Origin: Candidatus Aegiribacteria sp. MLS_C
GTDB taxonomy: Bacteria; Fermentibacterota; Fermentibacteria; Fermentibacterales; JCC-6
NCBI GenBank assembly: GCA_002030045.1
Contig: LQBI01000001.1
Coordinates: 186,001-250,000, forward strand
Direction: 5' to 3'
DNA: 64,000 nt
Part shown: in pieces, positions 1 through 64,000 of the stretch
Position numbering within the stretch: position 1 is the first letter of the stretch
Layout of the letters: every line of letters begins with the position of its first letter
Translations under genes and position numbers: made by a program
The notes under the pieces: generated by a model
What the model was told of the DNA's origin: nothing
Seen by the model: only the letters and a program-made list of their open reading frames with translations
Database searches by the model: none

Positions 1-108
1 CGGATCACGGTGGACTTCGGTTTCGACGAGCCCAAAACGCTTGTCACCGGCTACGTTCCCATACCGGTGATAAAGGAGAGAGCTGATGCCGGCGACATGG
101 ACCAGTGA
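1..108 (+). CDS. C-terminal end of an unidentified protein (partial)
   Basis: An open frame runs from the window edge to a TGA at 106-108 and encodes 35 residues (start RITVDFGFDEPKT, end ADAGDMDQ). Only the tail is visible, so the family cannot be named. The clean frame and the ribosome-site-rich spacer that follows suggest that it is the end of a real plus-strand gene. Confidence 0.45.
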   Translation, partial: RITVDFGFDEPKTLVTGYVPIPVIKERADAGDMDQ

Positions 109-265
109 TCCGGCAGGAGGACGGGAGTTGTTGGATGCAGCCTTTCCCGGGCACTGCCGGTTCCGCTGAGATAAGGGTGACAGTCTCCCGGGGGATGCTC
201 TTCCGAATGACTTTGAATCCCTCCACCGCCGTCGGGGAGGACCGGGACCGGAGGTAATGCGCGGA

Positions 266-1084
266 ATGGGCGAGAATCAGCTGAAGGACATGGCCCGAAG
301 GGTTAGACTGGACGTGCTGGAGATGATCCGGGCGGCGGGCAGCGGACATCCCGGAGGGTCCTTCTCCTCCGTGGAGATACTTGTGGAGCTGTACTGGAAC
401 GTTCTCAGGATCCGCCCCCTGGAACCCGGCTGGAAGGATAGGGACAGGTTCATCCTCTCCAAGGGGCACGCCTGCCCAGCCCTCTACTCTGTGCTGGCAA
501 GGAGGGGCTACTTCGATCCGAAGGAACTCACCACCCTGAGAAAGCTGGGTTCCAGGCTGCAGGGCCATCCCAACATGCGCGACCTCCCCGGACTGGACGC
601 ATCCACCGGCAGCCTTGGACAGGGCCTCTCAATCGCCTGCGGCATTGCCCACGGCCTGCGTCTGGACGGGCTGCCCGGCCGCGTCTACTGCCTTCTGGGA
701 GACGGAGAGCTTCAGGAGGGGAACGTCTGGGAGGCGGCCATGACAGCATCCCACTACGCACTTGGCCACCTGACCGCGATAGTGGACAGGAACCTGGTCC
801 AGCTTGACGGTAATGTCTCGGGGGTCATGGAGATAGAACCCCTGGCGGACAAGTGGCTGTCTTTCGGATGGGACGTCATCGTTGCCGAAGGGCACAGCTT
901 CCAGTCACTTGACAAAGCCTTCGAACACTGCGGAACCACCGCCTTTCCCTCGGTGGTGATAGCCAATACCGTGAAGGGCAGGGGAGTCTCCTTCATGGAG
1001 GGTGCATCCGCATGGCACGGCAGGTGCCCCGACGGGGAGGAGTACGCCTCTGCGAAGAGGGAACTGGAAGGGGGCTCGTCGTGA
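266..1084 (+). CDS. transketolase, N-terminal (thiamine diphosphate-binding) subunit
   Basis: This is the N-terminal half of a split transketolase, which moves two-carbon ketol units between sugar phosphates in the non-oxidative pentose phosphate pathway. Visible motifs are the GSGHPGGS substrate loop, SKGHACPALY, the TGSLGQGLS turn and the ThDP/Mg signature GDGELQEGNVWEA followed by DRNLVQ. About 273 residues is normal for the split form found in archaea and many anaerobes. An ATG at 257 lies only 2 nt after GGAGG (250-254). The ATG at 266 has 11 nt spacing and is preferred. The stop overlaps the start of the C-terminal subunit, so the two halves should be made together. Confidence 0.93.
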   Translation: MGENQLKDMARRVRLDVLEMIRAAGSGHPGGSFSSVEILVELYWNVLRIRPLEPGWKDRDRFILSKGHACPALYSVLARRGYFDPKELTTLRKLGSRLQGHPNMRDLPGLDASTGSLGQGLSIACGIAHGLRLDGLPGRVYCLLGDGELQEGNVWEAAMTASHYALGHLTAIVDRNLVQLDGNVSGVMEIEPLADKWLSFGWDVIVAEGHSFQSLDKAFEHCGTTAFPSVVIANTVKGRGVSFMEGASAWHGRCPDGEEYASAKRELEGGSS

Positions 1085-2013
1085 GGGACTCGAAACCCTC
1101 GCGGGAAGGCTACGTCGAGGGCATCCTGGAAGCCGGCAGGAGGGACCCGCGGGTAGTGGTGGTGGAGGGAGATGTTTCCCGATCCATAGGGAGTGCCGCC
1201 TTCGGAGAAGAGTTTCCCGACAGGTTCTTCAACTTGGGAGCAAGCGAGCAGGACATGATGGGGGAAGCCGCCGGTCTGGCCCTGGCCGGCTTCACTCCCT
1301 TTGTCTCCACATACGCTGTTTTCATTGCGGGAAGAGCATGGGAGCAGGTACGGACCAGCGTCTGCTACATGGACCTTAAGGTGAGGATCGGCGGAGCCCA
1401 CGGAGGGATCAGCGTCGGACCAGACGGGGCAACCCACCAGGCCCTTGAGGACGTGGCCATCATGAGAGTGCTGCCGAACATGAAGGTGCTGGTGCCGGCG
1501 GACTCGAACCAGACAAGGGCCTCGGTCCTGGCATCGCTGGACATGGAGGGTCCCGTCTACATAAGGTTCGGCAGGAACCCGGTGCCGCAGATCTACTCCC
1601 TTGCCGAAAGTGTTGTGCCCGGCAGGGGGAACCTCCTTGCGGAGGGCGGTGATGTAACCCTGGTGGCCTGCGGGCCGATGGTGGCCGAGGCCCTGGAGGC
1701 TGCGGAGTTATTGCGGAAGAAAGGCATATCTGCCGGTGTTGTGGACATGGTGTCGGTGAAACCCCTGGACGAGGGGCTGCTCCTGTCACAGGCATCCAGG
1801 ACCGGTGCGGTGGTGGTGGCGGAGGACCACCAGGTCACCGGAGGCCTGTTCGGAGCCGTGGCGGAGACCCTTGCGCTGAAGGGACGGGCAAGGGTGGATG
1901 CCGTTGCGGTCATGGACCGCTTCGGCACCAGCGGCTCCCCTGAACTCGTCAGAAGGGACTACGGTCTCACCGCACATGAAATGGCGAAAAGGGCTGAGAA
2001 CCTGCTCTCGTGA
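1081..2013 (+). CDS. transketolase, C-terminal (pyrimidine-binding) subunit
   Basis: This is the partner half of the split transketolase. It carries the pyrimidine-binding domain (EGDVSRSIG, then NLGASEQDMMGEAAGLALAG with the conserved catalytic Glu), the GPDGATHQALEDVA segment and the transketolase C-terminal domain (VACGPMVAEALEAAE, VVAEDHQVTGGLFGAVAE). The start is taken as the GTG at 1081, whose GTGA overlaps the TGA of the N-terminal subunit. A longer frame reaching back to 1012 only shadows the upstream gene. The length of 310 residues fits the family. The active enzyme is expected to be a heterotetramer of the two products. Confidence 0.92.
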   Translation: MRDSKPSREGYVEGILEAGRRDPRVVVVEGDVSRSIGSAAFGEEFPDRFFNLGASEQDMMGEAAGLALAGFTPFVSTYAVFIAGRAWEQVRTSVCYMDLKVRIGGAHGGISVGPDGATHQALEDVAIMRVLPNMKVLVPADSNQTRASVLASLDMEGPVYIRFGRNPVPQIYSLAESVVPGRGNLLAEGGDVTLVACGPMVAEALEAAELLRKKGISAGVVDMVSVKPLDEGLLLSQASRTGAVVVAEDHQVTGGLFGAVAETLALKGRARVDAVAVMDRFGTSGSPELVRRDYGLTAHEMAKRAENLLS

Positions 2014-2050
2014 GCACCGGCCGCCGAATGGCGGGAAGGCGCACTTGTCG

Positions 2051-2079
2051 TTGACTTGCGGAATGCCCCGCTGTAGTAT
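2051..2079 (+). promoter_or_regulatory. sigma-70-type promoter for the SerA-like gene
   Basis: TTGACT (2051-2056) and TAGTAT (2074-2079) are separated by exactly 17 nt. They lie about 60 nt before the gene starting at 2143, in the only sizeable gap after the transketolase pair. Confidence 0.6.
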
Positions 2080-2142
2080 GCAGCTTGTTATGGACTCTAT
2101 CATGAGAAGCTATTCCTACTAACAGCAAACAGGAGGAATCAA

Positions 2143-3051
2143 ATGGCCAGAGTACTGATTTGCGATCCCGTCGACCAGACAGCCCTCGAGGCTATGCGCA
2201 GCGCCGGCCATGAAGTGGTGGAGAAGACCGGCATGACACCGGAGGAACTCCTCGAGACGGCACCGCAGTTCGACGCCATGGTCGTCAGGAGCGCCACCAA
2301 GGTCAGGAAGCCCGTGCTGGAAGCGGCGGCCAGGGGGAACCTGAAGCTCATCGTCAGGGGAGGCGTCGGGCTCGACAACATAGACACCGATGTGGCAGCC
2401 GAGCTGGGAATAACCGTGAACAACACTCCCGCCGCAAGCAGCGTTGCCGTAGCAGAGCTGGCCATGGCCCACATGCTTGCCTGCAGCAGGTTCCTGGGAC
2501 CTGCGAACCTGACCATGAAGAGGGGCGAATGGAACAAGAAGGCCTACGGGAAGGGCAAGGAGCTGTTCGGTTCGACCCTGGGTCTCATCGGTTTCGGACG
2601 GATTTCCTGCGAAGTGGGGAAGATGGCCGGGGGTTTCGGCATGAAGGTGATCTTCTTCGATCCATACATAGATGACGCGGCGGACGCCCAGAAGGTCGAT
2701 CTTGACACCCTTCTCAGGCAGTCGGACTTCATCAGCCTCCACATTCCCCACAACAAGGAGACCCACTACCTGCTCGACGCTCCCCAGTTCGGAATGATGA
2801 AGGACGGCGTGGTGATAGTGAACTGCGCCAGGGGCGGCACCATCAACGAGTCCGCCCTTCTCGAGGCCATCGATTCCGGCAAGGTGTTCGCCGCCGGCGT
2901 GGACGTCTTCGAGGAGGAACCTCCCGCAGATAATCCTCTCGTAATGAACGAGAGGGTCGTCGTCACACCCCACATCGGCGCCGGTACCGCGGCTGCGGGC
3001 AAGAGGGTGGGCGGCGAGGTGGCAAAGAAGATAATCGCCTTCTTCGAATAA
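2143..3051 (+). CDS. D-3-phosphoglycerate dehydrogenase-like 2-hydroxyacid dehydrogenase
   Basis: This is an NAD-dependent D-isomer 2-hydroxyacid dehydrogenase of 302 residues, most like the short SerA form without an ACT domain. SerA oxidises 3-phosphoglycerate in serine synthesis. Visible are the N-terminal substrate domain (RSATKVRKPVLE, RGGVGLDNID), the Rossmann loop GLIGFGRIS, and the catalytic Arg (NCARGGTIN), Glu (DVFEEEPP) and His (TPHIGAGT). A strong AGGAGG lies 7 nt before the ATG. Without the regulatory domain, feedback control by serine is not expected. Another hydroxyacid substrate such as glycerate cannot be excluded. Confidence 0.85.
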   Translation: MARVLICDPVDQTALEAMRSAGHEVVEKTGMTPEELLETAPQFDAMVVRSATKVRKPVLEAAARGNLKLIVRGGVGLDNIDTDVAAELGITVNNTPAASSVAVAELAMAHMLACSRFLGPANLTMKRGEWNKKAYGKGKELFGSTLGLIGFGRISCEVGKMAGGFGMKVIFFDPYIDDAADAQKVDLDTLLRQSDFISLHIPHNKETHYLLDAPQFGMMKDGVVIVNCARGGTINESALLEAIDSGKVFAAGVDVFEEEPPADNPLVMNERVVVTPHIGAGTAAAGKRVGGEVAKKIIAFFE

Positions 3052-3088
3052 ACGGGAAACAGTCATCATCAACAGGAAAGGTGGATCC

Positions 3089-4417
3089 ATGCGGAAAGAC
3101 TGGATTGGCATTCCAGCCCTCGGGATTCTCCTTCTGCTTGCCTCTTTTGCCGCAGCTCAGGATGCCGTCGAGGAAATGACGCAGGATGCGGATCCCCGGC
3201 CCGGGGAGATGATGGAGGATACGGCGGGAGTAGAGGGTACCCAGCTCCAGCCGGCAGTGGAGGGAGTGCCCGAAGAGCCTGGTCCCGCCCTTGACGTTCC
3301 GGGAGCCATAACCGTCGAGGACAAGGACAACGATGCCGGGGACCAGCTGGTTGTCTGCTTCGAGCCCCCGGCGGACACATCCGGCGTCTTCGCCTACAAT
3401 GTCTACAGGCGCAAGGCGGGGGAGACGGGCGAGGTGAGCTGGAACCTGGTGAAGATCATCCCTGTTCTGGGACCCACCCTGTTCATCGACGGTTACGACC
3501 CGGAATATCCGATAGAGCCCGGCACCAGGTACGAGTACAGGGTAGCTTCCGTGAGCCTGGAGGGCGAGGAGTACTTCGGTGAGCCGCAGGTGGCACAGGC
3601 AGTTCCCGCCGGGGAACTCTACCATACCGGGAAGACAAAGGTCCTGATAGCCGGCGGGCTGTTCATCTTCCTCATCTTCTACTACTTCGGCAAGGCCCAG
3701 CGGGGCAGGCAGATGTACCTCAGACCCATTGCCGGCATAGAGGCCATCGACGAGGCCATAGGAAGGGCAACCGAGATGGGCAAGCCGGTCCTGTACGTGC
3801 CGGGTCTGTCCACTATCTCCGACGTGGCCACCATCGCAAGCCTCACCATTCTGGGAAGGGTGGCCAAGAAGGTCGCACAGTACCAGACGCCGCTAATGGT
3901 CCCCAACCGTGATCCAATTGTATACACAGTTGCCGACGAGGCCGTGAAGCAGGCCTATCTGGAAGCAGGAAGACCCGACGCCTTCGATCCCGATTCGGTA
4001 TTCTTCCTGACCGACAGCCAGTTCGCATTCGTTGCCGGTGTGAACGGTATAATGATGAGGGAGAAACCCGCCACCAACTTCTACCTTGGAATGTTCTGGG
4101 CTGAATCGCTGCTCCTGGCGGAAACCGGTTCCCTCACCGGGGCCATTCAGATAGCGGGGACCGACGCGGTCACCCAGCTGCCGTTCTTCATAACCACCTG
4201 TGACTACACACTGATTGGGGAGGAGCTGTACGCCGCCAGCGCCTACCTCGGCCGCGAACCCAAGCAGATAGGCGCGGTCAAGGGACAGGACGCGTGCAAG
4301 GGGATAATAATGGCGTTCATTACGATCGCTTTCGTTCTGTCCATCCTGGACATGGTCGCGGATACGGAGACCCTGGAATGGGTCAGGCGCATCGTGACCG
4401 TGCCCATTGTGGACTAG
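3089..4417 (+). CDS. membrane protein with Fn3-like N-terminal domain and conserved DUF6754-type domain (cluster gene 1)
   Basis: A 442-residue protein with a signal peptide (hydrophobic run ending SFAAAQ), an acidic linker (about 25-75), and a fibronectin-type-III-like domain (about 80-170, containing FAYNVYRRKAG and RYEYRVASV). A transmembrane helix (GLFIFLIFYYFG) is followed by a long, highly conserved cytoplasmic domain beginning RQMYLRPIAGIEAIDEAIGR and ending with a second hydrophobic segment. I recall a Pfam family of this kind (DUF6754) but cannot check the match. It opens a four-gene cluster of membrane proteins. A paralogue at 8869-10026 is nearly identical over the conserved domain. 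The ribosome site is AGGAAAGG before the ATG. Function unknown. Confidence 0.85.
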   Translation: MRKDWIGIPALGILLLLASFAAAQDAVEEMTQDADPRPGEMMEDTAGVEGTQLQPAVEGVPEEPGPALDVPGAITVEDKDNDAGDQLVVCFEPPADTSGVFAYNVYRRKAGETGEVSWNLVKIIPVLGPTLFIDGYDPEYPIEPGTRYEYRVASVSLEGEEYFGEPQVAQAVPAGELYHTGKTKVLIAGGLFIFLIFYYFGKAQRGRQMYLRPIAGIEAIDEAIGRATEMGKPVLYVPGLSTISDVATIASLTILGRVAKKVAQYQTPLMVPNRDPIVYTVADEAVKQAYLEAGRPDAFDPDSVFFLTDSQFAFVAGVNGIMMREKPATNFYLGMFWAESLLLAETGSLTGAIQIAGTDAVTQLPFFITTCDYTLIGEELYAASAYLGREPKQIGAVKGQDACKGIIMAFITIAFVLSILDMVADTETLEWVRRIVTVPIVD

Positions 4418-4440
4418 CCCACCGGAGAGGAGTCTGAACA

Positions 4441-5085
4441 GTGAAGAGGACTGTTCCGCTTATGATAGTGATGGTGGGCGGAATACTGATGATGGTTCAG
4501 TATTTCATTCCCCATCAGTACTCCCAGGCCGTCTTCGACAGCTATGTATCCTGGGCCCCCATCATAGCCGCCTTCGCCCTGATCCTGGGAGTAGGCAGCC
4601 TCACGAGGGTGCACGCCCACAAGATCAGGAGGAAGGCAGAGAACTGGCAGTACAGCTGGGCGGTGCTGATACCGCTCTACGCGATGCCGGTGCTGGCCCA
4701 CATATGGCCGGTTTCCCTCTCGGGAGGCATGGACGAACCCAGCATCTTCCACTTCCTTTTCATGCACATCCAGGTCCCCATTCAGGCCACCATGTTCAGC
4801 ATGCTCGCCTTCTACATCGCCAGTGCGGCGTTCAGGGCCTTCAGGGCCAAGTCTGCCCTGGCCACGGTGCTTCTCCTGGCCGCCGTGATAGTCATGCTCG
4901 GCCAGGTCCCGATAGGGGACCTCATCGCCAAATGGTTCCCCCAGATAGGACTGTGGATACTGAGGTATCCCAACCTGGCCGCCAAGCGAGCCATCATGCT
5001 GGGTGTCGGCTTCGGTATACTGGCCACCAACCTGAAGATAATCTTCGGCGTCGAGCGCAACTGGCTCGGCGGGGCCGGGAAGTAG
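4441..5085 (+). CDS. polytopic membrane protein (cluster gene 2)
   Basis: A 214-residue protein with about five or six predicted membrane helices (for example MIVMVGGILMMVQYF, IIAAFALILGVGSL, TVLLLAAVIVMLGQV), joined by short loops, one carrying the basic run HAHKIRRK. The start is a GTG at 4441 behind GGAGAGGAG. I do not recognise the family. It lies 23 nt after cluster gene 1 and directly abuts gene 3, so it is presumably a subunit of the same membrane assembly. Confidence 0.8.
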   Translation: MKRTVPLMIVMVGGILMMVQYFIPHQYSQAVFDSYVSWAPIIAAFALILGVGSLTRVHAHKIRRKAENWQYSWAVLIPLYAMPVLAHIWPVSLSGGMDEPSIFHFLFMHIQVPIQATMFSMLAFYIASAAFRAFRAKSALATVLLLAAVIVMLGQVPIGDLIAKWFPQIGLWILRYPNLAAKRAIMLGVGFGILATNLKIIFGVERNWLGGAGK

Positions 5086-5094
5086 GTGATCGGC

Positions 5095-6087
5095 ATGAAC
5101 ATCTGGGAGAGAATGCTCAACATCGACAGACGATGGATATTCCTTTCCATCGGCGTGGTCTCAATCATCCCCTTCCTTACCAAGATCGGTCTGCCCGTGA
5201 GCACCACCGAGGAGGTGGAGGACATCTTCACCTACATCGATTCGCTGGGCAAGGAGAATGCCATCTTCATCAGCTTCGACTTCGACCCGGGCACCCAGGC
5301 CGAGAACATGCCCATGGGAGTTGCGGTAATGCGCCATGCCTTCCACAATCACGTTCCGGTGTTCCTCACCGCCTACACACCTCTGGGACACGGAATGGCC
5401 GGAGGGGCGCTGGACTACGTGACACGACCTTCGACTCCGGGGTACTACACCAGTGTGGACTTCGACGAGTGGGCCGATATCAGGAATGCAGGGATCACAG
5501 ACAGGGATGAACTGGAAGCGGCATGGGAAGAGGCCGGCAATGTGCTTCCGGATGATTCCCATGGCTGGGTCTTCGAGGGCAGGGACTTCGTATACCTCGG
5601 TTATGCCCCGCTGTTCCATCTGGTGATCCTGGGAATGACCTCCTCCATCGAGACCCAGTACCCGTCCGACGCCCACGACAACCCGCTGTCCGAGATGCCC
5701 ATCCTGAGGGAGCACAAGAGCCTCAGGGAGGTGGACCTCGCTGTGACGACCTCGGGTTCCTCCGCATGCACCGCCTGGGTGATCTACGGCAGGGAGAAGA
5801 TAGGGCTGCCGGTGGCCTTCGGCGTGACAGCGGTCAGCGCCACCGACTACTACCCCTACATCCAGTCGGGCCAGATAATCGGCCAGATGGGAGGTCTTCG
5901 GGGTGCCGCCGAGTACGAGGTTCTCCTGCAGCAGAACGGCATCACCGAGACCACCGACAAGGCCTTCACCGGGATGGACGTCCAGTCCGCCGACCACCTG
6001 CTGATAATCTTCTTCATAATCATGGGCAACATCGCTTACTTCATGGGGGGATTCCACAGGAAGAAGCAGCTGAAGGGAGGGAGGTAG
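5095..6087 (+). CDS. membrane-anchored protein with large extracytoplasmic domain (cluster gene 3)
   Basis: About 330 residues. There is one N-terminal membrane helix (IFLSIGVVSIIPFLTKIG) and one at the C-terminus (LLIIFFIIMGNIAYFMGGF), with a soluble domain of roughly 270 residues between them. That domain contains FISFDFDPGTQAENMPMG, FLTAYTPLGHGMAGG and VTTSGSSACTAWV. The ATG at 5095 is preferred over GTG 5086 because AGGTGA lies 5 nt upstream. The two-helix topology with a folded insert suggests a sensing or scaffold subunit. I do not recognise the family, and a function would be guesswork. Confidence 0.8.
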   Translation: MNIWERMLNIDRRWIFLSIGVVSIIPFLTKIGLPVSTTEEVEDIFTYIDSLGKENAIFISFDFDPGTQAENMPMGVAVMRHAFHNHVPVFLTAYTPLGHGMAGGALDYVTRPSTPGYYTSVDFDEWADIRNAGITDRDELEAAWEEAGNVLPDDSHGWVFEGRDFVYLGYAPLFHLVILGMTSSIETQYPSDAHDNPLSEMPILREHKSLREVDLAVTTSGSSACTAWVIYGREKIGLPVAFGVTAVSATDYYPYIQSGQIIGQMGGLRGAAEYEVLLQQNGITETTDKAFTGMDVQSADHLLIIFFIIMGNIAYFMGGFHRKKQLKGGR

Positions 6088-6090
6088 GAA

Positions 6091-6720
6091 ATGTACGAGA
6101 TCATAGGCATCTGGGTCGGGGCCTTCTTCACCCTGGCCATCTATTCCTTCCTCTACAAGGAGAACCCCGTCTACCGTCTGGCCGAGCATCTGGTGGTGGG
6201 CATATCCCTGGGTTACACCATGGCGATAACCTACGATGTGGTGCTGAAGCCCAGGCTGATCGAACCACTCCTGGCCGGAGGCTCGTGGATCCTTCTTATC
6301 CCCGCATTGCTGGGGCTCCTCTACATAACCAGGTTCATTTCCAGCATAGCGTGGCTCTCAAGGTATCCCATCGCCTTCGTCCTCGGGACCGGCATGGGAG
6401 TCGGGTTCCCCCTCACCATGAAGAGCAACGTACTCAGGCAGCTTGAAGCCGCCATGATACCCTTCTACCAGGAGGGCATGCCCTGGCACATGGTCCTGGG
6501 CAACGTGGTCCTCGTCCTGGGAACGCTTGCGGCGCTCATCTACTTCTTCTTCTCCAAGCCGCACAAGGGTTTCTTCTTCGGGACCGGTTCCAGGATAGGT
6601 ATCTGGATCATCATGCTCGGGTTCGGTGCCACCTTCGGGTTCACCGTCATGGGCCGTATCAGCCTGCTCATTGGAAGGATACAGTACCTTCTCGGAGACT
6701 GGCTCCACCTCATAGAGTGA
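6091..6720 (+). CDS. polytopic membrane protein (cluster gene 4)
   Basis: A 209-residue protein with about six hydrophobic helices (IIGIWVGAFFTLAIYSF, LVVGISLGYTMAITY, ILLIPALLGLLYITRF, VLGNVVLVLGTLAALIYFFF, IIMLGFGATFGFTVMG). It begins 3 nt after gene 3, behind GGGAGG, and is followed by a strong GC-rich hairpin, so the cluster seems to end here. I do not recognise the family. The conserved order and tight spacing argue that genes 1-4 form one membrane complex. Confidence 0.8.
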   Translation: MYEIIGIWVGAFFTLAIYSFLYKENPVYRLAEHLVVGISLGYTMAITYDVVLKPRLIEPLLAGGSWILLIPALLGLLYITRFISSIAWLSRYPIAFVLGTGMGVGFPLTMKSNVLRQLEAAMIPFYQEGMPWHMVLGNVVLVLGTLAALIYFFFSKPHKGFFFGTGSRIGIWIIMLGFGATFGFTVMGRISLLIGRIQYLLGDWLHLIE

Positions 6721-6730
6721 GGAGCGCTGA

Positions 6731-6755
6731 CGGGGCCGGGTCCTCCCCGGCCCCG
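6731..6755 (+). terminator. GC-rich hairpin after the membrane cluster
   Basis: A perfect 10-bp stem (CGGGGCCGGG at 6731-6740 pairing with CCCGGCCCCG at 6746-6755) closes a 5-nt loop, 10 nt after the stop of cluster gene 4. No U-tract follows, so it is either a Rho-independent terminator of the U-less kind or an RNA-stabilising 3' hairpin. Confidence 0.6.
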
Positions 6756-6769
6756 TCACTCCTTCGAAC

Positions 6770-6798
6770 TTGACCTTTCGAGGGTGTTTTCGTAAATT
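6770..6798 (+). promoter_or_regulatory. candidate promoter upstream of tRNA-Phe
   Basis: TTGACC (6770-6775) and TAAATT (6793-6798) are 17 nt apart. A second candidate, TTGGCA (6846-6851) with GATTAT (6870-6875), would start transcription about a dozen nt before the tRNA. Either could serve the tRNA. Confidence 0.4.
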
Positions 6799-6893
6799 GC
6801 TCCTTCCGGCTGAAACTGCGTTTCGGCCCTGGTTGGGCTTTCGGCTTGGCAGTTTTCTGGTATCTGCAGGATTATTCGAATCGGATCATTAGT

Positions 6894-6969
<76 letters not shown>

Positions 6970-7205
6970 CCTCATGGGGTCGTACGTTACTTCGGGTCAC
7001 TTAGGCTCTCCACCACCGATGGGGCATCCCTCAATACCATATATGTAGTGCACGCACCAGAGATCCATAGTATTAGGAGTTCACGAAACCTGGGCAACTT
7101 GCAGATCCGATATTCAATCTGCTTTGAGTACAGTTCTTCATGCGGTTCTTCCCATGGTCCCTCGGCGGCGATAGATTCTGAGCACCGTCGGATCTGTCAT
7201 CGTGA
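6970..7205. other. 236-bp non-coding stretch downstream of tRNA-Phe
   Basis: Visibly more AT-rich than the surrounding DNA. No convincing frame, ribosome site or hairpin was seen, and no copy of the tRNA 3' end that would mark an attachment site. It separates the tRNA from a short set of accessory-looking genes. Confidence 0.5.
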
Positions 7206-8324
7206 ATGGAGGGTGCCATAACAGGGAGCAGGATAGCCCTCAACTGGATTGTCTTCAACACCTGGTCCACGGGAGCAGCCAGGAGGGCCTACGAGCTTCA
7301 CAGGAGGATGCCCGAGGACCTGGAATTCACAGCCTTCGTAACGCGTGGTTTCTCCCGCGAGTGGAGGCTGGAATGTCCGGGTATAAGATTCGTCGAGGTG
7401 TCCGGATCCCGTTCATTCCTGGGAAGGCTAAGGGAGGGTTCCGCATCCTACTGGAGTGGTCTGCTCAAGGATCAGGAATGCGGACTCTGGGTAACCGATA
7501 CGCTACCCGTTCCCTCCGGTCTTTCCGGGACAAGGACCTGCATCACCGTACATGACCTGAGGTTCCTGGCTTCGAGGAACTACCTGAGTCTTCAGAGATA
7601 CCTCCTCATGAAGCACTCCATGGGCAGGTCACTTGAACGGGCGGACGCGGTTGTGGCCGTATCCCAGTGGACGGCCCAGGTCCTTCTGGACAGGTATCCG
7701 GTCACTGCAGGCAAGCTGTCTGTGGTGGAGAACTCCGTGGACCCCGAACCCTTTCGCATTTCCCGGCCCGGAGGTTCTCCGGTCTCCAGACCCTACATAT
7801 TCTCGGTAGGCCACCTGGAAACAAGAAAGAACTTCGAGAGACTTGTGGAGGCTTTCGGGATCGTTTCCAGGATGTGGGACGGCAATCTGGTTCTTGTCGG
7901 AGGGGATCAGGGTTCTCTTCGCACTATACTGGAAAATGCTTTGCGTGTGGGGGTGTCTGACAGGCTAATGATAAGGCACGACCTGGATTTCGAGACTCTG
8001 GTCAGGTTCTACAGGAATGCCGAGTTAGTGGTCTGTCCTTCAAAGTACGAGGGTTTCGGGATTACCCTGCTGGAAGGTATGGCCTCAGGCAGGGCGGTGG
8101 CGGCGTCGGACATCCCTCCCCACAGAGAAGTTGCCGGGGAGGCGGCACTTTACTTCCATCCCGACGATACACCGGGTATGGCCGATGCCATGCTGAACCT
8201 TGCCAGGGACCGCTACCTCAGGGAATCCCTGGTCCAGAGAGGCGACATAAGGCTGGAGCGCTTCTCCTGGGAGCGTTCCGCACAGAAACTGGCTTCCCTT
8301 TACAGGGAACTTCTCGGGAGATGA
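7206..8324 (+). CDS. family 4 glycosyltransferase
   Basis: A GT-B glycosyltransferase of 372 residues, expected to transfer a sugar from a nucleotide-sugar donor to a polysaccharide or glycolipid at the inner membrane. The GT4 C-terminal domain is clear: IFSVGHLETRKNFERLVEAF, then LVVCPSKYEGFGITLLEGMA with the E-x7-E donor-binding motif, and the PHREVAGEAALYF region. The N-terminal half carries the acceptor domain (TCITVHDLRF, ADAVVAVSQWTAQVLL). The ATG at 7206 has no good ribosome site. A GGAGGG lies just inside the frame at 7208-7213, so the start is uncertain. It is followed after 1 nt by a GNAT gene. Confidence 0.88.
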   Translation: MEGAITGSRIALNWIVFNTWSTGAARRAYELHRRMPEDLEFTAFVTRGFSREWRLECPGIRFVEVSGSRSFLGRLREGSASYWSGLLKDQECGLWVTDTLPVPSGLSGTRTCITVHDLRFLASRNYLSLQRYLLMKHSMGRSLERADAVVAVSQWTAQVLLDRYPVTAGKLSVVENSVDPEPFRISRPGGSPVSRPYIFSVGHLETRKNFERLVEAFGIVSRMWDGNLVLVGGDQGSLRTILENALRVGVSDRLMIRHDLDFETLVRFYRNAELVVCPSKYEGFGITLLEGMASGRAVAASDIPPHREVAGEAALYFHPDDTPGMADAMLNLARDRYLRESLVQRGDIRLERFSWERSAQKLASLYRELLGR

Positions 8325-8325
8325 G

Positions 8326-8787
8326 ATGGATGAAGCGGAAGTGACCCTGAGAAGAATGGAGAAAGAGGACTACAGGGATCTCGTGGAGCTCTGGGAGTGT
8401 TTTTCAGGAAATACGCTGACCGGGGCTGACAGTCCCTCAGGCTTTGAAGCGTTCCTCGATACTAACGGTGAGTATTGTTTCGTGGCCGAGATGGAAGACC
8501 GCGCCGTTGGTACCGTAATGGCTGGCAACGACGCACGGCGGGGCTATGTCTACCATCTGGCCGTAGAGGAGGGCCTGCAGGGGCGTGGAATAGGCAGAAT
8601 GCTCATGGATGCATGCGAGGACGCGCTTAGAAATGACGGTATAGAGAAGGCTCACCTGTTCATCTACACCGACAACCCGGCCATCGGTTTCTACGAGAGG
8701 ACGGGATGGCACAGGAGGCATGATATAGCTGTCATGAGCAAGGTCCTCATAGGGGACAGGTACATGGGTACCAGGAGGGATGGCTGA
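8326..8787 (+). CDS. GNAT-family N-acetyltransferase
   Basis: A 153-residue GNAT protein that would transfer an acetyl group from acetyl-CoA to an amine. Motif A with the pyrophosphate-binding loop is complete (HLAVEEGLQGRGIGRMLMDA), followed by motif B-like LFIYTDNPAIGFYERTGWH. The substrate cannot be read from the sequence. It lies 1 nt after the glycosyltransferase gene, so a role in sugar or surface-polymer modification is possible. Confidence 0.85.
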   Translation: MDEAEVTLRRMEKEDYRDLVELWECFSGNTLTGADSPSGFEAFLDTNGEYCFVAEMEDRAVGTVMAGNDARRGYVYHLAVEEGLQGRGIGRMLMDACEDALRNDGIEKAHLFIYTDNPAIGFYERTGWHRRHDIAVMSKVLIGDRYMGTRRDG

Positions 8788-8868
8788 GAAGCTTCCATTC
8801 CCTGGAAACTCGAATCATAATACACAAGAGGTCCTCGATTTCGGCTTTATCCCGGGAGAAACAGGAAT

Positions 8869-10026
8869 ATGATCACCGCATTGATTGCCGCTGGGGTAGT
8901 GCTCGTTCAGCCAATACAGGTCAGCGATATCCAGGATAGACCGAACGACGCGGGTGACGGCCTACTGGTGTACCTGCAGATGCCGGAGGTAACCGACGAG
9001 ATACTGTCCGTCGAGATCTACAGGAGGTCAGTGCAGGAACCCGAGTGCAACTGGCAGCTGGTCATGGTCGAGATGATGCCGGTATGGGATCCCTTTCTCG
9101 TTGACGGATATGACCCTGACTATCCCGTGATCCCCGGTGTTAAGTACGAGTATCTACCTATGACCCTGACCCTGTCAGGTGATACCCTCCCCGGAGAGGT
9201 GGTTGTCTCACCTGTGGTTCCCCGCGGTGAGTTCATCAACACGGACGAGGTATCGGTCCTGGCCGCCAGCGTGGTGTTCATTTTCCTCATCTTCTACTAC
9301 TTCGGTAAGGCACAGCGGGGAAGGGAGATGTACCTGCGGCCCATAGCCGGGATCGAAGCCATAGACGAGGCCATAGGTAGGGCCACGGAGATGGGCAAGG
9401 CCATTCTATACGTACCGGGTCTCTCGACGATCTCTGATGTAGCTACCATAGCAAGTCTTACCATACTTGGCAGGGTCGCCAGGAAGGTTGCAGAGTATGG
9501 AACGGACCTCAGGGTCCCCAACTGCGATCCAATTGTCTACACAGTGGCAACGGAATCTGTGAAGCAGGCCTATCTGGAAGCTGGCAGACCCGACGCCTAC
9601 AGCGATGAATCAGTGTACTTCATCACCGACAGCCAGTTCGCATACGTAGCCAGTGTGAATGGGATGATGATGCGTGAGAGACCCGCTACTAACTTCTATC
9701 TGGGTATGTTCTGGGCTGAATCCCTCCTCCTGGCGGAGACCGGTTCGCTCTCCGGGGCGATACAGATCGCCGGAACGGATGCGGTGACCCAGCTCCCTTT
9801 CTTCATCACCACATGTGATTACACGCTCATCGGTGAAGAGCTTTACGCGGCCAGCGCCTATCTGGGCAGGGAGCCGAAGCAGCTGGGTGCTGTCAAAGGC
9901 CAGGACGCCTGCAAGGCGATCGTGATGGTCCTCATCCTGCTAGGGATCCTCTTCAGCATCCTGCAAATGATAACGGGAAACGAAAGCTTCATGTTCCTGA
10001 AGGACATGATGGTCACCGGGAACTGA
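8869..10026 (+). CDS. paralogue of membrane-cluster gene 1 (DUF6754-type domain)
   Basis: A 385-residue protein whose C-terminal two thirds (from IFLIFYYFGKAQRGREMYL onward) are almost identical in amino acids to the protein at 3089-4417, while the N-terminal Fn3-like domain has diverged strongly. The acidic linker is missing and the N-terminal hydrophobic segment is short. At the DNA level many third positions differ, so the duplication is old and the domain is under strong purifying selection. Here it stands alone, without copies of cluster genes 2-4. AGGA precedes the ATG, and CATAAT about 50 nt upstream may be a -10 element. Function unknown. Confidence 0.82.
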   Translation: MITALIAAGVVLVQPIQVSDIQDRPNDAGDGLLVYLQMPEVTDEILSVEIYRRSVQEPECNWQLVMVEMMPVWDPFLVDGYDPDYPVIPGVKYEYLPMTLTLSGDTLPGEVVVSPVVPRGEFINTDEVSVLAASVVFIFLIFYYFGKAQRGREMYLRPIAGIEAIDEAIGRATEMGKAILYVPGLSTISDVATIASLTILGRVARKVAEYGTDLRVPNCDPIVYTVATESVKQAYLEAGRPDAYSDESVYFITDSQFAYVASVNGMMMRERPATNFYLGMFWAESLLLAETGSLSGAIQIAGTDAVTQLPFFITTCDYTLIGEELYAASAYLGREPKQLGAVKGQDACKAIVMVLILLGILFSILQMITGNESFMFLKDMMVTGN

Positions 10027-10028
10027 TC

Positions 10029-10493
10029 TTGCCAGACCTGCTTGTGCCTCTTTACAGCCTTTCTTCCCTGCCGGTGCTCGAGGGCTTCTGGGTGGGCCGG
10101 CCGCTTCCGCATCAGTCGGAGAAGGTTCTTGACTTCATAGGGGAGACCTTCGGAAGCTCCTGGAAAGCGGAGGCGTCCTCTGCCTTTGGTTCGGTCCCTC
10201 CACGGATCAAGGTGGCGGTGGACGAAACCGGTAGGCTGCTAGGCTTCTGCTGCTGGGACTGCACCTCGCTGGGGTTCCTGGGACCGATTGGCGTGACGGA
10301 AGCAGCCAGGGGCAGGGGTATAGGGAAGGCCCTGGTCCTCTCGGTGCTGTACAGCATGAGGGAGGCCGGTTACGCCTACGCCGTCATAGGTGGAGCCGGT
10401 CCGGTGGACTTCTTTCGGAGTATCTGCGATGCCAGAGTCATCGAGGGCAGCGATCCCGGCATCTACGGCAACCCCATTCAGGGACGGACCTGA
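10029..10493 (+). CDS. GNAT-family acetyltransferase, C-terminus altered by an inverted-repeat element
   Basis: A 154-residue protein with the GNAT acetyl-CoA loop (GVTEAARGRGIGKALVLSVL) and a following strand AYAVIGGAGPVDFF. The start is a TTG at 10029, two nt after the preceding stop. A GTG at 10044 is an alternative. The last residues (GRT) and the TGA stop are supplied by the left inverted repeat of the element at 10480-10619, so the original C-terminus was probably different or longer. The substrate is unknown. Motif A is intact, so activity is possible. Confidence 0.7.
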   Translation: MPDLLVPLYSLSSLPVLEGFWVGRPLPHQSEKVLDFIGETFGSSWKAEASSAFGSVPPRIKVAVDETGRLLGFCCWDCTSLGFLGPIGVTEAARGRGIGKALVLSVLYSMREAGYAYAVIGGAGPVDFFRSICDARVIEGSDPGIYGNPIQGRT

Positions 10494-10619
10494 TTTCATC
10501 AAGTTACTAGGTTCGAGTTATGCTGGGGGATATGGATTTCCTAAGAATTCTGGGGTGCAGCAGATCCATCGCGTGCTCTTCGTAAATGATGATAACTTGA
10601 TGAAATCAGGTCCGTCCCT
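10480..10619. mobile_element. MITE-like element with 27-bp perfect terminal inverted repeats
   Basis: Positions 10480-10506 (outer end AGGGACGGACC) are the exact reverse complement of 10593-10619 (outer end GGTCCGTCCCT). About 86 nt of AT-richer DNA without a gene lies between, giving a 140-bp element. It sits precisely between two convergent genes: the left repeat provides the stop of the acetyltransferase and the right repeat runs into the stop codon of the Wzi-like gene. No target duplication is evident and no transposase is present, so movement would need a trans-acting enzyme. A very long bidirectional terminator hairpin is the alternative reading. Confidence 0.7.
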
Positions 10620-12036
10620 AAAAGACTAGAAAAAGCTCCAGGGAGGAGGAGAAGCGGGAATCGGAGACACCGGTCACGTGTCCCTCGTTGCGGACCCATT
10701 CGTTGCCTGCGGTTGCGTGCACCTCCATGAAATCCAGGGGGTAGCATCCGATGTGAAGCCGGGCGCCCGTGGAGTGCTCAACGATGCCTGAGGGGAACTC
10801 GCCGCCGGTGGAGGCGGAATCCGGCCAGCCCTCCTGGACAGTGCCCTCGCCGTGCCTCGTATGGTCCACGGTCACCTCCGTAAGAAGGGGCCAGACGGCG
10901 GCGGTCCCTAGCGAGAGGGTCAGGACATCGGCGTCTGGACCCAGGCCGGAGCCTATTATGTCACCGTGGTGAAGGTAGTAGTTATGTGATTCCCTCTGGC
11001 TGTAGACGTACCGGTCTATTCTCGTGTATTCCAGGACAGAGCCCATTGAAAGGGGCGAAACGTAGACGGATACTCCTGCGGTCATTCCCAGCTTGTTCGG
11101 GCGGTCCGCCTCGTTCTCGTACTGTATGTCGTCTATGAGCAACTCTCCATAGAGTTCCAGGTCGGTCACGGGTTTCCAGGATGCGTCCAGGCACATGAAG
11201 GCGTTGTCGTCCACTCTCTCGTTCCACTGCACCGGGTACCAGGGTATGAGAGGGTTCATGTAGGCCAGGTCCAGACCCTCCGCCTTGAACAGCACCGATT
11301 CGCTGAATCCTATGCGCAGGTTCGCGGAGGGGGACAGGTCCAGCCTGTGGCTGACGAGATAGGTCCCGGAATCGCTGTCCACCGTGGCCGTGAGACCGGT
11401 GAAGGCGAGCCTGTCCTCGAAAAGCCTCAGTTCCAGCTTCAGCATGTCCAGGGGAGGGCTGTTGTCCGAAAGCAGCAGCTGGTTGAACCTGCCGGGACCC
11501 CATCTCTGGGGCATTCGGCCAAGCGAGGCCGCTACTACCCCTCCGTCCCACCTCAGGTATCCCCAGTCCACGTAAAGGTGCCGTCCCTTCTCCATTCCCT
11601 GGTGGAAGGGGGAGAAGTAGTCCGGGGGCTGCTCGTCGGAGCCGGCCCACAGCGACAGCCTCTCTTCCAGGAAGAGTCCCGGAAGGATGCTCACGTATAT
11701 CCTGCCCGTGCCGCCGGTCCTTGTTTCCAGCTCACCGTCATCCACCAGGACCTCGCCTGCGGCGGTCCCGGTGAGGGCCATACCCGTAGATCCGTCCTCC
11801 AGCCCCCCGGGCGGAAGGCTCCTGCGAAGGATCTCGCCCAGGGGTCCCCGGTGTATGCCCTCCGCGGTGGTGGTTGAAAACAGACCTGATCCCACCGCCG
11901 GGAGTACCTGGGGAAGCATCTCCGAGGAGGCCGTCCCGTTCATGTAGAGCCACCATCCCAGCGGGTCCTGAAGAGGGAGCCCTGTCTCCCTGACCGGCAC
12001 CATCATCAGTCCAGCTGCCAGTAGAACGCCGGTCAT
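10618..12036 (-). CDS. Wzi/capsule-assembly-like outer membrane beta-barrel
   Basis: A 472-residue outer membrane protein. After a short hydrophobic N-terminus, amphipathic strands alternate to a C-terminal phenylalanine (LELFLVF), the usual barrel-insertion signal. The segment GRMPQRWGPGRFNQLLLSDNSPP closely resembles the conserved core of the Wzi capsule-assembly family, and later SPLIPWYPVQW-type and strand motifs also fit. Wzi-type proteins help anchor or organise surface polysaccharide. It is the last gene of a minus-strand operon, overlapping the preceding gene by a TGATG. Its stop is contributed at the edge of the inverted-repeat element. Confidence 0.78.
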   Translation of the reverse strand: MTGVLLAAGLMMVPVRETGLPLQDPLGWWLYMNGTASSEMLPQVLPAVGSGLFSTTTAEGIHRGPLGEILRRSLPPGGLEDGSTGMALTGTAAGEVLVDDGELETRTGGTGRIYVSILPGLFLEERLSLWAGSDEQPPDYFSPFHQGMEKGRHLYVDWGYLRWDGGVVAASLGRMPQRWGPGRFNQLLLSDNSPPLDMLKLELRLFEDRLAFTGLTATVDSDSGTYLVSHRLDLSPSANLRIGFSESVLFKAEGLDLAYMNPLIPWYPVQWNERVDDNAFMCLDASWKPVTDLELYGELLIDDIQYENEADRPNKLGMTAGVSVYVSPLSMGSVLEYTRIDRYVYSQRESHNYYLHHGDIIGSGLGPDADVLTLSLGTAAVWPLLTEVTVDHTRHGEGTVQEGWPDSASTGGEFPSGIVEHSTGARLHIGCYPLDFMEVHATAGNEWVRNEGHVTGVSDSRFSSSLELFLVF

Positions 12037-13295
12037 CCTCTTCCCGCCCTTCTCAGTTCCGTGAGGGTCTCCACATGGTCCGTCTGGGGAAACATATCAA
12101 CTGGTGTGATGCCTGCAACCTTCCAGTCCCTCTCGCATATGATCCCCAGGTCCCTGGCCAGCGAGAAGGGATTGCAGCTGACGTAGACGATGAGCGGAGT
12201 TCTCATCCTTCTCAGAAGGCGTGCATCCCTCACTCCAAGCCCTGCCCTGGGAGGGTCCACGATGACGGCGTCCCAGGCCTGCCCGTCCTTCAGGTCCTCC
12301 ACAAGGAACTGCCTGCTCCTGCAGGTGACGAACTCCACGTTCTTCAGGCCGTTCTCCGCGGCCGAAGCCCTTCCGCTTTCCGATGATGCCTTGTCCATCT
12401 CCACGGAAACCACCCTGGCACCCGAAGCAGCCGCAGGCAGGGCGAAGGTCCCGCATCCGCCGTACAGGTCCAGAATCCGGCCTCCCGGAGGCAGCAGTCC
12501 CAGAACCTTTTCAACGAGAATTCCGGCTGCGCCTGTGTTGACCTGGAAGAAGCATCCGGGGCCGATCCTGAATGAACAGCCGGCGAGTTCCTCCGTGAAT
12601 GGAGCTGCTTTGCTGCCGTACTCCCATCTTCCGTTCCTCGGCCAGGCTGCCGCCACCCCCTCTCCCAGGTCCGGGATTCCTCCTGGCGGCAGTTCCGAGA
12701 ATTCCACCATGGACCTACCCGTGCGATCCGAGGCCCTTACGGATACCCGACGACAGCCGGGCAGGGCTCTGCCGGAGAGCCGGGAGAACGCCTCCAGCCC
12801 GGTTCGGTTCAGAAGAGGACAGAATGGTACGGCCACCGGGTCACCCCGGCGCATGTGGAGACCCGGCCCCTCGGGGGTCATGTCGAATGAAACCCTGTTC
12901 CTGTAGTTCCTTGCCTCGGGTGACGGGACGGCTTCTTCCACGAAGTGCGATTCCAGCCCGATCCCGCACCTCTCCATGGCCCTTATTACCCATTCTCTCT
13001 TCCAGCGGAGCTGCTCCCCGTACTCGAGGTGCTGCAGGGAGCATCCGCCGCATGTCCCGAAGACCGGGCAGAAGGGTTCCACACGTCGGGACGACGGTTC
13101 CAGCACCTGCAGCAGTTCGGCCTTGATGAAACTCCCGGCCTCCTTGACCGGCCTGCATCTCACCAGTTCTCCGGGCAGGGCTCCCTGGACGAAGACCGTT
13201 TTCCTGTCCCGGGAAGGAGAAACGCCTCCCACATCGTTGCCGAGAGAGCCTATCCTTACCTCCAGGACTCCGTCCACCTTAAGGATTCCGTCCAT
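12033..13295 (-). CDS. 23S rRNA (uracil-5-)-methyltransferase, RlmD/RumA family
   Basis: A SAM-dependent RNA m5U methyltransferase of about 420 residues. It has an N-terminal TRAM-like RNA-binding domain (VRIGSLGNDVGGVS), an iron-sulphur-type cysteine set (CPVFGTCGGCSLQ), the SAM loop LDLYGGCGTFALP, the DPPRAGL motif and the nucleophilic Cys in YVSCNPFSLARDL. Family members methylate 23S rRNA or tRNA, and the exact uridine cannot be told here. The frame is open further upstream, but the family N-terminus starts at the ATG at 13295, which shares an A with the tgt stop (TGATG). Confidence 0.9.
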   Translation of the reverse strand: MDGILKVDGVLEVRIGSLGNDVGGVSPSRDRKTVFVQGALPGELVRCRPVKEAGSFIKAELLQVLEPSSRRVEPFCPVFGTCGGCSLQHLEYGEQLRWKREWVIRAMERCGIGLESHFVEEAVPSPEARNYRNRVSFDMTPEGPGLHMRRGDPVAVPFCPLLNRTGLEAFSRLSGRALPGCRRVSVRASDRTGRSMVEFSELPPGGIPDLGEGVAAAWPRNGRWEYGSKAAPFTEELAGCSFRIGPGCFFQVNTGAAGILVEKVLGLLPPGGRILDLYGGCGTFALPAAASGARVVSVEMDKASSESGRASAAENGLKNVEFVTCRSRQFLVEDLKDGQAWDAVIVDPPRAGLGVRDARLLRRMRTPLIVYVSCNPFSLARDLGIICERDWKVAGITPVDMFPQTDHVETLTELRRAGRG

Positions 13296-14341
13296 CAGAA
13301 GCGCCCCGGATCGAAGTCCCGGCGTTCCAGGTGCCAGTCCCTGCGCCAGGCGCTGAAATGGCGCTCCTCGACAGCCATCCTGATCCTGCCCATGAGCACG
13401 GAAAAGTAGTGGAGGTTGTGCAGCGTGGCCAGTATCGGGGCAAGCCATTCCCTGGACATGAACAGGTGCCTCAGGTAGGCGCGGGAATAGGTTGAGCAGG
13501 TGTAGCACCCGCAGTCGGGCTGGACCGGCGAGAGGTCCGCCGCGAACCTGGCGTTCCTTATGTTGATGTGTCCTCCGGGTACGAAGAAGCTGCCTCCCCT
13601 GGCGTTGCGAGTGGGGACCACGCAGTCGAACATGTCGACACCCTCGGCGGTGAAATCCACCAGGTCCTCGGGCCTGCCCACGCCCATCAGGTACCTGGGC
13701 CTGTCTTCGGGCAGGTGGCCGATGCAGGCCCTGACCGCCTTCATCATGAGCCTCCTGGGTTCGCCGACGGAAACGCCGCCTATGGCGTAGCCGTCGAAAT
13801 CCATTCCGGAAAGCACGGTAGCCGCCCTTTCCCTGAGGTCGGTGTACGCCCCTCCCTGAACTATGCCGAACATGGCCTGAGAATCCTCCCTGTGCATCCT
13901 GCGGGACCTTTCAGCCCACCTCAGCGTCAGTTCCAGCGATTCCTCGGTCCTGGTCCTGTCGCTGGGCTGCTCGAGGCACTCGTCAAGGACCATCATCACG
14001 TCGCTGCCGAAACACTTCTGCAGCTCTACTACCCTCTCCGGGGTGAGAAGATGGCTTGAGCCGTCTATGTGCGACTGGAACCGGTAACCTTCCTCCGATC
14101 TCCTTCGAAGGTCGGAAAGGCTGAAGAGCTGGAAACCGCCGCTGTCGGTCAGGATGTTACGGTCCCAGGACATGAAACGGTGCAGCCCTCCGGCGGAAGC
14201 CAGTATTTCCTCGCCCGGGCGCAGGTACAGGTGGTATGTGTTGCCAAGGATGATCCTCCAGTCGTCCCGTAGGAGGTCAGAATTCCGCGCGGTCTTAACG
14301 CTGGCCTGTGTGCCCACAGGCATGAAGACTGGGGTTTCCAC
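13295..14341 (-). CDS. tgt: queuine tRNA-ribosyltransferase (tRNA-guanine transglycosylase)
   Basis: Exchanges guanine 34 for preQ1 in GUN-anticodon tRNAs, the entry step of queuosine on tRNA. The general-acid Asp (LTDSGGFQLFS), the nucleophile Asp (GVDMFDCVVPTRNAR), the GGVSVGEP loop and the zinc site (CGCYTC plus a downstream His) are all present. The only standard start is the GTG at 14341, which begins at VETPVFMPVGTQ. However, the family-typical N-terminal strand (FRLLTRSGKARRG...) is encoded directly upstream in the same frame, from about 14404, without ATG, GTG or TTG before the preceding gene's stop. The true start may therefore be a CTG at 14422 or 14416. Confidence 0.93.
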   Translation of the reverse strand: METPVFMPVGTQASVKTARNSDLLRDDWRIILGNTYHLYLRPGEEILASAGGLHRFMSWDRNILTDSGGFQLFSLSDLRRRSEEGYRFQSHIDGSSHLLTPERVVELQKCFGSDVMMVLDECLEQPSDRTRTEESLELTLRWAERSRRMHREDSQAMFGIVQGGAYTDLRERAATVLSGMDFDGYAIGGVSVGEPRRLMMKAVRACIGHLPEDRPRYLMGVGRPEDLVDFTAEGVDMFDCVVPTRNARGGSFFVPGGHINIRNARFAADLSPVQPDCGCYTCSTYSRAYLRHLFMSREWLAPILATLHNLHYFSVLMGRIRMAVEERHFSAWRRDWHLERRDFDPGRF

Positions 14342-14425
14342 CCTCCCGTGGGCCAGCTCCAGGACCCCCCTCCGGGCCTTACCCGAACGGGTCAGCAGCC
14401 TGAATGAGGGGCGCAGGCCCAGGGT

Positions 14426-15703
14426 TCAGGGTCCTTCGGGCGGGACCTGGTCCGTGGTCGCGCCGCTCCCGCCGGTATCGGCTGAGGGGGTTTCTCCGGC
14501 ATTCGCTGTTTCGTCCTCAGGGGTGGTAGAGCCGCCGGTCTCGTAGGTAGCCTCTGCTGCGGGGACGGGTACATCTTCATCGGGAATGGGTGGATCTTCA
14601 GTGGAAGTGGTACCTGGCTCCGCCGGAACCTGGGATTCCGAGGTATCGGGGTAGGTCTCAGTGTCCGGTTCCGGAACTGTCTGGACAGGCGGAGGCGATG
14701 GGTAAACGGCGGTGTCCGGACCGGTTGTTACCGAATCCACCGTTACTGCTTCGCTCGCCGCTGAATCAGTCGGATCGGCCTGAACCGTCACGCTGTCCTG
14801 AAGAGGGACGGTGTCCTGCACGGAGGGTGTGTCGGGTATCCCGTGTATTATCGGCACCGAATCCGGGAATGCAGTATCGGGGTAAACCATCAGGTCGTTC
14901 ATGCTGACCGACATGTCCTGTTCCAGCAGGAGGATCGCATGGTCGGGATCCTTCCTCCGTATGTAGGCCAGTTCCATCAGCATGTCCTCGGTCATGTCGT
15001 TCCTGAAATAGAGGCTCGCCAGTCTCACCCTTACCTCCAGGCAGTCCGGGTACAGGGCCTTCATCTGCAGGTACTGAGCAAGAAGCTCCCTCTCTCTCTC
15101 CGGGAGACCGTGAACCGCCTCGATCCTCCCCTCCAGGCTCCTGCGCGAGAGTTCCGGAGGCACGAAGGTAATCACCGCCGCCATCATCAGCGACACCATC
15201 GTATAGGCAATCACCTTGTTCAGGGCCCTCCTCCTGGTCCTGAAAACCTCCTCGTCGGGCCTGGGGTCCATGCTCTCGTTCAGGGGGACTATCCTCGTCC
15301 CCGAGATCGCCTGAAGAATGTTGACGCTCCTGCCGCCCACGGGGATCAGACCGACACAGAACAGGAGGAGGAGGGGGGGGGTCAGGGCAAGCCTTCTGAG
15401 CGTCTGCCATTCGTTCGGACTGCTCCCGTCCAGGGATATCTCCCCCAGGCCGAGGGCTTCCAGAGGGTTGTTCTCCCTCTTGTCACCTCCCTGCCTTTCC
15501 ATGATGGCCATCAGTATGACAGCGAAGAGATAGGCGGCCGGCAACAGGACAAACCAGCTTCCGGACAGGAGTCTCAGTACCGTGTCCATGAGGATGGTCC
15601 AGGACAGCAGCACCACCAGTTCCATCACGTAGAGACCGGCCATCCTGGCCGGTCCCGGCGTGATGCCGCTTAGCAGAGCATACTTCCTGGCTGTGATCGT
15701 CAT
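14426..15703 (-). CDS. polytopic membrane protein with Pro/Thr/Glu-rich C-terminal tail
   Basis: A 425-residue protein. Several membrane helices lie in the first half (MELVVLLSWTILMDTVLRLL, LLPAAYLFAVILMAI, LTPPLLLLFCVGLIPVGG, VIAYTMVSLMMAAVITFV). A helical TPR-like stretch (YLQMKALYPDCLEVRVRLAS) follows, then a tail of about 140 residues dominated by Pro, Thr, Asp, Glu and Val. The family is not recognised. It is wedged between queA (ATGA overlap at 15700) and tgt, but nothing in it suggests RNA modification. The low-complexity tail is likely extracytoplasmic and flexible. Confidence 0.75.
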   Translation of the reverse strand: MTITARKYALLSGITPGPARMAGLYVMELVVLLSWTILMDTVLRLLSGSWFVLLPAAYLFAVILMAIMERQGGDKRENNPLEALGLGEISLDGSSPNEWQTLRRLALTPPLLLLFCVGLIPVGGRSVNILQAISGTRIVPLNESMDPRPDEEVFRTRRRALNKVIAYTMVSLMMAAVITFVPPELSRRSLEGRIEAVHGLPERERELLAQYLQMKALYPDCLEVRVRLASLYFRNDMTEDMLMELAYIRRKDPDHAILLLEQDMSVSMNDLMVYPDTAFPDSVPIIHGIPDTPSVQDTVPLQDSVTVQADPTDSAASEAVTVDSVTTGPDTAVYPSPPPVQTVPEPDTETYPDTSESQVPAEPGTTSTEDPPIPDEDVPVPAAEATYETGGSTTPEDETANAGETPSADTGGSGATTDQVPPEGP

Positions 15704-16752
15704 CCTGCCGGCTCCTTTTCTATTATCATGGCATCGCCGTAGCTGTAGAAACGGTAGGAGTTCTCAACGGCATGCGTGTAAGCCCGCATCATGAAATCGT
15801 ATCCCATGAAGGCGGCCACCAGGCATAGCAGGGAGCTCTCCGGAAGATGGAAGTTGGTTATCAGAACGTCAACGTTCCGGAAGCTGTAAGGCGGGAATAT
15901 AAACATATCCGTCTCGCCGGATAACGGGCCGGTCGAGTCCAGGTCCACTGTCTCCAGTATCCGCGTGGTTGTCGTCCCGACCGCGACGATCCTTCCTCCC
16001 CGGGACCTGGCACTGCGGATCGACTCCAGGGATGCCGCGGGAACGTAATATTCCTCCGGTTCAAGCCTGTTCCTGGATATCTCGGCGAACCTGAGCGGCT
16101 GGAAGGTGCCGGGCCCCACATGCAGGGTGACGAACGTTCTGTCGACCCCCCCCTCGGCCAGACGGTCAAGGAGTTCCCGAGTGAAATGGAGGCCTGCAGT
16201 GGGAGCGGCCACCGCGCCTTTGGCCGATGCGAACACCGTCTGGTAACGATGCCGGTCGAGTTCTTCCGGTTCCCGCCTGATGTAAGGCGGCAGCGGTACC
16301 CTGGCTTCGGCCTCCAGCGTTTCCGACAGGTTCCCCCCGGCGGAGAAACGGACCATTGCCCTGCCGTGCTCCAGTCTCTCCTCCACGGTACAGCTCAGCC
16401 TTCCGCCGAAATCGAAGACAGCCCCTGCCTTCGCAGACCTGCCAGGACGCACCATGGCCTTCCAGAGGTCATCCTCGAACCTCTTCAGGAGGAACACCTC
16501 CACCATGCCCCCTGTGGCTGCCTTCCTTCCCTTCAGCCTGGCCCTGAAGACCCTGGTGTCGTTCAGCACCAGCAGGTCTCCCGAATGGAGTATCTCCGGA
16601 AGCTGCCGGAAGAACATGTCCCGGAGTCCGTGGTCGAAGACCCTTGCTGCGAGAAGCCTGCTTGATGATCTGTCCTCGAGCGGTCTCTGAGCTATGAGCT
16701 CTGGGGGCAGGTCGTAGCGGAAGTCGTCAAGCTTCATGTCGTCGGAACCCAT
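15700..16752 (-). CDS. queA: S-adenosylmethionine:tRNA ribosyltransferase-isomerase
   Basis: Transfers and isomerises the ribosyl group of SAM onto preQ1-tRNA to form epoxyqueuosine, the step after tgt. The 350-residue length and the motifs are typical: YDLPPELIAQRPL near the N-terminus, LVLNDTRVFRARL, AAPTAGLHFT, FVTLHVGPGTFQPL, VGTTTTRILE and ITNFHLPESSLLCLVAAF. The ATG at 16752 shares an A with the stop of the histidine kinase. The family start is usually MKL, which here is an ATG at 16737. Confidence 0.95.
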   Translation of the reverse strand: MGSDDMKLDDFRYDLPPELIAQRPLEDRSSSRLLAARVFDHGLRDMFFRQLPEILHSGDLLVLNDTRVFRARLKGRKAATGGMVEVFLLKRFEDDLWKAMVRPGRSAKAGAVFDFGGRLSCTVEERLEHGRAMVRFSAGGNLSETLEAEARVPLPPYIRREPEELDRHRYQTVFASAKGAVAAPTAGLHFTRELLDRLAEGGVDRTFVTLHVGPGTFQPLRFAEISRNRLEPEEYYVPAASLESIRSARSRGGRIVAVGTTTTRILETVDLDSTGPLSGETDMFIFPPYSFRNVDVLITNFHLPESSLLCLVAAFMGYDFMMRAYTHAVENSYRFYSYGDAMIIEKEPAG

Positions 16753-19295
16753 CAGGACACCGGAAGCCTCACCGTGAACCAGGTCCCGGATCCCTGTCTG
16801 CTCCTGACGCTGACGGTACCTCCCATCTGTCGAGTGAAGCTCCTCACGATGGCGAGACCGATACCGAGGTTCTGACCGCCGGCGCGGGAGCCTCCGACGA
16901 AGAACCTGTCAAAGACGTTTGGAAGGTCCTCGGAGGAGATCCCCTCCCCGGTGTTGAAAACCTCAAGTATCCAGTGGCTGGTACCATCCATCCTGATTTC
17001 TATCCTGACCGATCCCCCGGCTCTGTTGAACCTGATCCCGTTGTCCACCAGGTGGCTTATTACCTGTTGAAGCCTGGCCCGATCGAAGGAGGCGGTGAAG
17101 GGGTCCGAGGGCAGTTCCGCGGTTACGGTCACGTTCCTTGCCCGGGCCTTTTCGGTAAGGAGAGGGAGCATAGAGGAGACAAGGTCCGAAGGACGGGTCC
17201 ATGACGTTTCCAGACCTTCCTGTCCCAGTTCTATCTTCAGGAAACTGAGCATCTTGTCCGTATACTCAGCCAGACCTACAAGCGCCTCGTTCATCAGGGA
17301 GAGGGACTCCTTCTGATCGGTGTTGAGGCTGCCGGCCTTCTCGGACGTCAGAATATCGTTGTGACCCCTGAGGGTAGTAATCGACGCCTTCATGTGATGG
17401 GAGATGTCGAGGAGGAGGTCATCGAGTCCCGGTACGACCTCCCCGGCCTTTCCTCGGCTCTCCGACTCCTGGACTCTCGCTGCGTGGCTCTCCCGGAAGA
17501 GCCACAGCGAAAGTGACGCGGCCAGTATGCCAAGGAGGCTGCCAACCGGGTATCCGAAGGCATCTCGCCTGGTGCAGCCCACGGTCAGGGTGCCCATGGT
17601 CTTTCCTCCCGTTACGAGGGGAATAGCCATCTCGCTGCGGGAAGAAGGGAACACGGAGGAGAACCTCTGGTCAACAGCGGTGTCCGGAACGTAGCAGGTC
17701 TCCGTGTGGGTATAGGCCCAGGAAGCGATGGAGGGGATCTCGAGTCTGAGGGGGCCAGGGTCGGAGGTGGTCCCGAATACCACCAGCTGCTTGAGGACGG
17801 GTTCTCTCGAGCTGACAGTGTGTATGGCCGAGTAATCGACCCCTACGATGGCCCCTGCCTCGCTGAGCACCACCGAGACATCCCTCTCCCGCCCCTGCAG
17901 GAGGTCAAGGAACGAGGAAACGGCACTGAGGAGTTCAACGATGCTTTCCAGCTGCTGGCCGGACTGGAGATACTCCGCCAGTATCGGCGCCAGGGCGATA
18001 ACCAGGCCGGGAAGGCCCTCGCCGTCGTCCGAGGGCATTCCGCTGATCCTCACCAGCGCCTGGGCGTGCCTCTGCCTCACTGGGAAGGTCACCGTATGAC
18101 CGTTCCTGTCTTCGGTCCAGAAAGGGTCCCTCAATGTCATCGTCAGGGTTTCCATTATCGGCGGTACCGAATCGCCTACCGTCACTCTCCTGGAACGGGA
18201 AACGAAGGAGGCTCCTCTGGCGCCTGTCCCGGCCCTCAGGAACTCCAGTATGGTCCTGGTGCTCCCTTCTCCCTCCTCGAACCCTTCAAGTATCCTCATC
18301 AGTTCACCTGCGAGCTGACCCGGGACGCTGTCGGAATCCGAGACGTCCAGATGCTTTTCCGGAACGAGGAAGAGAAGGAAGCTCTCCCTGTCCGGCATCG
18401 GGACGCTCGTGACCTCGAACTGTCCTGCCCGACCGTCGCGCATCGTCACACCGGCGCGGAACCGTGAAGGAGCCGAATAGCTTTCGAGCTTCCTTCTGTG
18501 GAGCATGAGGACCCTTTCCCGGTCCTCCTCTGTGATCCAGTCCAGAAAACTGGTAGTGCCATCATCCCGGATCTCGGGAAGAAAGGTGAGGGCGGGACCG
18601 TTCACCTCCTGCACCATCGCCCTGCCGTCGATCCGCACCGATGGGACCGGTATCACAGTGAACAGACTTCCTGCGAACCTGGAGGCGTCCTGCTCGACGG
18701 AGGTCAGGGCCATTGATGGAGAGGAGAAGCTAACCACCATCAGCTGGCCCATCACTCCGGTACGTCTGAGGGACATCACCTGGGACATCCTGCTGGACTG
18801 CCCCTTCCTGGTGAGCACGGAGAAGTCCTTGACCTTCCTGCCGGACAGGCATCCCGATGCGGCCGACAGGAAGGCGGTGCTGGATATCTGGTCAAGGAAA
18901 TCACCCAGCTTCGTCATTCCGAAGCCCGAGAACAATCTGCTTGCGGCTTCGGTGGCGGCGTGTATTGCGCCCGATCCGTCAACCAGCATTGCAGCCCTGC
19001 CTTCATTGCCGGTCTCCAGCCATTCCTCCAGTTCCACCTTCGAAGGATTCCTCATGACCACCAGCTTCTGTTCCCCTGCACTGCAGCTGGTCGACAGCAA
19101 TATCCTTTCATTGAGCATCACCGGCAGCGAGCCGTCCTCCTGGTGCGAAAGCGCCGAGAGGAATGCCTCCTTGTCCACGGACGATCCTTCGATCAGTGCA
19201 TCCATGGGTCTGGACATCCTGCTGACGGCGCCTCCAGTCAGCAGGACGGCGCAGGAATCTTCAGGTACGGGGAAAACGATGTTCCCGTTGATCAT
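16752..19295 (-). CDS. multi-domain (PAS/GAF) soluble sensor histidine kinase
   Basis: An 847-residue sensor kinase without clear membrane anchors. PAS-like modules occupy roughly 90-330, a GAF-like domain about 460-600 (VGVDYSAIHTVSS, EMAIPLVTGGKTMGTLTVG), and then a dimerisation/phosphoacceptor region with DISHHMKASITTLRGH, whose likely phospho-His is His633. The ATPase domain shows the N box (HLVDNGIRFN), a G1 box reading FNTGEGI with Asn where Asp is usual, the F box VFDRFFVG, and the G2 box GIGLAI. It heads the operon with queA and tgt. No partner response regulator is adjacent. Confidence 0.88.
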   Translation of the reverse strand: MINGNIVFPVPEDSCAVLLTGGAVSRMSRPMDALIEGSSVDKEAFLSALSHQEDGSLPVMLNERILLSTSCSAGEQKLVVMRNPSKVELEEWLETGNEGRAAMLVDGSGAIHAATEAASRLFSGFGMTKLGDFLDQISSTAFLSAASGCLSGRKVKDFSVLTRKGQSSRMSQVMSLRRTGVMGQLMVVSFSSPSMALTSVEQDASRFAGSLFTVIPVPSVRIDGRAMVQEVNGPALTFLPEIRDDGTTSFLDWITEEDRERVLMLHRRKLESYSAPSRFRAGVTMRDGRAGQFEVTSVPMPDRESFLLFLVPEKHLDVSDSDSVPGQLAGELMRILEGFEEGEGSTRTILEFLRAGTGARGASFVSRSRRVTVGDSVPPIMETLTMTLRDPFWTEDRNGHTVTFPVRQRHAQALVRISGMPSDDGEGLPGLVIALAPILAEYLQSGQQLESIVELLSAVSSFLDLLQGRERDVSVVLSEAGAIVGVDYSAIHTVSSREPVLKQLVVFGTTSDPGPLRLEIPSIASWAYTHTETCYVPDTAVDQRFSSVFPSSRSEMAIPLVTGGKTMGTLTVGCTRRDAFGYPVGSLLGILAASLSLWLFRESHAARVQESESRGKAGEVVPGLDDLLLDISHHMKASITTLRGHNDILTSEKAGSLNTDQKESLSLMNEALVGLAEYTDKMLSFLKIELGQEGLETSWTRPSDLVSSMLPLLTEKARARNVTVTAELPSDPFTASFDRARLQQVISHLVDNGIRFNRAGGSVRIEIRMDGTSHWILEVFNTGEGISSEDLPNVFDRFFVGGSRAGGQNLGIGLAIVRSFTRQMGGTVSVRSRQGSGTWFTVRLPVS

Positions 19296-19341
19296 CGGTG
19301 TTTCAACCTCTTCCGGATGATCGTTCCGATTGTCCGCAACA

Positions 19342-19357
19342 GCACGCGAAAGCGTGC
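19342..19357. other. GAAA-tetraloop hairpin between divergent genes
   Basis: GCACGC (19342-19347), GAAA and GCGTGC (19352-19357) form a perfect 6-bp hairpin in the divergent spacer, about 47 nt before the kinase ATG. On the minus strand it would sit in the kinase 5' UTR, and it could also be a palindromic protein-binding site. Confidence 0.35.
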
Positions 19358-19377
19358 CCGGGAAAGTACCCTGGCCC

Positions 19378-19405
19378 TTGCAGGACGATAAACAAATTCT
19401 ATATT
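19378..19405 (+). promoter_or_regulatory. candidate promoter for the PTS EIIA gene
   Basis: TTGCAG (19378-19383) and TATATT (19400-19405) are 16 nt apart, about 28 nt before the proposed TTG start and just ahead of GGGAGG (19422-19427). Confidence 0.5.
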
Positions 19406-19432
19406 AAACACCATGTCCCGAGGGAGGTTTGT

Positions 19433-19867
19433 TTGGACCGACATTGCCGCATAAAGTGGAATATGACTTCCACCAGCCTTGAAGAAGCCATTTCCGAACT
19501 CCTTGATGAATTTCAGTTCCAGAGAACAACCAGGACCCTTCTCCAGACCGCGCTGGAAACAAGGGAGATGGCCGAACCCACCATGGTCCACGAGGGCATA
19601 GCTATGCCCCATTGTCGAAGCATACTGGTCGATGACATCATGATAGCCCTCGGCAGGTCCGCTTCCGGAATACCGTGGCCTGAGCGGGGGGTCAGGATGA
19701 TAATCCTGTTCATAACACCTGTGAAGCCCACCGGGCCCAGTGAACACCTGGAGCTGATCAAACACATTGCCCAGACCCTCCGTTCGGGAGGTGCCGAGGA
19801 GCTTCTCTCAGCCTCCGGACCGGACGAGGCTGCATCAATATTCAAATTCACCTACGGGGGAGATTGA
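19433..19867 (+). CDS. PTS EIIA domain protein (fructose/mannitol/nitrogen type)
   Basis: A single-domain PTS EIIA-2 protein of 144 residues. The phosphorylatable His is seen in HEGIAMPHCRS (His60 from the chosen start), and the conserved FITPVKPTGPSEHLELIKHIA follows. The TTG at 19433 is chosen because GGGAGG lies 5 nt upstream. An in-frame ATG at 19460 has no such site. No EIIB or EIIC is nearby, so a regulatory role like that of PtsN is more likely than sugar uptake. The gene is followed after 4 nt by a zinc-ribbon protein gene. Confidence 0.82.
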   Translation: MDRHCRIKWNMTSTSLEEAISELLDEFQFQRTTRTLLQTALETREMAEPTMVHEGIAMPHCRSILVDDIMIALGRSASGIPWPERGVRMIILFITPVKPTGPSEHLELIKHIAQTLRSGGAEELLSASGPDEAASIFKFTYGGD

Positions 19868-19871
19868 AGAG

Positions 19872-23341
<3,470 letters not shown>

Positions 23342-23351
23342 CACCTTTTCG

Positions 23352-23381
23352 TTGACTTTCACGGGGAAAATCGGATATTAT
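23352..23381 (+). promoter_or_regulatory. sigma-70-type promoter for the CarD-like gene
   Basis: TTGACT (23352-23357) and TATTAT (23376-23381) are 18 nt apart, about 30 nt before the ATG at 23410. Confidence 0.6.
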
Positions 23382-23409
23382 GCTGAATATTGTTATACCG
23401 GGAGGACGG

Positions 23410-24021
23410 ATGAAGTATACCATCAACGGCAAGGTCGTCGATCCGATTCATGGAGCTGGTGTAATTACGGAGATCTCCAAGCAGAAAATATCCGGAGAGA
23501 TGTGCGAATGCGTGGTGATCGAGATAGTGGTGGGCAAGAAAAGGGTGCTCGTTCCCGTGGATAACCTGGACGAGGCGGAGCTTCGGCCGGTCGTCAGCCC
23601 GGCTGAACTCGAGGATGCCCTTCAGGAACTCTTTCTCGAGGCCGATGAACTCCCCAAGGACTGGCGCAGGAGGATCGAAAAGCTTAAGGACAGGGTACAT
23701 TCCGGAGAACCCCAAAAGGTCGCCAGGGCCATAAGGGACATCATAGCCCGATCTGTGATCAACAAGATGAACCCCTCGGAGAAGAGGGTGCTGAACGAAG
23801 CGATCAGCGTTCTGGCCGGCGAGGTCGCGCTGGTCAAGAACATAAGGAGCGATGCTGCCAAGGAGCTGGTCAAGAGGTCCGCACAGAAGGGGGTCCAGCA
23901 GAACGTGGAATCCGAGTCCGAAGAAAAAAGGAAAGCCTCGAAGAAGGAACCCGCTGAAGGAGAGAAGCCTGCCGGAAAGAGTGAGACGGATTCCCTCGAC
24001 GAGGAGGACTTCGAGGATTGA
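23410..24021 (+). CDS. CarD/CdnL-type transcriptional regulator
   Basis: A 203-residue protein whose N-terminus (VVDPIHGAGVITEI, VVGKKRVLVPVDNLDEAELRP) is the RNA-polymerase-binding module of the CarD/CdnL/TRCF family. A helical DNA-binding-like region follows to about 155, and then a highly charged Lys/Glu tail. Family members bind the polymerase beta subunit and stabilise open promoter complexes. The ATG at 23410 is preceded by GGGAGG. A frame start at 23380 lies within the -10 element and is rejected. The gene has its own promoter. Confidence 0.82.
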   Translation: MKYTINGKVVDPIHGAGVITEISKQKISGEMCECVVIEIVVGKKRVLVPVDNLDEAELRPVVSPAELEDALQELFLEADELPKDWRRRIEKLKDRVHSGEPQKVARAIRDIIARSVINKMNPSEKRVLNEAISVLAGEVALVKNIRSDAAKELVKRSAQKGVQQNVESESEEKRKASKKEPAEGEKPAGKSETDSLDEEDFED

Positions 24022-24077
24022 GTAGCCCCGGACATTCCGCCTGCCATAACTGCGAAACGGTCCGGTGACAGTCACCC

Positions 24078-25391
24078 GTGAATGAGACGACATCCATCGA
24101 AAAAGGGCTCGAGAGGGTACTCCTGGTCAGGGCTTTCATTGGCGACGAGCCGGATGAGGACCACTCCCGGGGAGAGATGAGGGCCCTCGTTGAATCAGCG
24201 GGGGGGACGGTGGCGGCCGAGAAGTCCCAGAGGAGAGCTTCCCCCGACGCGAAACTGTTCATCGGCAGGGGGAAGGCATCGGAACTCAGGGAGACTGCGC
24301 TGCGCGAGGGCATTTCCACCATCGTCTTCGATCACAGCCTATCCTCCGGTCAGGTCTCAAGACTCGAGGAGGCCACCGACTGCAAGGTGATTGACAGAAC
24401 GGAGCTGATACTGGCCATCTTCGCCGACAGGGCAAGGACCAGGGAGGCGAAACTCCAGATTGAGCTGGCACAGCTGAAGTATTCTCTTCCCAGACTGTCG
24501 GGGATGTGGCACCATTTCTCCAGGCTGGGGGCCGGAATTGGTACAAGAGGTCCCGGTGAGACCCAGCTGGAGATCGACCGGAGAAGGGCCAGGGCAAGGA
24601 TCGCCCTCCTGGAAGAGCGGATCGGTGAGGTGGAATCCCGATGGCGAATAGTCTCGGAAGGCCGGAGGGGCATGTTCAATATCACGATAGTTGGGTACAC
24701 CAATGCCGGGAAGAGCACCCTCCTCAACACCCTCTGCGGTACGGGGCTCTTCACTGCGGACAAACCCTTCGCCACCCTCGACACCACTTCCAGGAGACTG
24801 GAACTCCCCGACGGCTCAAGCGTGCTCATATCGGATACCGTGGGCTTCATCGAAAGGCTTCCGGAGACCCTGGTGGCAAGTTTTCACACGACGCTGGACG
24901 TGGCCCGCACTGCGGACCTCCTTCTCGTAGCGGTGGACAGGTCCAGTCCCTGCAGGGGGATGCACATGAACGCGGTCAGGCGTACTCTGGACAGGATCGG
25001 TGTGGACGAATCAACTCCCAGGCTGACGGTCTGGACGAAGTGCGACCTGGTGAAAGACCCGGTCGACCCTCGAAGCGGCGTGTCCGTCTCCTCCCTCACT
25101 GGAGAAGGGATCGAAGGACTCCTCGCCACCGTGATGCGGTACCGGGACAGCTCGCTGGACTGGTTCGAGCTTGAGATGGAGTACCACGACAGCAGCATGA
25201 TCAACTGGCTTTACACGAACTGCGTTGTGAGGAATGTTACCGATAGCGGTGAGGATTCCACAACCAGGATCGTTGCCGGAGCCCTCAGAGGCTACGAATC
25301 CGTCGAGGGGAGGCTGGAGGGATCCGGTCTGGTGAGGAGGATCGCCCGTCTGCCCGGGCCATGGACGGACGATATCGGCGGAGAGAGTTGA
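24078..25391 (+). CDS. hflX: ribosome-associated GTPase HflX
   Basis: A 437-residue GTPase that splits or rescues stalled ribosomes. The N-terminal HflX domain (KLFIGRGKASELRE, IDRTELILAIFADRARTREAKLQ, the glycine-rich GAGIGTRGPGETQLE) precedes the G domain: P-loop GYTNAGKSTL, switch II DTVGFIERLP, G4 read as TKCD and G5 around SSLTGEG. The start is a GTG at 24078. Downstream it is coupled after 2 nt to a small hypothetical gene. Confidence 0.95.
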   Translation: MNETTSIEKGLERVLLVRAFIGDEPDEDHSRGEMRALVESAGGTVAAEKSQRRASPDAKLFIGRGKASELRETALREGISTIVFDHSLSSGQVSRLEEATDCKVIDRTELILAIFADRARTREAKLQIELAQLKYSLPRLSGMWHHFSRLGAGIGTRGPGETQLEIDRRRARARIALLEERIGEVESRWRIVSEGRRGMFNITIVGYTNAGKSTLLNTLCGTGLFTADKPFATLDTTSRRLELPDGSSVLISDTVGFIERLPETLVASFHTTLDVARTADLLLVAVDRSSPCRGMHMNAVRRTLDRIGVDESTPRLTVWTKCDLVKDPVDPRSGVSVSSLTGEGIEGLLATVMRYRDSSLDWFELEMEYHDSSMINWLYTNCVVRNVTDSGEDSTTRIVAGALRGYESVEGRLEGSGLVRRIARLPGPWTDDIGGES

Positions 25392-25393
25392 GG

Positions 25394-25831
25394 ATGTACG
25401 AAGACGCTGAGGTCAGGGACCTGAAGGAGAACCTGGAGGAGAGGCTCAGGAGCCTGAGCGCACTCTACTCCAGCGACCTCATTTCGCAGAATACCCTTTC
25501 TTCCCAGTTGCTGGAACTCCTCTCCACCAGGGAAGCCAAGACCTTCTGGGACCTCACCATGAAGAAGGACATGACCGCAAGAAGGATGCTGACCATGCTG
25601 GAGGATCCTGACCAGTGGGAGCAGGACGCCTCCTCACCGGAGGAGGATAGGGAGAAGATACTCCGGAACAGGCTCTCCAGCGTATTCCTGTCCGAGGAGG
25701 AACCATCCTCCCTCGTCCTCGAGAAACTCCTCGACACGGCGAGCCTCCCTCATTTCGAATCCATTGTGTTCACCAGGAATGTCAAGCAGCAGACCAAGAA
25801 GTCCGGCGCAAGGCTCAGCGTTCTTGACTGA
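25394..25831 (+). CDS. hypothetical helical protein
   Basis: A 145-residue acidic, mostly helical protein with no recognised motif. It contains LREKEN-like charged helices, FWDLTMKKDMTARRML, and a C-terminal segment SIVFTRNVKQQTKKSG. It starts 2 nt after hflX behind GAGAGAGTTGAGG, so it is translated with it. An acidic run (EEDREK, SEEEPSS) lies in the middle. Its function cannot be assigned. Confidence 0.7.
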   Translation: MYEDAEVRDLKENLEERLRSLSALYSSDLISQNTLSSQLLELLSTREAKTFWDLTMKKDMTARRMLTMLEDPDQWEQDASSPEEDREKILRNRLSSVFLSEEEPSSLVLEKLLDTASLPHFESIVFTRNVKQQTKKSGARLSVLD

Positions 25832-25834
25832 GCC

Positions 25835-25868
25835 CGGTCGGTTTTGAAGACCTGCGGGTCTCCGACCG
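25835..25868 (+). terminator. two-part stem-loop between genes
   Basis: CGGTCGG (25835-25841) pairs with CCGACCG (25862-25868), and inside it AGACC (25848-25852) pairs with GGTCT (25857-25861) around a TGCG loop. A 6-nt bulge (TTTTGA) separates the stems on the 5' side. It lies just before the ribosome site of the next gene. It may be a terminator of the hflX unit or a translational control hairpin. No U-tract follows. Confidence 0.45.
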
Positions 25869-25893
25869 TTCCGGACCCATCTCTGGAGGCGCA

Positions 25894-26835
25894 TTGAAGA
25901 AGACCCTGCTGAACGTTCTGGGGCTGCTGCTTACGCTGGTGGCCTCGTATTACATCGCGGTCTCGTTCATCGAGGGATCGAGAGAGGCCGGAGGTGTGGC
26001 CAAACTACTCAGGTTCGATCCCTGGCTCTTCGTTCTCTCGTTCATAATCATGCTCCTCCACCTCCTCGCCGCAGCCTGGTCCTGGATGCTGGTATGCGGG
26101 GTCGCGGGCGCAGGCATAACCTTCAGACAGGCATTCAGCGTTCATTTCCTGGCCCAGGTGGGGAAGTACATTCCCGGAAAAGTATGGGGAGCGGTTGGGA
26201 AGATAGGTCTCTCCAGAAAGATAGGGATGACCAGGACCCAGACCGGTCATGCCCTCGTACTGGAGACCCTTCTGATACTCGCCGGCTGTCTGATCATGTC
26301 CCTGCCCGTCATTCCTCTGGCGGCGGAGAGAGTGGGATTGGGAAGCACGGCGGGAATACTCCTGGTGGCCGCTTCGGCCGCCGCGGTACTCCTGACGGCG
26401 CATCCCGGGGCCTTCGGCAGGTTCCTGAGGCTTGCCGGGAAACTGTCCGGCCGGAAACTCGACCTCCAGGATCCCGGTTTTTCCAGGGTCCTGGTTCTGC
26501 TTCCCGTTTATCTGGTGATGTTCCTGCTCGAAGGGGTCGCCTTCGTTCTGCTTGCACGGAGTTTCGGCATGGGGCTGCCCTTCTGGCCCGGCGTCTTCAT
26601 CCTTCCCACTGCGGTGGGCATCGGATTCCTTGCTGTCTTCTCGCCCGGCGGACTGGGCATCCGCGAGTTATCGATGGTCTGGCTGATAGGAGCGGTGATG
26701 ACTGCTGTGGAACCCGGTCAGGCGTCACTGATATCGATAGCCGCGAGACTGTGGATCACGCTGGGTGAGGTTGCCGCCTTCCTGCTGGCCATAGCCTGGT
26801 GGGGTTCCAGGTTCAGCCTGGACCTCAGACGCTGA
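25894..26835 (+). CDS. lysylphosphatidylglycerol synthase TM-region/flippase-like membrane protein
   Basis: A 313-residue protein with about eight membrane helices and the hallmarks of the LPG_synthase_TM (UPF0104) family: FLAQVGKYIPGKVWGAVGK and FSPGGLGIRELSMVW. These proteins move or modify lipids and are often found with glycosyltransferases. The family alone does not give the substrate. The start is a TTG at 25894, 5 nt after GGAGG. It ends directly against the convergent DUF4282-like gene with no gap. Confidence 0.85.
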   Translation: MKKTLLNVLGLLLTLVASYYIAVSFIEGSREAGGVAKLLRFDPWLFVLSFIIMLLHLLAAAWSWMLVCGVAGAGITFRQAFSVHFLAQVGKYIPGKVWGAVGKIGLSRKIGMTRTQTGHALVLETLLILAGCLIMSLPVIPLAAERVGLGSTAGILLVAASAAAVLLTAHPGAFGRFLRLAGKLSGRKLDLQDPGFSRVLVLLPVYLVMFLLEGVAFVLLARSFGMGLPFWPGVFILPTAVGIGFLAVFSPGGLGIRELSMVWLIGAVMTAVEPGQASLISIAARLWITLGEVAAFLLAIAWWGSRFSLDLRR

Positions 26836-27126
26836 TCACTCGCTCCCGGTTATCCTCTCCGTGTTCTCGTGAATCCTGAACAGCACTATGGCGATCTCCA
26901 TCCAGGTCCTCACCAGGATGAGGTACAGGAGGACCGCCACCGGACCAAGGCCCAGGGCCGCAAGGCCGATGGTGGTGTTCGTCATGAATCCGTAGATGAC
27001 GCCTCCGACATAACCCAGCACCATCAGGACAACCACGAGGACGTAAAGGAACCTTATTATCTTCGGGAACACGAAACTCTCGAAGGAGAAGTCGAGGAGT
27101 GAACCGAAGAACCCTTTCCCTGAAAT
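26836..27126 (-). CDS. DUF4282-like small membrane protein
   Basis: A small protein with two membrane helices (FLYVLVVVLMVLGYVGGVIYGF and GLAALGLGPVAVLLYLILV) and the C-terminal motif RTWMEIAIVLFRIHENTERI, characteristic of DUF4282. The only standard start is a GTG at 27072, but it would cut off a conserved-looking N-terminus (GFFGSLLDFSFESF) encoded in the same frame. The nearest codon after the AAGGGAG site (27137-27131) is ATT at 27126 (or ATC at 27129). The extended start is an inference from homology, and function is unknown. Confidence 0.72.
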   Translation of the reverse strand: MSGKGFFGSLLDFSFESFVFPKIIRFLYVLVVVLMVLGYVGGVIYGFMTNTTIGLAALGLGPVAVLLYLILVRTWMEIAIVLFRIHENTERITGSE

Positions 27127-27139
27127 GATGCTCCCTTCT

Positions 27140-27883
27140 TCAGTAGAGTGTTTCCATGTACTCGCCTGACTCGCCCAGTTCCTCCAGAACCAGGACGGCC
27201 GAATCGGCGTATGTCCCGTCCGGTGACAGGAGCAGGTACCTCCTCATTGCGTCTTCAGCTCTCATGTAATCCTCCCAATCGAGGTAGACCTTCGCCAGTT
27301 CCCAGCAGGCCGGGGAGTAGCCGGCGTCCGCCGCCGGAACGAGAAGGTCCCTGGCCTCATGGCCCCTTCCCGAGCGCCTGTGCACTGATGCCAGGAGGAC
27401 CAGGGATTCCAGGGCTGTATCCCCTCCATGGTCCACTCCCCTGGAGAACCAGTTGCCGGCCTCATCAAGATCTTCCAGCTCCAGTCTTGTCCGGCCGCAG
27501 AGCAGCCATACATCGGGATCCCCGGGGGACAGGTCGAAGGCGCTGTCCGCCATCGACACGGCGCTGTCGGGTCTTCCCGTATCAAGGAACAGTTCCGCCA
27601 TCCGGCTGTAACCCCTGGGGTCCTCCGGGCATTCCCGCATGTATCGGCGGTAGTATTCCTCGGCTGCGGTCCATGAGGATCTCCTGGCGCTGACCATGCC
27701 AAGACCGAGGAGAGCCTCACTGTACTCAAGCCCTGTCTCCAGAGCGGACTGGAACTCCTCCTCGGCCTGTTCGAGCAGACCCTGCTGGAGCATCGCCATT
27801 CCCGTCTCCAGGTGCAGCCTGGCCGTCAGTTCCTCCATGTCCATCGAACCGGACAGGGATAATAACGCAAGCATCAGGGTCAT
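27140..27883 (-). CDS. exported tetratricopeptide-repeat protein
   Basis: A protein of about 247 residues with a short signal-like N-terminus (MTLMLALLSLSGS) followed by TPR units throughout, for example LHLETGMAMLQQGLLEQAEE, ALLGLGMVSARRSSWTAAEE and LAKVYLDWEDYMRAEDAMRR. The ATG at 27883 has GGAGG 3 nt upstream and yields the signal peptide. A longer frame from 28141 runs into the divergent lpd gene and is rejected. TPR proteins act as binding scaffolds. It is co-oriented with the DUF4282-like gene 13 nt downstream. Confidence 0.8.
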   Translation of the reverse strand: MTLMLALLSLSGSMDMEELTARLHLETGMAMLQQGLLEQAEEEFQSALETGLEYSEALLGLGMVSARRSSWTAAEEYYRRYMRECPEDPRGYSRMAELFLDTGRPDSAVSMADSAFDLSPGDPDVWLLCGRTRLELEDLDEAGNWFSRGVDHGGDTALESLVLLASVHRRSGRGHEARDLLVPAADAGYSPACWELAKVYLDWEDYMRAEDAMRRYLLLSPDGTYADSAVLVLEELGESGEYMETLY

Positions 27884-27974
27884 GTCCTCCGCCCTTCCCG
27901 AAGTGTTCGACTTATCATATCTTCCCAGGTCCTGTTCGTCACATGTCAAACAATCCTGAGACAGGGGATCCTCC

Positions 27975-29333
27975 ATGGACAGATACGACCTTGTGATAAT
28001 CGGCGGCGGCCCCGCCGGATATGTGCCCGCAATAAGGGCGGCCCAGATGGGAAGATCGGTTGCGGTCATCGAGGAGTGGGACATCGGCGGCACCTGTCTG
28101 AATCGTGGCTGCATACCGACCAAGACGCTTGTATCCAGCACCGAGCTTCTTCGGGCCGCCGCTGATGCAAGGAGGTTCGGGCTCGAGGGCGGACTGGCTT
28201 TTTCATGGGAAGCCCTTTCCAGGCGCCGGGAACTGGTGGTGAATAGGCTCAGGAAAGGAGTGGAGGCTCATCTGAAGGAACTCGGCGTCGCCACCTTCCA
28301 GGAGCACGGGGAGATCCTCGGATCCGACAGGGTAAGGGCCGGAGGGAAGACCCTGGAAGCCTCCAGAGTGATCCTGTCACCCGGTTCCGTGTCGATAAGA
28401 CCCGGCCCCTTCGCATCGGACGGAGTGGATACCAGCAGGGAGGTCCTGGAATGGTCCACGCTGCCGAAGAGCCTGATCGTGGTCGGGGGAGGCGTCATAG
28501 GCTGCGAGTTCGCATCGATCTTCTCCAGTCTCGGCGTCAAGGTCGACATACTTGAGATGCTGCCGGGCATCCTGCCCGGAGTGGACGCCGACGTGCGGCA
28601 GGTAGTGGAGAGGTCTCTGAAGAAGTCCGGTGTGGGAATAACCACCGGCAGTGCCGCCAGGGACGTCAGCGGCTCCGGGGGTTCATTGTCAGTGGCCCTG
28701 GAGAACGGCAGCGTATTCACGGCTGAGAGGATACTGGTATCGGTGGGCCGCAGGGCGAGGACCGGCGACCTGGGACTGGATGCTGCCGGTATAAAGTACG
28801 ATGGATCAGGAATATACACCGATGAATTCCAGATGACGAGCCTGCCCGGAGTGTACGCTGCGGGGGATGTCACCGGCCGCTGGCATCTCGCCCATGCCGG
28901 AAGCGCTCAGGCTCTTGCCGCCGTTGACCATATGTTCGGCAGCGGCGGAAGACGGGTGAATCCGGATGCCATACCGGGCTGCATCTTCACCAGCCCGGAG
29001 ATCGCCATCGTGGGACCCGGCCAGGAGGAGTGGGAGAGAAGGGGCGTGCAGGTGGACACAGGCGTGTCTAGATACATCGCCAACGGCAAGGCCGTGGGAA
29101 TGAACGAGACGGATGGTTTCGTCAAGATCATCGCGAGGCACTCGGACGGAGTGGTGGTGGGTGTCCAGATAGTAGGCGCCCACGCCAGCAGCCTTGTGGG
29201 GCAGGCGGTCATGGCAGTCAATCTGGGGGTCAGGGCCGTCGATATCGGAAGGATGATCCATCCGCATCCCACCCTCTGCGAGATGTTCATGGAAGCGGGA
29301 GAGGCCTTCGGGGCCGGTTCGATCCATGGATGA
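27975..29333 (+). CDS. lpdA: dihydrolipoyl dehydrogenase
   Basis: A 452-residue FAD/NAD disulphide oxidoreductase that reoxidises dihydrolipoamide in 2-oxoacid dehydrogenase or glycine-cleavage complexes. It has the FAD loop GGGPAGYVPAIRAAQ, the redox pair Cys41/Cys46 (GGTCLNRGCIPTK), the NAD loop VVGGGVIGCEFAS, FAD motif YAAGDVTGRWHLAHAGSAQ and the C-terminal active-site HPHPTLCEMFMEA. No E1 or E2 genes are in view. It overlaps mazG by 8 nt. Confidence 0.93.
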   Translation: MDRYDLVIIGGGPAGYVPAIRAAQMGRSVAVIEEWDIGGTCLNRGCIPTKTLVSSTELLRAAADARRFGLEGGLAFSWEALSRRRELVVNRLRKGVEAHLKELGVATFQEHGEILGSDRVRAGGKTLEASRVILSPGSVSIRPGPFASDGVDTSREVLEWSTLPKSLIVVGGGVIGCEFASIFSSLGVKVDILEMLPGILPGVDADVRQVVERSLKKSGVGITTGSAARDVSGSGGSLSVALENGSVFTAERILVSVGRRARTGDLGLDAAGIKYDGSGIYTDEFQMTSLPGVYAAGDVTGRWHLAHAGSAQALAAVDHMFGSGGRRVNPDAIPGCIFTSPEIAIVGPGQEEWERRGVQVDTGVSRYIANGKAVGMNETDGFVKIIARHSDGVVVGVQIVGAHASSLVGQAVMAVNLGVRAVDIGRMIHPHPTLCEMFMEAGEAFGAGSIHG

Positions 29334-30111
29334 TAAAGGAAGGGATGCAGCGGAAGCCTTCTGCAGGCTCGTGGACACGGTCCGCAGGCTCAGGGGACCC
29401 TCCGGATGCAGCTGGGACAGGAAACAGACTGTATCCTCCCTGACTCCGTTCATGCTCGAGGAGGCCTACGAAGCGGCTGACGCAGCGGCCCGGGGGGACA
29501 TGGGACTCCTTCGGGCGGAACTGGGCGATCTCCTCCTGCACGTGGTGATGTCGGCGGTCATCTGCCAGGAGGGTGACCACTTCACCCTCGTGGAAGTCAT
29601 GGATGGCATCACGGAGAAGCTGGTGAGGCGCCATCCCCATGTTTTCGGCGTCGGGAGCGACCTTTCACCTGAGGAGGTGGAACGGCAGTGGGAGGCGATC
29701 AAGTCCTCGGAGAAGGGGGAAGAGGGTTTCTTCGGGTCGATCCCCCTCAGCATGCCCGCTCTTCAGACCGCATGGAGAGTACAGCAGAGAGCGTCAGAGG
29801 TGGGTTTCGACTGGCCGGATGCAGGTGGAGCGAGGGAGAAGGTGCTCGAGGAACTCGAGGAGTTCGAGCAGGCGCTGTCGAAGCACGGCAGGGAGGAACA
29901 GGAGATGGAGCTGGGCGACCTGTTCTTCAGCCTGGTCAACTACTACAGGCTTCTGGGTTTTCAGCCGGAGACGGTCCTCAGGGCCAGCAACCTGAAGTTC
30001 ATCCGCAGGTTCACGAGAATGGAAGGAATACTCAGGGAAAGGGGTCTCGAGCTGACCGAAGCCGACATGGAAGCCATGGATGACGCCTGGCAGAAAGCCA
30101 AGCTGGACTGA
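29326..30111 (+). CDS. mazG: nucleoside triphosphate pyrophosphohydrolase
   Basis: A 261-residue two-domain MazG protein that hydrolyses (d)NTPs to monophosphates and pyrophosphate, acting in nucleotide-pool cleaning. Both repeats are visible: LRGPSGCSWDRKQT with EEAYEAADA and ELGDLLLHVVMSA, then EELEEFEQAL with ELGDLFFSLVNYYR. The acidic metal ligands are intact. The LRRP-type RRHPHVFG motif links the halves. It is translationally coupled to lpdA. Confidence 0.93.
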   Translation: MDDKGRDAAEAFCRLVDTVRRLRGPSGCSWDRKQTVSSLTPFMLEEAYEAADAAARGDMGLLRAELGDLLLHVVMSAVICQEGDHFTLVEVMDGITEKLVRRHPHVFGVGSDLSPEEVERQWEAIKSSEKGEEGFFGSIPLSMPALQTAWRVQQRASEVGFDWPDAGGAREKVLEELEEFEQALSKHGREEQEMELGDLFFSLVNYYRLLGFQPETVLRASNLKFIRRFTRMEGILRERGLELTEADMEAMDDAWQKAKLD

Positions 30112-30112
30112 G

Positions 30113-31444
30113 TCACTTGCTGTTCTTGTGCTGGTACATCCTCCTGTCGGCCTCGGCCAGGGCCTCCCTGATGGAAAAGCCGGTCTTCGGGTCCCAGTGG
30201 GAATGCCCGATCGAGAGGGTGACAGGTCTTCCTATGAGCCTGATGCTCCTCTCGGCCAGCCTCGAACCTCCGAGTATCCTGTCCCTTACTACCGCCGCGG
30301 TCTGACCGGTCTCTATGAGTATCATTATGAACTCGTCCCCGCCGTACCGGATCAGGTAGTCGGTCTCCCTTACCGAGGACGAGAGGTAGTCCGCCACCTC
30401 CCTCAGTATCCTGTCGCCGGCGATGTGACCGTAGAGGTCGTTTATCTCCTTGAAGCTGTCGATGTCCACCATCAGGAAGCCGATGCTGCTCTCGTACCTC
30501 TCCGCCCTGAGTTTCTCCCGGTTGAGGGCTATCTGGAAGAAGTTCCTGTTGAAAACCCCCGTAAGGGGGTCGTGTATGGCAAGGTTCCTGAGCTTCCTCT
30601 CGAGGGTTATTCTGTCGAGGGTTTCCGCTAGGTGCCCTCCCAGCATCTCCATCATGCTGGTGTCGTCGCCCGAGAAGGCGTCCTTGCTAAGGGAAAGACA
30701 CTGGAACACCGCCCGGGAGCTTATAGGGATGGAGATGCCTGACAGATAGCCGTCATCCGGAGAATTTATCACCGGCATGTCTTCGCCGCTCCTGAACTGG
30801 AATGTGCGGTTCTCGGCGAAGGTCATTCCAGCAAGTCCGAAATCAAGTCTGGTCCTGTTGCCCACCCGGCTGCTGAGTTCGGGGGATGCGGCCACCACGG
30901 TCAGTATGCCATCCTTCTCGCTGAATATCTGGCACACGGCTTCCGGGAGGATCATTCGAGCATAGTCTATCGCCAGCTGGTAGGCCTTCTTCTTCATGGT
31001 GCAGGTCTCCAGGCTGGAAGCCGCATCGTGAAGGATACGGAGCCTCCGCCTTGCCTGGCGGAGTTCCCAGTCCAGGTGCTTCCTTTCGATGGAATGCCTT
31101 ATGGTCCTGAGCAGCATGTCCGTATCCAGGCTTCCCTTAACGAGGTAGTCCTGTGCGCCGGCCTTGATGGCGTCGGTCTCTATCGCCTGGTCGTCTATCT
31201 CCGTGAGGACTATTATAGGAACCTTCAACGCGCGCCGGCCTATCTCAAGCACGGTCTCGTTTCCCCTGCTGTCAGGGAGGTCGAGATCGGTCACTATGAC
31301 GTCGTATTCAGTCCCGGATACCATTTCAAGGGCTCCTGAGAGGTTTTCGGCCCTGTCTATGCGGAACTCGCCCGTGGTCTTGTCCAGGGTCTCCCTGAAG
31401 GCGCGTGCGTCGTCAGGGTCGTTCTCGATAAGGAGTATCCTCAT
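30113..31444 (-). CDS. response regulator with GAF-like and GGDEF domains (diguanylate cyclase)
   Basis: A protein of about 443 residues. A receiver domain (MRILLIENDPDD acidic pocket, phosphoacceptor Asp in VIVTDLDLPDSRG, Lys in VKGSLD) precedes a GAF-like sensory region and a GGDEF domain (DPLTGVFNRNFF, DIDSFKEINDLYGH, RYGGDEFIMIL). The product-inhibition I-site RETD lies five residues before GGDEF. It should make cyclic di-GMP when phosphorylated. No EAL domain is seen. The ATG at 31444 begins the receiver fold and is preferred to 31525, although its ribosome site is distant. It converges with mazG. Confidence 0.9.
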   Translation of the reverse strand: MRILLIENDPDDARAFRETLDKTTGEFRIDRAENLSGALEMVSGTEYDVIVTDLDLPDSRGNETVLEIGRRALKVPIIVLTEIDDQAIETDAIKAGAQDYLVKGSLDTDMLLRTIRHSIERKHLDWELRQARRRLRILHDAASSLETCTMKKKAYQLAIDYARMILPEAVCQIFSEKDGILTVVAASPELSSRVGNRTRLDFGLAGMTFAENRTFQFRSGEDMPVINSPDDGYLSGISIPISSRAVFQCLSLSKDAFSGDDTSMMEMLGGHLAETLDRITLERKLRNLAIHDPLTGVFNRNFFQIALNREKLRAERYESSIGFLMVDIDSFKEINDLYGHIAGDRILREVADYLSSSVRETDYLIRYGGDEFIMILIETGQTAAVVRDRILGGSRLAERSIRLIGRPVTLSIGHSHWDPKTGFSIREALAEADRRMYQHKNSK

Positions 31445-31654
31445 TGCGCCCGGAGTACCTTCCTTCCTCGGGGCCGGTCCCGTTAGCATCATGGGTAAAT
31501 AGAACAGCTCCGGTCGTTCCGTCAATGGTGCCGGCCCGGATATTGACTTCGGCCGCTCTCACCATGAATCTTATCGGGTGAAGAGAATCCATTAAGCATG
31601 TGTTCGTCATTCTGACCGTCCAGGGAGGAGGAGTTCACAGTCAGAGCTGTTCTG

Positions 31655-32542
31655 ATGCTGGCGACCGTTCTGTCAACTGATCCCGTACCCGGAGTCTACG
31701 GCGCAGGTGTCTCCGATACCCTGGCAAGGATCGACTCAGGCGGCCGGTTCACGGCCACCTTCCTTTGCGAGGGCATACCGGGCGCCGACGGCATAGCGGT
31801 GTCTGAGGACGGTTCGGTCCTCGTGCTCTCGGAGACCTCCGGGAGCCTTTACCGCATCGGCCGCAGAGGCGGGAGTGAAGAACTGCTGTCGGGTCTGGAC
31901 CACCCCGAAGGGCTTGCCATTTCGGATGAGGGCGGGATCCTGGTCACCGAGGACACGGCCCGCGGCAGGGCCCTGCTGCTTCACCCGACCGGGCGGATCC
32001 AGGTACTGGCGGAGAGTCTCCTCTACTCTGAGGGAATAGTGCTCACACCGGGAGGAGAGGTGTTGGTAACCGAGTCCTCCGCAGAGACCGGCTCCCTGCC
32101 CTTCGAGACAAGAGTGTCCAGCGTGAGTTCCGGGGATGTGCTGTTCGAATCCCTCTTCCTGTGGAGCCTTTCGGACATGGTCGTGGATCCCTCAGGGGTG
32201 GTGTACGCCTGCAACGAGACTTCCGGCCTTCCTTTCGTAAGTCAGTCCGTGATCAGGATAGACCCTGCCTCGGGAAGCTGGGAGGTCTTCGTCAGAGGTC
32301 TCAGTTCATGCGAGGGGATATGCGCCTCTCCAGGCACCTTCTTCCCTCTCCTGGTGGCGGAGGAGGACATCGGCGGAGGGGAAGGCAGGGTCGTGTCCGT
32401 AGACTCCTCGGGTGCCGTCTCCGAGGTCGCACGGGGTTTCCTCAACATAGAGGACGTCGCAGTGGACACCTCGGGAAGGATCTTCGTCAGCGAGGACACC
32501 TCGGGAGCGGTGATCATGCTTTCACCTGTTCGGGGGCGGTGA
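31655..32542 (+). CDS. SMP-30/NHL-type beta-propeller protein, probably exported
   Basis: A 295-residue protein of repeated strands (PGADGIAVSEDGSVLVLSE, HPEGLAISDEGGILVTED, VDPSGVVYACNETS, IEDVAVDTSGRIFVSED), forming a six-bladed propeller of the SMP-30/gluconolactonase-like kind. No catalytic assignment can be made. The listed ATG lies 22 nt after a strong GGGAGGAGGAG (31623-31633). The in-frame codons before it (from GTC at 31640) would encode a better signal peptide, so the true start is unclear. It ends immediately against the convergent retropepsin gene. Confidence 0.78.
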   Translation: MLATVLSTDPVPGVYGAGVSDTLARIDSGGRFTATFLCEGIPGADGIAVSEDGSVLVLSETSGSLYRIGRRGGSEELLSGLDHPEGLAISDEGGILVTEDTARGRALLLHPTGRIQVLAESLLYSEGIVLTPGGEVLVTESSAETGSLPFETRVSSVSSGDVLFESLFLWSLSDMVVDPSGVVYACNETSGLPFVSQSVIRIDPASGSWEVFVRGLSSCEGICASPGTFFPLLVAEEDIGGGEGRVVSVDSSGAVSEVARGFLNIEDVAVDTSGRIFVSEDTSGAVIMLSPVRGR

Positions 32543-34366
32543 TCAGGGCACGAGTCTGCCGGTCACCAGCTCCAGCCCGGTCTCGTCGCCTCCGCGCCGA
32601 ATGCCCAGGACCACCGGCACGTCCTCTCTGTCCGGCAGCAGCCCGGTTATTCCATGCAGGTCCTCCCCTGATACGGGAGCGCCGTCGACTGATACCAGCA
32701 TGTCACCCTCCCTTAGACCCGCGCGTTCCGCCGGTGATCCGGTCACCACAGACCTTACACGGAGCATCCCCTCACGGATCTCCAGACCCATTCCCGTCAG
32801 CGTCTCGGGCATCCCCGTCTCGAAGAGAGACGAGGGCTGGAGGATAAGCAGTCCCGAGTCGTAGTCCATGGTCACAGCGAAGCGGCTGAGAACGCCGCTG
32901 CCCAGGATGCCGTCGAATCCGCTGAGGATCTCGCCGCCGTCGAAACTGCTGCAGAGGCCTCCCGGGACCTTGTAATCCCCCAGCGTCACCGTGGAGACCC
33001 TGAAACCGGCTATCGAATCCGTTCCACCGATCCCCTCCATCTCGGTATCGAAGGTGGGTCTGCCCGCCAGGAAGCCGGGATGTGCATCGAAGAAGGAGGG
33101 CGTAAGGTGGATGTTGCCGCCAGCGCCGGTATCGACGATGAGCCTGACGGGCACCGAGTCCTCCAGAACTGCATTCACAGAGAGCAGCCCCATGCTCCTC
33201 TCCGCGTGCAGCACCGATGCGCCTTCCTCCGGAATGCCGGAGGTGCCGGGTTCCCGGAGGGTTATGGTCTCCCTGCCGTAGTCTATACGGGTCGCGAACC
33301 GGCTGAGGAAGTCGTATCCGAGGATGAGGTCGATCCTCTGGCCCGTGGCTGAATAGAACTGGTCGGCCAGTGGCATCACCGCCAGTGTCTGGTCCCTCAC
33401 AACCGCCCCTGCGGCCGAGTACTCATCCACCCGGGCGAAGGAGAACTCCCTGGTCCCGCCTATTCCGCTGGCCGGAAGCCTGCCGGTACCCTCGAGGCCC
33501 AGACGGCTGGCCAGGGCGCTGTCCAAGACGGTGGCTCCCGCGCCGCTGTCCAGAAGAATGTTCACCCGCTGTCCCTGAACCGTTCCGTCCAGGTAGAGGT
33601 GTTCGCCCATGATGCGGACCGGGTACTCCTCTCCCTGTCCCTCCAGCGACCAGTCCGCGGTCCCCGAGGTCAGGACGAAGATGGACTCGGGTACCGGGAC
33701 ATTGTACTCGGTGAGCAGATTGTGGGTCTCCATGGTCTGTCCCAGGGCAGGAATGATGCTGACGCTGTACGAGGGCGTCATGATACCGTCGATATCCGTG
33801 TACCCTCCGGGATAGCTCCTGACCTCGATCCCCATCGTGGCTGCCCTCATCATCACCGGGAGCCAGTCCTCCCTCGAATGGTAGAACACCACGTTGGGAT
33901 GGTCCTTCAGGGTTACCGAAACCGCTGTCACGCCGTCCAGAAGGGTGTCGGCCCCCGGCGAGGCCAGTGCCGTATTCAGAAGGTAGTCGTAGAACACGGT
34001 CATCCTGGACAGTTCCATCTGGTCCCTCTCCTCGATGCCTCCGGGGGAAAGGTGGCCGTTCCGGTCCACCGTCCATACACTGTCTTCCCTGATGAGCACC
34101 TCCTGCCGTACAGGACCCAGCTCCGTGACGTTTAGACCGGTGAAGGGTTCCCTTACCCACCATGATTCCGATATTCCGGACATGCCTGCCATCGAGAGGC
34201 TGTCTACCGTGTGTATCACATGGAGTCCGCTCAGCGCCTCCCTGCCGCCGGCGGCCTCAAGGCATCTTTCCAGGATGTCTTCACCAGATGTGCGGGGCGC
34301 CTCACCGCATCCCTGCAGAACGAGAAGCAGGGACATCAGCGAGCTTTTCAGGAGCGAGAGCTTCAT
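32543..34366 (-). CDS. lipoprotein with two retropepsin-like aspartyl protease domains and a PDZ domain
   Basis: A 607-residue lipoprotein. The signal MKLSLLKSSLMSLLLVLQGC ends in a lipobox cysteine. A region of about 230 residues follows, then two clan-AA aspartic protease-like domains (ILLDSGAGATVLDSALASRL and LIVDTGAGGNIHLTPSFF, each with the DxGA catalytic motif and a later DLILGYDFL or GILGSGVLSRF flap-like motif), and a C-terminal PDZ (GSPAERAGLREGDMLVSVDG). A retropepsin dimer could form within one chain. GGGAGG lies 6 nt before the ATG at 34366. A longer frame from 34537 overlaps the upstream gene and is rejected. Confidence 0.83.
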   Translation of the reverse strand: MKLSLLKSSLMSLLLVLQGCGEAPRTSGEDILERCLEAAGGREALSGLHVIHTVDSLSMAGMSGISESWWVREPFTGLNVTELGPVRQEVLIREDSVWTVDRNGHLSPGGIEERDQMELSRMTVFYDYLLNTALASPGADTLLDGVTAVSVTLKDHPNVVFYHSREDWLPVMMRAATMGIEVRSYPGGYTDIDGIMTPSYSVSIIPALGQTMETHNLLTEYNVPVPESIFVLTSGTADWSLEGQGEEYPVRIMGEHLYLDGTVQGQRVNILLDSGAGATVLDSALASRLGLEGTGRLPASGIGGTREFSFARVDEYSAAGAVVRDQTLAVMPLADQFYSATGQRIDLILGYDFLSRFATRIDYGRETITLREPGTSGIPEEGASVLHAERSMGLLSVNAVLEDSVPVRLIVDTGAGGNIHLTPSFFDAHPGFLAGRPTFDTEMEGIGGTDSIAGFRVSTVTLGDYKVPGGLCSSFDGGEILSGFDGILGSGVLSRFAVTMDYDSGLLILQPSSLFETGMPETLTGMGLEIREGMLRVRSVVTGSPAERAGLREGDMLVSVDGAPVSGEDLHGITGLLPDREDVPVVLGIRRGGDETGLELVTGRLVP

Positions 34367-34380
34367 CGGTACCTCCCTCT

Positions 34381-35379
34381 TTATCTCCGGTAACGGGTGA
34401 GCGAGAGCGGGAAGACCTCGAACAGAGATTCGACGGAGCGGTGAAGGAACGAGGCTTCCATCGAGACCGACAGGTTGCCGTCGGGCTCCGAGAAGTAGGC
34501 GGAGACCTCGTGGCCTTCCGTGCTCTCGAGGTCCCACAGTGGAATGACGTCGGTGGGGCAGTGGGCGATCCCCCTCATGGAATCAACGTGGAATAGGGAC
34601 ACGTCCAGCGGCAGCATGTCAGGGAGAAGCAGGTTCCACGCGTGGAATACCAGAGTGTCCCCGGGTTCCCTCAGCAGACCTCCGGTGACCGACAGGGCAA
34701 CGCCTCCGGCCGCCGCCGAATCGCGGAGCGCCATGGCGAGACCCAGGCAGGGTCCGGGACCCTCCGGTTCCTCCGGCACCTGTATGGACCTCATCATTCC
34801 CGCGATACCGTCCAGTCCGTCTTCGCCCATGCGTGATTCCAGATCGGAGCCGATCGGTCTGTACGTGAAAGGGACCTGAACTATTCTGAGAACCAGGGGG
34901 AGCACGGCGGTGGATCCGGGTTCCAGTCGGTACACCGGCGCCTCCATTACGGACCCGTCAGCGCGGAAGGCGCCGGTGACGATCTCGAGGGACTGGTAGG
35001 GCGGGTGGGCCGTCGGCAGAGGTATCCTGACCGATACCTCCTCTATACGCTCCCCGCCGGTATTCGAGATCCGGGTGACTATCACCAGGACGTTATCAAG
35101 TAGTTCCGAACCCTTTATTCTCCGGTGGAGCCACTCCCTGATCGATTCGTCGTCCGATGACCCGTAGGCCACCCTGAATACGGATGCGGCCCTGGAAAAG
35201 TTGCCGGAGACCTCGAGAAGGCTTCCGAAGTCTATCACGGTACGTCCTCCCTCCCTGGCCGCCAGCTCGGCGAAGAGAACCGCCTCCTCGGGTACCTCGG
35301 CGAGCGTGACGAGGTTCCAGCTGGAATCCGAGGGCGAGTAGCCGAAAGCCAGCAGCACGGAGAAGATGAGGGGTATCAA
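34381..35379 (-). CDS. exported transglutaminase-like protein
   Basis: A 332-residue protein with a signal peptide (MIPLIFSVLLAFGYS). The second half reads as a transglutaminase/cysteine-protease fold. A Cys at the head of a helix (GPCLGLAMALRDSAAAGG) is followed by His (LVFHAWNLLL) and Asp (LPLDVSLFHVD), the expected Cys-His-Asp order. The first half resembles the N-terminal region of periplasmic transglutaminase-like proteins (ISNTGGERIEEVSVRIPLP). It overlaps the permease gene by TGATG. The assignment rests on the triad only. Confidence 0.6.
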   Translation of the reverse strand: MIPLIFSVLLAFGYSPSDSSWNLVTLAEVPEEAVLFAELAAREGGRTVIDFGSLLEVSGNFSRAASVFRVAYGSSDDESIREWLHRRIKGSELLDNVLVIVTRISNTGGERIEEVSVRIPLPTAHPPYQSLEIVTGAFRADGSVMEAPVYRLEPGSTAVLPLVLRIVQVPFTYRPIGSDLESRMGEDGLDGIAGMMRSIQVPEEPEGPGPCLGLAMALRDSAAAGGVALSVTGGLLREPGDTLVFHAWNLLLPDMLPLDVSLFHVDSMRGIAHCPTDVIPLWDLESTEGHEVSAYFSEPDGNLSVSMEASFLHRSVESLFEVFPLSLTRYRR

Positions 35380-36599
35380 CTCTCGAGCCCTCTCACAGGG
35401 TCCAGTCCGGCGGCCTTCATGGCCGGAACGATCCCGGACCCCAGGCTCAGCAGGAAAGCCAGTGAGGCCACCGTCAGCACCTGCATGGGGGATACGTGAA
35501 CCGGGATGTTCTGGTGAAAGGAGTACACATCGGGAAGGGAGATCAGGCCGGTGCTCCCTATCACCCAGCAGCCGGCCAGGCCCAGCATGGTCCCCGCCAG
35601 TACACCCGCTATGCCCACTACGATCCCCTCCCAGAGGAATATCCTGAAGACGAGCCTGCTTCCGGCACCCATGGCCTTCAGTACTGCGATGTCCTTGCGC
35701 CTCTCGATCACCGATCTCGAGATGGTCCCTATGATGTTGAAGGTGGCTACGAGGGTTATCAGGAGCAGGGCCAGGAAGGCCCCCATCCTCTCCAGCTCCA
35801 TCGAAGCGGTCAGGTCGGGGTTCAGCTCCCTCCAGCTCCTGACGGAGGTGCCGGCGGGAAGCAGCGGCGTGAGTGTTTCCGAGGCGCTTTCCGGGGATAC
35901 GCCTTCTGCCGGGTATATCTTGATTCCGCTGTAGCCGCCCTCAGGAAGGTACATGCTGCGGGCCAGGTCGATATGCACCCATGCCAGGGTCTCGTCGTTG
36001 ACGGGGAGTCCCGTTTCCAGAGCGCCGGTGAGCACTGCCCTCCCGATGGCGTGGCCCCTTCCGGAGAAGAAGGCCCTGGGAGGGAATATGAATACCGTGT
36101 CGTCCACCGAGTGGAAGAACTCCTCCGCCAGGTAGAGTCCCATGATGATGGCGTCTCCCCCCCCGGGAGCAGTGAGACGGAGTTCCCCGTAGGAAAGGGC
36201 GTCGGACATCCTGTCTCCCGCGAACTCCCTTTCCGGGTCGACGCCGCGGACCCTGCAGCCGGTATCCACTCCCCTGGCAGGCATCCTCAGTATCGCCTCG
36301 CCCTGGACGAAGGGAGAGGCCAGATCTATCTCCTCCAGTGTTTCCATGGTGACAAGCAGGTCTTCGGACATCATGAAGGATGAGCCGCTGTCCGGCAGGA
36401 TGGTCAGGGGCGCGTCAACGTTGATCACGGAATCCTCGATGAACCCTTCCAGACCGGACATCACGCTCATGACGACTATGAGGGCTCCCACTCCCAGGGC
36501 CACGCCGGCTATGCTGACCACCGTGGAGAAGGCCAGGTGTTTCCTCCTTGGATGCCTTCGGAGGTATCTCCATGCCAGGTGAAGGGAAAGCCAGTTCAT
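35376..36599 (-). CDS. LolC/LolE (MacB-like) ABC transporter permease
   Basis: About 407 residues. An N-terminal helix with a SLHLAWRYLRRHPRRKHLAF lead is followed by a large periplasmic MacB-type domain (about 50-250) and three C-terminal helices (FLALLLITLVATFNIIGTI, IAGVLAGTMLGLAGCWVIG, LTVASLAFLLSLGSGIVPA), with the motif SVIERRKDIAVLKAMGA. Such permeases extract lipoproteins from the inner membrane. The ATP-binding LolD subunit is not in the window. The ATG at 36599 matches the family start. The downstream lipoprotein gene makes a local export link plausible. Confidence 0.88.
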   Translation of the reverse strand: MNWLSLHLAWRYLRRHPRRKHLAFSTVVSIAGVALGVGALIVVMSVMSGLEGFIEDSVINVDAPLTILPDSGSSFMMSEDLLVTMETLEEIDLASPFVQGEAILRMPARGVDTGCRVRGVDPEREFAGDRMSDALSYGELRLTAPGGGDAIIMGLYLAEEFFHSVDDTVFIFPPRAFFSGRGHAIGRAVLTGALETGLPVNDETLAWVHIDLARSMYLPEGGYSGIKIYPAEGVSPESASETLTPLLPAGTSVRSWRELNPDLTASMELERMGAFLALLLITLVATFNIIGTISRSVIERRKDIAVLKAMGAGSRLVFRIFLWEGIVVGIAGVLAGTMLGLAGCWVIGSTGLISLPDVYSFHQNIPVHVSPMQVLTVASLAFLLSLGSGIVPAMKAAGLDPVRGLES

Positions 36600-36805
36600 A
36601 AGCACCCCCGGAAGAGGTTGTTGACAGACAGGGGCTGCGCTGTCCCGGACCGCTCGAAGCCCAGCCTGTTGGTGACCATCGACCGGTAATATAGTTAACC
36701 CTGTCCTTCGGAACGGAGCGCCTCCATGGAATCAGCGGCGCAGATGTCCGGAAGACTCGGCCTGGTGCGCCGAAAACAGGAACATATATACTCAGCAGGA
36801 GTTAT

Positions 36806-36880
36806 ATGACTGTAAAAAGCTGGTCTTGCCGGACCCGCTGCATTGCTGGAAGCCCCCACCGGACAAGGAGACGGATTTGA
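36806..36880 (+). CDS. putative 24-residue leader ORF
   Basis: An ATG at 36806, with AGGAG 4 nt upstream (36797-36801), opens a 24-codon basic frame ending in TGA at 36878-36880. The stop overlaps the TTG start of the C25 protein gene (TTGA). The arrangement looks like translational coupling. There is no evidence for a functional peptide beyond the ribosome site and the exact overlap. Confidence 0.3.
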   Translation: MTVKSWSCRTRCIAGSPHRTRRRI

Positions 36881-39800
36881 TCGCCGCCCTAATGAGCTTG
36901 ATTATGCTGGCCGCAGCCACGGACCGTGAAGCTGTGGATTTCACAGAATCCGGACCCGACGGCTGCACGATGACCATCCGGGTGGAACCTCCATCCTACA
37001 GGGTCTACCGGGACAGGTGGTATCCCGTTGTGCACGGCATGACCGGAACCTGCCTGCCGGGACTTCCCGTGCTTCCCGCGGTCACCGTCTACGTGCCGGT
37101 CCCTCCGGACTGCGATCCGGAAATGGAATACGACCACTCCGGCAGGATCCAGCTGGATATACCGGGTCCTCTGCTGGTCACTCCCGTGGCGGTCGGGAGC
37201 GGCCTCGAGACGGAATGGGAGATCCCTGAAGCCGAGAGGGGGGCGGCCCTTCCGGAGATGGTGGAGGTGAGGACTTTCCAACTGGCGGGTACCAGGGTGG
37301 CGGCGGTCACCGTTCACCCGTTCTCCGGAATGGACGATGGCTGGATCCCTTCCAGCATCCAGGTCCGGCTGCACTGGCCCAGGACGGGTGGAAGCAGGAG
37401 CCCTGACACGCCCCTCCTCAGGGTTCTCTGCGCCGGTGGTCTCGAGTACTGGCCCGCAGGGAGGACCTCCGACGGTCCCGGACCCTTCTGGGGCAGACCC
37501 TGGGCAAGGATGGCCATCTCCGCCTCCGGCATCTACATCGTTACCGGCTCGCAGCTGGAGGACGCAGGCGTGGGAATAGCCGGTGCGCCTTCCAGGAGCC
37601 TCAGGGTCCTGACCGGTCCCGGCCTTATGTTCGACCTGGACGATCCTGCGGCGGAGCATCAGCCCGTTGAGGTCCCAGTGGAGGTAATGGACGGCGGGGA
37701 CGGCATATTCGACGAGTCGGACTCCCTGAAGTTCTTCGGTCGCGGTCTGTCCAGGCTCGATCTGGAGGGTGAGGGTGCAACGCCGCGCAGGACGATGCAC
37801 CGCTATGCGGACCACAACGTCTACTGGCTCACGTGGGGGGCCGAGGACGGTCTCAGGGTGGATACGGTGGAAGCGCTTCCCGACGGTTCCCCCCAGTGGG
37901 GGGACAGTCTAAGGTACGATATATGGCAGGAACAGGACTACCTCTGGGTCGGAGGCCAGGATTCCCTTACGGGATGGGTATGGACGCAGCTCTTCGAGGG
38001 TATCCCCAGCTATTTCTACTTCAGCACCCCCTCCGCCGACGGAAGCGGCAGTGTGCGTTTCCTGATGGTGCCGGAGACAGGGAACAACGGACCCCACGAG
38101 ATGACTGCGGAACTCAACGGTGACGTGATAGGAGATACGGTCTGGACCACTGACGATCCCAGGGAATTCCTCTTCGATGGACTCGACCTCGATCCCTCAA
38201 TGAACCTGCTCAAGGTAACTGTGGACGAATCCCCGGGGAAGTTGTACCTGGACTACATGATGGCCGATTATTCCCGAAGGCTCGACTATGCCGCCAGCCG
38301 CATGCTGAGTTTCGCCGGCGCGGTGCCCGGGAGGTACACCCTCTCACTCGGTGGAGCGCTCTCGTCCTCGTCGCTCCTTGACCTTTCCGATCCCGGGAAT
38401 CCGGTGAGGATCAGGGGGCAGCTCTCCGGCGCCCTTCTCGAGACCAGCATGGACATCGACCGGAGCAGGTGTCTCTGGCTCGAAGGGGAGGAAGGCTACC
38501 GTGTGCCGGATTCCATTACCTCAGCTGAACCCGGCAGGATAATGGGCAGCGTCGTCGAGGGGGAGGTCGCCATTGTGGTGGCCGACCAGCTCATGGAGGC
38601 GGCCCAGCCCCTGGAGACGATCTACGCTGGCAGGGGGCGCACAGCGGCGGTGGTGGCCGCAGGTGAGGTCTACGACGAGTTCGGGCAGGGCATCAGGGAC
38701 CCGGGCGCCATAAGGTCCTTCTTCCGCTATACGCAGGACTCCTGGAGCCAGCCTGCGGAAGCCCTGCTCCTGGTTGGGGACGGCTCCTACGATCCAATGA
38801 TGCATGTCACCTCAAATCCCACGCTCATACCGATATGCCTCGATCTGGTCTCTTCTGCCGGGACCAATATCGACGACCGGTACGTCATCGCCCACGAGAA
38901 CGGGGAGCTGCCCGAGGTCCCGGTATCCCGCATTCCCGTCTCCTCGGCCGCCGAACTCTCCGGATACCTGGCCAAGCTGATGTCCTACGACGGCCGCCAG
39001 GCCTCCGGGCAGTGGGAGAACAGGGTGATACTGGCTGCGGACGATGAATGGGGCAACTACAGTGTCAACGAGTACGATCACACTGAGAGCTGCGAACTCC
39101 TTGCGGACACCATACTGCCGTCAAGGCTTGACAGGGAGAAGTTCTACCTCATCGAGTTCCCGTGGCCTCCGGGGACCACTCCCTCAGGGGTCCACCCGGA
39201 GAAACCGGAGGCCCGCCAGGCGTTCATTCAGGAACTGTCGGAAGGCTGCGCCGGAATGATCTTCTTCGGCCACGGTTCCTACGGACAGCTGGCCCACGAG
39301 AAGATACTGGTCTCCAGCGACGTGCAGGTCATCGACAACGGGGGACGCCTGCCGGTGATGATATTCGCCAGCTGCGACCTGGCCCATTTCGACATGTCAT
39401 CGGCAAAGTGCCTTGCCGAGGACTTCCTCCTCATTCCCGGATCGGGCTCGGTGGTGTCCATAGGTTCCACGCGGGAGTCCTACTCCGGCCAGAACGAGGA
39501 CCTGTTCGCCGGCTACTATTATTACCAGTACGGAGATGACGACCTCACCGTCGGAGAGTCCATGTGGGCGGCGAAGGTGGTCTACGCGCCGATCCAGTAC
39601 TACAACAGCAGGCTCTACGTGACCCTTGGGGACGGAGGGATCCTCCCTGTCGGCTCATCCTCCGAGGGATGCAGTTTCGACGTCGAGGGTGATTCCCTCT
39701 ACCGCGGCCGTATGAACACCGTCTACGGAGAGTTTACCTCGGGCTCCTCCGGCTTCGTCCGGGTGACCGAGAGCGGCATGCAGTCCAGCTACAGCGGCCT

Positions 39801-40659
39801 GGGTTCAGGTTCGGTGGACTATCTACATTACGGGTCCGATGTATACCAGGGACTCGTAAGTAGTGACGGGACCGGCTTCACCGTACCTTTCTTCATGCCC
39901 GTCCAGGCCGACACCGGATCGTACTCCAGGGGTTCGGCGGTGGGGCTGTGTTCCGGCGGCAGCCAGGTGGCCCACAGGGAATGGATACGCGTTCTGGACG
40001 ACGGTGTCCATGATCAGGATTCCCTTCCTCCGGAGATAGAGATGTGGCTGGAGGGCCACAGAGGGGAGGACCATCCCTCGGTGAGCGGCCAGACGACCAT
40101 CTGGGGTATAATCTCCGATCCCAGCGGTGTATGTGCCATGGGGGCCGGAGCCGGAAGGTCGGTACTGCTGAGCCTTGACTCCCAGGGCTTCGACGTGAGC
40201 AGGTATTTCCAGTACAGACCAGACAGCTATACAACCGGAGAACTGGAGTACGCACTCCCCGAGATGACGGAGGGGGAACACCGGCTCATACTGGCCGCCT
40301 GGGACGGAATGGGCAACGCAGGGAGGGACACGCTCGACTTCAGCGTGGTCCAGGCCCCGGACGAACTCCTCTCTTCCGTATTCGCATATCCGAACCCCGG
40401 TGCCGGACAGAGATGTTTCAGTTTCGAGGCCGCCGTCTCCGGTACGGCCGGAATAAAGGTATACACGGTCTCGGGCAGATGCATCTGGAATGAGACTGTC
40501 ATCTGCCGTGAAGGATACAACCAGGTCGTCTGGAACGGCCTCGACATGGACGGCGACCCTCCGGCCTCGGGTCCCTATGTCTACAGGGTGGATCTCTCCA
40601 CCCTGAACGGATCCTCCGCCTCATTCACCGGGATCCTCGCCGTGATGAACGAGGAATGA
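36877..40659 (+). CDS. C25 (gingipain-like) family secreted protein with FlgD-type C-terminal domain
   Basis: A 1260-residue protein. The TTG at 36877, 6 nt after AAGGAG, gives a signal peptide (IAALMSLIMLAAA). The N-terminal region is beta-rich. The peptidase C25 domain carries the catalytic His799 (FFGHGSYGQLAHE) and Cys833 (FASCDLAHF), 34 residues apart, and conserved SRIPVSSAAEL. The C-terminus is an Ig-like FlgD/Por-type segment (YPNPGAGQRCFSF, YNQVVWNGLDMDGD, SGPYVYRVDL). It is probably exported and anchored at the surface. Whether it is an active protease is not known. It starts the plus-strand surface operon. Confidence 0.87.
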   Translation: MIAALMSLIMLAAATDREAVDFTESGPDGCTMTIRVEPPSYRVYRDRWYPVVHGMTGTCLPGLPVLPAVTVYVPVPPDCDPEMEYDHSGRIQLDIPGPLLVTPVAVGSGLETEWEIPEAERGAALPEMVEVRTFQLAGTRVAAVTVHPFSGMDDGWIPSSIQVRLHWPRTGGSRSPDTPLLRVLCAGGLEYWPAGRTSDGPGPFWGRPWARMAISASGIYIVTGSQLEDAGVGIAGAPSRSLRVLTGPGLMFDLDDPAAEHQPVEVPVEVMDGGDGIFDESDSLKFFGRGLSRLDLEGEGATPRRTMHRYADHNVYWLTWGAEDGLRVDTVEALPDGSPQWGDSLRYDIWQEQDYLWVGGQDSLTGWVWTQLFEGIPSYFYFSTPSADGSGSVRFLMVPETGNNGPHEMTAELNGDVIGDTVWTTDDPREFLFDGLDLDPSMNLLKVTVDESPGKLYLDYMMADYSRRLDYAASRMLSFAGAVPGRYTLSLGGALSSSSLLDLSDPGNPVRIRGQLSGALLETSMDIDRSRCLWLEGEEGYRVPDSITSAEPGRIMGSVVEGEVAIVVADQLMEAAQPLETIYAGRGRTAAVVAAGEVYDEFGQGIRDPGAIRSFFRYTQDSWSQPAEALLLVGDGSYDPMMHVTSNPTLIPICLDLVSSAGTNIDDRYVIAHENGELPEVPVSRIPVSSAAELSGYLAKLMSYDGRQASGQWENRVILAADDEWGNYSVNEYDHTESCELLADTILPSRLDREKFYLIEFPWPPGTTPSGVHPEKPEARQAFIQELSEGCAGMIFFGHGSYGQLAHEKILVSSDVQVIDNGGRLPVMIFASCDLAHFDMSSAKCLAEDFLLIPGSGSVVSIGSTRESYSGQNEDLFAGYYYYQYGDDDLTVGESMWAAKVVYAPIQYYNSRLYVTLGDGGILPVGSSSEGCSFDVEGDSLYRGRMNTVYGEFTSGSSGFVRVTESGMQSSYSGLGSGSVDYLHYGSDVYQGLVSSDGTGFTVPFFMPVQADTGSYSRGSAVGLCSGGSQVAHREWIRVLDDGVHDQDSLPPEIEMWLEGHRGEDHPSVSGQTTIWGIISDPSGVCAMGAGAGRSVLLSLDSQGFDVSRYFQYRPDSYTTGELEYALPEMTEGEHRLILAAWDGMGNAGRDTLDFSVVQAPDELLSSVFAYPNPGAGQRCFSFEAAVSGTAGIKVYTVSGRCIWNETVICREGYNQVVWNGLDMDGDPPASGPYVYRVDLSTLNGSSASFTGILAVMNEE

Positions 40660-41423
40660 ACTCCGGAAAGGCCGCCCCGGAAGGTCTGGAGCTGGCGGTC
40701 GAGCTTCTTCGTTCCAGTTACCTCCCGGTGGTCTCCACCGGCGCCGGGATGTCCAGGGAGAGCGGTGTGCGTACCTTCAGGGGCGAAGAAGGCTACTGGA
40801 GGGAGCACAGGGCCGAGGACCTGGCTTCACTTGAGGGAATAAGGAAGGACCCGGTCCTGGTCTGGGAGTGGTACCGGGAAAGGCTCGGGGCCTGTGAGGA
40901 GTTGATCCCGCATAAGGGTTACGAAGCCCTCTACCGTCTACAGGAGCACAGTGGAAGGCTCCCCGTGGTGACGCAGAACGTGGACGGGCTCCATCAGAAG
41001 GCCGGGATCAGGGACGTCATAGAACTCCACGGCAGCCTGAGGACGGCCTCCTGCCTGGCAGGATGCGGCGCTCCGCCGGTCCGCATGGAACAGGGTCTCT
41101 TCGAGAACATGCCCCCGAGGTGCGTCTGCGGCAGCATTCTCAGACCGGATGTCGTTCTCTTCGGGGAGGACCTTCCCGAACAGGCCCTGAAGCGGGCATT
41201 AAGGCTTGCCGGGAGATGTGACCTGATGATAGTTGTGGGTACGTCCATGGTGGTGTATCCCGCCGCTGCGCTTCCCATGATAGCCCTGAGGAGCGGGGCA
41301 CGGGTGATAGAGATAAATACAGTGGAAACACCTCTTTCCTCGCTGGAGGGGACCCTGTTCCTGAGAGGGACCGCGGGAAGTGTTCTTCCCGAGCTGGCAA
41401 AGGCGGTTATTCGATCATGCTGA
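40656..41423 (+). CDS. sirtuin-type NAD-dependent protein deacylase
   Basis: A 255-residue cytoplasmic sirtuin. NAD site GAGMSRESGVRTFR, TQNVDGLHQKAG, catalytic His125 in ELHGSLR, zinc cysteines (CLAGC and RCVCG), RPDVVLFGE and VVGTSMVVYPAAAL are all present. It removes acyl groups from lysines using NAD. The ATG overlaps the preceding C25 gene stop (ATGA), and its own end overlaps the next C25 gene by 7 nt, so all three are translationally coupled. A cytosolic enzyme between two exported giants is unusual. Confidence 0.93.
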   Translation: MNSGKAAPEGLELAVELLRSSYLPVVSTGAGMSRESGVRTFRGEEGYWREHRAEDLASLEGIRKDPVLVWEWYRERLGACEELIPHKGYEALYRLQEHSGRLPVVTQNVDGLHQKAGIRDVIELHGSLRTASCLAGCGAPPVRMEQGLFENMPPRCVCGSILRPDVVLFGEDLPEQALKRALRLAGRCDLMIVVGTSMVVYPAAALPMIALRSGARVIEINTVETPLSSLEGTLFLRGTAGSVLPELAKAVIRSC

Positions 41424-44400
41424 TCTCGCTGTTGTTCCTGGTGTCCGTTTCCCAGTCAGTCGAGCCCCTGCCTGCGGATCCCTCGTCGGGATTCGCCGCG
41501 GTTGTCCAGTTCCCGGAACCGGGGATCGCGGAACTGGAGAGCGGTGTATACCCGGTGTTCAGCGGTATCCCCACAAGGTTCCAGCCGGGGGAGCCTCCCC
41601 GTCCCGTCTTGACCCTCTTCGTTCCGGTCCCTCCGGGCGCCAGACCGGAGCTCAGTTTCTCCGCCGGGGGCTACAGGCCGACCGGTGCGGCATCCTCCAC
41701 GGTCCTCACACCGGCTCTGCAGGGAGGCGGCCTATCCGTCCGGGAAGTGCCTGTGGAAAGGGTGGCACCGCCATCCAGTCACGCCGTGCTGGAGGGCGTC
41801 ATACCCGTCGCCGGGACCTCCGTTGCCATGATCGACGTCTATCCGGTGGTGGACCCGTCCGGTGCCGAGTACGCTTCAAGCGTGTCCCTGGAACTGAGCT
41901 GGGAAGCGGAAAGCGGAGGCATTCCCGTTGAACGAAGCACGCTGCTGCGTCTCCTGGCCCCTTCCGGAACCCTCTACTGGAGGGGGTATCCGCGGCGATC
42001 CTGCAGAAGTGAGTTCTGGGGCATGCCCTGGGCCAGGATATCGATCCCTGAAAGCGGCGGCTACTCAGTAACCGGAAGTCGGCTTGAGCAGAGCGGCTGC
42101 CAGGTGACAGGCACCCCGTGCGCCACGCTTCGAATGCTCTCCGGGCCCGGGGTGATGTTCACCAGTGCTCCCGAGGACAGCCACGCGCTGCAGGAGGTTG
42201 CGATAGCGGTGATCGATGCCGACGGGGACGGGGTATTCGATGAAGAGGACCAGGTGAGGTTCTTCGGAAGGGGTCTCTCCCGCTGGGAGCAGGAGGGCCA
42301 GGAACTGGTCAGGCTGGAACACAGGTATGCAACCCACAACGTCTACTGGCTGACATGGGGAGGGGAGAACGGGAGGCGGATTGGTACGGTCCAGGGCGCT
42401 CCCGATACATCTCCGGGCTGGGGCGGCACCATTCGCACGGACCTGTGGCTGAGGGAGGAGAACGAGTGGCTTCCCCGCTATGAGACCGCCACGGGCTGGG
42501 TATGGCAGACCATAGTCGAGGGGGAGAGCATCTCCGTGCCCTTCCAGGTCGGTGACCAGGGCAGCTGCGACGTATCCGTGAAAGTCATCATGGACGGTTC
42601 CCAGCAGCACACTGTCAGCCTCAGGATCAACGGGACCGAGGTCCTGAACGAATCCTGGTACGGTTCCGGTACAAGGCTCCTTCAGGCGGAGGACGTACAG
42701 CTCTCCGGCTCATGCGATCTCCAGGTGGTGTTCGAGGATGACCTGGGGGACAGCGAACTCTCCCTGGTGTCGATCAGGGTGGAGTACTCGGAACGGCCCG
42801 GCGATCTGACGGGCCGATTCCTGTTCCCGTCCAGGGAGAAGACCGGCAGGTTCAACTTCGCCGTTTCCGGAGCCTCCTCCACATGCCTCGCCTACGATGT
42901 CACTCATCACAACGACCCCCTGGCGGTTGAGGGGGGGGAATACTCCGGAGGTTCCTACAGCTTCTCCTTCCAGGTGGATCCCGGTTCGGGGCTCATCATC
43001 ATGGACAGCCAGGACTGGATGACGCCGGATTCCGTCGTGTCAGCAAATCCCGGCAGGCTTGCGGGGACCGTGACACAGGGGGACAGGCTCCTTGTGGTTC
43101 ATCCGTCCATGTACGACGGTACCTGGGGCATGCTCCAGGTCCTCGAGCAGCAGGGTCATATGCCGGTGGTGGCCACGACCACGGAGATCTACGACGAGTT
43201 CGGACAGGGGGTGGCGGATCCCGGAGCCATAAGAGCGGCAGTGAGGTGGGCGATGGACACCTGGACACCGGGATTGTCGGGACTGATCCTCGCAGGAGAC
43301 GGACACTACGATTTCCTCGGCCACGCCACCTCGCAGCCGGTAATGGTTCCTCCCTGGGTCCGCCTGGGCACCGGTCAGACCGATTGTGTCGACGATCTCT
43401 TCGTCATGGTCCACCCGGAAGCGGTACTTCCGGAGATTCCTGTATCAAGGATCCCGGCTGACAATCTGTCTCAGCTGGGTACCTGCACCGCCAAGCTCAT
43501 CTCGTATTACCAGGAGAATAATTCCGGCGACTGGACAGGCAGGGCGCTCATCGTGGCAGACGATGAATGGGGCCAGTCCGGGTCCTGGAACGAGACCGAG
43601 CATACAGTGAACTGCGAACGGATAGCCGAGGAAGTGCTCCCCAGATGGTTATCCAGGGAAAAGTTCTACATGATCGAATACCCGTGGCCTCCGGGACCGT
43701 GGACACCGGAAGGACCACATCCCGAGAAACCTGAAGCGAGAGACAGCTTTCTGGAGACCTTCGACAGGGGGTTCCTCTTCATGTTCTACGAGGGACACGG
43801 TGCCGGCAACCAGATAGCTCACGAGGTCCTCATGACCGACGAGGACGTCAGCGGGATGAGCAACGGCCACCGTCTGCCGGTTTCGTTCTGGGCCACCTGC
43901 GACGTGGGGCATTTCGACGATCCGGGCTCCGACGCCATCGGAGAGAGGCTGGTGCTCCATCCGGCCGGCGGCTGCATATCCAGCGTGGCGGCCACCCGCG
44001 GGACCTACGGCGCCTCCAACTACCAGTACTTCAGGAGCGTCATAGATTCCCTCTGCAGCGATCCTCAGCTTTCGGCGGGGGAGGCGGTCTGGCAGTCAAA
44101 ACTTGCGCTGTCAGCTTCCTACAGCAACAACAGGTTCTACGTGATGTTCGGTTATCCCGACCTGCCGCTGGCATTTCCAGGGACCGGGGGAACCGTTTCC
44201 GTCGAGGGGGACACCCTGCGCAGCGGCGAGCTGAACACGATCGTGGGGCGGGATTTCCAGCAGGAAGGTCTCGCTTTCGTCCAGGTCCTGGAGTCGTCAT
44301 GGAACACCGTCTACACCTGCCTGGGGGGAGCCCAGATCCCCTACCTCAGGTACGGCGGAACCGCCTACAGCGGTACTCAGACCGTCGAGGACGGGGAATT

Positions 44401-45190
44401 CTCCATTCAGTGCTTCATACCCCTTCAGTCGAATACGGGTGACATGTCCAGGGCGGCCGGACTGGCCATCTCCAGTGAGCTTTCCGATGCGGGTGCGCTG
44501 GACCCGGCGGTTCTGGTGGAGGGGAACCCCTCCGGCGGCGACCTGCTTGGTCCGGAGGTTCAGATGTGGATAGACGGGTACGAGGGTGTGTCCTTTCCGG
44601 AACTCACGGGAGACGTGACCCTCGAGGCGGCCATAAGCGATTCAAGCGGCATCTGCCTCCTGGGCGGCGCCGGAAGGGAACTCAGCCTGTTCATCGACGG
44701 TCTCTGCGTTGACGTGAGCCGCCACTTCTCCTACGACAGGGGCAGCTCCGTTTCTGGAAGACTGGAGTACGGCATCGAATCCCTGGCCGAGGGTGAGCAC
44801 ACGCTGATACTCTGGAGTTTCGACGGACTGGGCAACAGCTCCCGGGACACTCTGGAACTGAGGATACTCCAGGAGAGCGACCTCTCGCTGACCGAGACCC
44901 TGGTCTACCCCAACCCCGGAAGCGGTTCCAGGTGTTTCAGTTTCAGGGTTTCCGAGGACGCTCAGGTGACCGTATCCATCTACACCGTGGCGGGTACCAG
45001 GATCGAGGAACTGACCGCGATCTGTTCCCAGGGCTACAACCAGCTCTTCTGGAACGGCCTCGACCACGACGGTGATCCCGTTGCGGGGGGACCCTACATT
45101 TACAAGATTAGGGCGGATGCCCTCGGTTCCTCCGTATTCAGCAGAACCACGGAGGAATACGGAGTGCTGGCGGTCATTTCGGAGGAATAA
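41417..45190 (+). CDS. second C25 (gingipain-like) family secreted protein with FlgD-type C-terminal domain
   Basis: A 1257-residue paralogue of the protein at 36877-40659 with the same layout. There is a signal peptide (MLISLLFLVSVSQSV), a beta-rich N-terminal half (NVYWLTWGGENG), and a C25 domain with His794 (YEGHGAGNQIAHE) and Cys828 (WATCDVGHFDD), the same 34-residue spacing. A C-terminal Ig-like sorting segment follows (YPNPGSGSRCFSF, YNQLFWNGLDHDGD, GPYIYKI). The two copies are clearly diverged, so both may have separate substrates. Its start overlaps the sirtuin stop. Confidence 0.87.
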   Translation: MLISLLFLVSVSQSVEPLPADPSSGFAAVVQFPEPGIAELESGVYPVFSGIPTRFQPGEPPRPVLTLFVPVPPGARPELSFSAGGYRPTGAASSTVLTPALQGGGLSVREVPVERVAPPSSHAVLEGVIPVAGTSVAMIDVYPVVDPSGAEYASSVSLELSWEAESGGIPVERSTLLRLLAPSGTLYWRGYPRRSCRSEFWGMPWARISIPESGGYSVTGSRLEQSGCQVTGTPCATLRMLSGPGVMFTSAPEDSHALQEVAIAVIDADGDGVFDEEDQVRFFGRGLSRWEQEGQELVRLEHRYATHNVYWLTWGGENGRRIGTVQGAPDTSPGWGGTIRTDLWLREENEWLPRYETATGWVWQTIVEGESISVPFQVGDQGSCDVSVKVIMDGSQQHTVSLRINGTEVLNESWYGSGTRLLQAEDVQLSGSCDLQVVFEDDLGDSELSLVSIRVEYSERPGDLTGRFLFPSREKTGRFNFAVSGASSTCLAYDVTHHNDPLAVEGGEYSGGSYSFSFQVDPGSGLIIMDSQDWMTPDSVVSANPGRLAGTVTQGDRLLVVHPSMYDGTWGMLQVLEQQGHMPVVATTTEIYDEFGQGVADPGAIRAAVRWAMDTWTPGLSGLILAGDGHYDFLGHATSQPVMVPPWVRLGTGQTDCVDDLFVMVHPEAVLPEIPVSRIPADNLSQLGTCTAKLISYYQENNSGDWTGRALIVADDEWGQSGSWNETEHTVNCERIAEEVLPRWLSREKFYMIEYPWPPGPWTPEGPHPEKPEARDSFLETFDRGFLFMFYEGHGAGNQIAHEVLMTDEDVSGMSNGHRLPVSFWATCDVGHFDDPGSDAIGERLVLHPAGGCISSVAATRGTYGASNYQYFRSVIDSLCSDPQLSAGEAVWQSKLALSASYSNNRFYVMFGYPDLPLAFPGTGGTVSVEGDTLRSGELNTIVGRDFQQEGLAFVQVLESSWNTVYTCLGGAQIPYLRYGGTAYSGTQTVEDGEFSIQCFIPLQSNTGDMSRAAGLAISSELSDAGALDPAVLVEGNPSGGDLLGPEVQMWIDGYEGVSFPELTGDVTLEAAISDSSGICLLGGAGRELSLFIDGLCVDVSRHFSYDRGSSVSGRLEYGIESLAEGEHTLILWSFDGLGNSSRDTLELRILQESDLSLTETLVYPNPGSGSRCFSFRVSEDAQVTVSIYTVAGTRIEELTAICSQGYNQLFWNGLDHDGDPVAGGPYIYKIRADALGSSVFSRTTEEYGVLAVISEE

Positions 45191-45211
45191 CCTCTAGGAG
45201 GTAGGTACCAC

Positions 45212-46372
45212 TTGTCAGGACCACCCGGCGGCAAGATAGACTGGTTGTGGAAGCAGGTGGAGAGCGCCAGGGCGGATGACAACCGGGAGGCGGTCCGGGA
45301 GTGTCTGGAGAGACTCCTGGCCGATCCCTCCGTTCGGGACACCTCCGACGAGGACCTGGCCCTGATCAACCTCAGCCAGCTGGACCTGGAGGAGGGACGG
45401 AGCAGGGAAGCTGCGCTCAGGCTCTCGGATTTCAGGTGGCACGGCGTACCGGGACCGGCGGGGCTGCTCCTCCTGGCGGACGTGTATCTGAAGCTTGAAT
45501 GGTTCGGGCAGGCAAGGGACGAACTCGAGGAATACCTGGAGCTGATACCGGAGGACCTGGACGCCAGGAGGAAGCTGGGTCTCGTGCAGCTGATGCTGAA
45601 CGAGGACGATGCAGCACAGCGCATCCTGCTCGCCACCGCCCGCAGGGAGAAGAACAGGGTGCCGGAAACCCTGACCTATCTGGCCATGCTGGAGGCCAAG
45701 GCCGGCCGTCTCGAGGAGAGCCTGCATCTGCTCCTGCAGGCCAGGGAACTGGCTCCCTTGGACGAGAAGATCGAACACACACTGCTTCGCATCGAGTCCC
45801 TGAGGGTAAGTCTGAAGAGGAGGGCCCTCCATCAGGAGGACCTGCCCCTGGAGGACCTGGTCCCGGGAATGACCGGGGGCATGCTGGAACTGCACGGCTA
45901 CTCCCGGGAGAAGGCAAGGCAGGCCATGGAGGCGTGGAACAGGTTCTGCAGCGTCCAGAGACCCGCCGGCCGGAAACCCGCTATCTGGGCTGCAGCCCTT
46001 GAATACTCGGTAACGAGGTTCGGACCCCATTTCACTCAGAAACAGCTGGCCGACGAGTACGGAGTGTCAACCACCCAGCTGGGCGAGCATTACCACACGA
46101 TCGCCCAGGCAGTGGACCTCGATTCCATAGTGAAGGAAGACCTCCTGGGTGAGACTGAAAGAGCGGGCCACGGCCTTCGGGACCTGGTTCGGAGGGAGGA
46201 GATGGCGGAGGTCATCGCCTCTGCCACAGGCAGGCTCGAGGAGTTCCGGGGTCCCGGCGAGATGTGCGCCTGGGTGTTCGGGAGGATAGATCCCCTGAAC
46301 GAGGCCGAACGCAGGGAGATAGAGGACTTCGTGGGCTATCTCTGGAAGCGCAAGTCCAATCCGGCGAAATAG
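45212..46372 (+). CDS. TPR protein with C-terminal helix-turn-helix/cyclin-like domain
   Basis: A 386-residue cytoplasmic protein. TPR-type helices fill about 1-190 (ALINLSQLDLEEGRSREAAL, LLADVYLKLEWFGQARDELE, LTYLAMLEAKAGRLEESLHL). The C-terminal part contains WAAALEYSVTRFGPHFTQKQ followed by LADEYGVSTTQLGEHYHTIA, an HTH-like unit as seen in some SEC-C-associated domains. The start is a TTG at 45212 behind TAGGAGGTA. No signal peptide. Its role between exported proteins may be regulatory or in export, but this is speculative. Confidence 0.75.
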   Translation: MSGPPGGKIDWLWKQVESARADDNREAVRECLERLLADPSVRDTSDEDLALINLSQLDLEEGRSREAALRLSDFRWHGVPGPAGLLLLADVYLKLEWFGQARDELEEYLELIPEDLDARRKLGLVQLMLNEDDAAQRILLATARREKNRVPETLTYLAMLEAKAGRLEESLHLLLQARELAPLDEKIEHTLLRIESLRVSLKRRALHQEDLPLEDLVPGMTGGMLELHGYSREKARQAMEAWNRFCSVQRPAGRKPAIWAAALEYSVTRFGPHFTQKQLADEYGVSTTQLGEHYHTIAQAVDLDSIVKEDLLGETERAGHGLRDLVRREEMAEVIASATGRLEEFRGPGEMCAWVFGRIDPLNEAERREIEDFVGYLWKRKSNPAK

Positions 46373-49300
46373 ATGAGGATACCCTTGACGATCATTCCGC
46401 TCTTCCTGGTACCGGCGGTGCTGGTGTCCCAGGTCCCTTCCGTGGAGGTATACTGCGATCCGGGCCAGTTCCAGCAGATGGTGGAACTCTACGAGGAGGA
46501 GATCGAGATAGACTGCACGGTGATCGTCGGCGACACCGTGTACGCAGGGTCCCGTATTCGGCTGAGAGGGGACACCTCGAGAGGGTATCCGAAGAAATCG
46601 TTCCGCATAGACCTCGCCGACAGCAGCTCCTGGGATGGAAGGGTGGAGTGGGACTTCAACTCCGAGTACACGGATTCCACCTACATACATCCATGGCTCT
46701 TTTCCTGGATCCTCACGAACCTCGACTATCCCTGCTTCCGTACCGACCATTACAGGTTCTACGTAAACGACGAATACAAAGGGCTCTACCTCAGGAGCGA
46801 ACCTGTCGACGAGCAGTTCCTCTCCAGCAGGGGAATGGATCCGGACGGGAACCTCTACAAGGCTTCCGTCGACGGTTCCTGCCTCAGCAGGTACGATGAC
46901 GTGCCTCTTGTATGGGAGAAGAAGGCCAACGAGAGCGAGGGATGGAACGACCTCTACCAGCTCATAGAGTACATGGACCAGGTGGACCCTGCGGCGTTCC
47001 ACGAGACGGCCTGGGAGGTCTTCGACCTGAACGACCTCATCACGATACTGGCGGTCAACACCCTGACCATGAACTTCAGCACCTACTACCACAACTACTT
47101 CGTATACAGGGACATTCGAGGCACCGGGCTCTGGACGGTCCTCCCCTGGGACGTGGACAAGCTGTGGGGGGACTGGACCTGGAGGACCTACACCGCCGGA
47201 GTGAACAACTTCTGGTACGACAACCCGCTTATCGAGAAGGTCATCCTGGACCCTGTGCTCTTCGAACTCTACTACGACCGGATGGACTCCATCGCCGCAC
47301 AGCTCCTGACCCCGGAGTTGGTGGGTCCGGTGATAGACTCTCTGGAGGCGGTCCTGGCAGGTGCCGTTGCCGATGACGACTACGACGCCATAACAGCTGA
47401 CGATTTCCACACCGCCATCGCCAGGCTGCGGGACGAGAGGATACCGGGCAGGATCGTTGGACTGAACTACATGTACGGAAACGATGTGAGGTCTTTCAGT
47501 GCCTTCTGTGGCGACACGGTCTCGCTGGGCGACAAGTTCGTGAACTGGGAGGCCGCCGTGGATCCCCAGGGGGATTCCGTCGACTACAGGCTGTATCTCT
47601 ACACCGAAGAGGGCTGGCCGCTGGACCCCATCGAGACCCTGGCCCTGGCCGATACATTCCACACCTTCACATCGCTTCCCCCCGGCGGCTACGTGTGGAG
47701 GGTGGAGGCAGGCACCGGGGGCGACAGGTACACGGAGGCCTACGACCGCTACAATCCCTTCACGGTCATCGATTCATGGACGGTGCTCTCCGGCACCCTC
47801 TCGGGCAGCACGGTCCTGACCCCGGAGGATTCCCCCTACCTGGCGGTCTCCGACCTGCTCATACCCGAAGGCTCATCCCTCACCGTCCAGGGCGGGGTGG
47901 ACATCCGCCTTGAGGAGGACGTCAGCATCGACTGCAGCGGAGAGATCATCTGCATGGGGAATTCGGCGGACTCGGTGAGGTTCCTGCCCGACGACGGGTC
48001 AAGGCCCTGGGGCGGAATAAGGCTGCAGGGAGCGGAAGCCTGGATGACCTGCGTCTCTTTCTTCGGTTCCGTGGGGTTCGGCGGCTCGGGCCAGGACAAC
48101 GCCCTTATCCTCGGACAGCACTCGGACCTGGTCCTGAAGGGATGCTCCTTCACCGGGAACACCCGGTGTATCAACCTGACAGGAGGCAGCGTTGTTATGG
48201 ACAGCTGCCGCCTCACCGGATGGAACAGCGGGGAACTTTTCTTCATGGAGGATGGAGACTCGGCCCTCATCGAGAACAGCAGCTTCGGCAACATGGTGGA
48301 CCCACCTAGTCCGTGGCATGACGGGGTGGAGTTCCAGGACTGCCGCAGCGGCAGCTATATCGTCAGGAACTGCGAGGTGTTCAACATCCAGGGAGACGCC
48401 ATCGACAGCAACAGCAGCAACATGACAGTCGAGCACTGCAGTGTCCGGGACGCGGCGGACAAGGGCTTCTCCATAGGCATAAACGCACCCGGAAGCCACA
48501 TATCCACCGTCGAGCTGATGAACAACACGGTTTCCGGATGCTACACGGGCATCGCGGTGAAGGACGATTCATACGCGGATATCTTCAGCTGCACCGTGAC
48601 ACAGTGCGACATCGGCGTCAGGGCCTACAACAAGACCGCAGGCTCCGGAGGCGGTTACGCCACAGTGCTCAACGGGATCGTCCACGCCTGCAGCGAGACC
48701 TTCAGCTTCGAGGACGGGTCCGTGGTTGAAGTCGCCTACAGCCTCACCGGATCAGAGTATTCCTGGCCGGGAGAGGGCAACATCGCCGGAGACCCGCTCT
48801 TCGCACCCTGGGTAGGAACGGACTACCATCTGTCCTACGAATCCCCGTGCATAGACTCGGGTGATCCCTCGATGGAGGACCCCGACGGCACCAGGTCGGA
48901 CATGGGGGCGGTCTTCTTCCCGCAGTTCCTCGACGACCTCTACATCAACGAGTTCCAGTCGGTGAACGACACCACGATAGCAGACTCCTACGGCGACTAC
49001 GACGACTGGTTCGAACTCTACAACGGCTCAGACTGGGACTGCGACCTCAGCTGGGTCTTCGTCTCCGACGACCCTTCCCGGCTGGAAACGTACCAGTTCC
49101 CTCCCGGCACGGTCATTCCCGCCGGAGGCTACCTTATCGTATGGGCCGACGGACATCCATGGCAGGACGGTCTTCACCTGCCCTTCGCTCTGTCCTCGGA
49201 AGGCGACAGCATCTACGTTTCACGCCAGCCGGCGGAACCCTCTTCCGGAGATGCGGAAGGCAGCCGGACAAGGGCCCTCAAGCTGGTCGACTCGGTCAGC

Positions 49301-49702
49301 TTCGGTCCCGTGCCGCCGGACATGTCCTACGGGAGGTACAGCGACGGCGGTCCCGAGTGGGGACTGCTGGAGTTCTGCACACCCGGCTGGTCCAACTCGC
49401 TTCCCTGGAGCGATACCGGTTTCCTGCAGGTTTCGGCCGCCTTCCCCAATCCTCTCATGGGCGGTTCCGTTGCGCTGGACATCACCGTGGACGCCGGTCT
49501 TACCAGGGTTAGCGTGTACGACATGGCGGGGAGGCTAATAGCGGTCCCCTACGACGGCTACCTGGAATCCGGAGAGTACAGGTTCCACTGGGACGCGGCG
49601 TTCGAGAGCGGTGCCCGTGTCCCCGTGGGCGTGTACCTGATACATGTGATGCACTCGGCCGGGCTTTCCGAGAGCAGGAAAGTGGTGGTCCTGGGAAGAT
49701 GA
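46373..49702 (+). CDS. CotH-like kinase domain, parallel beta-helix, lamin-tail domain and C-terminal sorting domain
   Basis: An 1109-residue exported protein. After a signal peptide (LTIIPLFLVPAVLVSQ) comes a CotH domain (RLRGDTSRGYPKKSFRIDL, FYVNDEYKGLYLRSEPVDE, LPWDVDKLWG). A beta-helix of NosD type follows (about 500-830, repeated CSF-TGNTRCI-like turns), then a lamin-tail domain (YINEFQSVNDTTI, DDWFELYNGSD) and a Por/FlgD-type C-terminal segment (AAFPNPLMGGSVALDI, GRLIAVPYDG). CotH of Bacillus phosphorylates spore coat proteins. Here the target is unknown. It begins 1 nt after the TPR/HTH gene. Confidence 0.85.
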   Translation: MRIPLTIIPLFLVPAVLVSQVPSVEVYCDPGQFQQMVELYEEEIEIDCTVIVGDTVYAGSRIRLRGDTSRGYPKKSFRIDLADSSSWDGRVEWDFNSEYTDSTYIHPWLFSWILTNLDYPCFRTDHYRFYVNDEYKGLYLRSEPVDEQFLSSRGMDPDGNLYKASVDGSCLSRYDDVPLVWEKKANESEGWNDLYQLIEYMDQVDPAAFHETAWEVFDLNDLITILAVNTLTMNFSTYYHNYFVYRDIRGTGLWTVLPWDVDKLWGDWTWRTYTAGVNNFWYDNPLIEKVILDPVLFELYYDRMDSIAAQLLTPELVGPVIDSLEAVLAGAVADDDYDAITADDFHTAIARLRDERIPGRIVGLNYMYGNDVRSFSAFCGDTVSLGDKFVNWEAAVDPQGDSVDYRLYLYTEEGWPLDPIETLALADTFHTFTSLPPGGYVWRVEAGTGGDRYTEAYDRYNPFTVIDSWTVLSGTLSGSTVLTPEDSPYLAVSDLLIPEGSSLTVQGGVDIRLEEDVSIDCSGEIICMGNSADSVRFLPDDGSRPWGGIRLQGAEAWMTCVSFFGSVGFGGSGQDNALILGQHSDLVLKGCSFTGNTRCINLTGGSVVMDSCRLTGWNSGELFFMEDGDSALIENSSFGNMVDPPSPWHDGVEFQDCRSGSYIVRNCEVFNIQGDAIDSNSSNMTVEHCSVRDAADKGFSIGINAPGSHISTVELMNNTVSGCYTGIAVKDDSYADIFSCTVTQCDIGVRAYNKTAGSGGGYATVLNGIVHACSETFSFEDGSVVEVAYSLTGSEYSWPGEGNIAGDPLFAPWVGTDYHLSYESPCIDSGDPSMEDPDGTRSDMGAVFFPQFLDDLYINEFQSVNDTTIADSYGDYDDWFELYNGSDWDCDLSWVFVSDDPSRLETYQFPPGTVIPAGGYLIVWADGHPWQDGLHLPFALSSEGDSIYVSRQPAEPSSGDAEGSRTRALKLVDSVSFGPVPPDMSYGRYSDGGPEWGLLEFCTPGWSNSLPWSDTGFLQVSAAFPNPLMGGSVALDITVDAGLTRVSVYDMAGRLIAVPYDGYLESGEYRFHWDAAFESGARVPVGVYLIHVMHSAGLSESRKVVVLGR

Positions 49703-49721
49703 ACGGAAACTGGAGGTTACA

Positions 49722-50321
49722 GTGTTCTTCATAACTTCGATACTGTCGCTGGTGCTGGTGGCACCCGGCGACCTGGTGATAAGCGAGATAATGTACAACC
49801 CTGACGGCCCCACTCTGGGCGACGACGACTGCTTCGAATGGGTGGAACTCTGCAACGCGGGCCCGTCGACGCTGGAACTCGAGGGCATGATGCTGAGCGA
49901 CGGCAACAACCAGCTCTTCATCGGACCATTCAACCTGGAAACCGGTTCCAGGGTGGTCCTTGCCGCGGATTCGGAGGACTTCGCGCTGGCCTACGGTGAC
50001 GACGTCCCCGTGGCGGAATGGGAGGGGGACTGGACGAAGCTGTCAAACGACGGTGACCAGGTCATCCTCTATTCATCGAGCGGCGAGGTCCTCGATGCCG
50101 TGACCTATTCAGACACCTGGGGCGCCGACCCGGAGAGCGGTTCACGAAGCGACGCCGACGGGAGGGGTTCCTCGCTGGAGAAGGTAGCCCTGACGGGTCC
50201 CAATGACGAGACCAACTGGAGACCCTCGGAGGACTACGGGTGTCCCAGAAACGATCCCGAAGACGGGCGACCCGTATGCTGGGGCACTCCGGGAGTCAGG
50301 AACAGCGTGGAGGCCGACTGA
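49722..50321 (+). CDS. exported lamin-tail domain protein
   Basis: A 199-residue protein made almost entirely of one lamin-tail (LTD) domain: VISEIMYNPDGPTLGDDD, CFEWVELCNAGPSTLELEG, AADSEDFALAYGDDVP, and a DSYADTWG-like later part. The start is a GTG at 49722 behind GGAGG (49712-49716), giving a short signal peptide (FFITSILSLVLVAPG). LTD domains occur in bacterial surface and secreted proteins, often beside CotH, as here. It ends the plus-strand surface operon. Confidence 0.82.
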   Translation: MFFITSILSLVLVAPGDLVISEIMYNPDGPTLGDDDCFEWVELCNAGPSTLELEGMMLSDGNNQLFIGPFNLETGSRVVLAADSEDFALAYGDDVPVAEWEGDWTKLSNDGDQVILYSSSGEVLDAVTYSDTWGADPESGSRSDADGRGSSLEKVALTGPNDETNWRPSEDYGCPRNDPEDGRPVCWGTPGVRNSVEAD

Positions 50322-50366
50322 CAGTATCCTCAGACCGGAACTCCCATCTGAGGGCAGCTGTACCCG

Positions 50367-51059
50367 TCAGAAGTCTATATCGTTGCTGGCGGTCACCATG
50401 TTCACGTTGTCAATGCCCTGTACGGCGTTGAGACCGGTGACGATGTCGCTGGAGCTGAACCCGGGTTTCAGCGAGAGGTCGTAGGTAAGGGTCAGGAAGA
50501 CACCGTCGCTGGAAGGTTCGATGTGTATTATGGTGCTCTTGCTGGCCCTCTCGTTGATGAAGCTTATGTATTCCTGCTCGTCGCCGGTCTCCCGGTTGAA
50601 CCTGAACCTGAGCATGAACTCGCTCCTGTGCATGGAACCGAAGTTGGTCCTGAAGAGCAGCAGGGCCACGGTCCCTATGAACAGCGTGGAAAAGAATGTC
50701 AGCACGTAGTTGCCGGTTCCGGAGGCTATTCCCTCGGTCAGCGCGAAGAAGATGAAAGCCGTATCCCTCGTATCCTTCACCACCGTCCTGAAGCGGACGA
50801 TTGTCAGAGCGCCCACGAGCGCGAAGGCCCGGGCCAGGTTGCTTCCGATGACCATCATGACCGCGCTCACCGTGATGCACATCAGCACCAGCGTGACCAC
50901 GAAGGACTGGGAGTAGGAGAGACCCTTGTGGGTCCTCCGGTATATCACGGCTATAAGGAGGCCCGCAAGGAGGGCCAGCACCATGTTGACGAGTACGGAC
51001 ATGGGGCTGTAGCCCAGGTCCTCGGAGGCAGTGGTGAACCATTCCGTCAGCTGAGACAA
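50367..51059 (-). CDS. DUF4956 membrane protein of a polyphosphate-type locus
   Basis: A 230-residue membrane protein. Helices MSVLVNMVLALLAGLLIAVIY, VVTLVLMCITVSAVMMVIG and YVLTFFSTLFIGTVALLLF precede a soluble C-terminal domain. The motif ALVGALTIVRFRTVVKDTRD between the helices is typical of DUF4956. The start is a TTG at 51059, 6 nt after AGGAG (51070-51066) and inside the end of the VTC gene. A longer frame from 51431 only shadows that gene. DUF4956 is often next to VTC polyphosphate polymerases and CotH, as here. Confidence 0.85.
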   Translation of the reverse strand: MSQLTEWFTTASEDLGYSPMSVLVNMVLALLAGLLIAVIYRRTHKGLSYSQSFVVTLVLMCITVSAVMMVIGSNLARAFALVGALTIVRFRTVVKDTRDTAFIFFALTEGIASGTGNYVLTFFSTLFIGTVALLLFRTNFGSMHRSEFMLRFRFNRETGDEQEYISFINERASKSTIIHIEPSSDGVFLTLTYDLSLKPGFSSSDIVTGLNAVQGIDNVNMVTASNDIDF

Positions 51060-51838
51060 GCCGGTCTCCTTTCGAACAGCCTGTCCAGGCTGGATGGGAG
51101 TGAATCCATGTACACCGCGCCGGTGGCGTATGCGAACTTCGAGAAGGAGACCAGGTCGAGCTGGAACTCCTGTATGAGTCTCAGGAACCAGGCGGGCATC
51201 CTGTACCTGAACTTGATCTCCAGGACCTGGAACCCGTCGGATATCCCGTAGCACTCTGTGTGCGGATGTCCGGTGGGGAAGGATCTGTAGGCCATGGTAC
51301 CCCTGTCCAGCGTGACCCTGAAGTCCGGATTGGCCCTGTTCTCGAAGGCAGTCCTGCGGTAGTCCACAACCACGCTTGGTGATATCCGCTTCCTGAATAC
51401 GTCGTACACGAACCTCCTGCCGGTGTTGCACAGGTCCTGCCTCTGCATGAGAAGACCTGCCAGGTCAGTAGTCCCCCTGCCCAGTGCCTCCTCGGTATCA
51501 GAGGGATCCAGAAGCATCCTGTGCTTGTAGACAAGGTTGCCGTTTCTGCCCTTCAGTTCGAGGAAAAGAGGCTGGACGTAGCTGCTCGAAGCGCTGTAGC
51601 TGCGAAGTCGGAACTTGTACCTCTTCCTGAGCCCGGCCAGCTTCTCGTGGTAGAGTTCGAAGGAGTCCGTGTCGAAGTAGTGGCTCCGCACGAAGTAATC
51701 GCCTTCGGCACCTGAATTGACATCCCTCTGGAGTCTCAGGTCGAGTTCCCTGATAACGCCTGGCAGTGTATCGGGATCCAGGAGGTACTTGAACTCGTAC
51801 CTGTGGAAATGCAGCCTGGGCAGTCCGCTTTCGGGCAT
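51047..51838 (-). CDS. VTC-domain polyphosphate polymerase-like protein
   Basis: A 263-residue member of the VTC family, whose eukaryotic relatives polymerise inorganic polyphosphate from ATP in the tunnel of a triphosphate-tunnel fold. Basic and acidic residues lining the tunnel are visible: HRYEFKYLLD, RSHYFDTDSF, KRYKFRLRSY, LFLELKGRNGN, VLEIKFRYRMPAWF, SFSKFAYA. The ATG shares an A with the porin stop (TGATG). The assignment as a polymerase is by family. The product has not been shown. Confidence 0.88.
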   Translation of the reverse strand: MPESGLPRLHFHRYEFKYLLDPDTLPGVIRELDLRLQRDVNSGAEGDYFVRSHYFDTDSFELYHEKLAGLRKRYKFRLRSYSASSSYVQPLFLELKGRNGNLVYKHRMLLDPSDTEEALGRGTTDLAGLLMQRQDLCNTGRRFVYDVFRKRISPSVVVDYRRTAFENRANPDFRVTLDRGTMAYRSFPTGHPHTECYGISDGFQVLEIKFRYRMPAWFLRLIQEFQLDLVSFSKFAYATGAVYMDSLPSSLDRLFERRPACLS

Positions 51839-52896
51839 CAGAGGTCCACCGCCGCCTCCAGCAGGTAGTCCATCCTCTCCTCCTCGAAGAGCATTTCACT
51901 TGGCCTGTGGCTCACCGCGGCTGCGCTCACGGTGAAAGGGCTGCCGGTGTCCAGTTCGAGTGTCACCGTCAGTTCATCCTCCCTGGACGCTTCGTTCCTG
52001 TCGGGCTTCCAGGAGCCGTAGGAGACGGATGCGGTTATGCTCCTGATGGAAGGCCGCCAGGTGAGCCACGTGATGCCGGCGGTACACCACCATGTCTGGA
52101 AGTCCGGCGCCGGGTCGCCGGCCATTACGTTTGCAAGGTCCCAGTTGTCTCCCCGGATATACTCACCTCTCATCATCATTGAGAAATCCCCGGACAGGTC
52201 CCGGCTGAACTGAAGATCGGCCCCGTAGGCCATCTGCCTGGAGGAGACCACGTAACCCTCCACGGAGCTGAGGTCGGTCTCGCCGAACCTGAGGGAAGTC
52301 AGCCCTGCGCCAAGCTCGATGTCCATGGGAAGCCGGAAGAGTGCTCGCACAGCGTACTGCACCTCGTTGTCCTGGTTCTCGAAGTCGGGTGAACCGTTGA
52401 ACACTCCCAGTGAAATCTCCGGCAGGGGATCGATACCGGGGGATACTACAATCATGGCTCCTATGTCCCTGCCCGAATAGAGAAGGTCCTCCAGCTCGCC
52501 GTCGCCTGCGAAGTGGTCGATGGACTGGAGGTCCCAGCGGCTGAGCATGGTATTGAGGCAGAAGGGCTTCTTGAACCTTCCCAACGTGAGTCCCAGCTCA
52601 TTCAGGGGCTGCCATTCAATGAAACAGTCCTTGACGTAGATGTCCTCCGGCCTGGTCTCCAGCTGAAGCTGTCCCTCGGTGTTGCCGGTCACTCGAAAGT
52701 CCGCAGATAGACCGGCGGATTCCACCATGAAACTCCTGTCGGGGACCTCGAGAGATCCGCCGAACTGGCCGAACCTGACCTTCAAGTAGGCGGACAGTGT
52801 GAAGCTCTCGGCGTTCCCGTTCTCCACGTCGACATCGGCTACGCACACCGATGCCGCCAGCAGTGCCAGAATGAAAGGTATCCGTCTGATGGTCAT
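51838..52896 (-). CDS. phosphate-selective porin O/P-like outer membrane protein
   Basis: A 352-residue barrel protein with a signal peptide (IPFILALLAASVCVAD). It has alternating amphipathic strands from SFTLSAYLKVRFGQF and a motif typical of Porin_O_P (LTLGRFKKPFCLNTMLSRWDLQSID). The chain ends in LEAAVDL. In the VTC operon such a porin could bring phosphate across the outer membrane. That link is inferred from context. The C-terminus lacks the usual terminal aromatic residue. Confidence 0.78.
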   Translation of the reverse strand: MTIRRIPFILALLAASVCVADVDVENGNAESFTLSAYLKVRFGQFGGSLEVPDRSFMVESAGLSADFRVTGNTEGQLQLETRPEDIYVKDCFIEWQPLNELGLTLGRFKKPFCLNTMLSRWDLQSIDHFAGDGELEDLLYSGRDIGAMIVVSPGIDPLPEISLGVFNGSPDFENQDNEVQYAVRALFRLPMDIELGAGLTSLRFGETDLSSVEGYVVSSRQMAYGADLQFSRDLSGDFSMMMRGEYIRGDNWDLANVMAGDPAPDFQTWWCTAGITWLTWRPSIRSITASVSYGSWKPDRNEASREDELTVTLELDTGSPFTVSAAAVSHRPSEMLFEEERMDYLLEAAVDL

Positions 52897-52985
52897 TGTT
52901 CAAGCTCCTCGATCATTCATGTACATGAAGAGTAACGATAACATACCGTGCACCCGGGACCAATACCCACACCCGCCGCACACCG

Positions 52986-55505
52986 TCACCGACCGGTCGT
53001 TCCGTTCCTCAGGACAACGATCTTCGATGAGGCCGTCGCGCCCATTGACCTGACCACAACGAAGTAGACCCCGGTGGAGAGCCCTTCCAGCTCCAGCTGT
53101 ACCGTCCCCTCCATGCTGCCGAGAAGCCTCGGTTCGATCACCATCCTGCCCGAAAGGTCGTACACGGATACCTCCCCCGGCGAGGCTGTGAAGTATTCGA
53201 TCACGATGGAGCAGCATGCCGGATTGGGCCAGGTCCGCTGGATCACCGGAGGGAAAGAGAATGCCGAGGGCCACCCCGGATTGGGTGCCCCGGGAGTTCC
53301 CGGCATCTCCGCCGCCTGCCAGCTGCAGGGCTCCTCCATGGGCATGTCCGGGCGCCGGAGGTACATCAGGTCGCCTGAAAGGGGCCATGAGGAGGAGTCG
53401 AATAGAACGGACAGCACGGACCTCTCCCCGTCCATGAGGAGAATGCCGTCCCTCTCCCCGTTGAGGCCGAACTCCAGCCCCTCCACCGCCGCTATGTCGC
53501 CGGAGTAGAACGACCGGAATCCGTCGATGTCCTGGCACACCACCAGGAACCTTCCCGGATCTATGGTCGTGCCGTCGGGAATGACGCCGGTATGGAGTCC
53601 TCCGTCCAGGACGACCCAGCCCGAGAGGTCCACTGTCCTGTAGCCGATGTTGAAGAACTCTATCCAGTCTCCCGCATCTCCCCGGTGACATATTTCGGAG
53701 AGGACGAGAACCGCGCCGGACTCCCCGCTCTGCACCTCGTTCCCCACCGTGACCGTCAGCGCCTCCTGCCAGGAAGGATCCAGAACAAGCAGATCGGTCC
53801 CGGAGGGCGAGTCAATGACCAGGTCTCCGAACACCATGCTCCCCGGCGGCAGGATGAGTTTCAGCAGCCCGGACCTGTTGGTCAGGAAGAGAGTGTCCCC
53901 GGGTTCCATCAGCGCTCTGTCGGGAGCGAAGATCCTTGCGGGGGGATCCCCTGCCTGGAAACCGTAGAAAGATAGGTCCAGCGGCTCATTCGAACCGTTG
54001 ACCAGTGGCAGTGACCACAGGAAAGTGTTGTACCTCACGGGATCCAGCACCTCCAGGTCCCCGTGGTGTGCGGGGTAAGGGCTTCGCCGTGCCGTGGGGG
54101 CGCACACCCTGCGCTTCTCCGATGTGGAGTGGCCGTAGGCCGGGTAGTAGTAGGTGCAGGGCCCCTGCTGGGAGACGATGGAGTAGTCAAGGGCCACCCT
54201 GACGTGGGTCTGCCATTCCGGAAACGGGAACCGGCCACTCCAGACCAGCCCTGAAGCACCGACCCTCTCGAGGCTGTAGTGGACCGACATGTTGCCGTCG
54301 GACCAGACGGTGATCCCCGCCCAGCCGGGCGGCGACTCAAGCTCCACAGTGACGGTCACGCTGTCATCCGCCCCCCAGGGAGGGAAATCCCACCTCGAGA
54401 ACTCCATGGAGACCAACTCGATGGGCGACGGCACCGAGGCCATGACAGGCAGGTAGTCCGCTCTCTCCTGAAGGTCTTCCGCCAGGATGTCCACAGCGTC
54501 CTCGAAGTTCTGGTTCGATCCGTTCTTCATGGTGTCGGCGTAGACGCTCTCCCTTATCTCCCAGTAGATTGAGTCCATGACCCCGGGCAGTTCCTCCGCC
54601 ATCAGCTGCGCAGCCTGGAGCATCCTCTGCGAGTACAGCTGGCGGAAGGTACCGTCCCTGAGCATTAGGTTCACCAGCGGGGATATGTCGAAGCAGAAAA
54701 GGGAATGCTCCTCGACCCAGTCGGGATTGTACTCGCCGTTCCACCTGTTCCCGAAGGTTGCGTCCCTGTCCCAGGGGTAGTACCTCCATTCTCCTTCCTG
54801 GGTCAGGTGGAGGTAGTAGTTCTTGCTTATGGCATCCTCGTCGTGTATGGCCATCGCTATCGCGGTGTTTGTGATCACGTCGTCGCTGCTGATGCCGTGC
54901 GGGAGACCCAGGTTCACCAGGTCTATCAGGTGACGGAGAAGGGGGAGTTCCTCGTCCCAGCCTCTCTCCGCCTCGAACCCGGCGGTCCCGGAGGTGTCGC
55001 AGGGTTGCCACACCATCCTTCCCAGGTGGTCGACGGACTTGAAAAGGGGACCGTCCTCCAGACCGTTCCTGCGGTAGAAGAAGCCGTCGATCCTCTCCAC
55101 CTGTACGTAGACTCCGTAGTAATCACCGTTCACGTAGAACTCCACGTGCCGGGTAAGAGGGGCCGGGAGCCCCATCTCCCTGGACATGAGCATGCCCAGT
55201 GCGTTCCTCATGAATGTCCTGTCCCTGTACTGGGCGTCCAGCAGAAGGTGTGAGCAGTCCGTCAGGGAGGTGTCGAAGAGTTCCAGCTTCCAGCTCTTCT
55301 TGGGGTAGAAGAGGGACGAACCTCCCCTGAAACCGGCCAGACAGCTGCAGGCGCCGGCCGGGGTCTCGACCCACGCCGGGAACTGCAGGTCCTCAAGCGG
55401 ATTCTGGTAGAGCATGTTCAGGTAGGCGGGATCGATCTGGAGATGGTAGCTCTCCAGGTCCCCCTGACCGGCGGAAATGCAAAGAATCCCGAGAAGAAGC
55501 TGCAT
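52986..55505 (-). CDS. CotH-like kinase with lamin-tail and Por-type C-terminal sorting domain
   Basis: An 839-residue exported protein. The short signal peptide (MQLLLGILCISAGQ) is followed by a CotH domain (FRGGSSLFYPKKSWKLELF, FYVNGDYYGVYVQVERIDG, YYPWDRDATFGNRWNG), a beta-rich region, a lamin-tail domain (LVLSEICHRGDAGDWIEFFN), and a C-terminal sorting domain (NPACCSIVIEY, VSVYDLSGRMV, GVYFVVVRSMGATASSKIVV). It heads the minus-strand VTC operon. GGAGG lies 4 nt before the ATG, and a TATACT (55525-55520) upstream may be a -10. The catalytic residues are not assigned here. Confidence 0.85.
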   Translation of the reverse strand: MQLLLGILCISAGQGDLESYHLQIDPAYLNMLYQNPLEDLQFPAWVETPAGACSCLAGFRGGSSLFYPKKSWKLELFDTSLTDCSHLLLDAQYRDRTFMRNALGMLMSREMGLPAPLTRHVEFYVNGDYYGVYVQVERIDGFFYRRNGLEDGPLFKSVDHLGRMVWQPCDTSGTAGFEAERGWDEELPLLRHLIDLVNLGLPHGISSDDVITNTAIAMAIHDEDAISKNYYLHLTQEGEWRYYPWDRDATFGNRWNGEYNPDWVEEHSLFCFDISPLVNLMLRDGTFRQLYSQRMLQAAQLMAEELPGVMDSIYWEIRESVYADTMKNGSNQNFEDAVDILAEDLQERADYLPVMASVPSPIELVSMEFSRWDFPPWGADDSVTVTVELESPPGWAGITVWSDGNMSVHYSLERVGASGLVWSGRFPFPEWQTHVRVALDYSIVSQQGPCTYYYPAYGHSTSEKRRVCAPTARRSPYPAHHGDLEVLDPVRYNTFLWSLPLVNGSNEPLDLSFYGFQAGDPPARIFAPDRALMEPGDTLFLTNRSGLLKLILPPGSMVFGDLVIDSPSGTDLLVLDPSWQEALTVTVGNEVQSGESGAVLVLSEICHRGDAGDWIEFFNIGYRTVDLSGWVVLDGGLHTGVIPDGTTIDPGRFLVVCQDIDGFRSFYSGDIAAVEGLEFGLNGERDGILLMDGERSVLSVLFDSSSWPLSGDLMYLRRPDMPMEEPCSWQAAEMPGTPGAPNPGWPSAFSFPPVIQRTWPNPACCSIVIEYFTASPGEVSVYDLSGRMVIEPRLLGSMEGTVQLELEGLSTGVYFVVVRSMGATASSKIVVLRNGTTGR

Positions 55506-55657
55506 GGACCTCCAACGAGAGTATACGTCAGGCGGGCTGTAGGAAACGTCCTTGATCTACTCCAGGAGCACGCCGTTCTAGTATAGGTCCCGTAAGGTGT
55601 TACCGCAACGACCTGAGAAGGTTCCGGACTCTCCCTGCCGTCCTCGGGCAGGAGGGG

Positions 55658-56827
55658 TCACTGCCTGTCCGTGGACCCGGTGAGCAGTGTCACGTTGCTC
55701 CTGGTGAAGAAACCGTCGAAACCTCCGTAGCGGTGTATGTATTCGTTTACGATCATGGTGTGTTCCGAGGGTTCCGTGAAGGTCTGCCTGAGACCCTCCT
55801 CCTCAGAGCCCACCAGCTCTATCAGGAACCCCTGTCCGCTGTCGACCAGCGTACTGTAGACCTCGCGGATGTCCCCGGTATCGAAGGCCATGTGGTGGAC
55901 CCTGGGACCGTAGTTCTCTATGAACTTCTCAGTAGGCCCGGAATGCTCCGTGCCGGCGAAGGGCCTTATGCCGGAAGTGAAGACCATGGCGTAGTCCTCC
56001 GGCGAGAGACGGGCCACGTTGGTGATGGAGTTGAAGATCTCGACGTAGACGGAGAAGTCGAAGGTGTAGTTCGTGAGTTCCATGAACTCTACGATGGCCC
56101 TGTCCCTGTCCTCGGCACGAACCCGGGTGGCCATATGGTCGAGGAAGCCCACCTTTTCCCCAAGGTTTCCCGGAGGCGGCGGGGCGTCCCATGACAGTTC
56201 CTCCCTCTCTGCGGAACCGAAATTCCCCGGCTCGCCCCTCCACTGCACGAAGCCCAGCGCGTTGCCGGTGTACTCCGAGGGATGCGTCTCCAGGTAGAGG
56301 TAGCCGTCGAAGGACCTGATCCCGTCATCCGCGAAGCTCCGTCCCGCCTCCCTCTGTATCTCGTGGTAGGCCGCAATGTCGGTCACGGAGAAAACCAGCG
56401 TTTCCAGCCTGGTGATCGGGAAACGGGAGGACTTCGGTCCACTGTTGAACCTGGTGAAGGGGTTGCGGCCGCCCGTCCTGTGCCTGACCATGATCCCGGC
56501 GGAACCCTCTCTGGTGAGGAGCAGAGCCTTCTCACCCGGTCCGGTGAAACCGCCGCCGGGCCTGTGGCCGGTCCGGACCGCAAGCTCCTCGGCAGCGGGG
56601 AAGAGCCTGTCCTCCTCCGTGTTGATGATCACGAACTCAAGTCCTCCCACCAGACCCTCCAGCCCCGAGCTGCGTCTCTCCTCCAGTACCCTTGGGATCT
56701 GCTCCTCGAGGTATCGGTCGCTGTTGCTGAAATCGTATGACCGGTCGGAATTGACGCCGCATACGGGACAGTGACCCTCATCCGTATGGTGCACCTTCCG
56801 GCATCTTCCGCATACGATCTTTCCCAT
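55658..56827 (-). CDS. zinc-ribbon, double-VOC (4-hydroxyphenylpyruvate dioxygenase-like) protein
   Basis: A 389-residue protein. An N-terminal zinc ribbon (CGRCRKVHHTDEGHCPVCG) precedes two vicinal-oxygen-chelate modules. The second carries a likely Fe(II) facial triad: His in GFLDHMATRV, His in VHHMAFDTGD and Glu in IVNEYIHRYGGFDGFF, the last resembling the C-terminal signature of HPPD. HPPD itself lacks the ribbon and the substrate here is not known. It is the last gene of an operon with a flavocytochrome and a DOMON protein. The 3' end is followed by a weak hairpin at 55634-55652. Confidence 0.72.
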   Translation of the reverse strand: MGKIVCGRCRKVHHTDEGHCPVCGVNSDRSYDFSNSDRYLEEQIPRVLEERRSSGLEGLVGGLEFVIINTEEDRLFPAAEELAVRTGHRPGGGFTGPGEKALLLTREGSAGIMVRHRTGGRNPFTRFNSGPKSSRFPITRLETLVFSVTDIAAYHEIQREAGRSFADDGIRSFDGYLYLETHPSEYTGNALGFVQWRGEPGNFGSAEREELSWDAPPPPGNLGEKVGFLDHMATRVRAEDRDRAIVEFMELTNYTFDFSVYVEIFNSITNVARLSPEDYAMVFTSGIRPFAGTEHSGPTEKFIENYGPRVHHMAFDTGDIREVYSTLVDSGQGFLIELVGSEEEGLRQTFTEPSEHTMIVNEYIHRYGGFDGFFTRSNVTLLTGSTDRQ

Positions 56828-56848
56828 GGGGCTCGTTACCTTCCGGTA

Positions 56849-58210
56849 CTAGAGAGAGAACCTCTCCATGTGGATGCTCCTCTCGTCGACATTCCTTTCC
56901 CTCAGGATCCCGTGGACCATGGCCATCATCGGCGGAGGACCGCAGATGTAGAAGGAGGACCCTGCCGGATCCCCCACCAGTCTGTCGATCTTCTCCCCGT
57001 CCACGTAACCGGTCTCGCCCGTCCAGTCATCGCCTGGACTGCTGAGGACCGGCACCATCTCCAGCTCCGGCGCTCCTTCGGGCCCGGACATTCTCTCCAG
57101 TTCATCCCTGAAGACGAGGTCCTGCTCCGTCCTGCAGCCGTACAGCAGCAGAACCTTCCTTCGGTCGCCGGTATCCCTCATGTAGCGCAGCATGCTCATG
57201 AAGGGAGTTATTCCGATCCCTCCCGCCATGAACACGATCCTGGACGGCTCGTTCCCGAGCAGGTAGGTGAACCTGCCGTATGGGGCCATGACCACCGCGC
57301 CGTCGCCCGCCTCGGTCTTCCCGACCGTGGCGGTGAAGTCTCCCGACTCCTTGGGAGATATGCTCACGTATCCCTTCTGCGCAGGACTCGAGGAAATGGT
57401 GAAGGGATGCTCCTCGGTGGGTAGACCCCTTGCCCTCAGAAGGGTGACGAACAGGAACTGGCCGGGCAGGTAGTCGAAACCCCTCCGTCCCCGTGGCGGT
57501 TCCATGCTGATGTCCCATACGTCCCGACCGATGCGGGACACGCCGGTGACCTTCCATGGACGGAGCCTCCCCCCGAACCTCCTGTAGACCGTCAGATGCA
57601 GGTAAGAGAAGGCGCCTGCTCCCAGAAGGATGAACCAGAGCACTCTGAACGCTGCGGGCTGGTAACGGACCGAGGCTGCATAGCTGTGCATGAAGATACC
57701 GGCGAGAATGACCGGCGTAAGAAGACTGTGCCCGCGGAACCACCACTGGAAGGGCAGGCGGAGCCTGGAGTGGAACAGGGCGGCGATGCCGAAGAACACC
57801 AGTACGGCTAGTGTAAGCTTTGCAGCCATCAGGTGCCAGGGGAGGTCGAGTGAGAGGAGCAGCTCCCTGTTGTTCCTGCCCAGTGCAAGGAGAACCGGAT
57901 GCGCTGTCACGAACAGCGCGCCTATGACCCCCGTTACCCTGTGGACCCTCAGGAGCCGGTCCAGTCCGAAGGGTCTCTCCACCCACCTGAACCTCGAGGA
58001 GAAAAGGGGCTGCAGCGCCAGTACGGCGAACCCCGTCATGCCGAGGACGAGGCCCGCACCGGCAACACAGTCACTCCCGTAACCTCCTCCGGTTATCTCA
58101 CGGACAATGATCGGCGAGAGGACCAGCAGGGCGTAGAGCAGTGTCCTCCAGAGGACCGCCAGCCTGTGGCGGGCGGTGCCGGTCACCCGGTATCCTGCGG
58201 CGGCGGGCAC
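56849..58210 (-). CDS. ferric-reductase/NADPH-oxidase-like transmembrane flavocytochrome
   Basis: A 453-residue membrane flavoprotein. The N-terminal half has about six helices with heme-ligand-type histidines (RVHRVTGVIGALFVTAHPV, FRGHSLLTPVILAGIFMHSY). The C-terminal half has the FAD site (EEHPFTISSSP), a glycine-rich NAD(P) loop (AGGIGITPFMSML), LYGCRTEQDLVF and CGPPPMM. Electrons should pass from NAD(P)H via FAD and heme to the other side of the membrane. The start is a GTG at 58210, 3 nt after the DOMON gene stop. The final acceptor is not identified. Confidence 0.87.
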   Translation of the reverse strand: MPAAAGYRVTGTARHRLAVLWRTLLYALLVLSPIIVREITGGGYGSDCVAGAGLVLGMTGFAVLALQPLFSSRFRWVERPFGLDRLLRVHRVTGVIGALFVTAHPVLLALGRNNRELLLSLDLPWHLMAAKLTLAVLVFFGIAALFHSRLRLPFQWWFRGHSLLTPVILAGIFMHSYAASVRYQPAAFRVLWFILLGAGAFSYLHLTVYRRFGGRLRPWKVTGVSRIGRDVWDISMEPPRGRRGFDYLPGQFLFVTLLRARGLPTEEHPFTISSSPAQKGYVSISPKESGDFTATVGKTEAGDGAVVMAPYGRFTYLLGNEPSRIVFMAGGIGITPFMSMLRYMRDTGDRRKVLLLYGCRTEQDLVFRDELERMSGPEGAPELEMVPVLSSPGDDWTGETGYVDGEKIDRLVGDPAGSSFYICGPPPMMAMVHGILRERNVDERSIHMERFSL

Positions 58211-58213
58211 GGG

Positions 58214-58750
58214 TCAGAGTTCCAGTTCTGCGGTATGGGCTTCTGTGTGCATTCCAGAGAAACCGTCGCTGTCGCTCCATGCCACCAGTATCCTGATGGT
58301 CTCCCCGGCTTGAAGCGCCGGGTCCAGTTCGTCGGAGGGCTCCTTCGGCAGCGAGAACGACATGACCGTGTACCCGTCGGTCTCGGTAACGTTCCCGTCG
58401 ATCAGGTCGTCGCTGCCGCCGTTATCCGTATCCGGGGAATGAGATATGGGAGAGGTGCCGTGGTCGTCCCTCAGATGGGCTCCCTCATCATCGGCGTAGC
58501 CGATGACGAGGTTGGCGTCCCTCATGGCGGGACCGCCGCCGAAGCCTATGGAGACCCAGCCACCTGCCGGAGCCTCCAGACTGAAGCTGAAGCGGTCGTC
58601 GGACTCCGACCAGGACAGCGAGGCTCCCTCGATATCCACCGTCTTCCAGCCGTCCCCCGCGTCATGCGGGATCAGTTCGCCCAGTTCGTGGGCGTGAAGA
58701 GGCGCCTGGAATACCAGGGCCAGCAGGACCGTTGTCATGGCGTATTTCAT
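58214..58750 (-). CDS. exported DOMON-domain protein
   Basis: A 178-residue protein with a signal peptide (MKYAMTTVLLALVFQAPLHA) and a beta-sandwich DOMON domain: FSFSLEAPAGGWVSIGFGGG, MRDANLVIGYADDEG, MSFSLPKEPSDELD. In the GGGPAMRDANLVIGY region a Met and a later His are spaced as in heme-binding DOMON domains, but heme binding is not proven. Its place just before the flavocytochrome suggests that it is the extracytoplasmic electron partner. Confidence 0.78.
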   Translation of the reverse strand: MKYAMTTVLLALVFQAPLHAHELGELIPHDAGDGWKTVDIEGASLSWSESDDRFSFSLEAPAGGWVSIGFGGGPAMRDANLVIGYADDEGAHLRDDHGTSPISHSPDTDNGGSDDLIDGNVTETDGYTVMSFSLPKEPSDELDPALQAGETIRILVAWSDSDGFSGMHTEAHTAELEL

Positions 58751-58935
58751 TATTCCCTTCCTCTTTTCGGGATCGCTTCGAATCCGATGTTTTCGTTATT
58801 CCAATATAGAGCATGCTCCGTTCCCGAGGTAGGCGCCGTCGTAATGTTGACAAGGGATGTCCGTCGACATACTGTGAGAAGTAAAGGTGTTCTCGGAAGA
58901 TAGAGCATGATCGGACTGGAAGGGTTGAGGTCGGA

Positions 58936-59548
58936 GTGGAACGGAAATACGATGTGGTCATACTTGGGGCGGGTACTGCGGGGCTCTCGGCCCCCCTTCG
59001 ATCCCTCCACCCTTCAGGTCGGAGATCTGCCGATGTTCCTGGCCGGGGACGTGAACCGCAGGCACCCTGTGCTTCACGAGGCCTCCGACGACGGAAGGAT
59101 AGCTGGTTACAACGCGATCGCTGAGAAACCCTCCGCCTTCCTGCGCAAGGCGAGGATGGGAGTGGTGTTCACCCATCCCTCGATCGCTTCCGTGGGAGTG
59201 GGTCCCGGCATGCGGGGGACCGTGACGGGCGAATACGACTACGACGACCAGGGCAGGGCTGTGATGACCTCCAGGAACGGAGGACTGGTGAGGGTCTACG
59301 CCGCTTCCAACGACAGCAGGATACTGGGTGCCTCCCTGGTGTCACCGGGAGGGGAGCACACGGCACACCTTGCAGCCTGGGCGGTCCAGTGCGGCATGAC
59401 CGTATTTGAAATGCTTCAGATGCCCTACTACCATCCCACCCTGGAAGAGGGGCTGAGAAGCGCGGTGAGGGATGCCGCGCGAAAGCTTCTGGTAAGGGAG
59501 GAGGGACAGGCCCTGCCGGAGCTTCCCCTGGGCCGTTCGGGACCTTAG
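58936..59548 (+). pseudogene. internally deleted dihydrolipoamide dehydrogenase-like gene
   Basis: The GTG at 58936 begins a clear FAD-binding strand-loop-helix (KYDVVILGAGTAGLSA). After about 20 codons the sequence jumps, in another frame, to the C-terminal FAD motif (TLQVGDLPMFLAGDVNRRHPVLHEAS) and dimerisation domain of the same family (FTHPSIASVGVG, YYHPTLEEGLRSAVRDAA). The redox-cysteine and NAD modules, some 260 residues, are missing at the junction near 58985-58995. TTGACA (58847-58852) with TACTGT (58870-58875) may be its old promoter. The rest still reads cleanly, so the loss is recent or the tail is conserved. Confidence 0.85.
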
Positions 59549-59563
59549 GTCGTTCCGCGGGTA

Positions 59564-59593
59564 TTGACATGGATGGCCGGGGGTAAATAATAA
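59564..59593 (+). promoter_or_regulatory. sigma-70-type promoter for the ferritin-like gene
   Basis: TTGACA (59564-59569) is followed after 17-18 nt by ATAATA/TAATAA (59587-59593), about 85 nt before the ATG at 59677. Confidence 0.6.
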
Positions 59594-59676
59594 ACGAACT
59601 GTACCCATGACATCCCCATCGCAGGATGTGGATGGAACACGGGCTGTCGTGCCCGGACAATGAGGAAAGGAAAGAG

Positions 59677-60216
59677 ATGGCGGAGAATAGCAGGGAAGAG
59701 CGCAGACAGGCGGTCATCGAAGTACTGAACGAGGCAAGGAAGATGGAGCTTCATGCCATAGTGCAGTACATGAACCAGCATTACGGGCTGGATGACATGG
59801 ATTACGGAGAACTGGCGGGAAAGATAAAGCTTATAGCCATCGACGAGATGAAGCACGCCGAGGACTTCGCCGAAAGGATCAAGGAGCTGGGCGGGGAACC
59901 GACCACGGACAGGGCGGCCGAAGTTGTGCCCGGCCAGGCGGTGGAGAAGATATTCAAGTTCGACAGCGGCCTGGAGGACGATACCATTGACAGGTACAGC
60001 AAGTTCGAGGCGGTCTGCAGGGAGAACGGTGATACCATCACAGCCAAGCTGTTCGAGCGTATCATCGACGAGGAGCAGATCCACCTCAACTACTTCGACG
60101 ACATCGACGACCACATCGAGAAACTCGGCAAGAACTTCCTCGCCCGCAAAGCGGGGACACCCTCGGACACGGGGCTTACCATTCTCGGTTTCGTGGCGCA
60201 GCAGGGCGGCGAGTAG
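59677..60216 (+). CDS. ferritin-like/bacterioferritin protein
   Basis: A 179-residue four-helix di-iron protein for iron storage or detoxification. The ligands are in place: Glu of MELHAIVQYMNQHY, Glu and His of IDEMKHAEDFAERI, Glu of YSKFEAVC, and Glu/His of IDEEQIHLNYFDDID. This layout matches bacterioferritin-like proteins. The heme-ligating Met is not obvious. The ATG at 59677 has AGGAAAGGAAAGAG upstream and starts the first helix region. The open frame from 59626 is not needed. Confidence 0.88.
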   Translation: MAENSREERRQAVIEVLNEARKMELHAIVQYMNQHYGLDDMDYGELAGKIKLIAIDEMKHAEDFAERIKELGGEPTTDRAAEVVPGQAVEKIFKFDSGLEDDTIDRYSKFEAVCRENGDTITAKLFERIIDEEQIHLNYFDDIDDHIEKLGKNFLARKAGTPSDTGLTILGFVAQQGGE

Positions 60217-60425
60217 AGGCTGCGGGACCGCTGGGGGCCTTCAGGTCAGGAGTCCCCCTCCGCTTCTCCGGTGATCCTTCTTCGGAACCTCTGCAGTACC
60301 CTTATCATTCCGGTTCTTCACTTGAACAAGCGGGGCATTTTGAATCCGGCGGTCGGATAACGATCTTCCGGGCATGGTTTTAGGTGTTTCCCGCATCGGT
60401 CCGTGCAGTAGACTTCGCACGGTTC

Positions 60426-60453
60426 TTGTCCTTATATTACCTGTTCGCATAAT
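60426..60453 (+). promoter_or_regulatory. candidate promoter for ppdK
   Basis: TTGTCC (60426-60431) and CATAAT (60448-60453) are 16 nt apart, about 28 nt before the ATG of the dikinase. The rest of the 264-bp spacer shows no clear gene. Confidence 0.45.
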
Positions 60454-60480
60454 CCGTGCCACACCTGAAGAGAGGTTCTC

Positions 60481-63258
60481 ATGAACAAGACCAAGTATGT
60501 CTTTTTTTTCGGAGGAGACAGGACCGAAGGCGATCGCAGCCAGAAGGAGCTTCTTGGTGGCAAGGGGGCCAACCTGGCCGAGATGACGAGGCTTGGACTG
60601 CCGGTGCCACCAGGGTTCACCATTTCCACACAGGCCTGCGCTGCCTACTACAGCGAGGGTATTAGAGGAGCCTGGCCCGAAGGTCTCGAGGAGGAGGTCA
60701 GGGAGAAGCTGGCACTCCTTGAAGAGATCACCGGCAAGGAATTCGGCAAGGGTGAAGATCCGCTGCTTGTCTCGGTGAGGAGCGGGGCGGCAGTATCCAT
60801 GCCCGGAATGATGGACACGGTCCTGAACCTCGGCATGAACCGGAAGTCCATAGAGTCGCTCATCAGCAGGACGGGCAATCCCCGATTCGTATGGGACGCC
60901 TACAGAAGGTTCATACAGATGTTCGGTGATGTCGTGATGGGAATACCCCACCACAGCTTCGAGGAGGCCCTGGAGGTCATCAAGTCCCGCCGAGGATTGG
61001 AACTGGACACCGAGCTGACGACAGAGGACCTGAAGGCTGTGGTGGAGAGCTTCAGGGAGATATACGACCGGGAGATAGGGGAACACTTCCCAGAGGAACC
61101 CTGGGAACAGCTCAAGCTGTCCATCGATGCGGTCTTCGGTTCCTGGAACAACAACAGGGCTATCCGTTACCGCGAGATCAACGGAATAACGGGTCTCTTC
61201 GGCACCGCCGTCAACGTGCAGACCATGGTCTTCGGCAACATGGGAGACAGCTCGGGCACCGGTGTATGCTTCACCCGAGACCCGGCCAGCGGTGAGAACG
61301 AGTTCTATGGCGAGTACCTGATGAACGCACAGGGCGAGGACGTGGTGGCCGGCATAAGGACCCCGAAGCCGATATCCACACTCAGGGATGTCAACGAGAA
61401 GGCCTACAGTGAACTCCTGGCCATCAGGAGCAGGCTTGAGGAGCACTACCTGGACATGCAGGACGTGGAGTTCACCATTCAGGACGGCAAGCTCTACATA
61501 CTTCAGACCAGGGCCGGCAAGAGGACCGTCTTCGCTGCGCTGAACATAGCCGTTGATATGGTCCGGGAGGGTCTGATAGATGAGAAGACGGCCCTGATGA
61601 GGGTTCCCACGGGCAGTTTCAACCAGCTGTTCGCGCCGGTGCTCGGCAGGGAGAGCAAAAAGCAGGCACAGTACCTCACGACCGGTCTCAGCGCATCTCC
61701 CGGAGGCGCCTGCGGCAGGGCCGTTTTCAGCGCCGATGATGCGGAGGAATGGGCAGCGAGGAATGAGAATGTCATCCTCTGCCGCAAGGAGACCAGCCCC
61801 GAGGACATCGGTGGCATGTCGGTGGCGAAGGGCATCATCACCTCAAGGGGCGGTATGACCTCCCATGCAGCCGTGGTGGCGAGGGGTATGGGCACTCCCT
61901 GCGTCGCCGGGGCCAGCGACCTCAGCGTCGACTCGACAGCAAAAAGGATAAAATGCGGCGATGTTTTGATCAGGGAAGGTGACGTCATAGCGCTTGACGG
62001 ATTCACGGGAGAGGTCTTCGCCGGAGAGGTGAAGGTCAAACCTTCCGAGATACTGACCATATCCTCCGGGGAGGGAGAACCGGCGGATTCCAGGCTCTAC
62101 ATGAACTATTCGCAGCTCATGGAATGGGCCGACAAGTACAGGAGGCTGGGAGTCAGGACCAATGCGGAGACCGTGAGGGACACCACCGTGGCCGTCAATT
62201 TCGGTGCCCAGGGAATAGGGCTCTGCAGGACCGAGCACATGTTCTTCGGAGAGGACAGGATCGTATCCTTCAGGAAGCTGATACTCGTCGCCGACGAGGT
62301 GAAGAAGCTCAGGGAGCAGATAGACGCCCGGGATGGGGATACCTCCGACCTCGAGGAGCAGCTGGCCGATCCGCTGGAGGATTACAACGAAGCCCTGAAC
62401 GAACTTCTTCCCCTTCAGAAGGGCGATTTTGCCGGGATCTTCAGGGTCCTGGACGGCCGTCCGTGCACCATAAGGCTGCTGGATCCTCCCCTGCACGAGT
62501 TCCTGCCCCACGACGACGCGGGACAGAGGGAGATGGCGGAGAACATGGGCGTGCCAGTTGAGAAGATAAGGCGCACCGTGGAGAAGCTGCACGAGTTCAA
62601 CCCCATGCTGGGGCACAGGGGATGCAGGCTCGGGCTTACCTATCCCGAGGTGTCGGACATGCAGGTACTGGCCATCATGGAGGCCGCGATCGAGGTCAAG
62701 GCCGGAGGAAAGGAAGTCCGCCCCGAGATAATGATTCCCCTGGTGGGCCATCCCGAAGAACTCAGGATCGCCAGGGAAAGGGCTCAGAAGGTCATCGACG
62801 ACCTCCTGAAGAAGGAGGGGCTGCCCGCCGACCACATCGACTACAGGATAGGTACGATGATCGAGATACCAAGGGCGGTGATGGACGCGGCAAGGATAGC
62901 CGAATACGCCGACTTCTTCAGCTTCGGGACCAACGACCTCACACAGATGGCATGCGGTTTCTCCAGGGACGACGCGGGAGCTTTCCTGGACGACTACGTC
63001 CGAATGGGCATATATGATGTGGATCCTTTCACCACCATCGACGTCAGCGGTGTGGGCCGCTTCGTGGAGATGGGGGTGAGGGAGGGAAGGAAGACCAGGC
63101 CCGACCTGAAGATAGGGGTCTGCGGCGAGCATGGCGGAGACCCCGGGTCCATCAGGTTCTTCAACGGCGCCGGTCTCGACTACGTGTCCTGTTCGCCCTT
63201 CAGGGTCCCCGTGGCCAGACTGGCAGCCGCCCAGGCGATCATTGAGGGCGAGAGCTGA
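60481..63258 (+). CDS. ppdK: pyruvate, phosphate dikinase
   Basis: A 925-residue enzyme that interconverts pyruvate, ATP and phosphate with phosphoenolpyruvate, AMP and pyrophosphate. It is used in gluconeogenesis or pyrophosphate-linked glycolysis of anaerobes. Visible are the ATP-grasp part (LLGGKGANLAEMTRLGLPVPPGF, VSVRSGAAVSMPGMMDT), the swivelling domain with phospho-His462 (GGMTSHAAVVARGMGTPCV), and the TIM barrel (GLCRTEHMFF, FSFGTNDLTQM) with catalytic Cys881 in VCGEHGGDP. The length and order are those of a full-size bacterial PPDK. Confidence 0.96.
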   Translation: MNKTKYVFFFGGDRTEGDRSQKELLGGKGANLAEMTRLGLPVPPGFTISTQACAAYYSEGIRGAWPEGLEEEVREKLALLEEITGKEFGKGEDPLLVSVRSGAAVSMPGMMDTVLNLGMNRKSIESLISRTGNPRFVWDAYRRFIQMFGDVVMGIPHHSFEEALEVIKSRRGLELDTELTTEDLKAVVESFREIYDREIGEHFPEEPWEQLKLSIDAVFGSWNNNRAIRYREINGITGLFGTAVNVQTMVFGNMGDSSGTGVCFTRDPASGENEFYGEYLMNAQGEDVVAGIRTPKPISTLRDVNEKAYSELLAIRSRLEEHYLDMQDVEFTIQDGKLYILQTRAGKRTVFAALNIAVDMVREGLIDEKTALMRVPTGSFNQLFAPVLGRESKKQAQYLTTGLSASPGGACGRAVFSADDAEEWAARNENVILCRKETSPEDIGGMSVAKGIITSRGGMTSHAAVVARGMGTPCVAGASDLSVDSTAKRIKCGDVLIREGDVIALDGFTGEVFAGEVKVKPSEILTISSGEGEPADSRLYMNYSQLMEWADKYRRLGVRTNAETVRDTTVAVNFGAQGIGLCRTEHMFFGEDRIVSFRKLILVADEVKKLREQIDARDGDTSDLEEQLADPLEDYNEALNELLPLQKGDFAGIFRVLDGRPCTIRLLDPPLHEFLPHDDAGQREMAENMGVPVEKIRRTVEKLHEFNPMLGHRGCRLGLTYPEVSDMQVLAIMEAAIEVKAGGKEVRPEIMIPLVGHPEELRIARERAQKVIDDLLKKEGLPADHIDYRIGTMIEIPRAVMDAARIAEYADFFSFGTNDLTQMACGFSRDDAGAFLDDYVRMGIYDVDPFTTIDVSGVGRFVEMGVREGRKTRPDLKIGVCGEHGGDPGSIRFFNGAGLDYVSCSPFRVPVARLAAAQAIIEGES

Positions 63259-63300
63259 CGACATCCGGACCGAGGCGACGTCGGAAAGTATCAGGCAGCC

Positions 63301-64000
63301 ATGAACGGCAGTGGAACGGTAGTACTGGCAGACAGTGACGCGGGGCTTGTCCAGGTGCTGGGAAAGGTCCTCAGACTGGACGGGTTCGAAGTCGTGGAGT
63401 GTTCCACAGGCATGGAAGTGATAGACAGGGCGGTGGCCTCACCGCCCTGTCTGATAGTCTGCGGCTACTTCCTTCCTCTTCTGGACGGCCTGAAGGTCTG
63501 CCGCTACCTGAAGAGGGAACCTTCCGTATCAGGAGTGCCTTTCGTGCTCCTCACCCCAGGCATAGATCCCTATCTGAGACAGAGGTCCGAATGGGCCGGA
63601 GTGGAAGCGGTGCGGGAGCTTCCGGTTCGCTCAGAGGATTTTCTCTCGCTCTGCCGCAGTCTGGCCATGGAGAGCCCCGTGCATCGAAGCGCCGGGATCA
63701 CCAGGACCTCCCTTACCGACAGGGAGTCCGTCCTGGAGAAGCTCTGCGCATACCTGGAGACCAGGGTCAACCGGCTGGAGGCCATCTGGCACCTGACAGA
63801 GGAGCTTGGCAGGACTATGAGCGTACGGGAGATATTCCGAAGGATGGCCAACGGAATACTCACCGGTCTCAGCTTCGACAGGGTGTGGCTTTCCAGGTAC
63901 CTTGAGCAGACCGATGAACTGGTAACCGAGGTTGCCAGGGGAAGGAACCTTGGCGACGTGTCCGGGTCCATTCATGTGAGGGATCATACGGAACTGCCGC
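63301..64000 (+). CDS. receiver-like and GAF-type signalling protein (partial, cut by window end)
   Basis: The ATG at 63301 opens a frame that is still open at the window end (233 codons). The first 120 residues read as a receiver domain (TVVLADSDAGLVQVLGKVLR), but the phosphoacceptor position is Gly in VCGYFLPLLDGLKV, so it is unlikely to be phosphorylated normally. A coiled-coil linker (VNRLEAIWHLTEELGRTMS) leads into a GAF-like domain (VREIFRRMANGILTGLSFDR). The output domain lies outside the window. The gene follows ppdK by 42 nt. Confidence 0.75.
   Translation, partial: MNGSGTVVLADSDAGLVQVLGKVLRLDGFEVVECSTGMEVIDRAVASPPCLIVCGYFLPLLDGLKVCRYLKREPSVSGVPFVLLTPGIDPYLRQRSEWAGVEAVRELPVRSEDFLSLCRSLAMESPVHRSAGITRTSLTDRESVLEKLCAYLETRVNRLEAIWHLTEELGRTMSVREIFRRMANGILTGLSFDRVWLSRYLEQTDELVTEVARGRNLGDVSGSIHVRDHTELP

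Follow-up and report, generated by a model that had tools for sequence, protein, structure and literature searches.

ECF transporters, which consist of an ABC ATPase, EcfT and an S component, share one cytosolic energising module among several membrane units. In PilM/PilNOP and FtsA-type complexes, an actin-like (ASKHA) cytosolic protein is combined with inner-membrane proteins bearing periplasmic domains. GlmL, an accessory protein of the MutL/GlmL group (PF13941, NF040745), accompanies amino-acid mutases. For the Pfam family DUF6754 (PF20539) no function is given, and the proteins referred to below as M2, M3, M4, KOW and MutL are not described alongside it. No mention of DUF6754 was found in a literature search, and searches on the operon and on GlmL together with glycine cleavage, which covered papers outside subscription, yielded nothing relevant. 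Here we describe a locus with a DUF6754 protein within a 64,000-nucleotide stretch (the window) of Candidatus Aegiribacteria sp. MLS_C. The labels X117, X152, KOW and M2 to M4 were coined in the present analysis.

Results

Organization of the four-gene cluster

Reading of the open reading frames identified four tightly packed genes on the + strand, here named D, M2, M3 and M4. The features of this region are as follows.

2143..3051, + strand: D-isomer 2-hydroxyacid dehydrogenase (SerA-like), directly upstream of D; Pfam PF02826/PF00389
3089..4417, + strand: D, 442 aa; PF20539 at E=5.5e-114, Fn3 fold match; layout from hydropathy and the positive-inside rule
4441..5085, + strand: M2, 214 aa; polytopic, 5-6 helices; adjoins D in nearly all loci
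5086..6087, + strand: M3, 333 aa; two TM helices flanking a predicted periplasmic alpha/beta domain
6091..6720, + strand: M4, 209 aa; polytopic, about 6 helices; motif SFLYKDNPFYKFAEHLFVG
6728..6758, + strand: GC hairpin 3' of M4, 13-bp stem; possible operon end
8869..10026, + strand: solo D paralogue, the second DUF6754 gene; PF20539 at E=1.4e-115

Coordinates and hydropathy scan bore out the first-pass annotation in its description of four consecutive genes for membrane proteins. Of the gaps of 3-23 nt that it listed, the outer two hold (23 nt and 3 nt), but the middle one is 0 nt, or 9 nt when counted to the alternative ATG start of M3 at 5095. The hairpin after the fourth gene is likewise present, with a stem of 13 bp rather than 10 bp: its arms, TGACGGGGCCGGG and CCCGGCCCCGTCA, pair perfectly (z = -4.9). 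No U-run directly follows the hairpin in the sequence; a role as terminator is plausible. Since the same gene order was found again across phyla, the cluster is far from a chance arrangement. About 30 Fermentibacterota loci keep the SerA-like gene at this place, and it may be transcribed together with the cluster. The window copy is thus preceded by this dehydrogenase, and also by transketolase halves; these neighbours would fit serine/glycine metabolism, which is only suggestive, the substrate of the dehydrogenase being putative.

Protein D carries a complete DUF6754 domain

The hydropathy scan of D gave the order signal peptide, Fn3-like domain, TM helix, DUF6754 domain and C-terminal TM helix. 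The profile search that had been suggested for the first gene assigned residues 175-424 to DUF6754 over the full domain, with 380 bits against a cut-off of 27 bits; the solo paralogue scored 385 bits against the same cut-off. By Pfam, the Fn3 domain stayed below the gathering score (12.7 bits of 25). Its region of the structural model reached pLDDT of about 85-93, and the fold search matched D to Fn3 structures with a best E of 6.3e-6 and probability 1.00, so that the Fn3-like outer domain assigned earlier to this protein stands on model and structure matches despite the sub-cut-off profile score. Overall pLDDT of the D model was 63, and the fold search matched Fn3 alone because the DUF6754 domain was modelled at low confidence. 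A PDB profile search with D gave no convincing match.

Alignment of relatives indicated a dense set of invariant residues in the DUF6754 domain: R212, G225-R226, T228-E229, Q311, R324, E339, E345, Q354, T358, C371-D372, G377-E378-E379, D401 and K404. Such density is as expected for a candidate ligand site or tight interface. By the positive-inside rule, the domain is predicted to be cytosolic.

M2, M3 and M4 fall outside known families

Hydropathy analysis indicated 5-6 helices each for M2 and M4, and two helices around an insert of about 270 residues for M3. The positive-inside rule predicts that this insert is periplasmic and that both termini of M3 are inside. The best-conserved stretch of M2 is FxxLAFxxASAxxRAFR. 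The model of M3 was obtained with pLDDT 74.9 and pTM 0.75, and its fold search in PDB and BFVD gave no match at E<=0.001. For M2, M3 and M4, no consistent match to Pfam was detected over 40-44 relatives each, nor any convincing match to NCBIfam and PDB profiles. These searches of the cluster proteins agree with the earlier statement that none resembles a transporter, respiratory or secretion component.

Paralogues in the host genome

The host genome, whose near relatives are Candidatus Aegiribacteria, Fermentibacter and Sabulitectum, carries three DUF6754 genes: window D, the solo copy and a copy on contig C35. The solo paralogue is 68% identical to window D and is followed by a GNAT gene, and this pair is conserved in the relatives. 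In a tree of 80 DUF6754 domains, the window and solo copies fall in one clade (support 98/85), together with Eisenbacteria copies and the later tandem units of other genomes; the copy of the host genome that is linked to MutL and KOW lies outside it. This separate clade marks the window cluster as an ancient second form of the complex and not a fragment. Up to six paralogues were counted per genome.

A fuller block includes MutL and KOW

At other loci a fuller gene order recurs, X117-X152-MutL-KOW-D-M2-M3-M4. X117 is a small membrane protein. MutL is an ASKHA-type protein matching PF13941 at E 7e-125, and the three nucleotide motifs are conserved across loci: phosphate-1 DxGSTTTK, phosphate-2 DIGGATTD and adenosine GSGGVLSHAP. 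With all three intact, MutL is predicted to be a nucleotide-binding protein of ASKHA fold. KOW combines barrel-sandwich/lipoyl-like repeats with a KOW-like end, the label being based on weak NusG/SPT5 profile matches; the repeats match Biotin_lipoyl and a region of RNA polymerase beta', both weakly. PDB profile searches with KOW and MutL gave no convincing match.

In the host genome, the MutL and KOW genes lie on contigs other than that of the window. The fuller block is found on contig C35 with the third DUF6754 gene, and a MutL-KOW fusion gene stands alone on contig C32. In a sister genus, a gene for a 916-aa fusion of MutL and KOW comes next after the window-type cluster (L019/L124). The fusion retains the nucleotide motifs GSTTTK, GGATTDV and GSGG. 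The assembly is larger than four genes: MutL and KOW belong to it too, and are encoded elsewhere in the host genome.

Distribution and co-occurrence

DUF6754 was detected in all 42 genomes of the host phylum (Fermentibacterota), in 45 of the 47 genomes of the Eisenbacteria phylum and in 20/20 genomes of a third phylum, that of genome G298; 14 well-known genomes taken as controls all lacked it. The census was made on a 385-genome bacterial sample, 343 of them outside the host phylum. Among these 343, D was present in 90 (about a quarter) and M3 also in 90, with 88 genomes common to both (phi 0.97); of the 90 genomes with D, 85 also had KOW (phi 0.96), and KOW was in no case seen without D. The p-values of such co-occurrence overstate independence, for the genomes are akin to uncertain degrees and Eisenbacteria are included in the sample; the near-identity of the D, M3 and KOW genome sets is independent of them. 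No relatives of D or M3 were found on viral contigs, and none on plasmids.

Copy numbers of D and M3 were equal in 73 of the 90 genomes. Of 40 loci sampled, 38 retained the order D-M2-M3-M4, frequently with two or three units in tandem; the two that deviated were one lone D and one KOW-D pair. The proposal that the four genes form one assembly was thus strengthened by near-perfect co-occurrence, conserved order and matched copy number, and by the recurrence of the genes together in other genomes, without which it would have failed. We regard D-M2-M3-M4 as one assembly, a conclusion well supported by these genome comparisons. A single KOW gene was present in 35 of the 42 genomes with at least two copies of D, and these gene counts suggest that one cytosolic module is common to several membrane units.

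Glycine-cleavage genes next to the block

The genes gcvT-gcvH-gcvPA-gcvPB were located 5' of the block in Fermentibacterota, Eisenbacteria, a 20-genome family that forms its own phylum (f72) and genomes G222, G236 and G154; gcvPB lies at the block in G217 and G190. In many of the gcv-linked lineages, and also in G400, lplA (lipoate-protein ligase) follows 3' of the block. These names were given by homology among loci and by sequences recognised by eye, and the P protein was additionally checked with PF02347. At some loci the gcv set is partial owing to contig ends or gene calling. In six of the 37 D genomes surveyed, KOW and a P-protein gene are no more than 8 kb apart and share a strand, against 0.2 expected, and in the MutL tree the gcv-linked lineages occupy several deep branches. 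This gene order is the strongest clue to what the system does. The first-pass annotation had considered a possible envelope complex; the part that survives is an inner-membrane assembly, with no adhesion role implied and with glycine cleavage as the strongest context.

The P protein was present in 39/40 genomes with D and 33/40 genomes without it (p = 0.057). Full blocks without nearby gcv genes were observed in many lineages, including those of five named loci (L146, L148, L155, L171, L181). Given such blocks, and given how often the P protein occurs in the absence of D, the link perhaps reflects an inherited operon. A strict requirement for glycine cleavage is unsupported, as the 33/40 count indicates.

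Discussion

At the level of genes, comparison across genomes shows the conserved unit, its partnership with MutL/KOW, the paralogue family and the linkage to glycine cleavage. We propose that the products of the four genes assemble into a single inner-membrane complex, in which the Fn3 domain of D and the alpha/beta domain of M3 would face the periplasm and the DUF6754 domain the cytosol, as predicted from topology. The complex would be one of several paralogous membrane units sharing MutL and KOW as a cytosolic module. This module may dock on the DUF6754 domain, and nucleotide binding or hydrolysis by it may switch, and so energise, the membrane unit. The system would most likely move or sense a metabolite tied to glycine cleavage. 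The task we prefer is transport, with a metabolite connected to glycine cleavage as substrate, both points being inferred. No transporter family was detected among the proteins of the system, and no homologue of known mechanism was found for D, M2, M3 and M4. These points weigh against the proposal, as do the gcv-free blocks, the low-confidence model of the DUF6754 domain and the placement of the host's MutL and KOW genes on contigs apart from that of the window. Taken jointly, an inner-membrane complex with a shared MutL/KOW module in the service of glycine/one-carbon metabolism is the best explanation that we can offer, and we place it a little short of an even chance.

In several lineages the block is flanked by gcv genes on one side and lplA on the other. 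This placement, together with the weakly matched lipoyl-like repeats of KOW, would also fit a membrane scaffold, or metabolon, holding the enzymes of glycine cleavage, or their lipoylated H protein, at the membrane or regulating them there, KOW contacting the H protein or its lipoyl arm, with no transport. However, full blocks occur in many genomes without gcv genes nearby, up to six paralogues are present per genome, and the large conserved periplasmic part and two polytopic subunits exceed the needs of an anchor. We consider such a scaffold unlikely.

The same gcv-free copies are consistent with a cell-envelope machine for surface assembly or for lipid/protein trafficking, for which the proximity of gcv would be an inherited order without functional meaning. 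The signal peptide, the Fn3 domain and the periplasmic M3 domain agree with this, as does Omp85, and hence an outer membrane, in 40/40 tested D genomes. Omp85 was found, however, in 38/40 genomes without D as well, a count that does not tie D specifically to the outer membrane; outer-membrane specificity is not demonstrable in a sample that is nearly all Omp85-positive. The adjacency of glycine-cleavage genes, at 6/37 against 0.2 expected and among several deep lineages of the MutL tree, also argues against an inherited order, leaving the envelope machine improbable.

A transmembrane sensor, in which ligand binding by the periplasmic domains is signalled through the cytosolic MutL/KOW, would account for those domains, for the highly conserved cytosolic domain and for a single cytosolic module serving several membrane units, but no output domain (kinase, GGDEF or DNA-binding) was found in the eight proteins, and a sensor would not usually have two polytopic subunits; we hold it to be very unlikely. 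That MutL acts as in glutamate mutase operons, as accessory factor of an adenosylcobalamin-dependent amino-acid mutase, and that the membrane genes beside it are unrelated, is hardly credible in spite of the strong Pfam match, because its scores lie far under the cut-offs (221.9 of 475 for GlmL, 207.4 of 600 for Or-4), none of the 343 genomes has KOW but lacks D, and the link to glutamate mutase is largely refuted by the GlmL score together with the absence of glutamate mutase E (PF06368) from the host genome. A redox function was set aside, no Fe-S, haem or flavin family having been found.

The preferred reading, a module-driven membrane complex associated with glycine cleavage, concerns a set of eight genes that three phyla carry almost without exception and that roughly one in four of the remaining sampled bacterial genomes also holds. 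One domain of this widespread system has a DUF name alone, and the other membrane subunits are without any family. Should the glycine-cleavage link prove functional, it would indicate an as yet unrecognised membrane step in one of the central one-carbon pathways.

Comparison with known systems

The DUF6754 family covers window D and its paralogue over the whole domain. Partner MutL has the fold of the MutL/GlmL accessory proteins and keeps its ASKHA nucleotide motifs intact, but scores below the equivalog cut-off of GlmL; whereas GlmL accompanies amino-acid mutases, this MutL is paired with KOW and a membrane complex. In working principle, the combination of an ASKHA cytosolic protein with membrane proteins bearing periplasmic domains resembles PilM/PilNOP or FtsA-type complexes, but the block contains no pilus, secretin or division gene, and MutL and M3 gave no sequence match to those families. 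A second comparison of this kind is with ECF transporters, the shared module being suggested here by copy numbers, that is, from gene counts; in place of an ABC ATPase, EcfT and an S component, the present system has an ASKHA-type protein. We raise, as a tentative and rather doubtful suggestion, a new class of membrane transport or energy-coupling machine, driven by a protein of actin/Hsp70 (ASKHA) fold rather than by an ABC or P-type ATPase, with a shared module, paralogous units and an ancestral task in glycine/one-carbon metabolism. The system as a whole appears undescribed, its known pieces, the DUF6754 name and the MutL family, not defining it.

A solo DUF6754 paralogue and its acetyltransferase neighbour

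Besides the cluster of the DUF6754 protein (D) with membrane proteins M2, M3 (two-helix) and M4, the window carries a second DUF6754 gene:

8869-10493, solo paralogue of D, then a GNAT acetyltransferase gene

This pair is kept in about 27 Fermentibacterota loci, in which M2 to M4 are absent beside it.

Other features of the window

6894-6969, tRNA-Phe (GAA), between the D-M2-M3-M4 cluster and a glycosyltransferase gene
36826-45190, tandem pair of proteins, both very large (1277 aa, then 1257 aa)
46373-55505, two CotH-kinase proteins flanking a VTC-domain gene

The 1277-aa protein, first of the tandem pair, contains a peptidase C25 (gingipain-type) domain, and the second resembles it as judged by eye. 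One of the two CotH-kinase proteins carries a sorting tail for type IX secretion (Por_Secre_tail).

Variant loci

On another contig of the same genome, a fusion of the partner proteins MutL (ASKHA-type) and KOW stands alone:

L201 8322-11171, MutL-KOW fusion protein, 949 aa

The fusion gene adjoins a probable histidine ammonia-lyase-like gene and also neighbours a radical-SAM-like gene, both assigned by eye. At loci L173 and L174, additional tandem M3 copies, up to four, adjoin a single D-M2-M3-M4 unit. Locus L177 carries, downstream of an ordinary D-M2-M3-M4 plus D, an additional diverged unit (7948-11012) encoding a D-like protein bearing Fn3, membrane proteins and a weakly M4-like protein, followed by the lipoate-protein ligase gene lplA. 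As judged from this diverged unit, the family may be wider than current models capture.

Follow-up and report, generated by a model that had tools for sequence, protein, structure and literature searches.

Old duplication and probable domain-limited gene conversion in clustered and solitary DUF6754 membrane proteins of Fermentibacterota

INTRODUCTION

The window analyzed here, a stretch of 64,000 nucleotides on contig C1 of a Fermentibacterota genome (G000), carries two genes whose products are nearly identical over one long segment and much less alike outside it. One of them, A1, heads a four-gene membrane cluster, and the other, B, stands apart. The question raised by this locus is how part of two paralogues came to stay so similar, whether through selection, through exchange of DNA between the copies, or both, and what the shared part may be for. 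An initial annotation had read B as an ancient stand-alone paralogue, with a core frozen by purifying selection and a swapped outer module. Here, we examined this reading using domain searches, structure models, phylogenies and comparisons with related genomes.

RESULTS

Gene content of the window and domain organization of A1 and B

Both open reading frames (ORFs) named in the initial annotation are present. A1 belongs to the cluster A1-A2-A3-A4 (3089-6720), and B lies in a tight run on one strand, in the order GT4-GNAT1-B-GNAT2. The features are as follows.

3089..4417, + strand: A1, cluster gene 1, a DUF6754 paralogue of 442 aa (ORF, Pfam)
3640..4313, + strand: homogenised core of A1 (blastn)
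4441..5085, + strand: A2, multi-pass membrane partner with no Pfam family at E<=0.01 (ORF, hydrophobic segments, conserved order)
5086..6087, + strand: A3, membrane protein whose alpha/beta domain is flanked by a single hydrophobic helix on either side (ORF, hydrophobic segments, model)
6091..6720, + strand: A4, multi-pass membrane partner (ORF, hydrophobic segments, conserved order)
7206..8324, + strand: GT4, glycosyltransferase heading the B run (ORF, Pfam, neighbour comparison)
8326..8787, + strand: GNAT1, acetyltransferase adjoining B (ORF, Pfam, neighbour comparison)
8869..10026, + strand: B, solitary DUF6754 protein of 385 aa with a signal/TM helix, FN3-like outer domain, TM helix, DUF6754 core and C-terminal TM helix (ORF, PF20539 at E 1.4e-115, hydrophobic segments, model)
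8917..9192, + strand: predicted FN3-like outer domain of B, residues 17-108 (AlphaFold2, Foldseek, separate descent)
9255..9928, + strand: homogenised core of B at the DNA level, 80% identical to the A1 core (blastn; lineage statistic positive only over residues 126-350)
10029..10493, + strand: GNAT2, acetyltransferase (ORF, Pfam, neighbour comparison)

Both proteins are full-length matches to PF20539 (DUF6754) above its cut-off (gathering score, 27 bits). The Pfam search gave E 5.5e-114 for A1 (380.1 bits, profile positions 3-252 of 257) and the E-value listed above for B (385.3 bits, positions 3-253 of 257), and the likeness of A1 to B is therefore not due to chance. No NCBIfam family was found for A1-A4 or B, and the PADLOC anti-phage defence models gave no family at E<=0.01 for these proteins. 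GNAT2 begins 2 bases past the end of B, and a neighbour survey of relatives revealed a GNAT gene adjoining B in other genera as well. The GT4 slot (window 7206-8324) holds genes of 27-58% identity among relatives at the same place, as if repeatedly replaced. A promoter scan found no promoter-like + strand site just upstream of B, a weak result because the number of sites was about that of shuffled sequence.

By hydropathy, each protein has one hydrophobic segment at its start, one at the boundary of head and core, and one near its end. Since positive residues come after the middle helix, we infer that the head lies outside the cell and DUF6754 inside. The AlphaFold2 model of B contains a block with pLDDT ~77-92 over residues 11-120, and FN3 domains were among the Foldseek matches of the outer domain to solved structures (E 1.5e-4 to 1e-3, TM up to 0.83 on the target); the outer domain is thus predicted to adopt an FN3-type beta-sandwich fold, a structural test made on the B head. 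The core of B was modelled poorly (mean pLDDT 64.1, pTM 0.39, 23-row alignment), and we therefore claim no fold for DUF6754. The A1/B alignment found no relative among solved structures at E<=1. For A3, the AlphaFold2 model (pLDDT 70.5, pTM 0.71) had no Foldseek match at E<=0.001, and profile comparison detected no relation between A3 and DUF6754.

A near-identical core bounded at both ends

Near-identity between A1 and B spans residues 131-352 of B. Residues 135-350 are 88.0% identical (190/216), with dN 0.075 and dS 1.214 (NG86), and third positions differ at 97 of these 216 codons, in agreement with the many third-position differences first reported. The outer part (B residues 1-130) is 40.6% identical (52/128; dN 0.566, dS 1.468, NG86). 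The last two thirds of the proteins had been called almost identical, which is too broad: residues 131-385 are 78.4% identical overall and only 8 of the last 35 residues match (23%), so the block is bounded at both ends. Likewise, "dissimilar" is too strong a word for the outer domains, which are alignable homologues.

For A1 and B, omega is ~0.06 in the core vs ~0.39 outside it; because dS is near saturation and other estimators were unstable, only this contrast between core and outer part is trusted. Across the A and B proteins of two genera, 156 of the 200 positions in residues 151-350 have one common majority residue. The proposal that purifying selection froze the core is therefore borne out as to the strength of selection, which is, however, not the sole cause, as gene conversion also contributed (see below).

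Distribution of B and descent of the outer domains

DUF6754 was found in all 42 Fermentibacterota genomes searched, most of which had 2-4 matches. Genes were labelled from their neighbours, A beside A2 or PGDH and B beside GNAT genes; the B labels rest on synteny but were assigned once the first core tree was known. The protein set retained 88 of 119 sequences after removal of those below 330 aa and of those whose final 200 residues duplicated an earlier row. B is present in 30 of the 36 genomes of the window's family, and none was found in the two other families of the phylum (six genomes). The survey that had been proposed as a check recovered one clustered and one solitary copy in most family genomes. 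Where A and B share a contig, they are on one strand and separated by ~5-16 kb. All genomes showing B but no A1 were 66-79% complete (G018, G020, G031 and G038, a contig of G020 ending in A4), and among genomes listed as at least 90% complete none had B without A.

The family genomes outside the B count comprise four with the GNAT1-GNAT2 site but no B (G008, G013, G016 and G021), one that showed C1 only (G019; C1 is described below), and one with a fragment left unclassified (G030:C337). In the first four (L072 in G008, L073 in G021, L100 in G016 and L071 in G013), GNAT1 and GNAT2 are directly adjacent, with a gap of 97-102 bases or an overlap of a few bases, apparently reflecting clean loss of B. 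As B is gone from four genomes in which the site is intact, it is dispensable. At L069 (G026), the genes for B, the MutL fusion, A4, TktC and GNAT2 are each broken across two reading frames, apparently through errors in assembly or in bases and not through biology.

The outer domains resolve A and B cleanly. In DNA trees, 23 B rows stand on one side of a branch and 31 A rows on the other, with support of 98.7 (all positions) and 99.0 (positions 1+2). The protein tree has one change for A and one for B (support 93), the long-branched L020 (G041) being drawn beside A owing to the midpoint root. The placement of all B outer domains on one branch points to a single old duplication, as the initial annotation had supposed, and the separate branches of the A and B heads indicate that each was inherited with its own gene. 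This separate inheritance contradicts a swapped outer module.

Core descent conflicts with outer-domain descent

In core trees built from protein and from DNA, A and B intermingle by lineage, and the core DNA tree contains six A/B changes, five of which are forced by starred branches. A single B clade is rejected by core DNA (AU p 8.2e-8) and by core positions 1+2 (p 8.4e-4; p 1.1e-3 without G041) and is not rejected at 5% by core protein (AU p 0.088; 0.077 without G041), these core p values being somewhat favourable because the labels were set after the first core tree. The core third-position tree also disfavours one B clade (p 8.65e-5) but was set aside as evidence, as outer-domain third positions mix A and B too (five changes; one B clade not rejected, p 0.28) and third-position trees therefore partly reflect genome composition or saturation.

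Same-genome pairs were compared in the 18 genomes, of the 30 with B, that had both proteins in the kept set. Core identity between A and B of the same genome is 0.891 vs 0.845 (A-A) and 0.839 (B-B) between genera. For the outer domain, the A-B values are 0.352 in the same genome and 0.334 across genera. At the protein level, we also computed a lineage-minus-orthology statistic, which sets within-genus A-B likeness against between-genus orthologue likeness in nine g1 and seven g3 genomes. It is positive over residues 126-350 (mean 0.037, 95% CI 0.012 to 0.064) and negative elsewhere (-0.061 for residues 1-125 and -0.183 for residues 351-385).

Conversion tracts and an excess of shared codons

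At the codon level, 150 of 193 shared-residue codons of the A/B core are identical in G041 vs 106.8 expected (z 9.9); uninterrupted identity extends over 62 bases in one stretch and 53 in another, and the signal is confined to about residues 161-345. Three fragmentary genomes (G009, G025 and G040) were analyzed apart from the 18 pairs. Over the initial 70 codons of the comparison, at the core end, 64/65 shared-residue codons are identical in G040 and 62/66 in G009, followed in each by an abrupt drop; these tracts lie at contig ends, and breaks are expected where an assembler meets near-identical copies. The G025 pair (81.5% over 222 bases) had no recent tract. The segments in G041, G009 and G040 are recent conversion tracts, limited to the core and stopping at its end. 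Recent gene conversion, which the initial annotation had named as evidence against its own reading, is thus seen in these three genomes; deeper exchange is indicated by the tree conflict, and the signal is weaker in the window pair.

For the window pair, 102 of 187 shared-residue codons in the core are identical vs 83.3 expected (z 3.7; 0/1000 shuffles). The outer domain of the same pair gives z -0.1, and window B against 17 other B genes gives z -1.6 to 2.0. Seven of the 18 same-genome A-B pairs reach z 3.3. Among the controls, the outer domains of the 18 genomes range from z -1.4 to 2.2, A or B against C1 in 14 genomes yielded one of 28 values of at least 3.3 (in G015), and A-C1 in the window genome has z 2.2; A-B comparisons reached at least 3.3 in 1/192 cases across genera and in 21/114 across genomes of one genus. 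G015 has an A-B z of 4.2, but its controls are also high (B-C1 3.6, A-C1 2.7, outer domain 2.2), and we therefore discount it and its near kin G023 and G024; the excess in G015, and perhaps in G023 and G024, may be partly a codon-usage effect. Taken together, the tree conflict and the tracts indicate that the core was homogenised by recurrent gene conversion in addition to selection.

Partner genes and related clusters

Genes resembling A2, A3 and A4 occur twice as a set in the G000 genome, next to A1 and next to C1, the third DUF6754 gene of G000, which belongs to another complete cluster on contig C35. No third partner set was found in this genome, and B is therefore without partners of its own. 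The four-gene DUF6754 module (gene 1 plus three membrane genes of A2-A4 type) accordingly occurs at A1 and C1 and not at B. That B has no partner genes, as first stated, thus holds for membrane partners and overlooks the GT4-GNAT1-B-GNAT2 run.

Core identity to C1 is 0.559 for both A1 and B. More broadly, paralogues with their own partners have core identities of 46-71%, vs 87-92% for A-B. In three Zixibacteria genomes, all 16 DUF6754 genes lie in four-gene sets (two of them truncated within the fourth gene where the contig stops), and two of these genomes have three sets in tandem. Core identities within a genome are 0.46-0.71 there (40 pairs), even in tandem, and the nearest relative of 15/16 copies is in another genome (one tie). 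Since tandem cores were not homogenised, chromosomal closeness is insufficient for homogenisation, although the divergence of these sets may predate their present arrangement. L126 (G044), L127 (G042) and L128 (G043) each carry complete DUF6754 sets in tandem, two or three per array. Some single Zixibacteria sets have a short gene 1 (269-304 aa), probably without the outer head.

The genes directly upstream of C1 encode a MutL-family protein (PF13941, E 7.3e-125) and a protein with a weak biotinyl/lipoyl match (E 0.066). At this locus (L055, 6012-12440 of G000:C35) the order is MutL-family gene, weak biotinyl/lipoyl protein, C1-C4, TonB-type receptor and ExbB-like gene, with glycine cleavage genes upstream; it recurs in many genomes of the phylum, with insertions in g3. 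In the g3 genomes that have A4 and B on one contig (G026, G028, G029, G032 and G033) and in G039, a gene for a MutL-type fusion separates the two. In G000, a 949-aa fusion of a MutL-type domain and a biotinyl/lipoyl-like partner is encoded at L115 (7322-10171 of G000:C32), with no DUF6754 gene nearby. We take the MutL-type protein to be an ASKHA-type ATPase. As a lead, its repeated genomic link to DUF6754 clusters, in the company of a biotinyl/lipoyl-like protein, would fit an envelope machine driven by ATP.

DISCUSSION

Our preferred explanation begins with an ancestral module in which gene 1, with an FN3-like outer head and a DUF6754 core, would have been accompanied by the membrane partners A2-A4. 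A single old duplication of gene 1 would have given rise to A1 and B, leaving B without partners, and the two heads would since have been inherited separately. The segment of B from about residue 126 to 350, which covers the TM helix after the head, DUF6754 and the run-up to the last TM helix, would have been copied repeatedly between A1 and B by gene conversion, with strong purifying selection acting on the exchanged segment at the same time. For this part of the explanation (duplication, separate heads and recurrent core conversion under purifying selection), the sequences make a strong case, and we regard it as very likely. As to function, both proteins would dock through the core onto the single A2-A3-A4 set, B serving as an alternative subunit 1 that would equip the complex with another outer head and whose separate gene run would place its expression in a different context. 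The absence of a third partner set and the drift of partner-owning copies make docking onto the same A2-A4 the simplest inference. Plugging of B into the complex encoded at 3.1-6.7 kb, the role first suggested for it, is thus kept as the best functional reading, and we give shared docking with B as alternative subunit 1 an even chance of being right. The explanation as a whole, history and function together, we consider reasonably probable.

Purifying selection after an old duplication, without any exchange of DNA, would account for the low core omega and near-saturated third positions of the window pair, for the majority residues common to A and B in two genera, and for a protein AU test that leaves one B clade unrejected. 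It is contradicted by the recent codon-level identity in G041, G009 and G040, by core DNA trees that reject one B clade, and by same-genome core identity exceeding that of between-genus orthologues, so we consider it improbable. Were gene 1 instead duplicated separately in each genus, with the heads exchanged afterwards, the core trees taken alone would be satisfied, but the single branch holding all B outer domains and the same GNAT genes beside B in several genera make such a history extremely improbable. It is also very improbable that B is the decaying remnant of a lost third cluster. Its absence from four genomes with an intact locus and from the six genomes of other families would fit decay, but B persists in five sixths of the family genomes, its core is strongly constrained, and the window copy is full-length with all hydrophobic segments present.

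A more serious alternative, though still an unlikely one, is that B has its own job apart from A2-A4, for example with the two GNATs or as a homo-oligomer, and that conversion is incidental to closeness and similarity. The GNAT genes beside B in other genera, the 2-base spacing to GNAT2 and the short A-B distances agree with this, and proximity alone could favour conversion between A and B. Speaking against it, the GNAT genes persist next to each other where B has been lost (G008, G013, G016 and G021), closely spaced full clusters in Zixibacteria remain unhomogenised, and identical core residues have been retained in both copies. We therefore favour the reading in which A1 and B share A2-A4, at the strength given above.

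Long-lasting recurrent concerted evolution in prokaryotes has been described for 26 genes, 22 of them in stable protein complexes, in the portions of PMC6053082 available to us, where it is characterized as rare. As in those cases, A1 and B are repeatedly closer to each other than between-genus orthologues are, at synonymous and, less clearly, at amino-acid sites. Unlike in those cases, as far as these portions describe them, only the core is homogenised, and the head and C-terminal tail keep their own descent; the gene also belongs to an uncharacterised DUF, a term absent from the text consulted. A second parallel is provided by RF1-RF2, for which the accessible part of PMC4530459 reports two cases of gene conversion restricted to domain 3, which carries the common function. 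There too, conversion is confined to the common-function domain and the part conferring specificity stays distinct. The A1/B exchange differs from RF1-RF2, as that part presents it, in recurring in several genera of one family and in involving a membrane protein whose partners are encoded beside one copy only. Our literature search returned no paper naming DUF6754, PF20539 being a family without a described function, and no paper on Fermentibacterota with gene conversion. The A1/B case joins long-lasting concerted evolution with domain-limited conversion in an uncharacterised membrane protein, and given the rarity noted in PMC6053082, as far as its text was available, a domain-limited case is a useful example.

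In the A1/B pair, two reasons why a domain may look "frozen", selection and gene conversion, can be told apart inside a single protein and with sharp borders. Copying of a common core between A1 and B suggests that both serve the same membrane machine. Tentatively, one may picture a hitherto undescribed envelope machine present throughout the phylum, composed of a DUF6754 subunit 1, three membrane partners, a MutL-type ASKHA ATPase and a biotinyl/lipoyl-like protein, which would accept interchangeable first subunits with different FN3 heads; conversion limited to the docking core would then have allowed the solitary and the clustered form to stand in for each other for as long as the family has existed. 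This picture is possible, though doubtful at present. By its borders, the exchanged segment would delimit the part that has to remain interchangeable, and evolution itself thereby indicates where docking in an uncharacterised membrane complex would take place; the DUF6754 subunit of this complex occurs in 42/42 Fermentibacterota genomes searched and in three Zixibacteria genomes.
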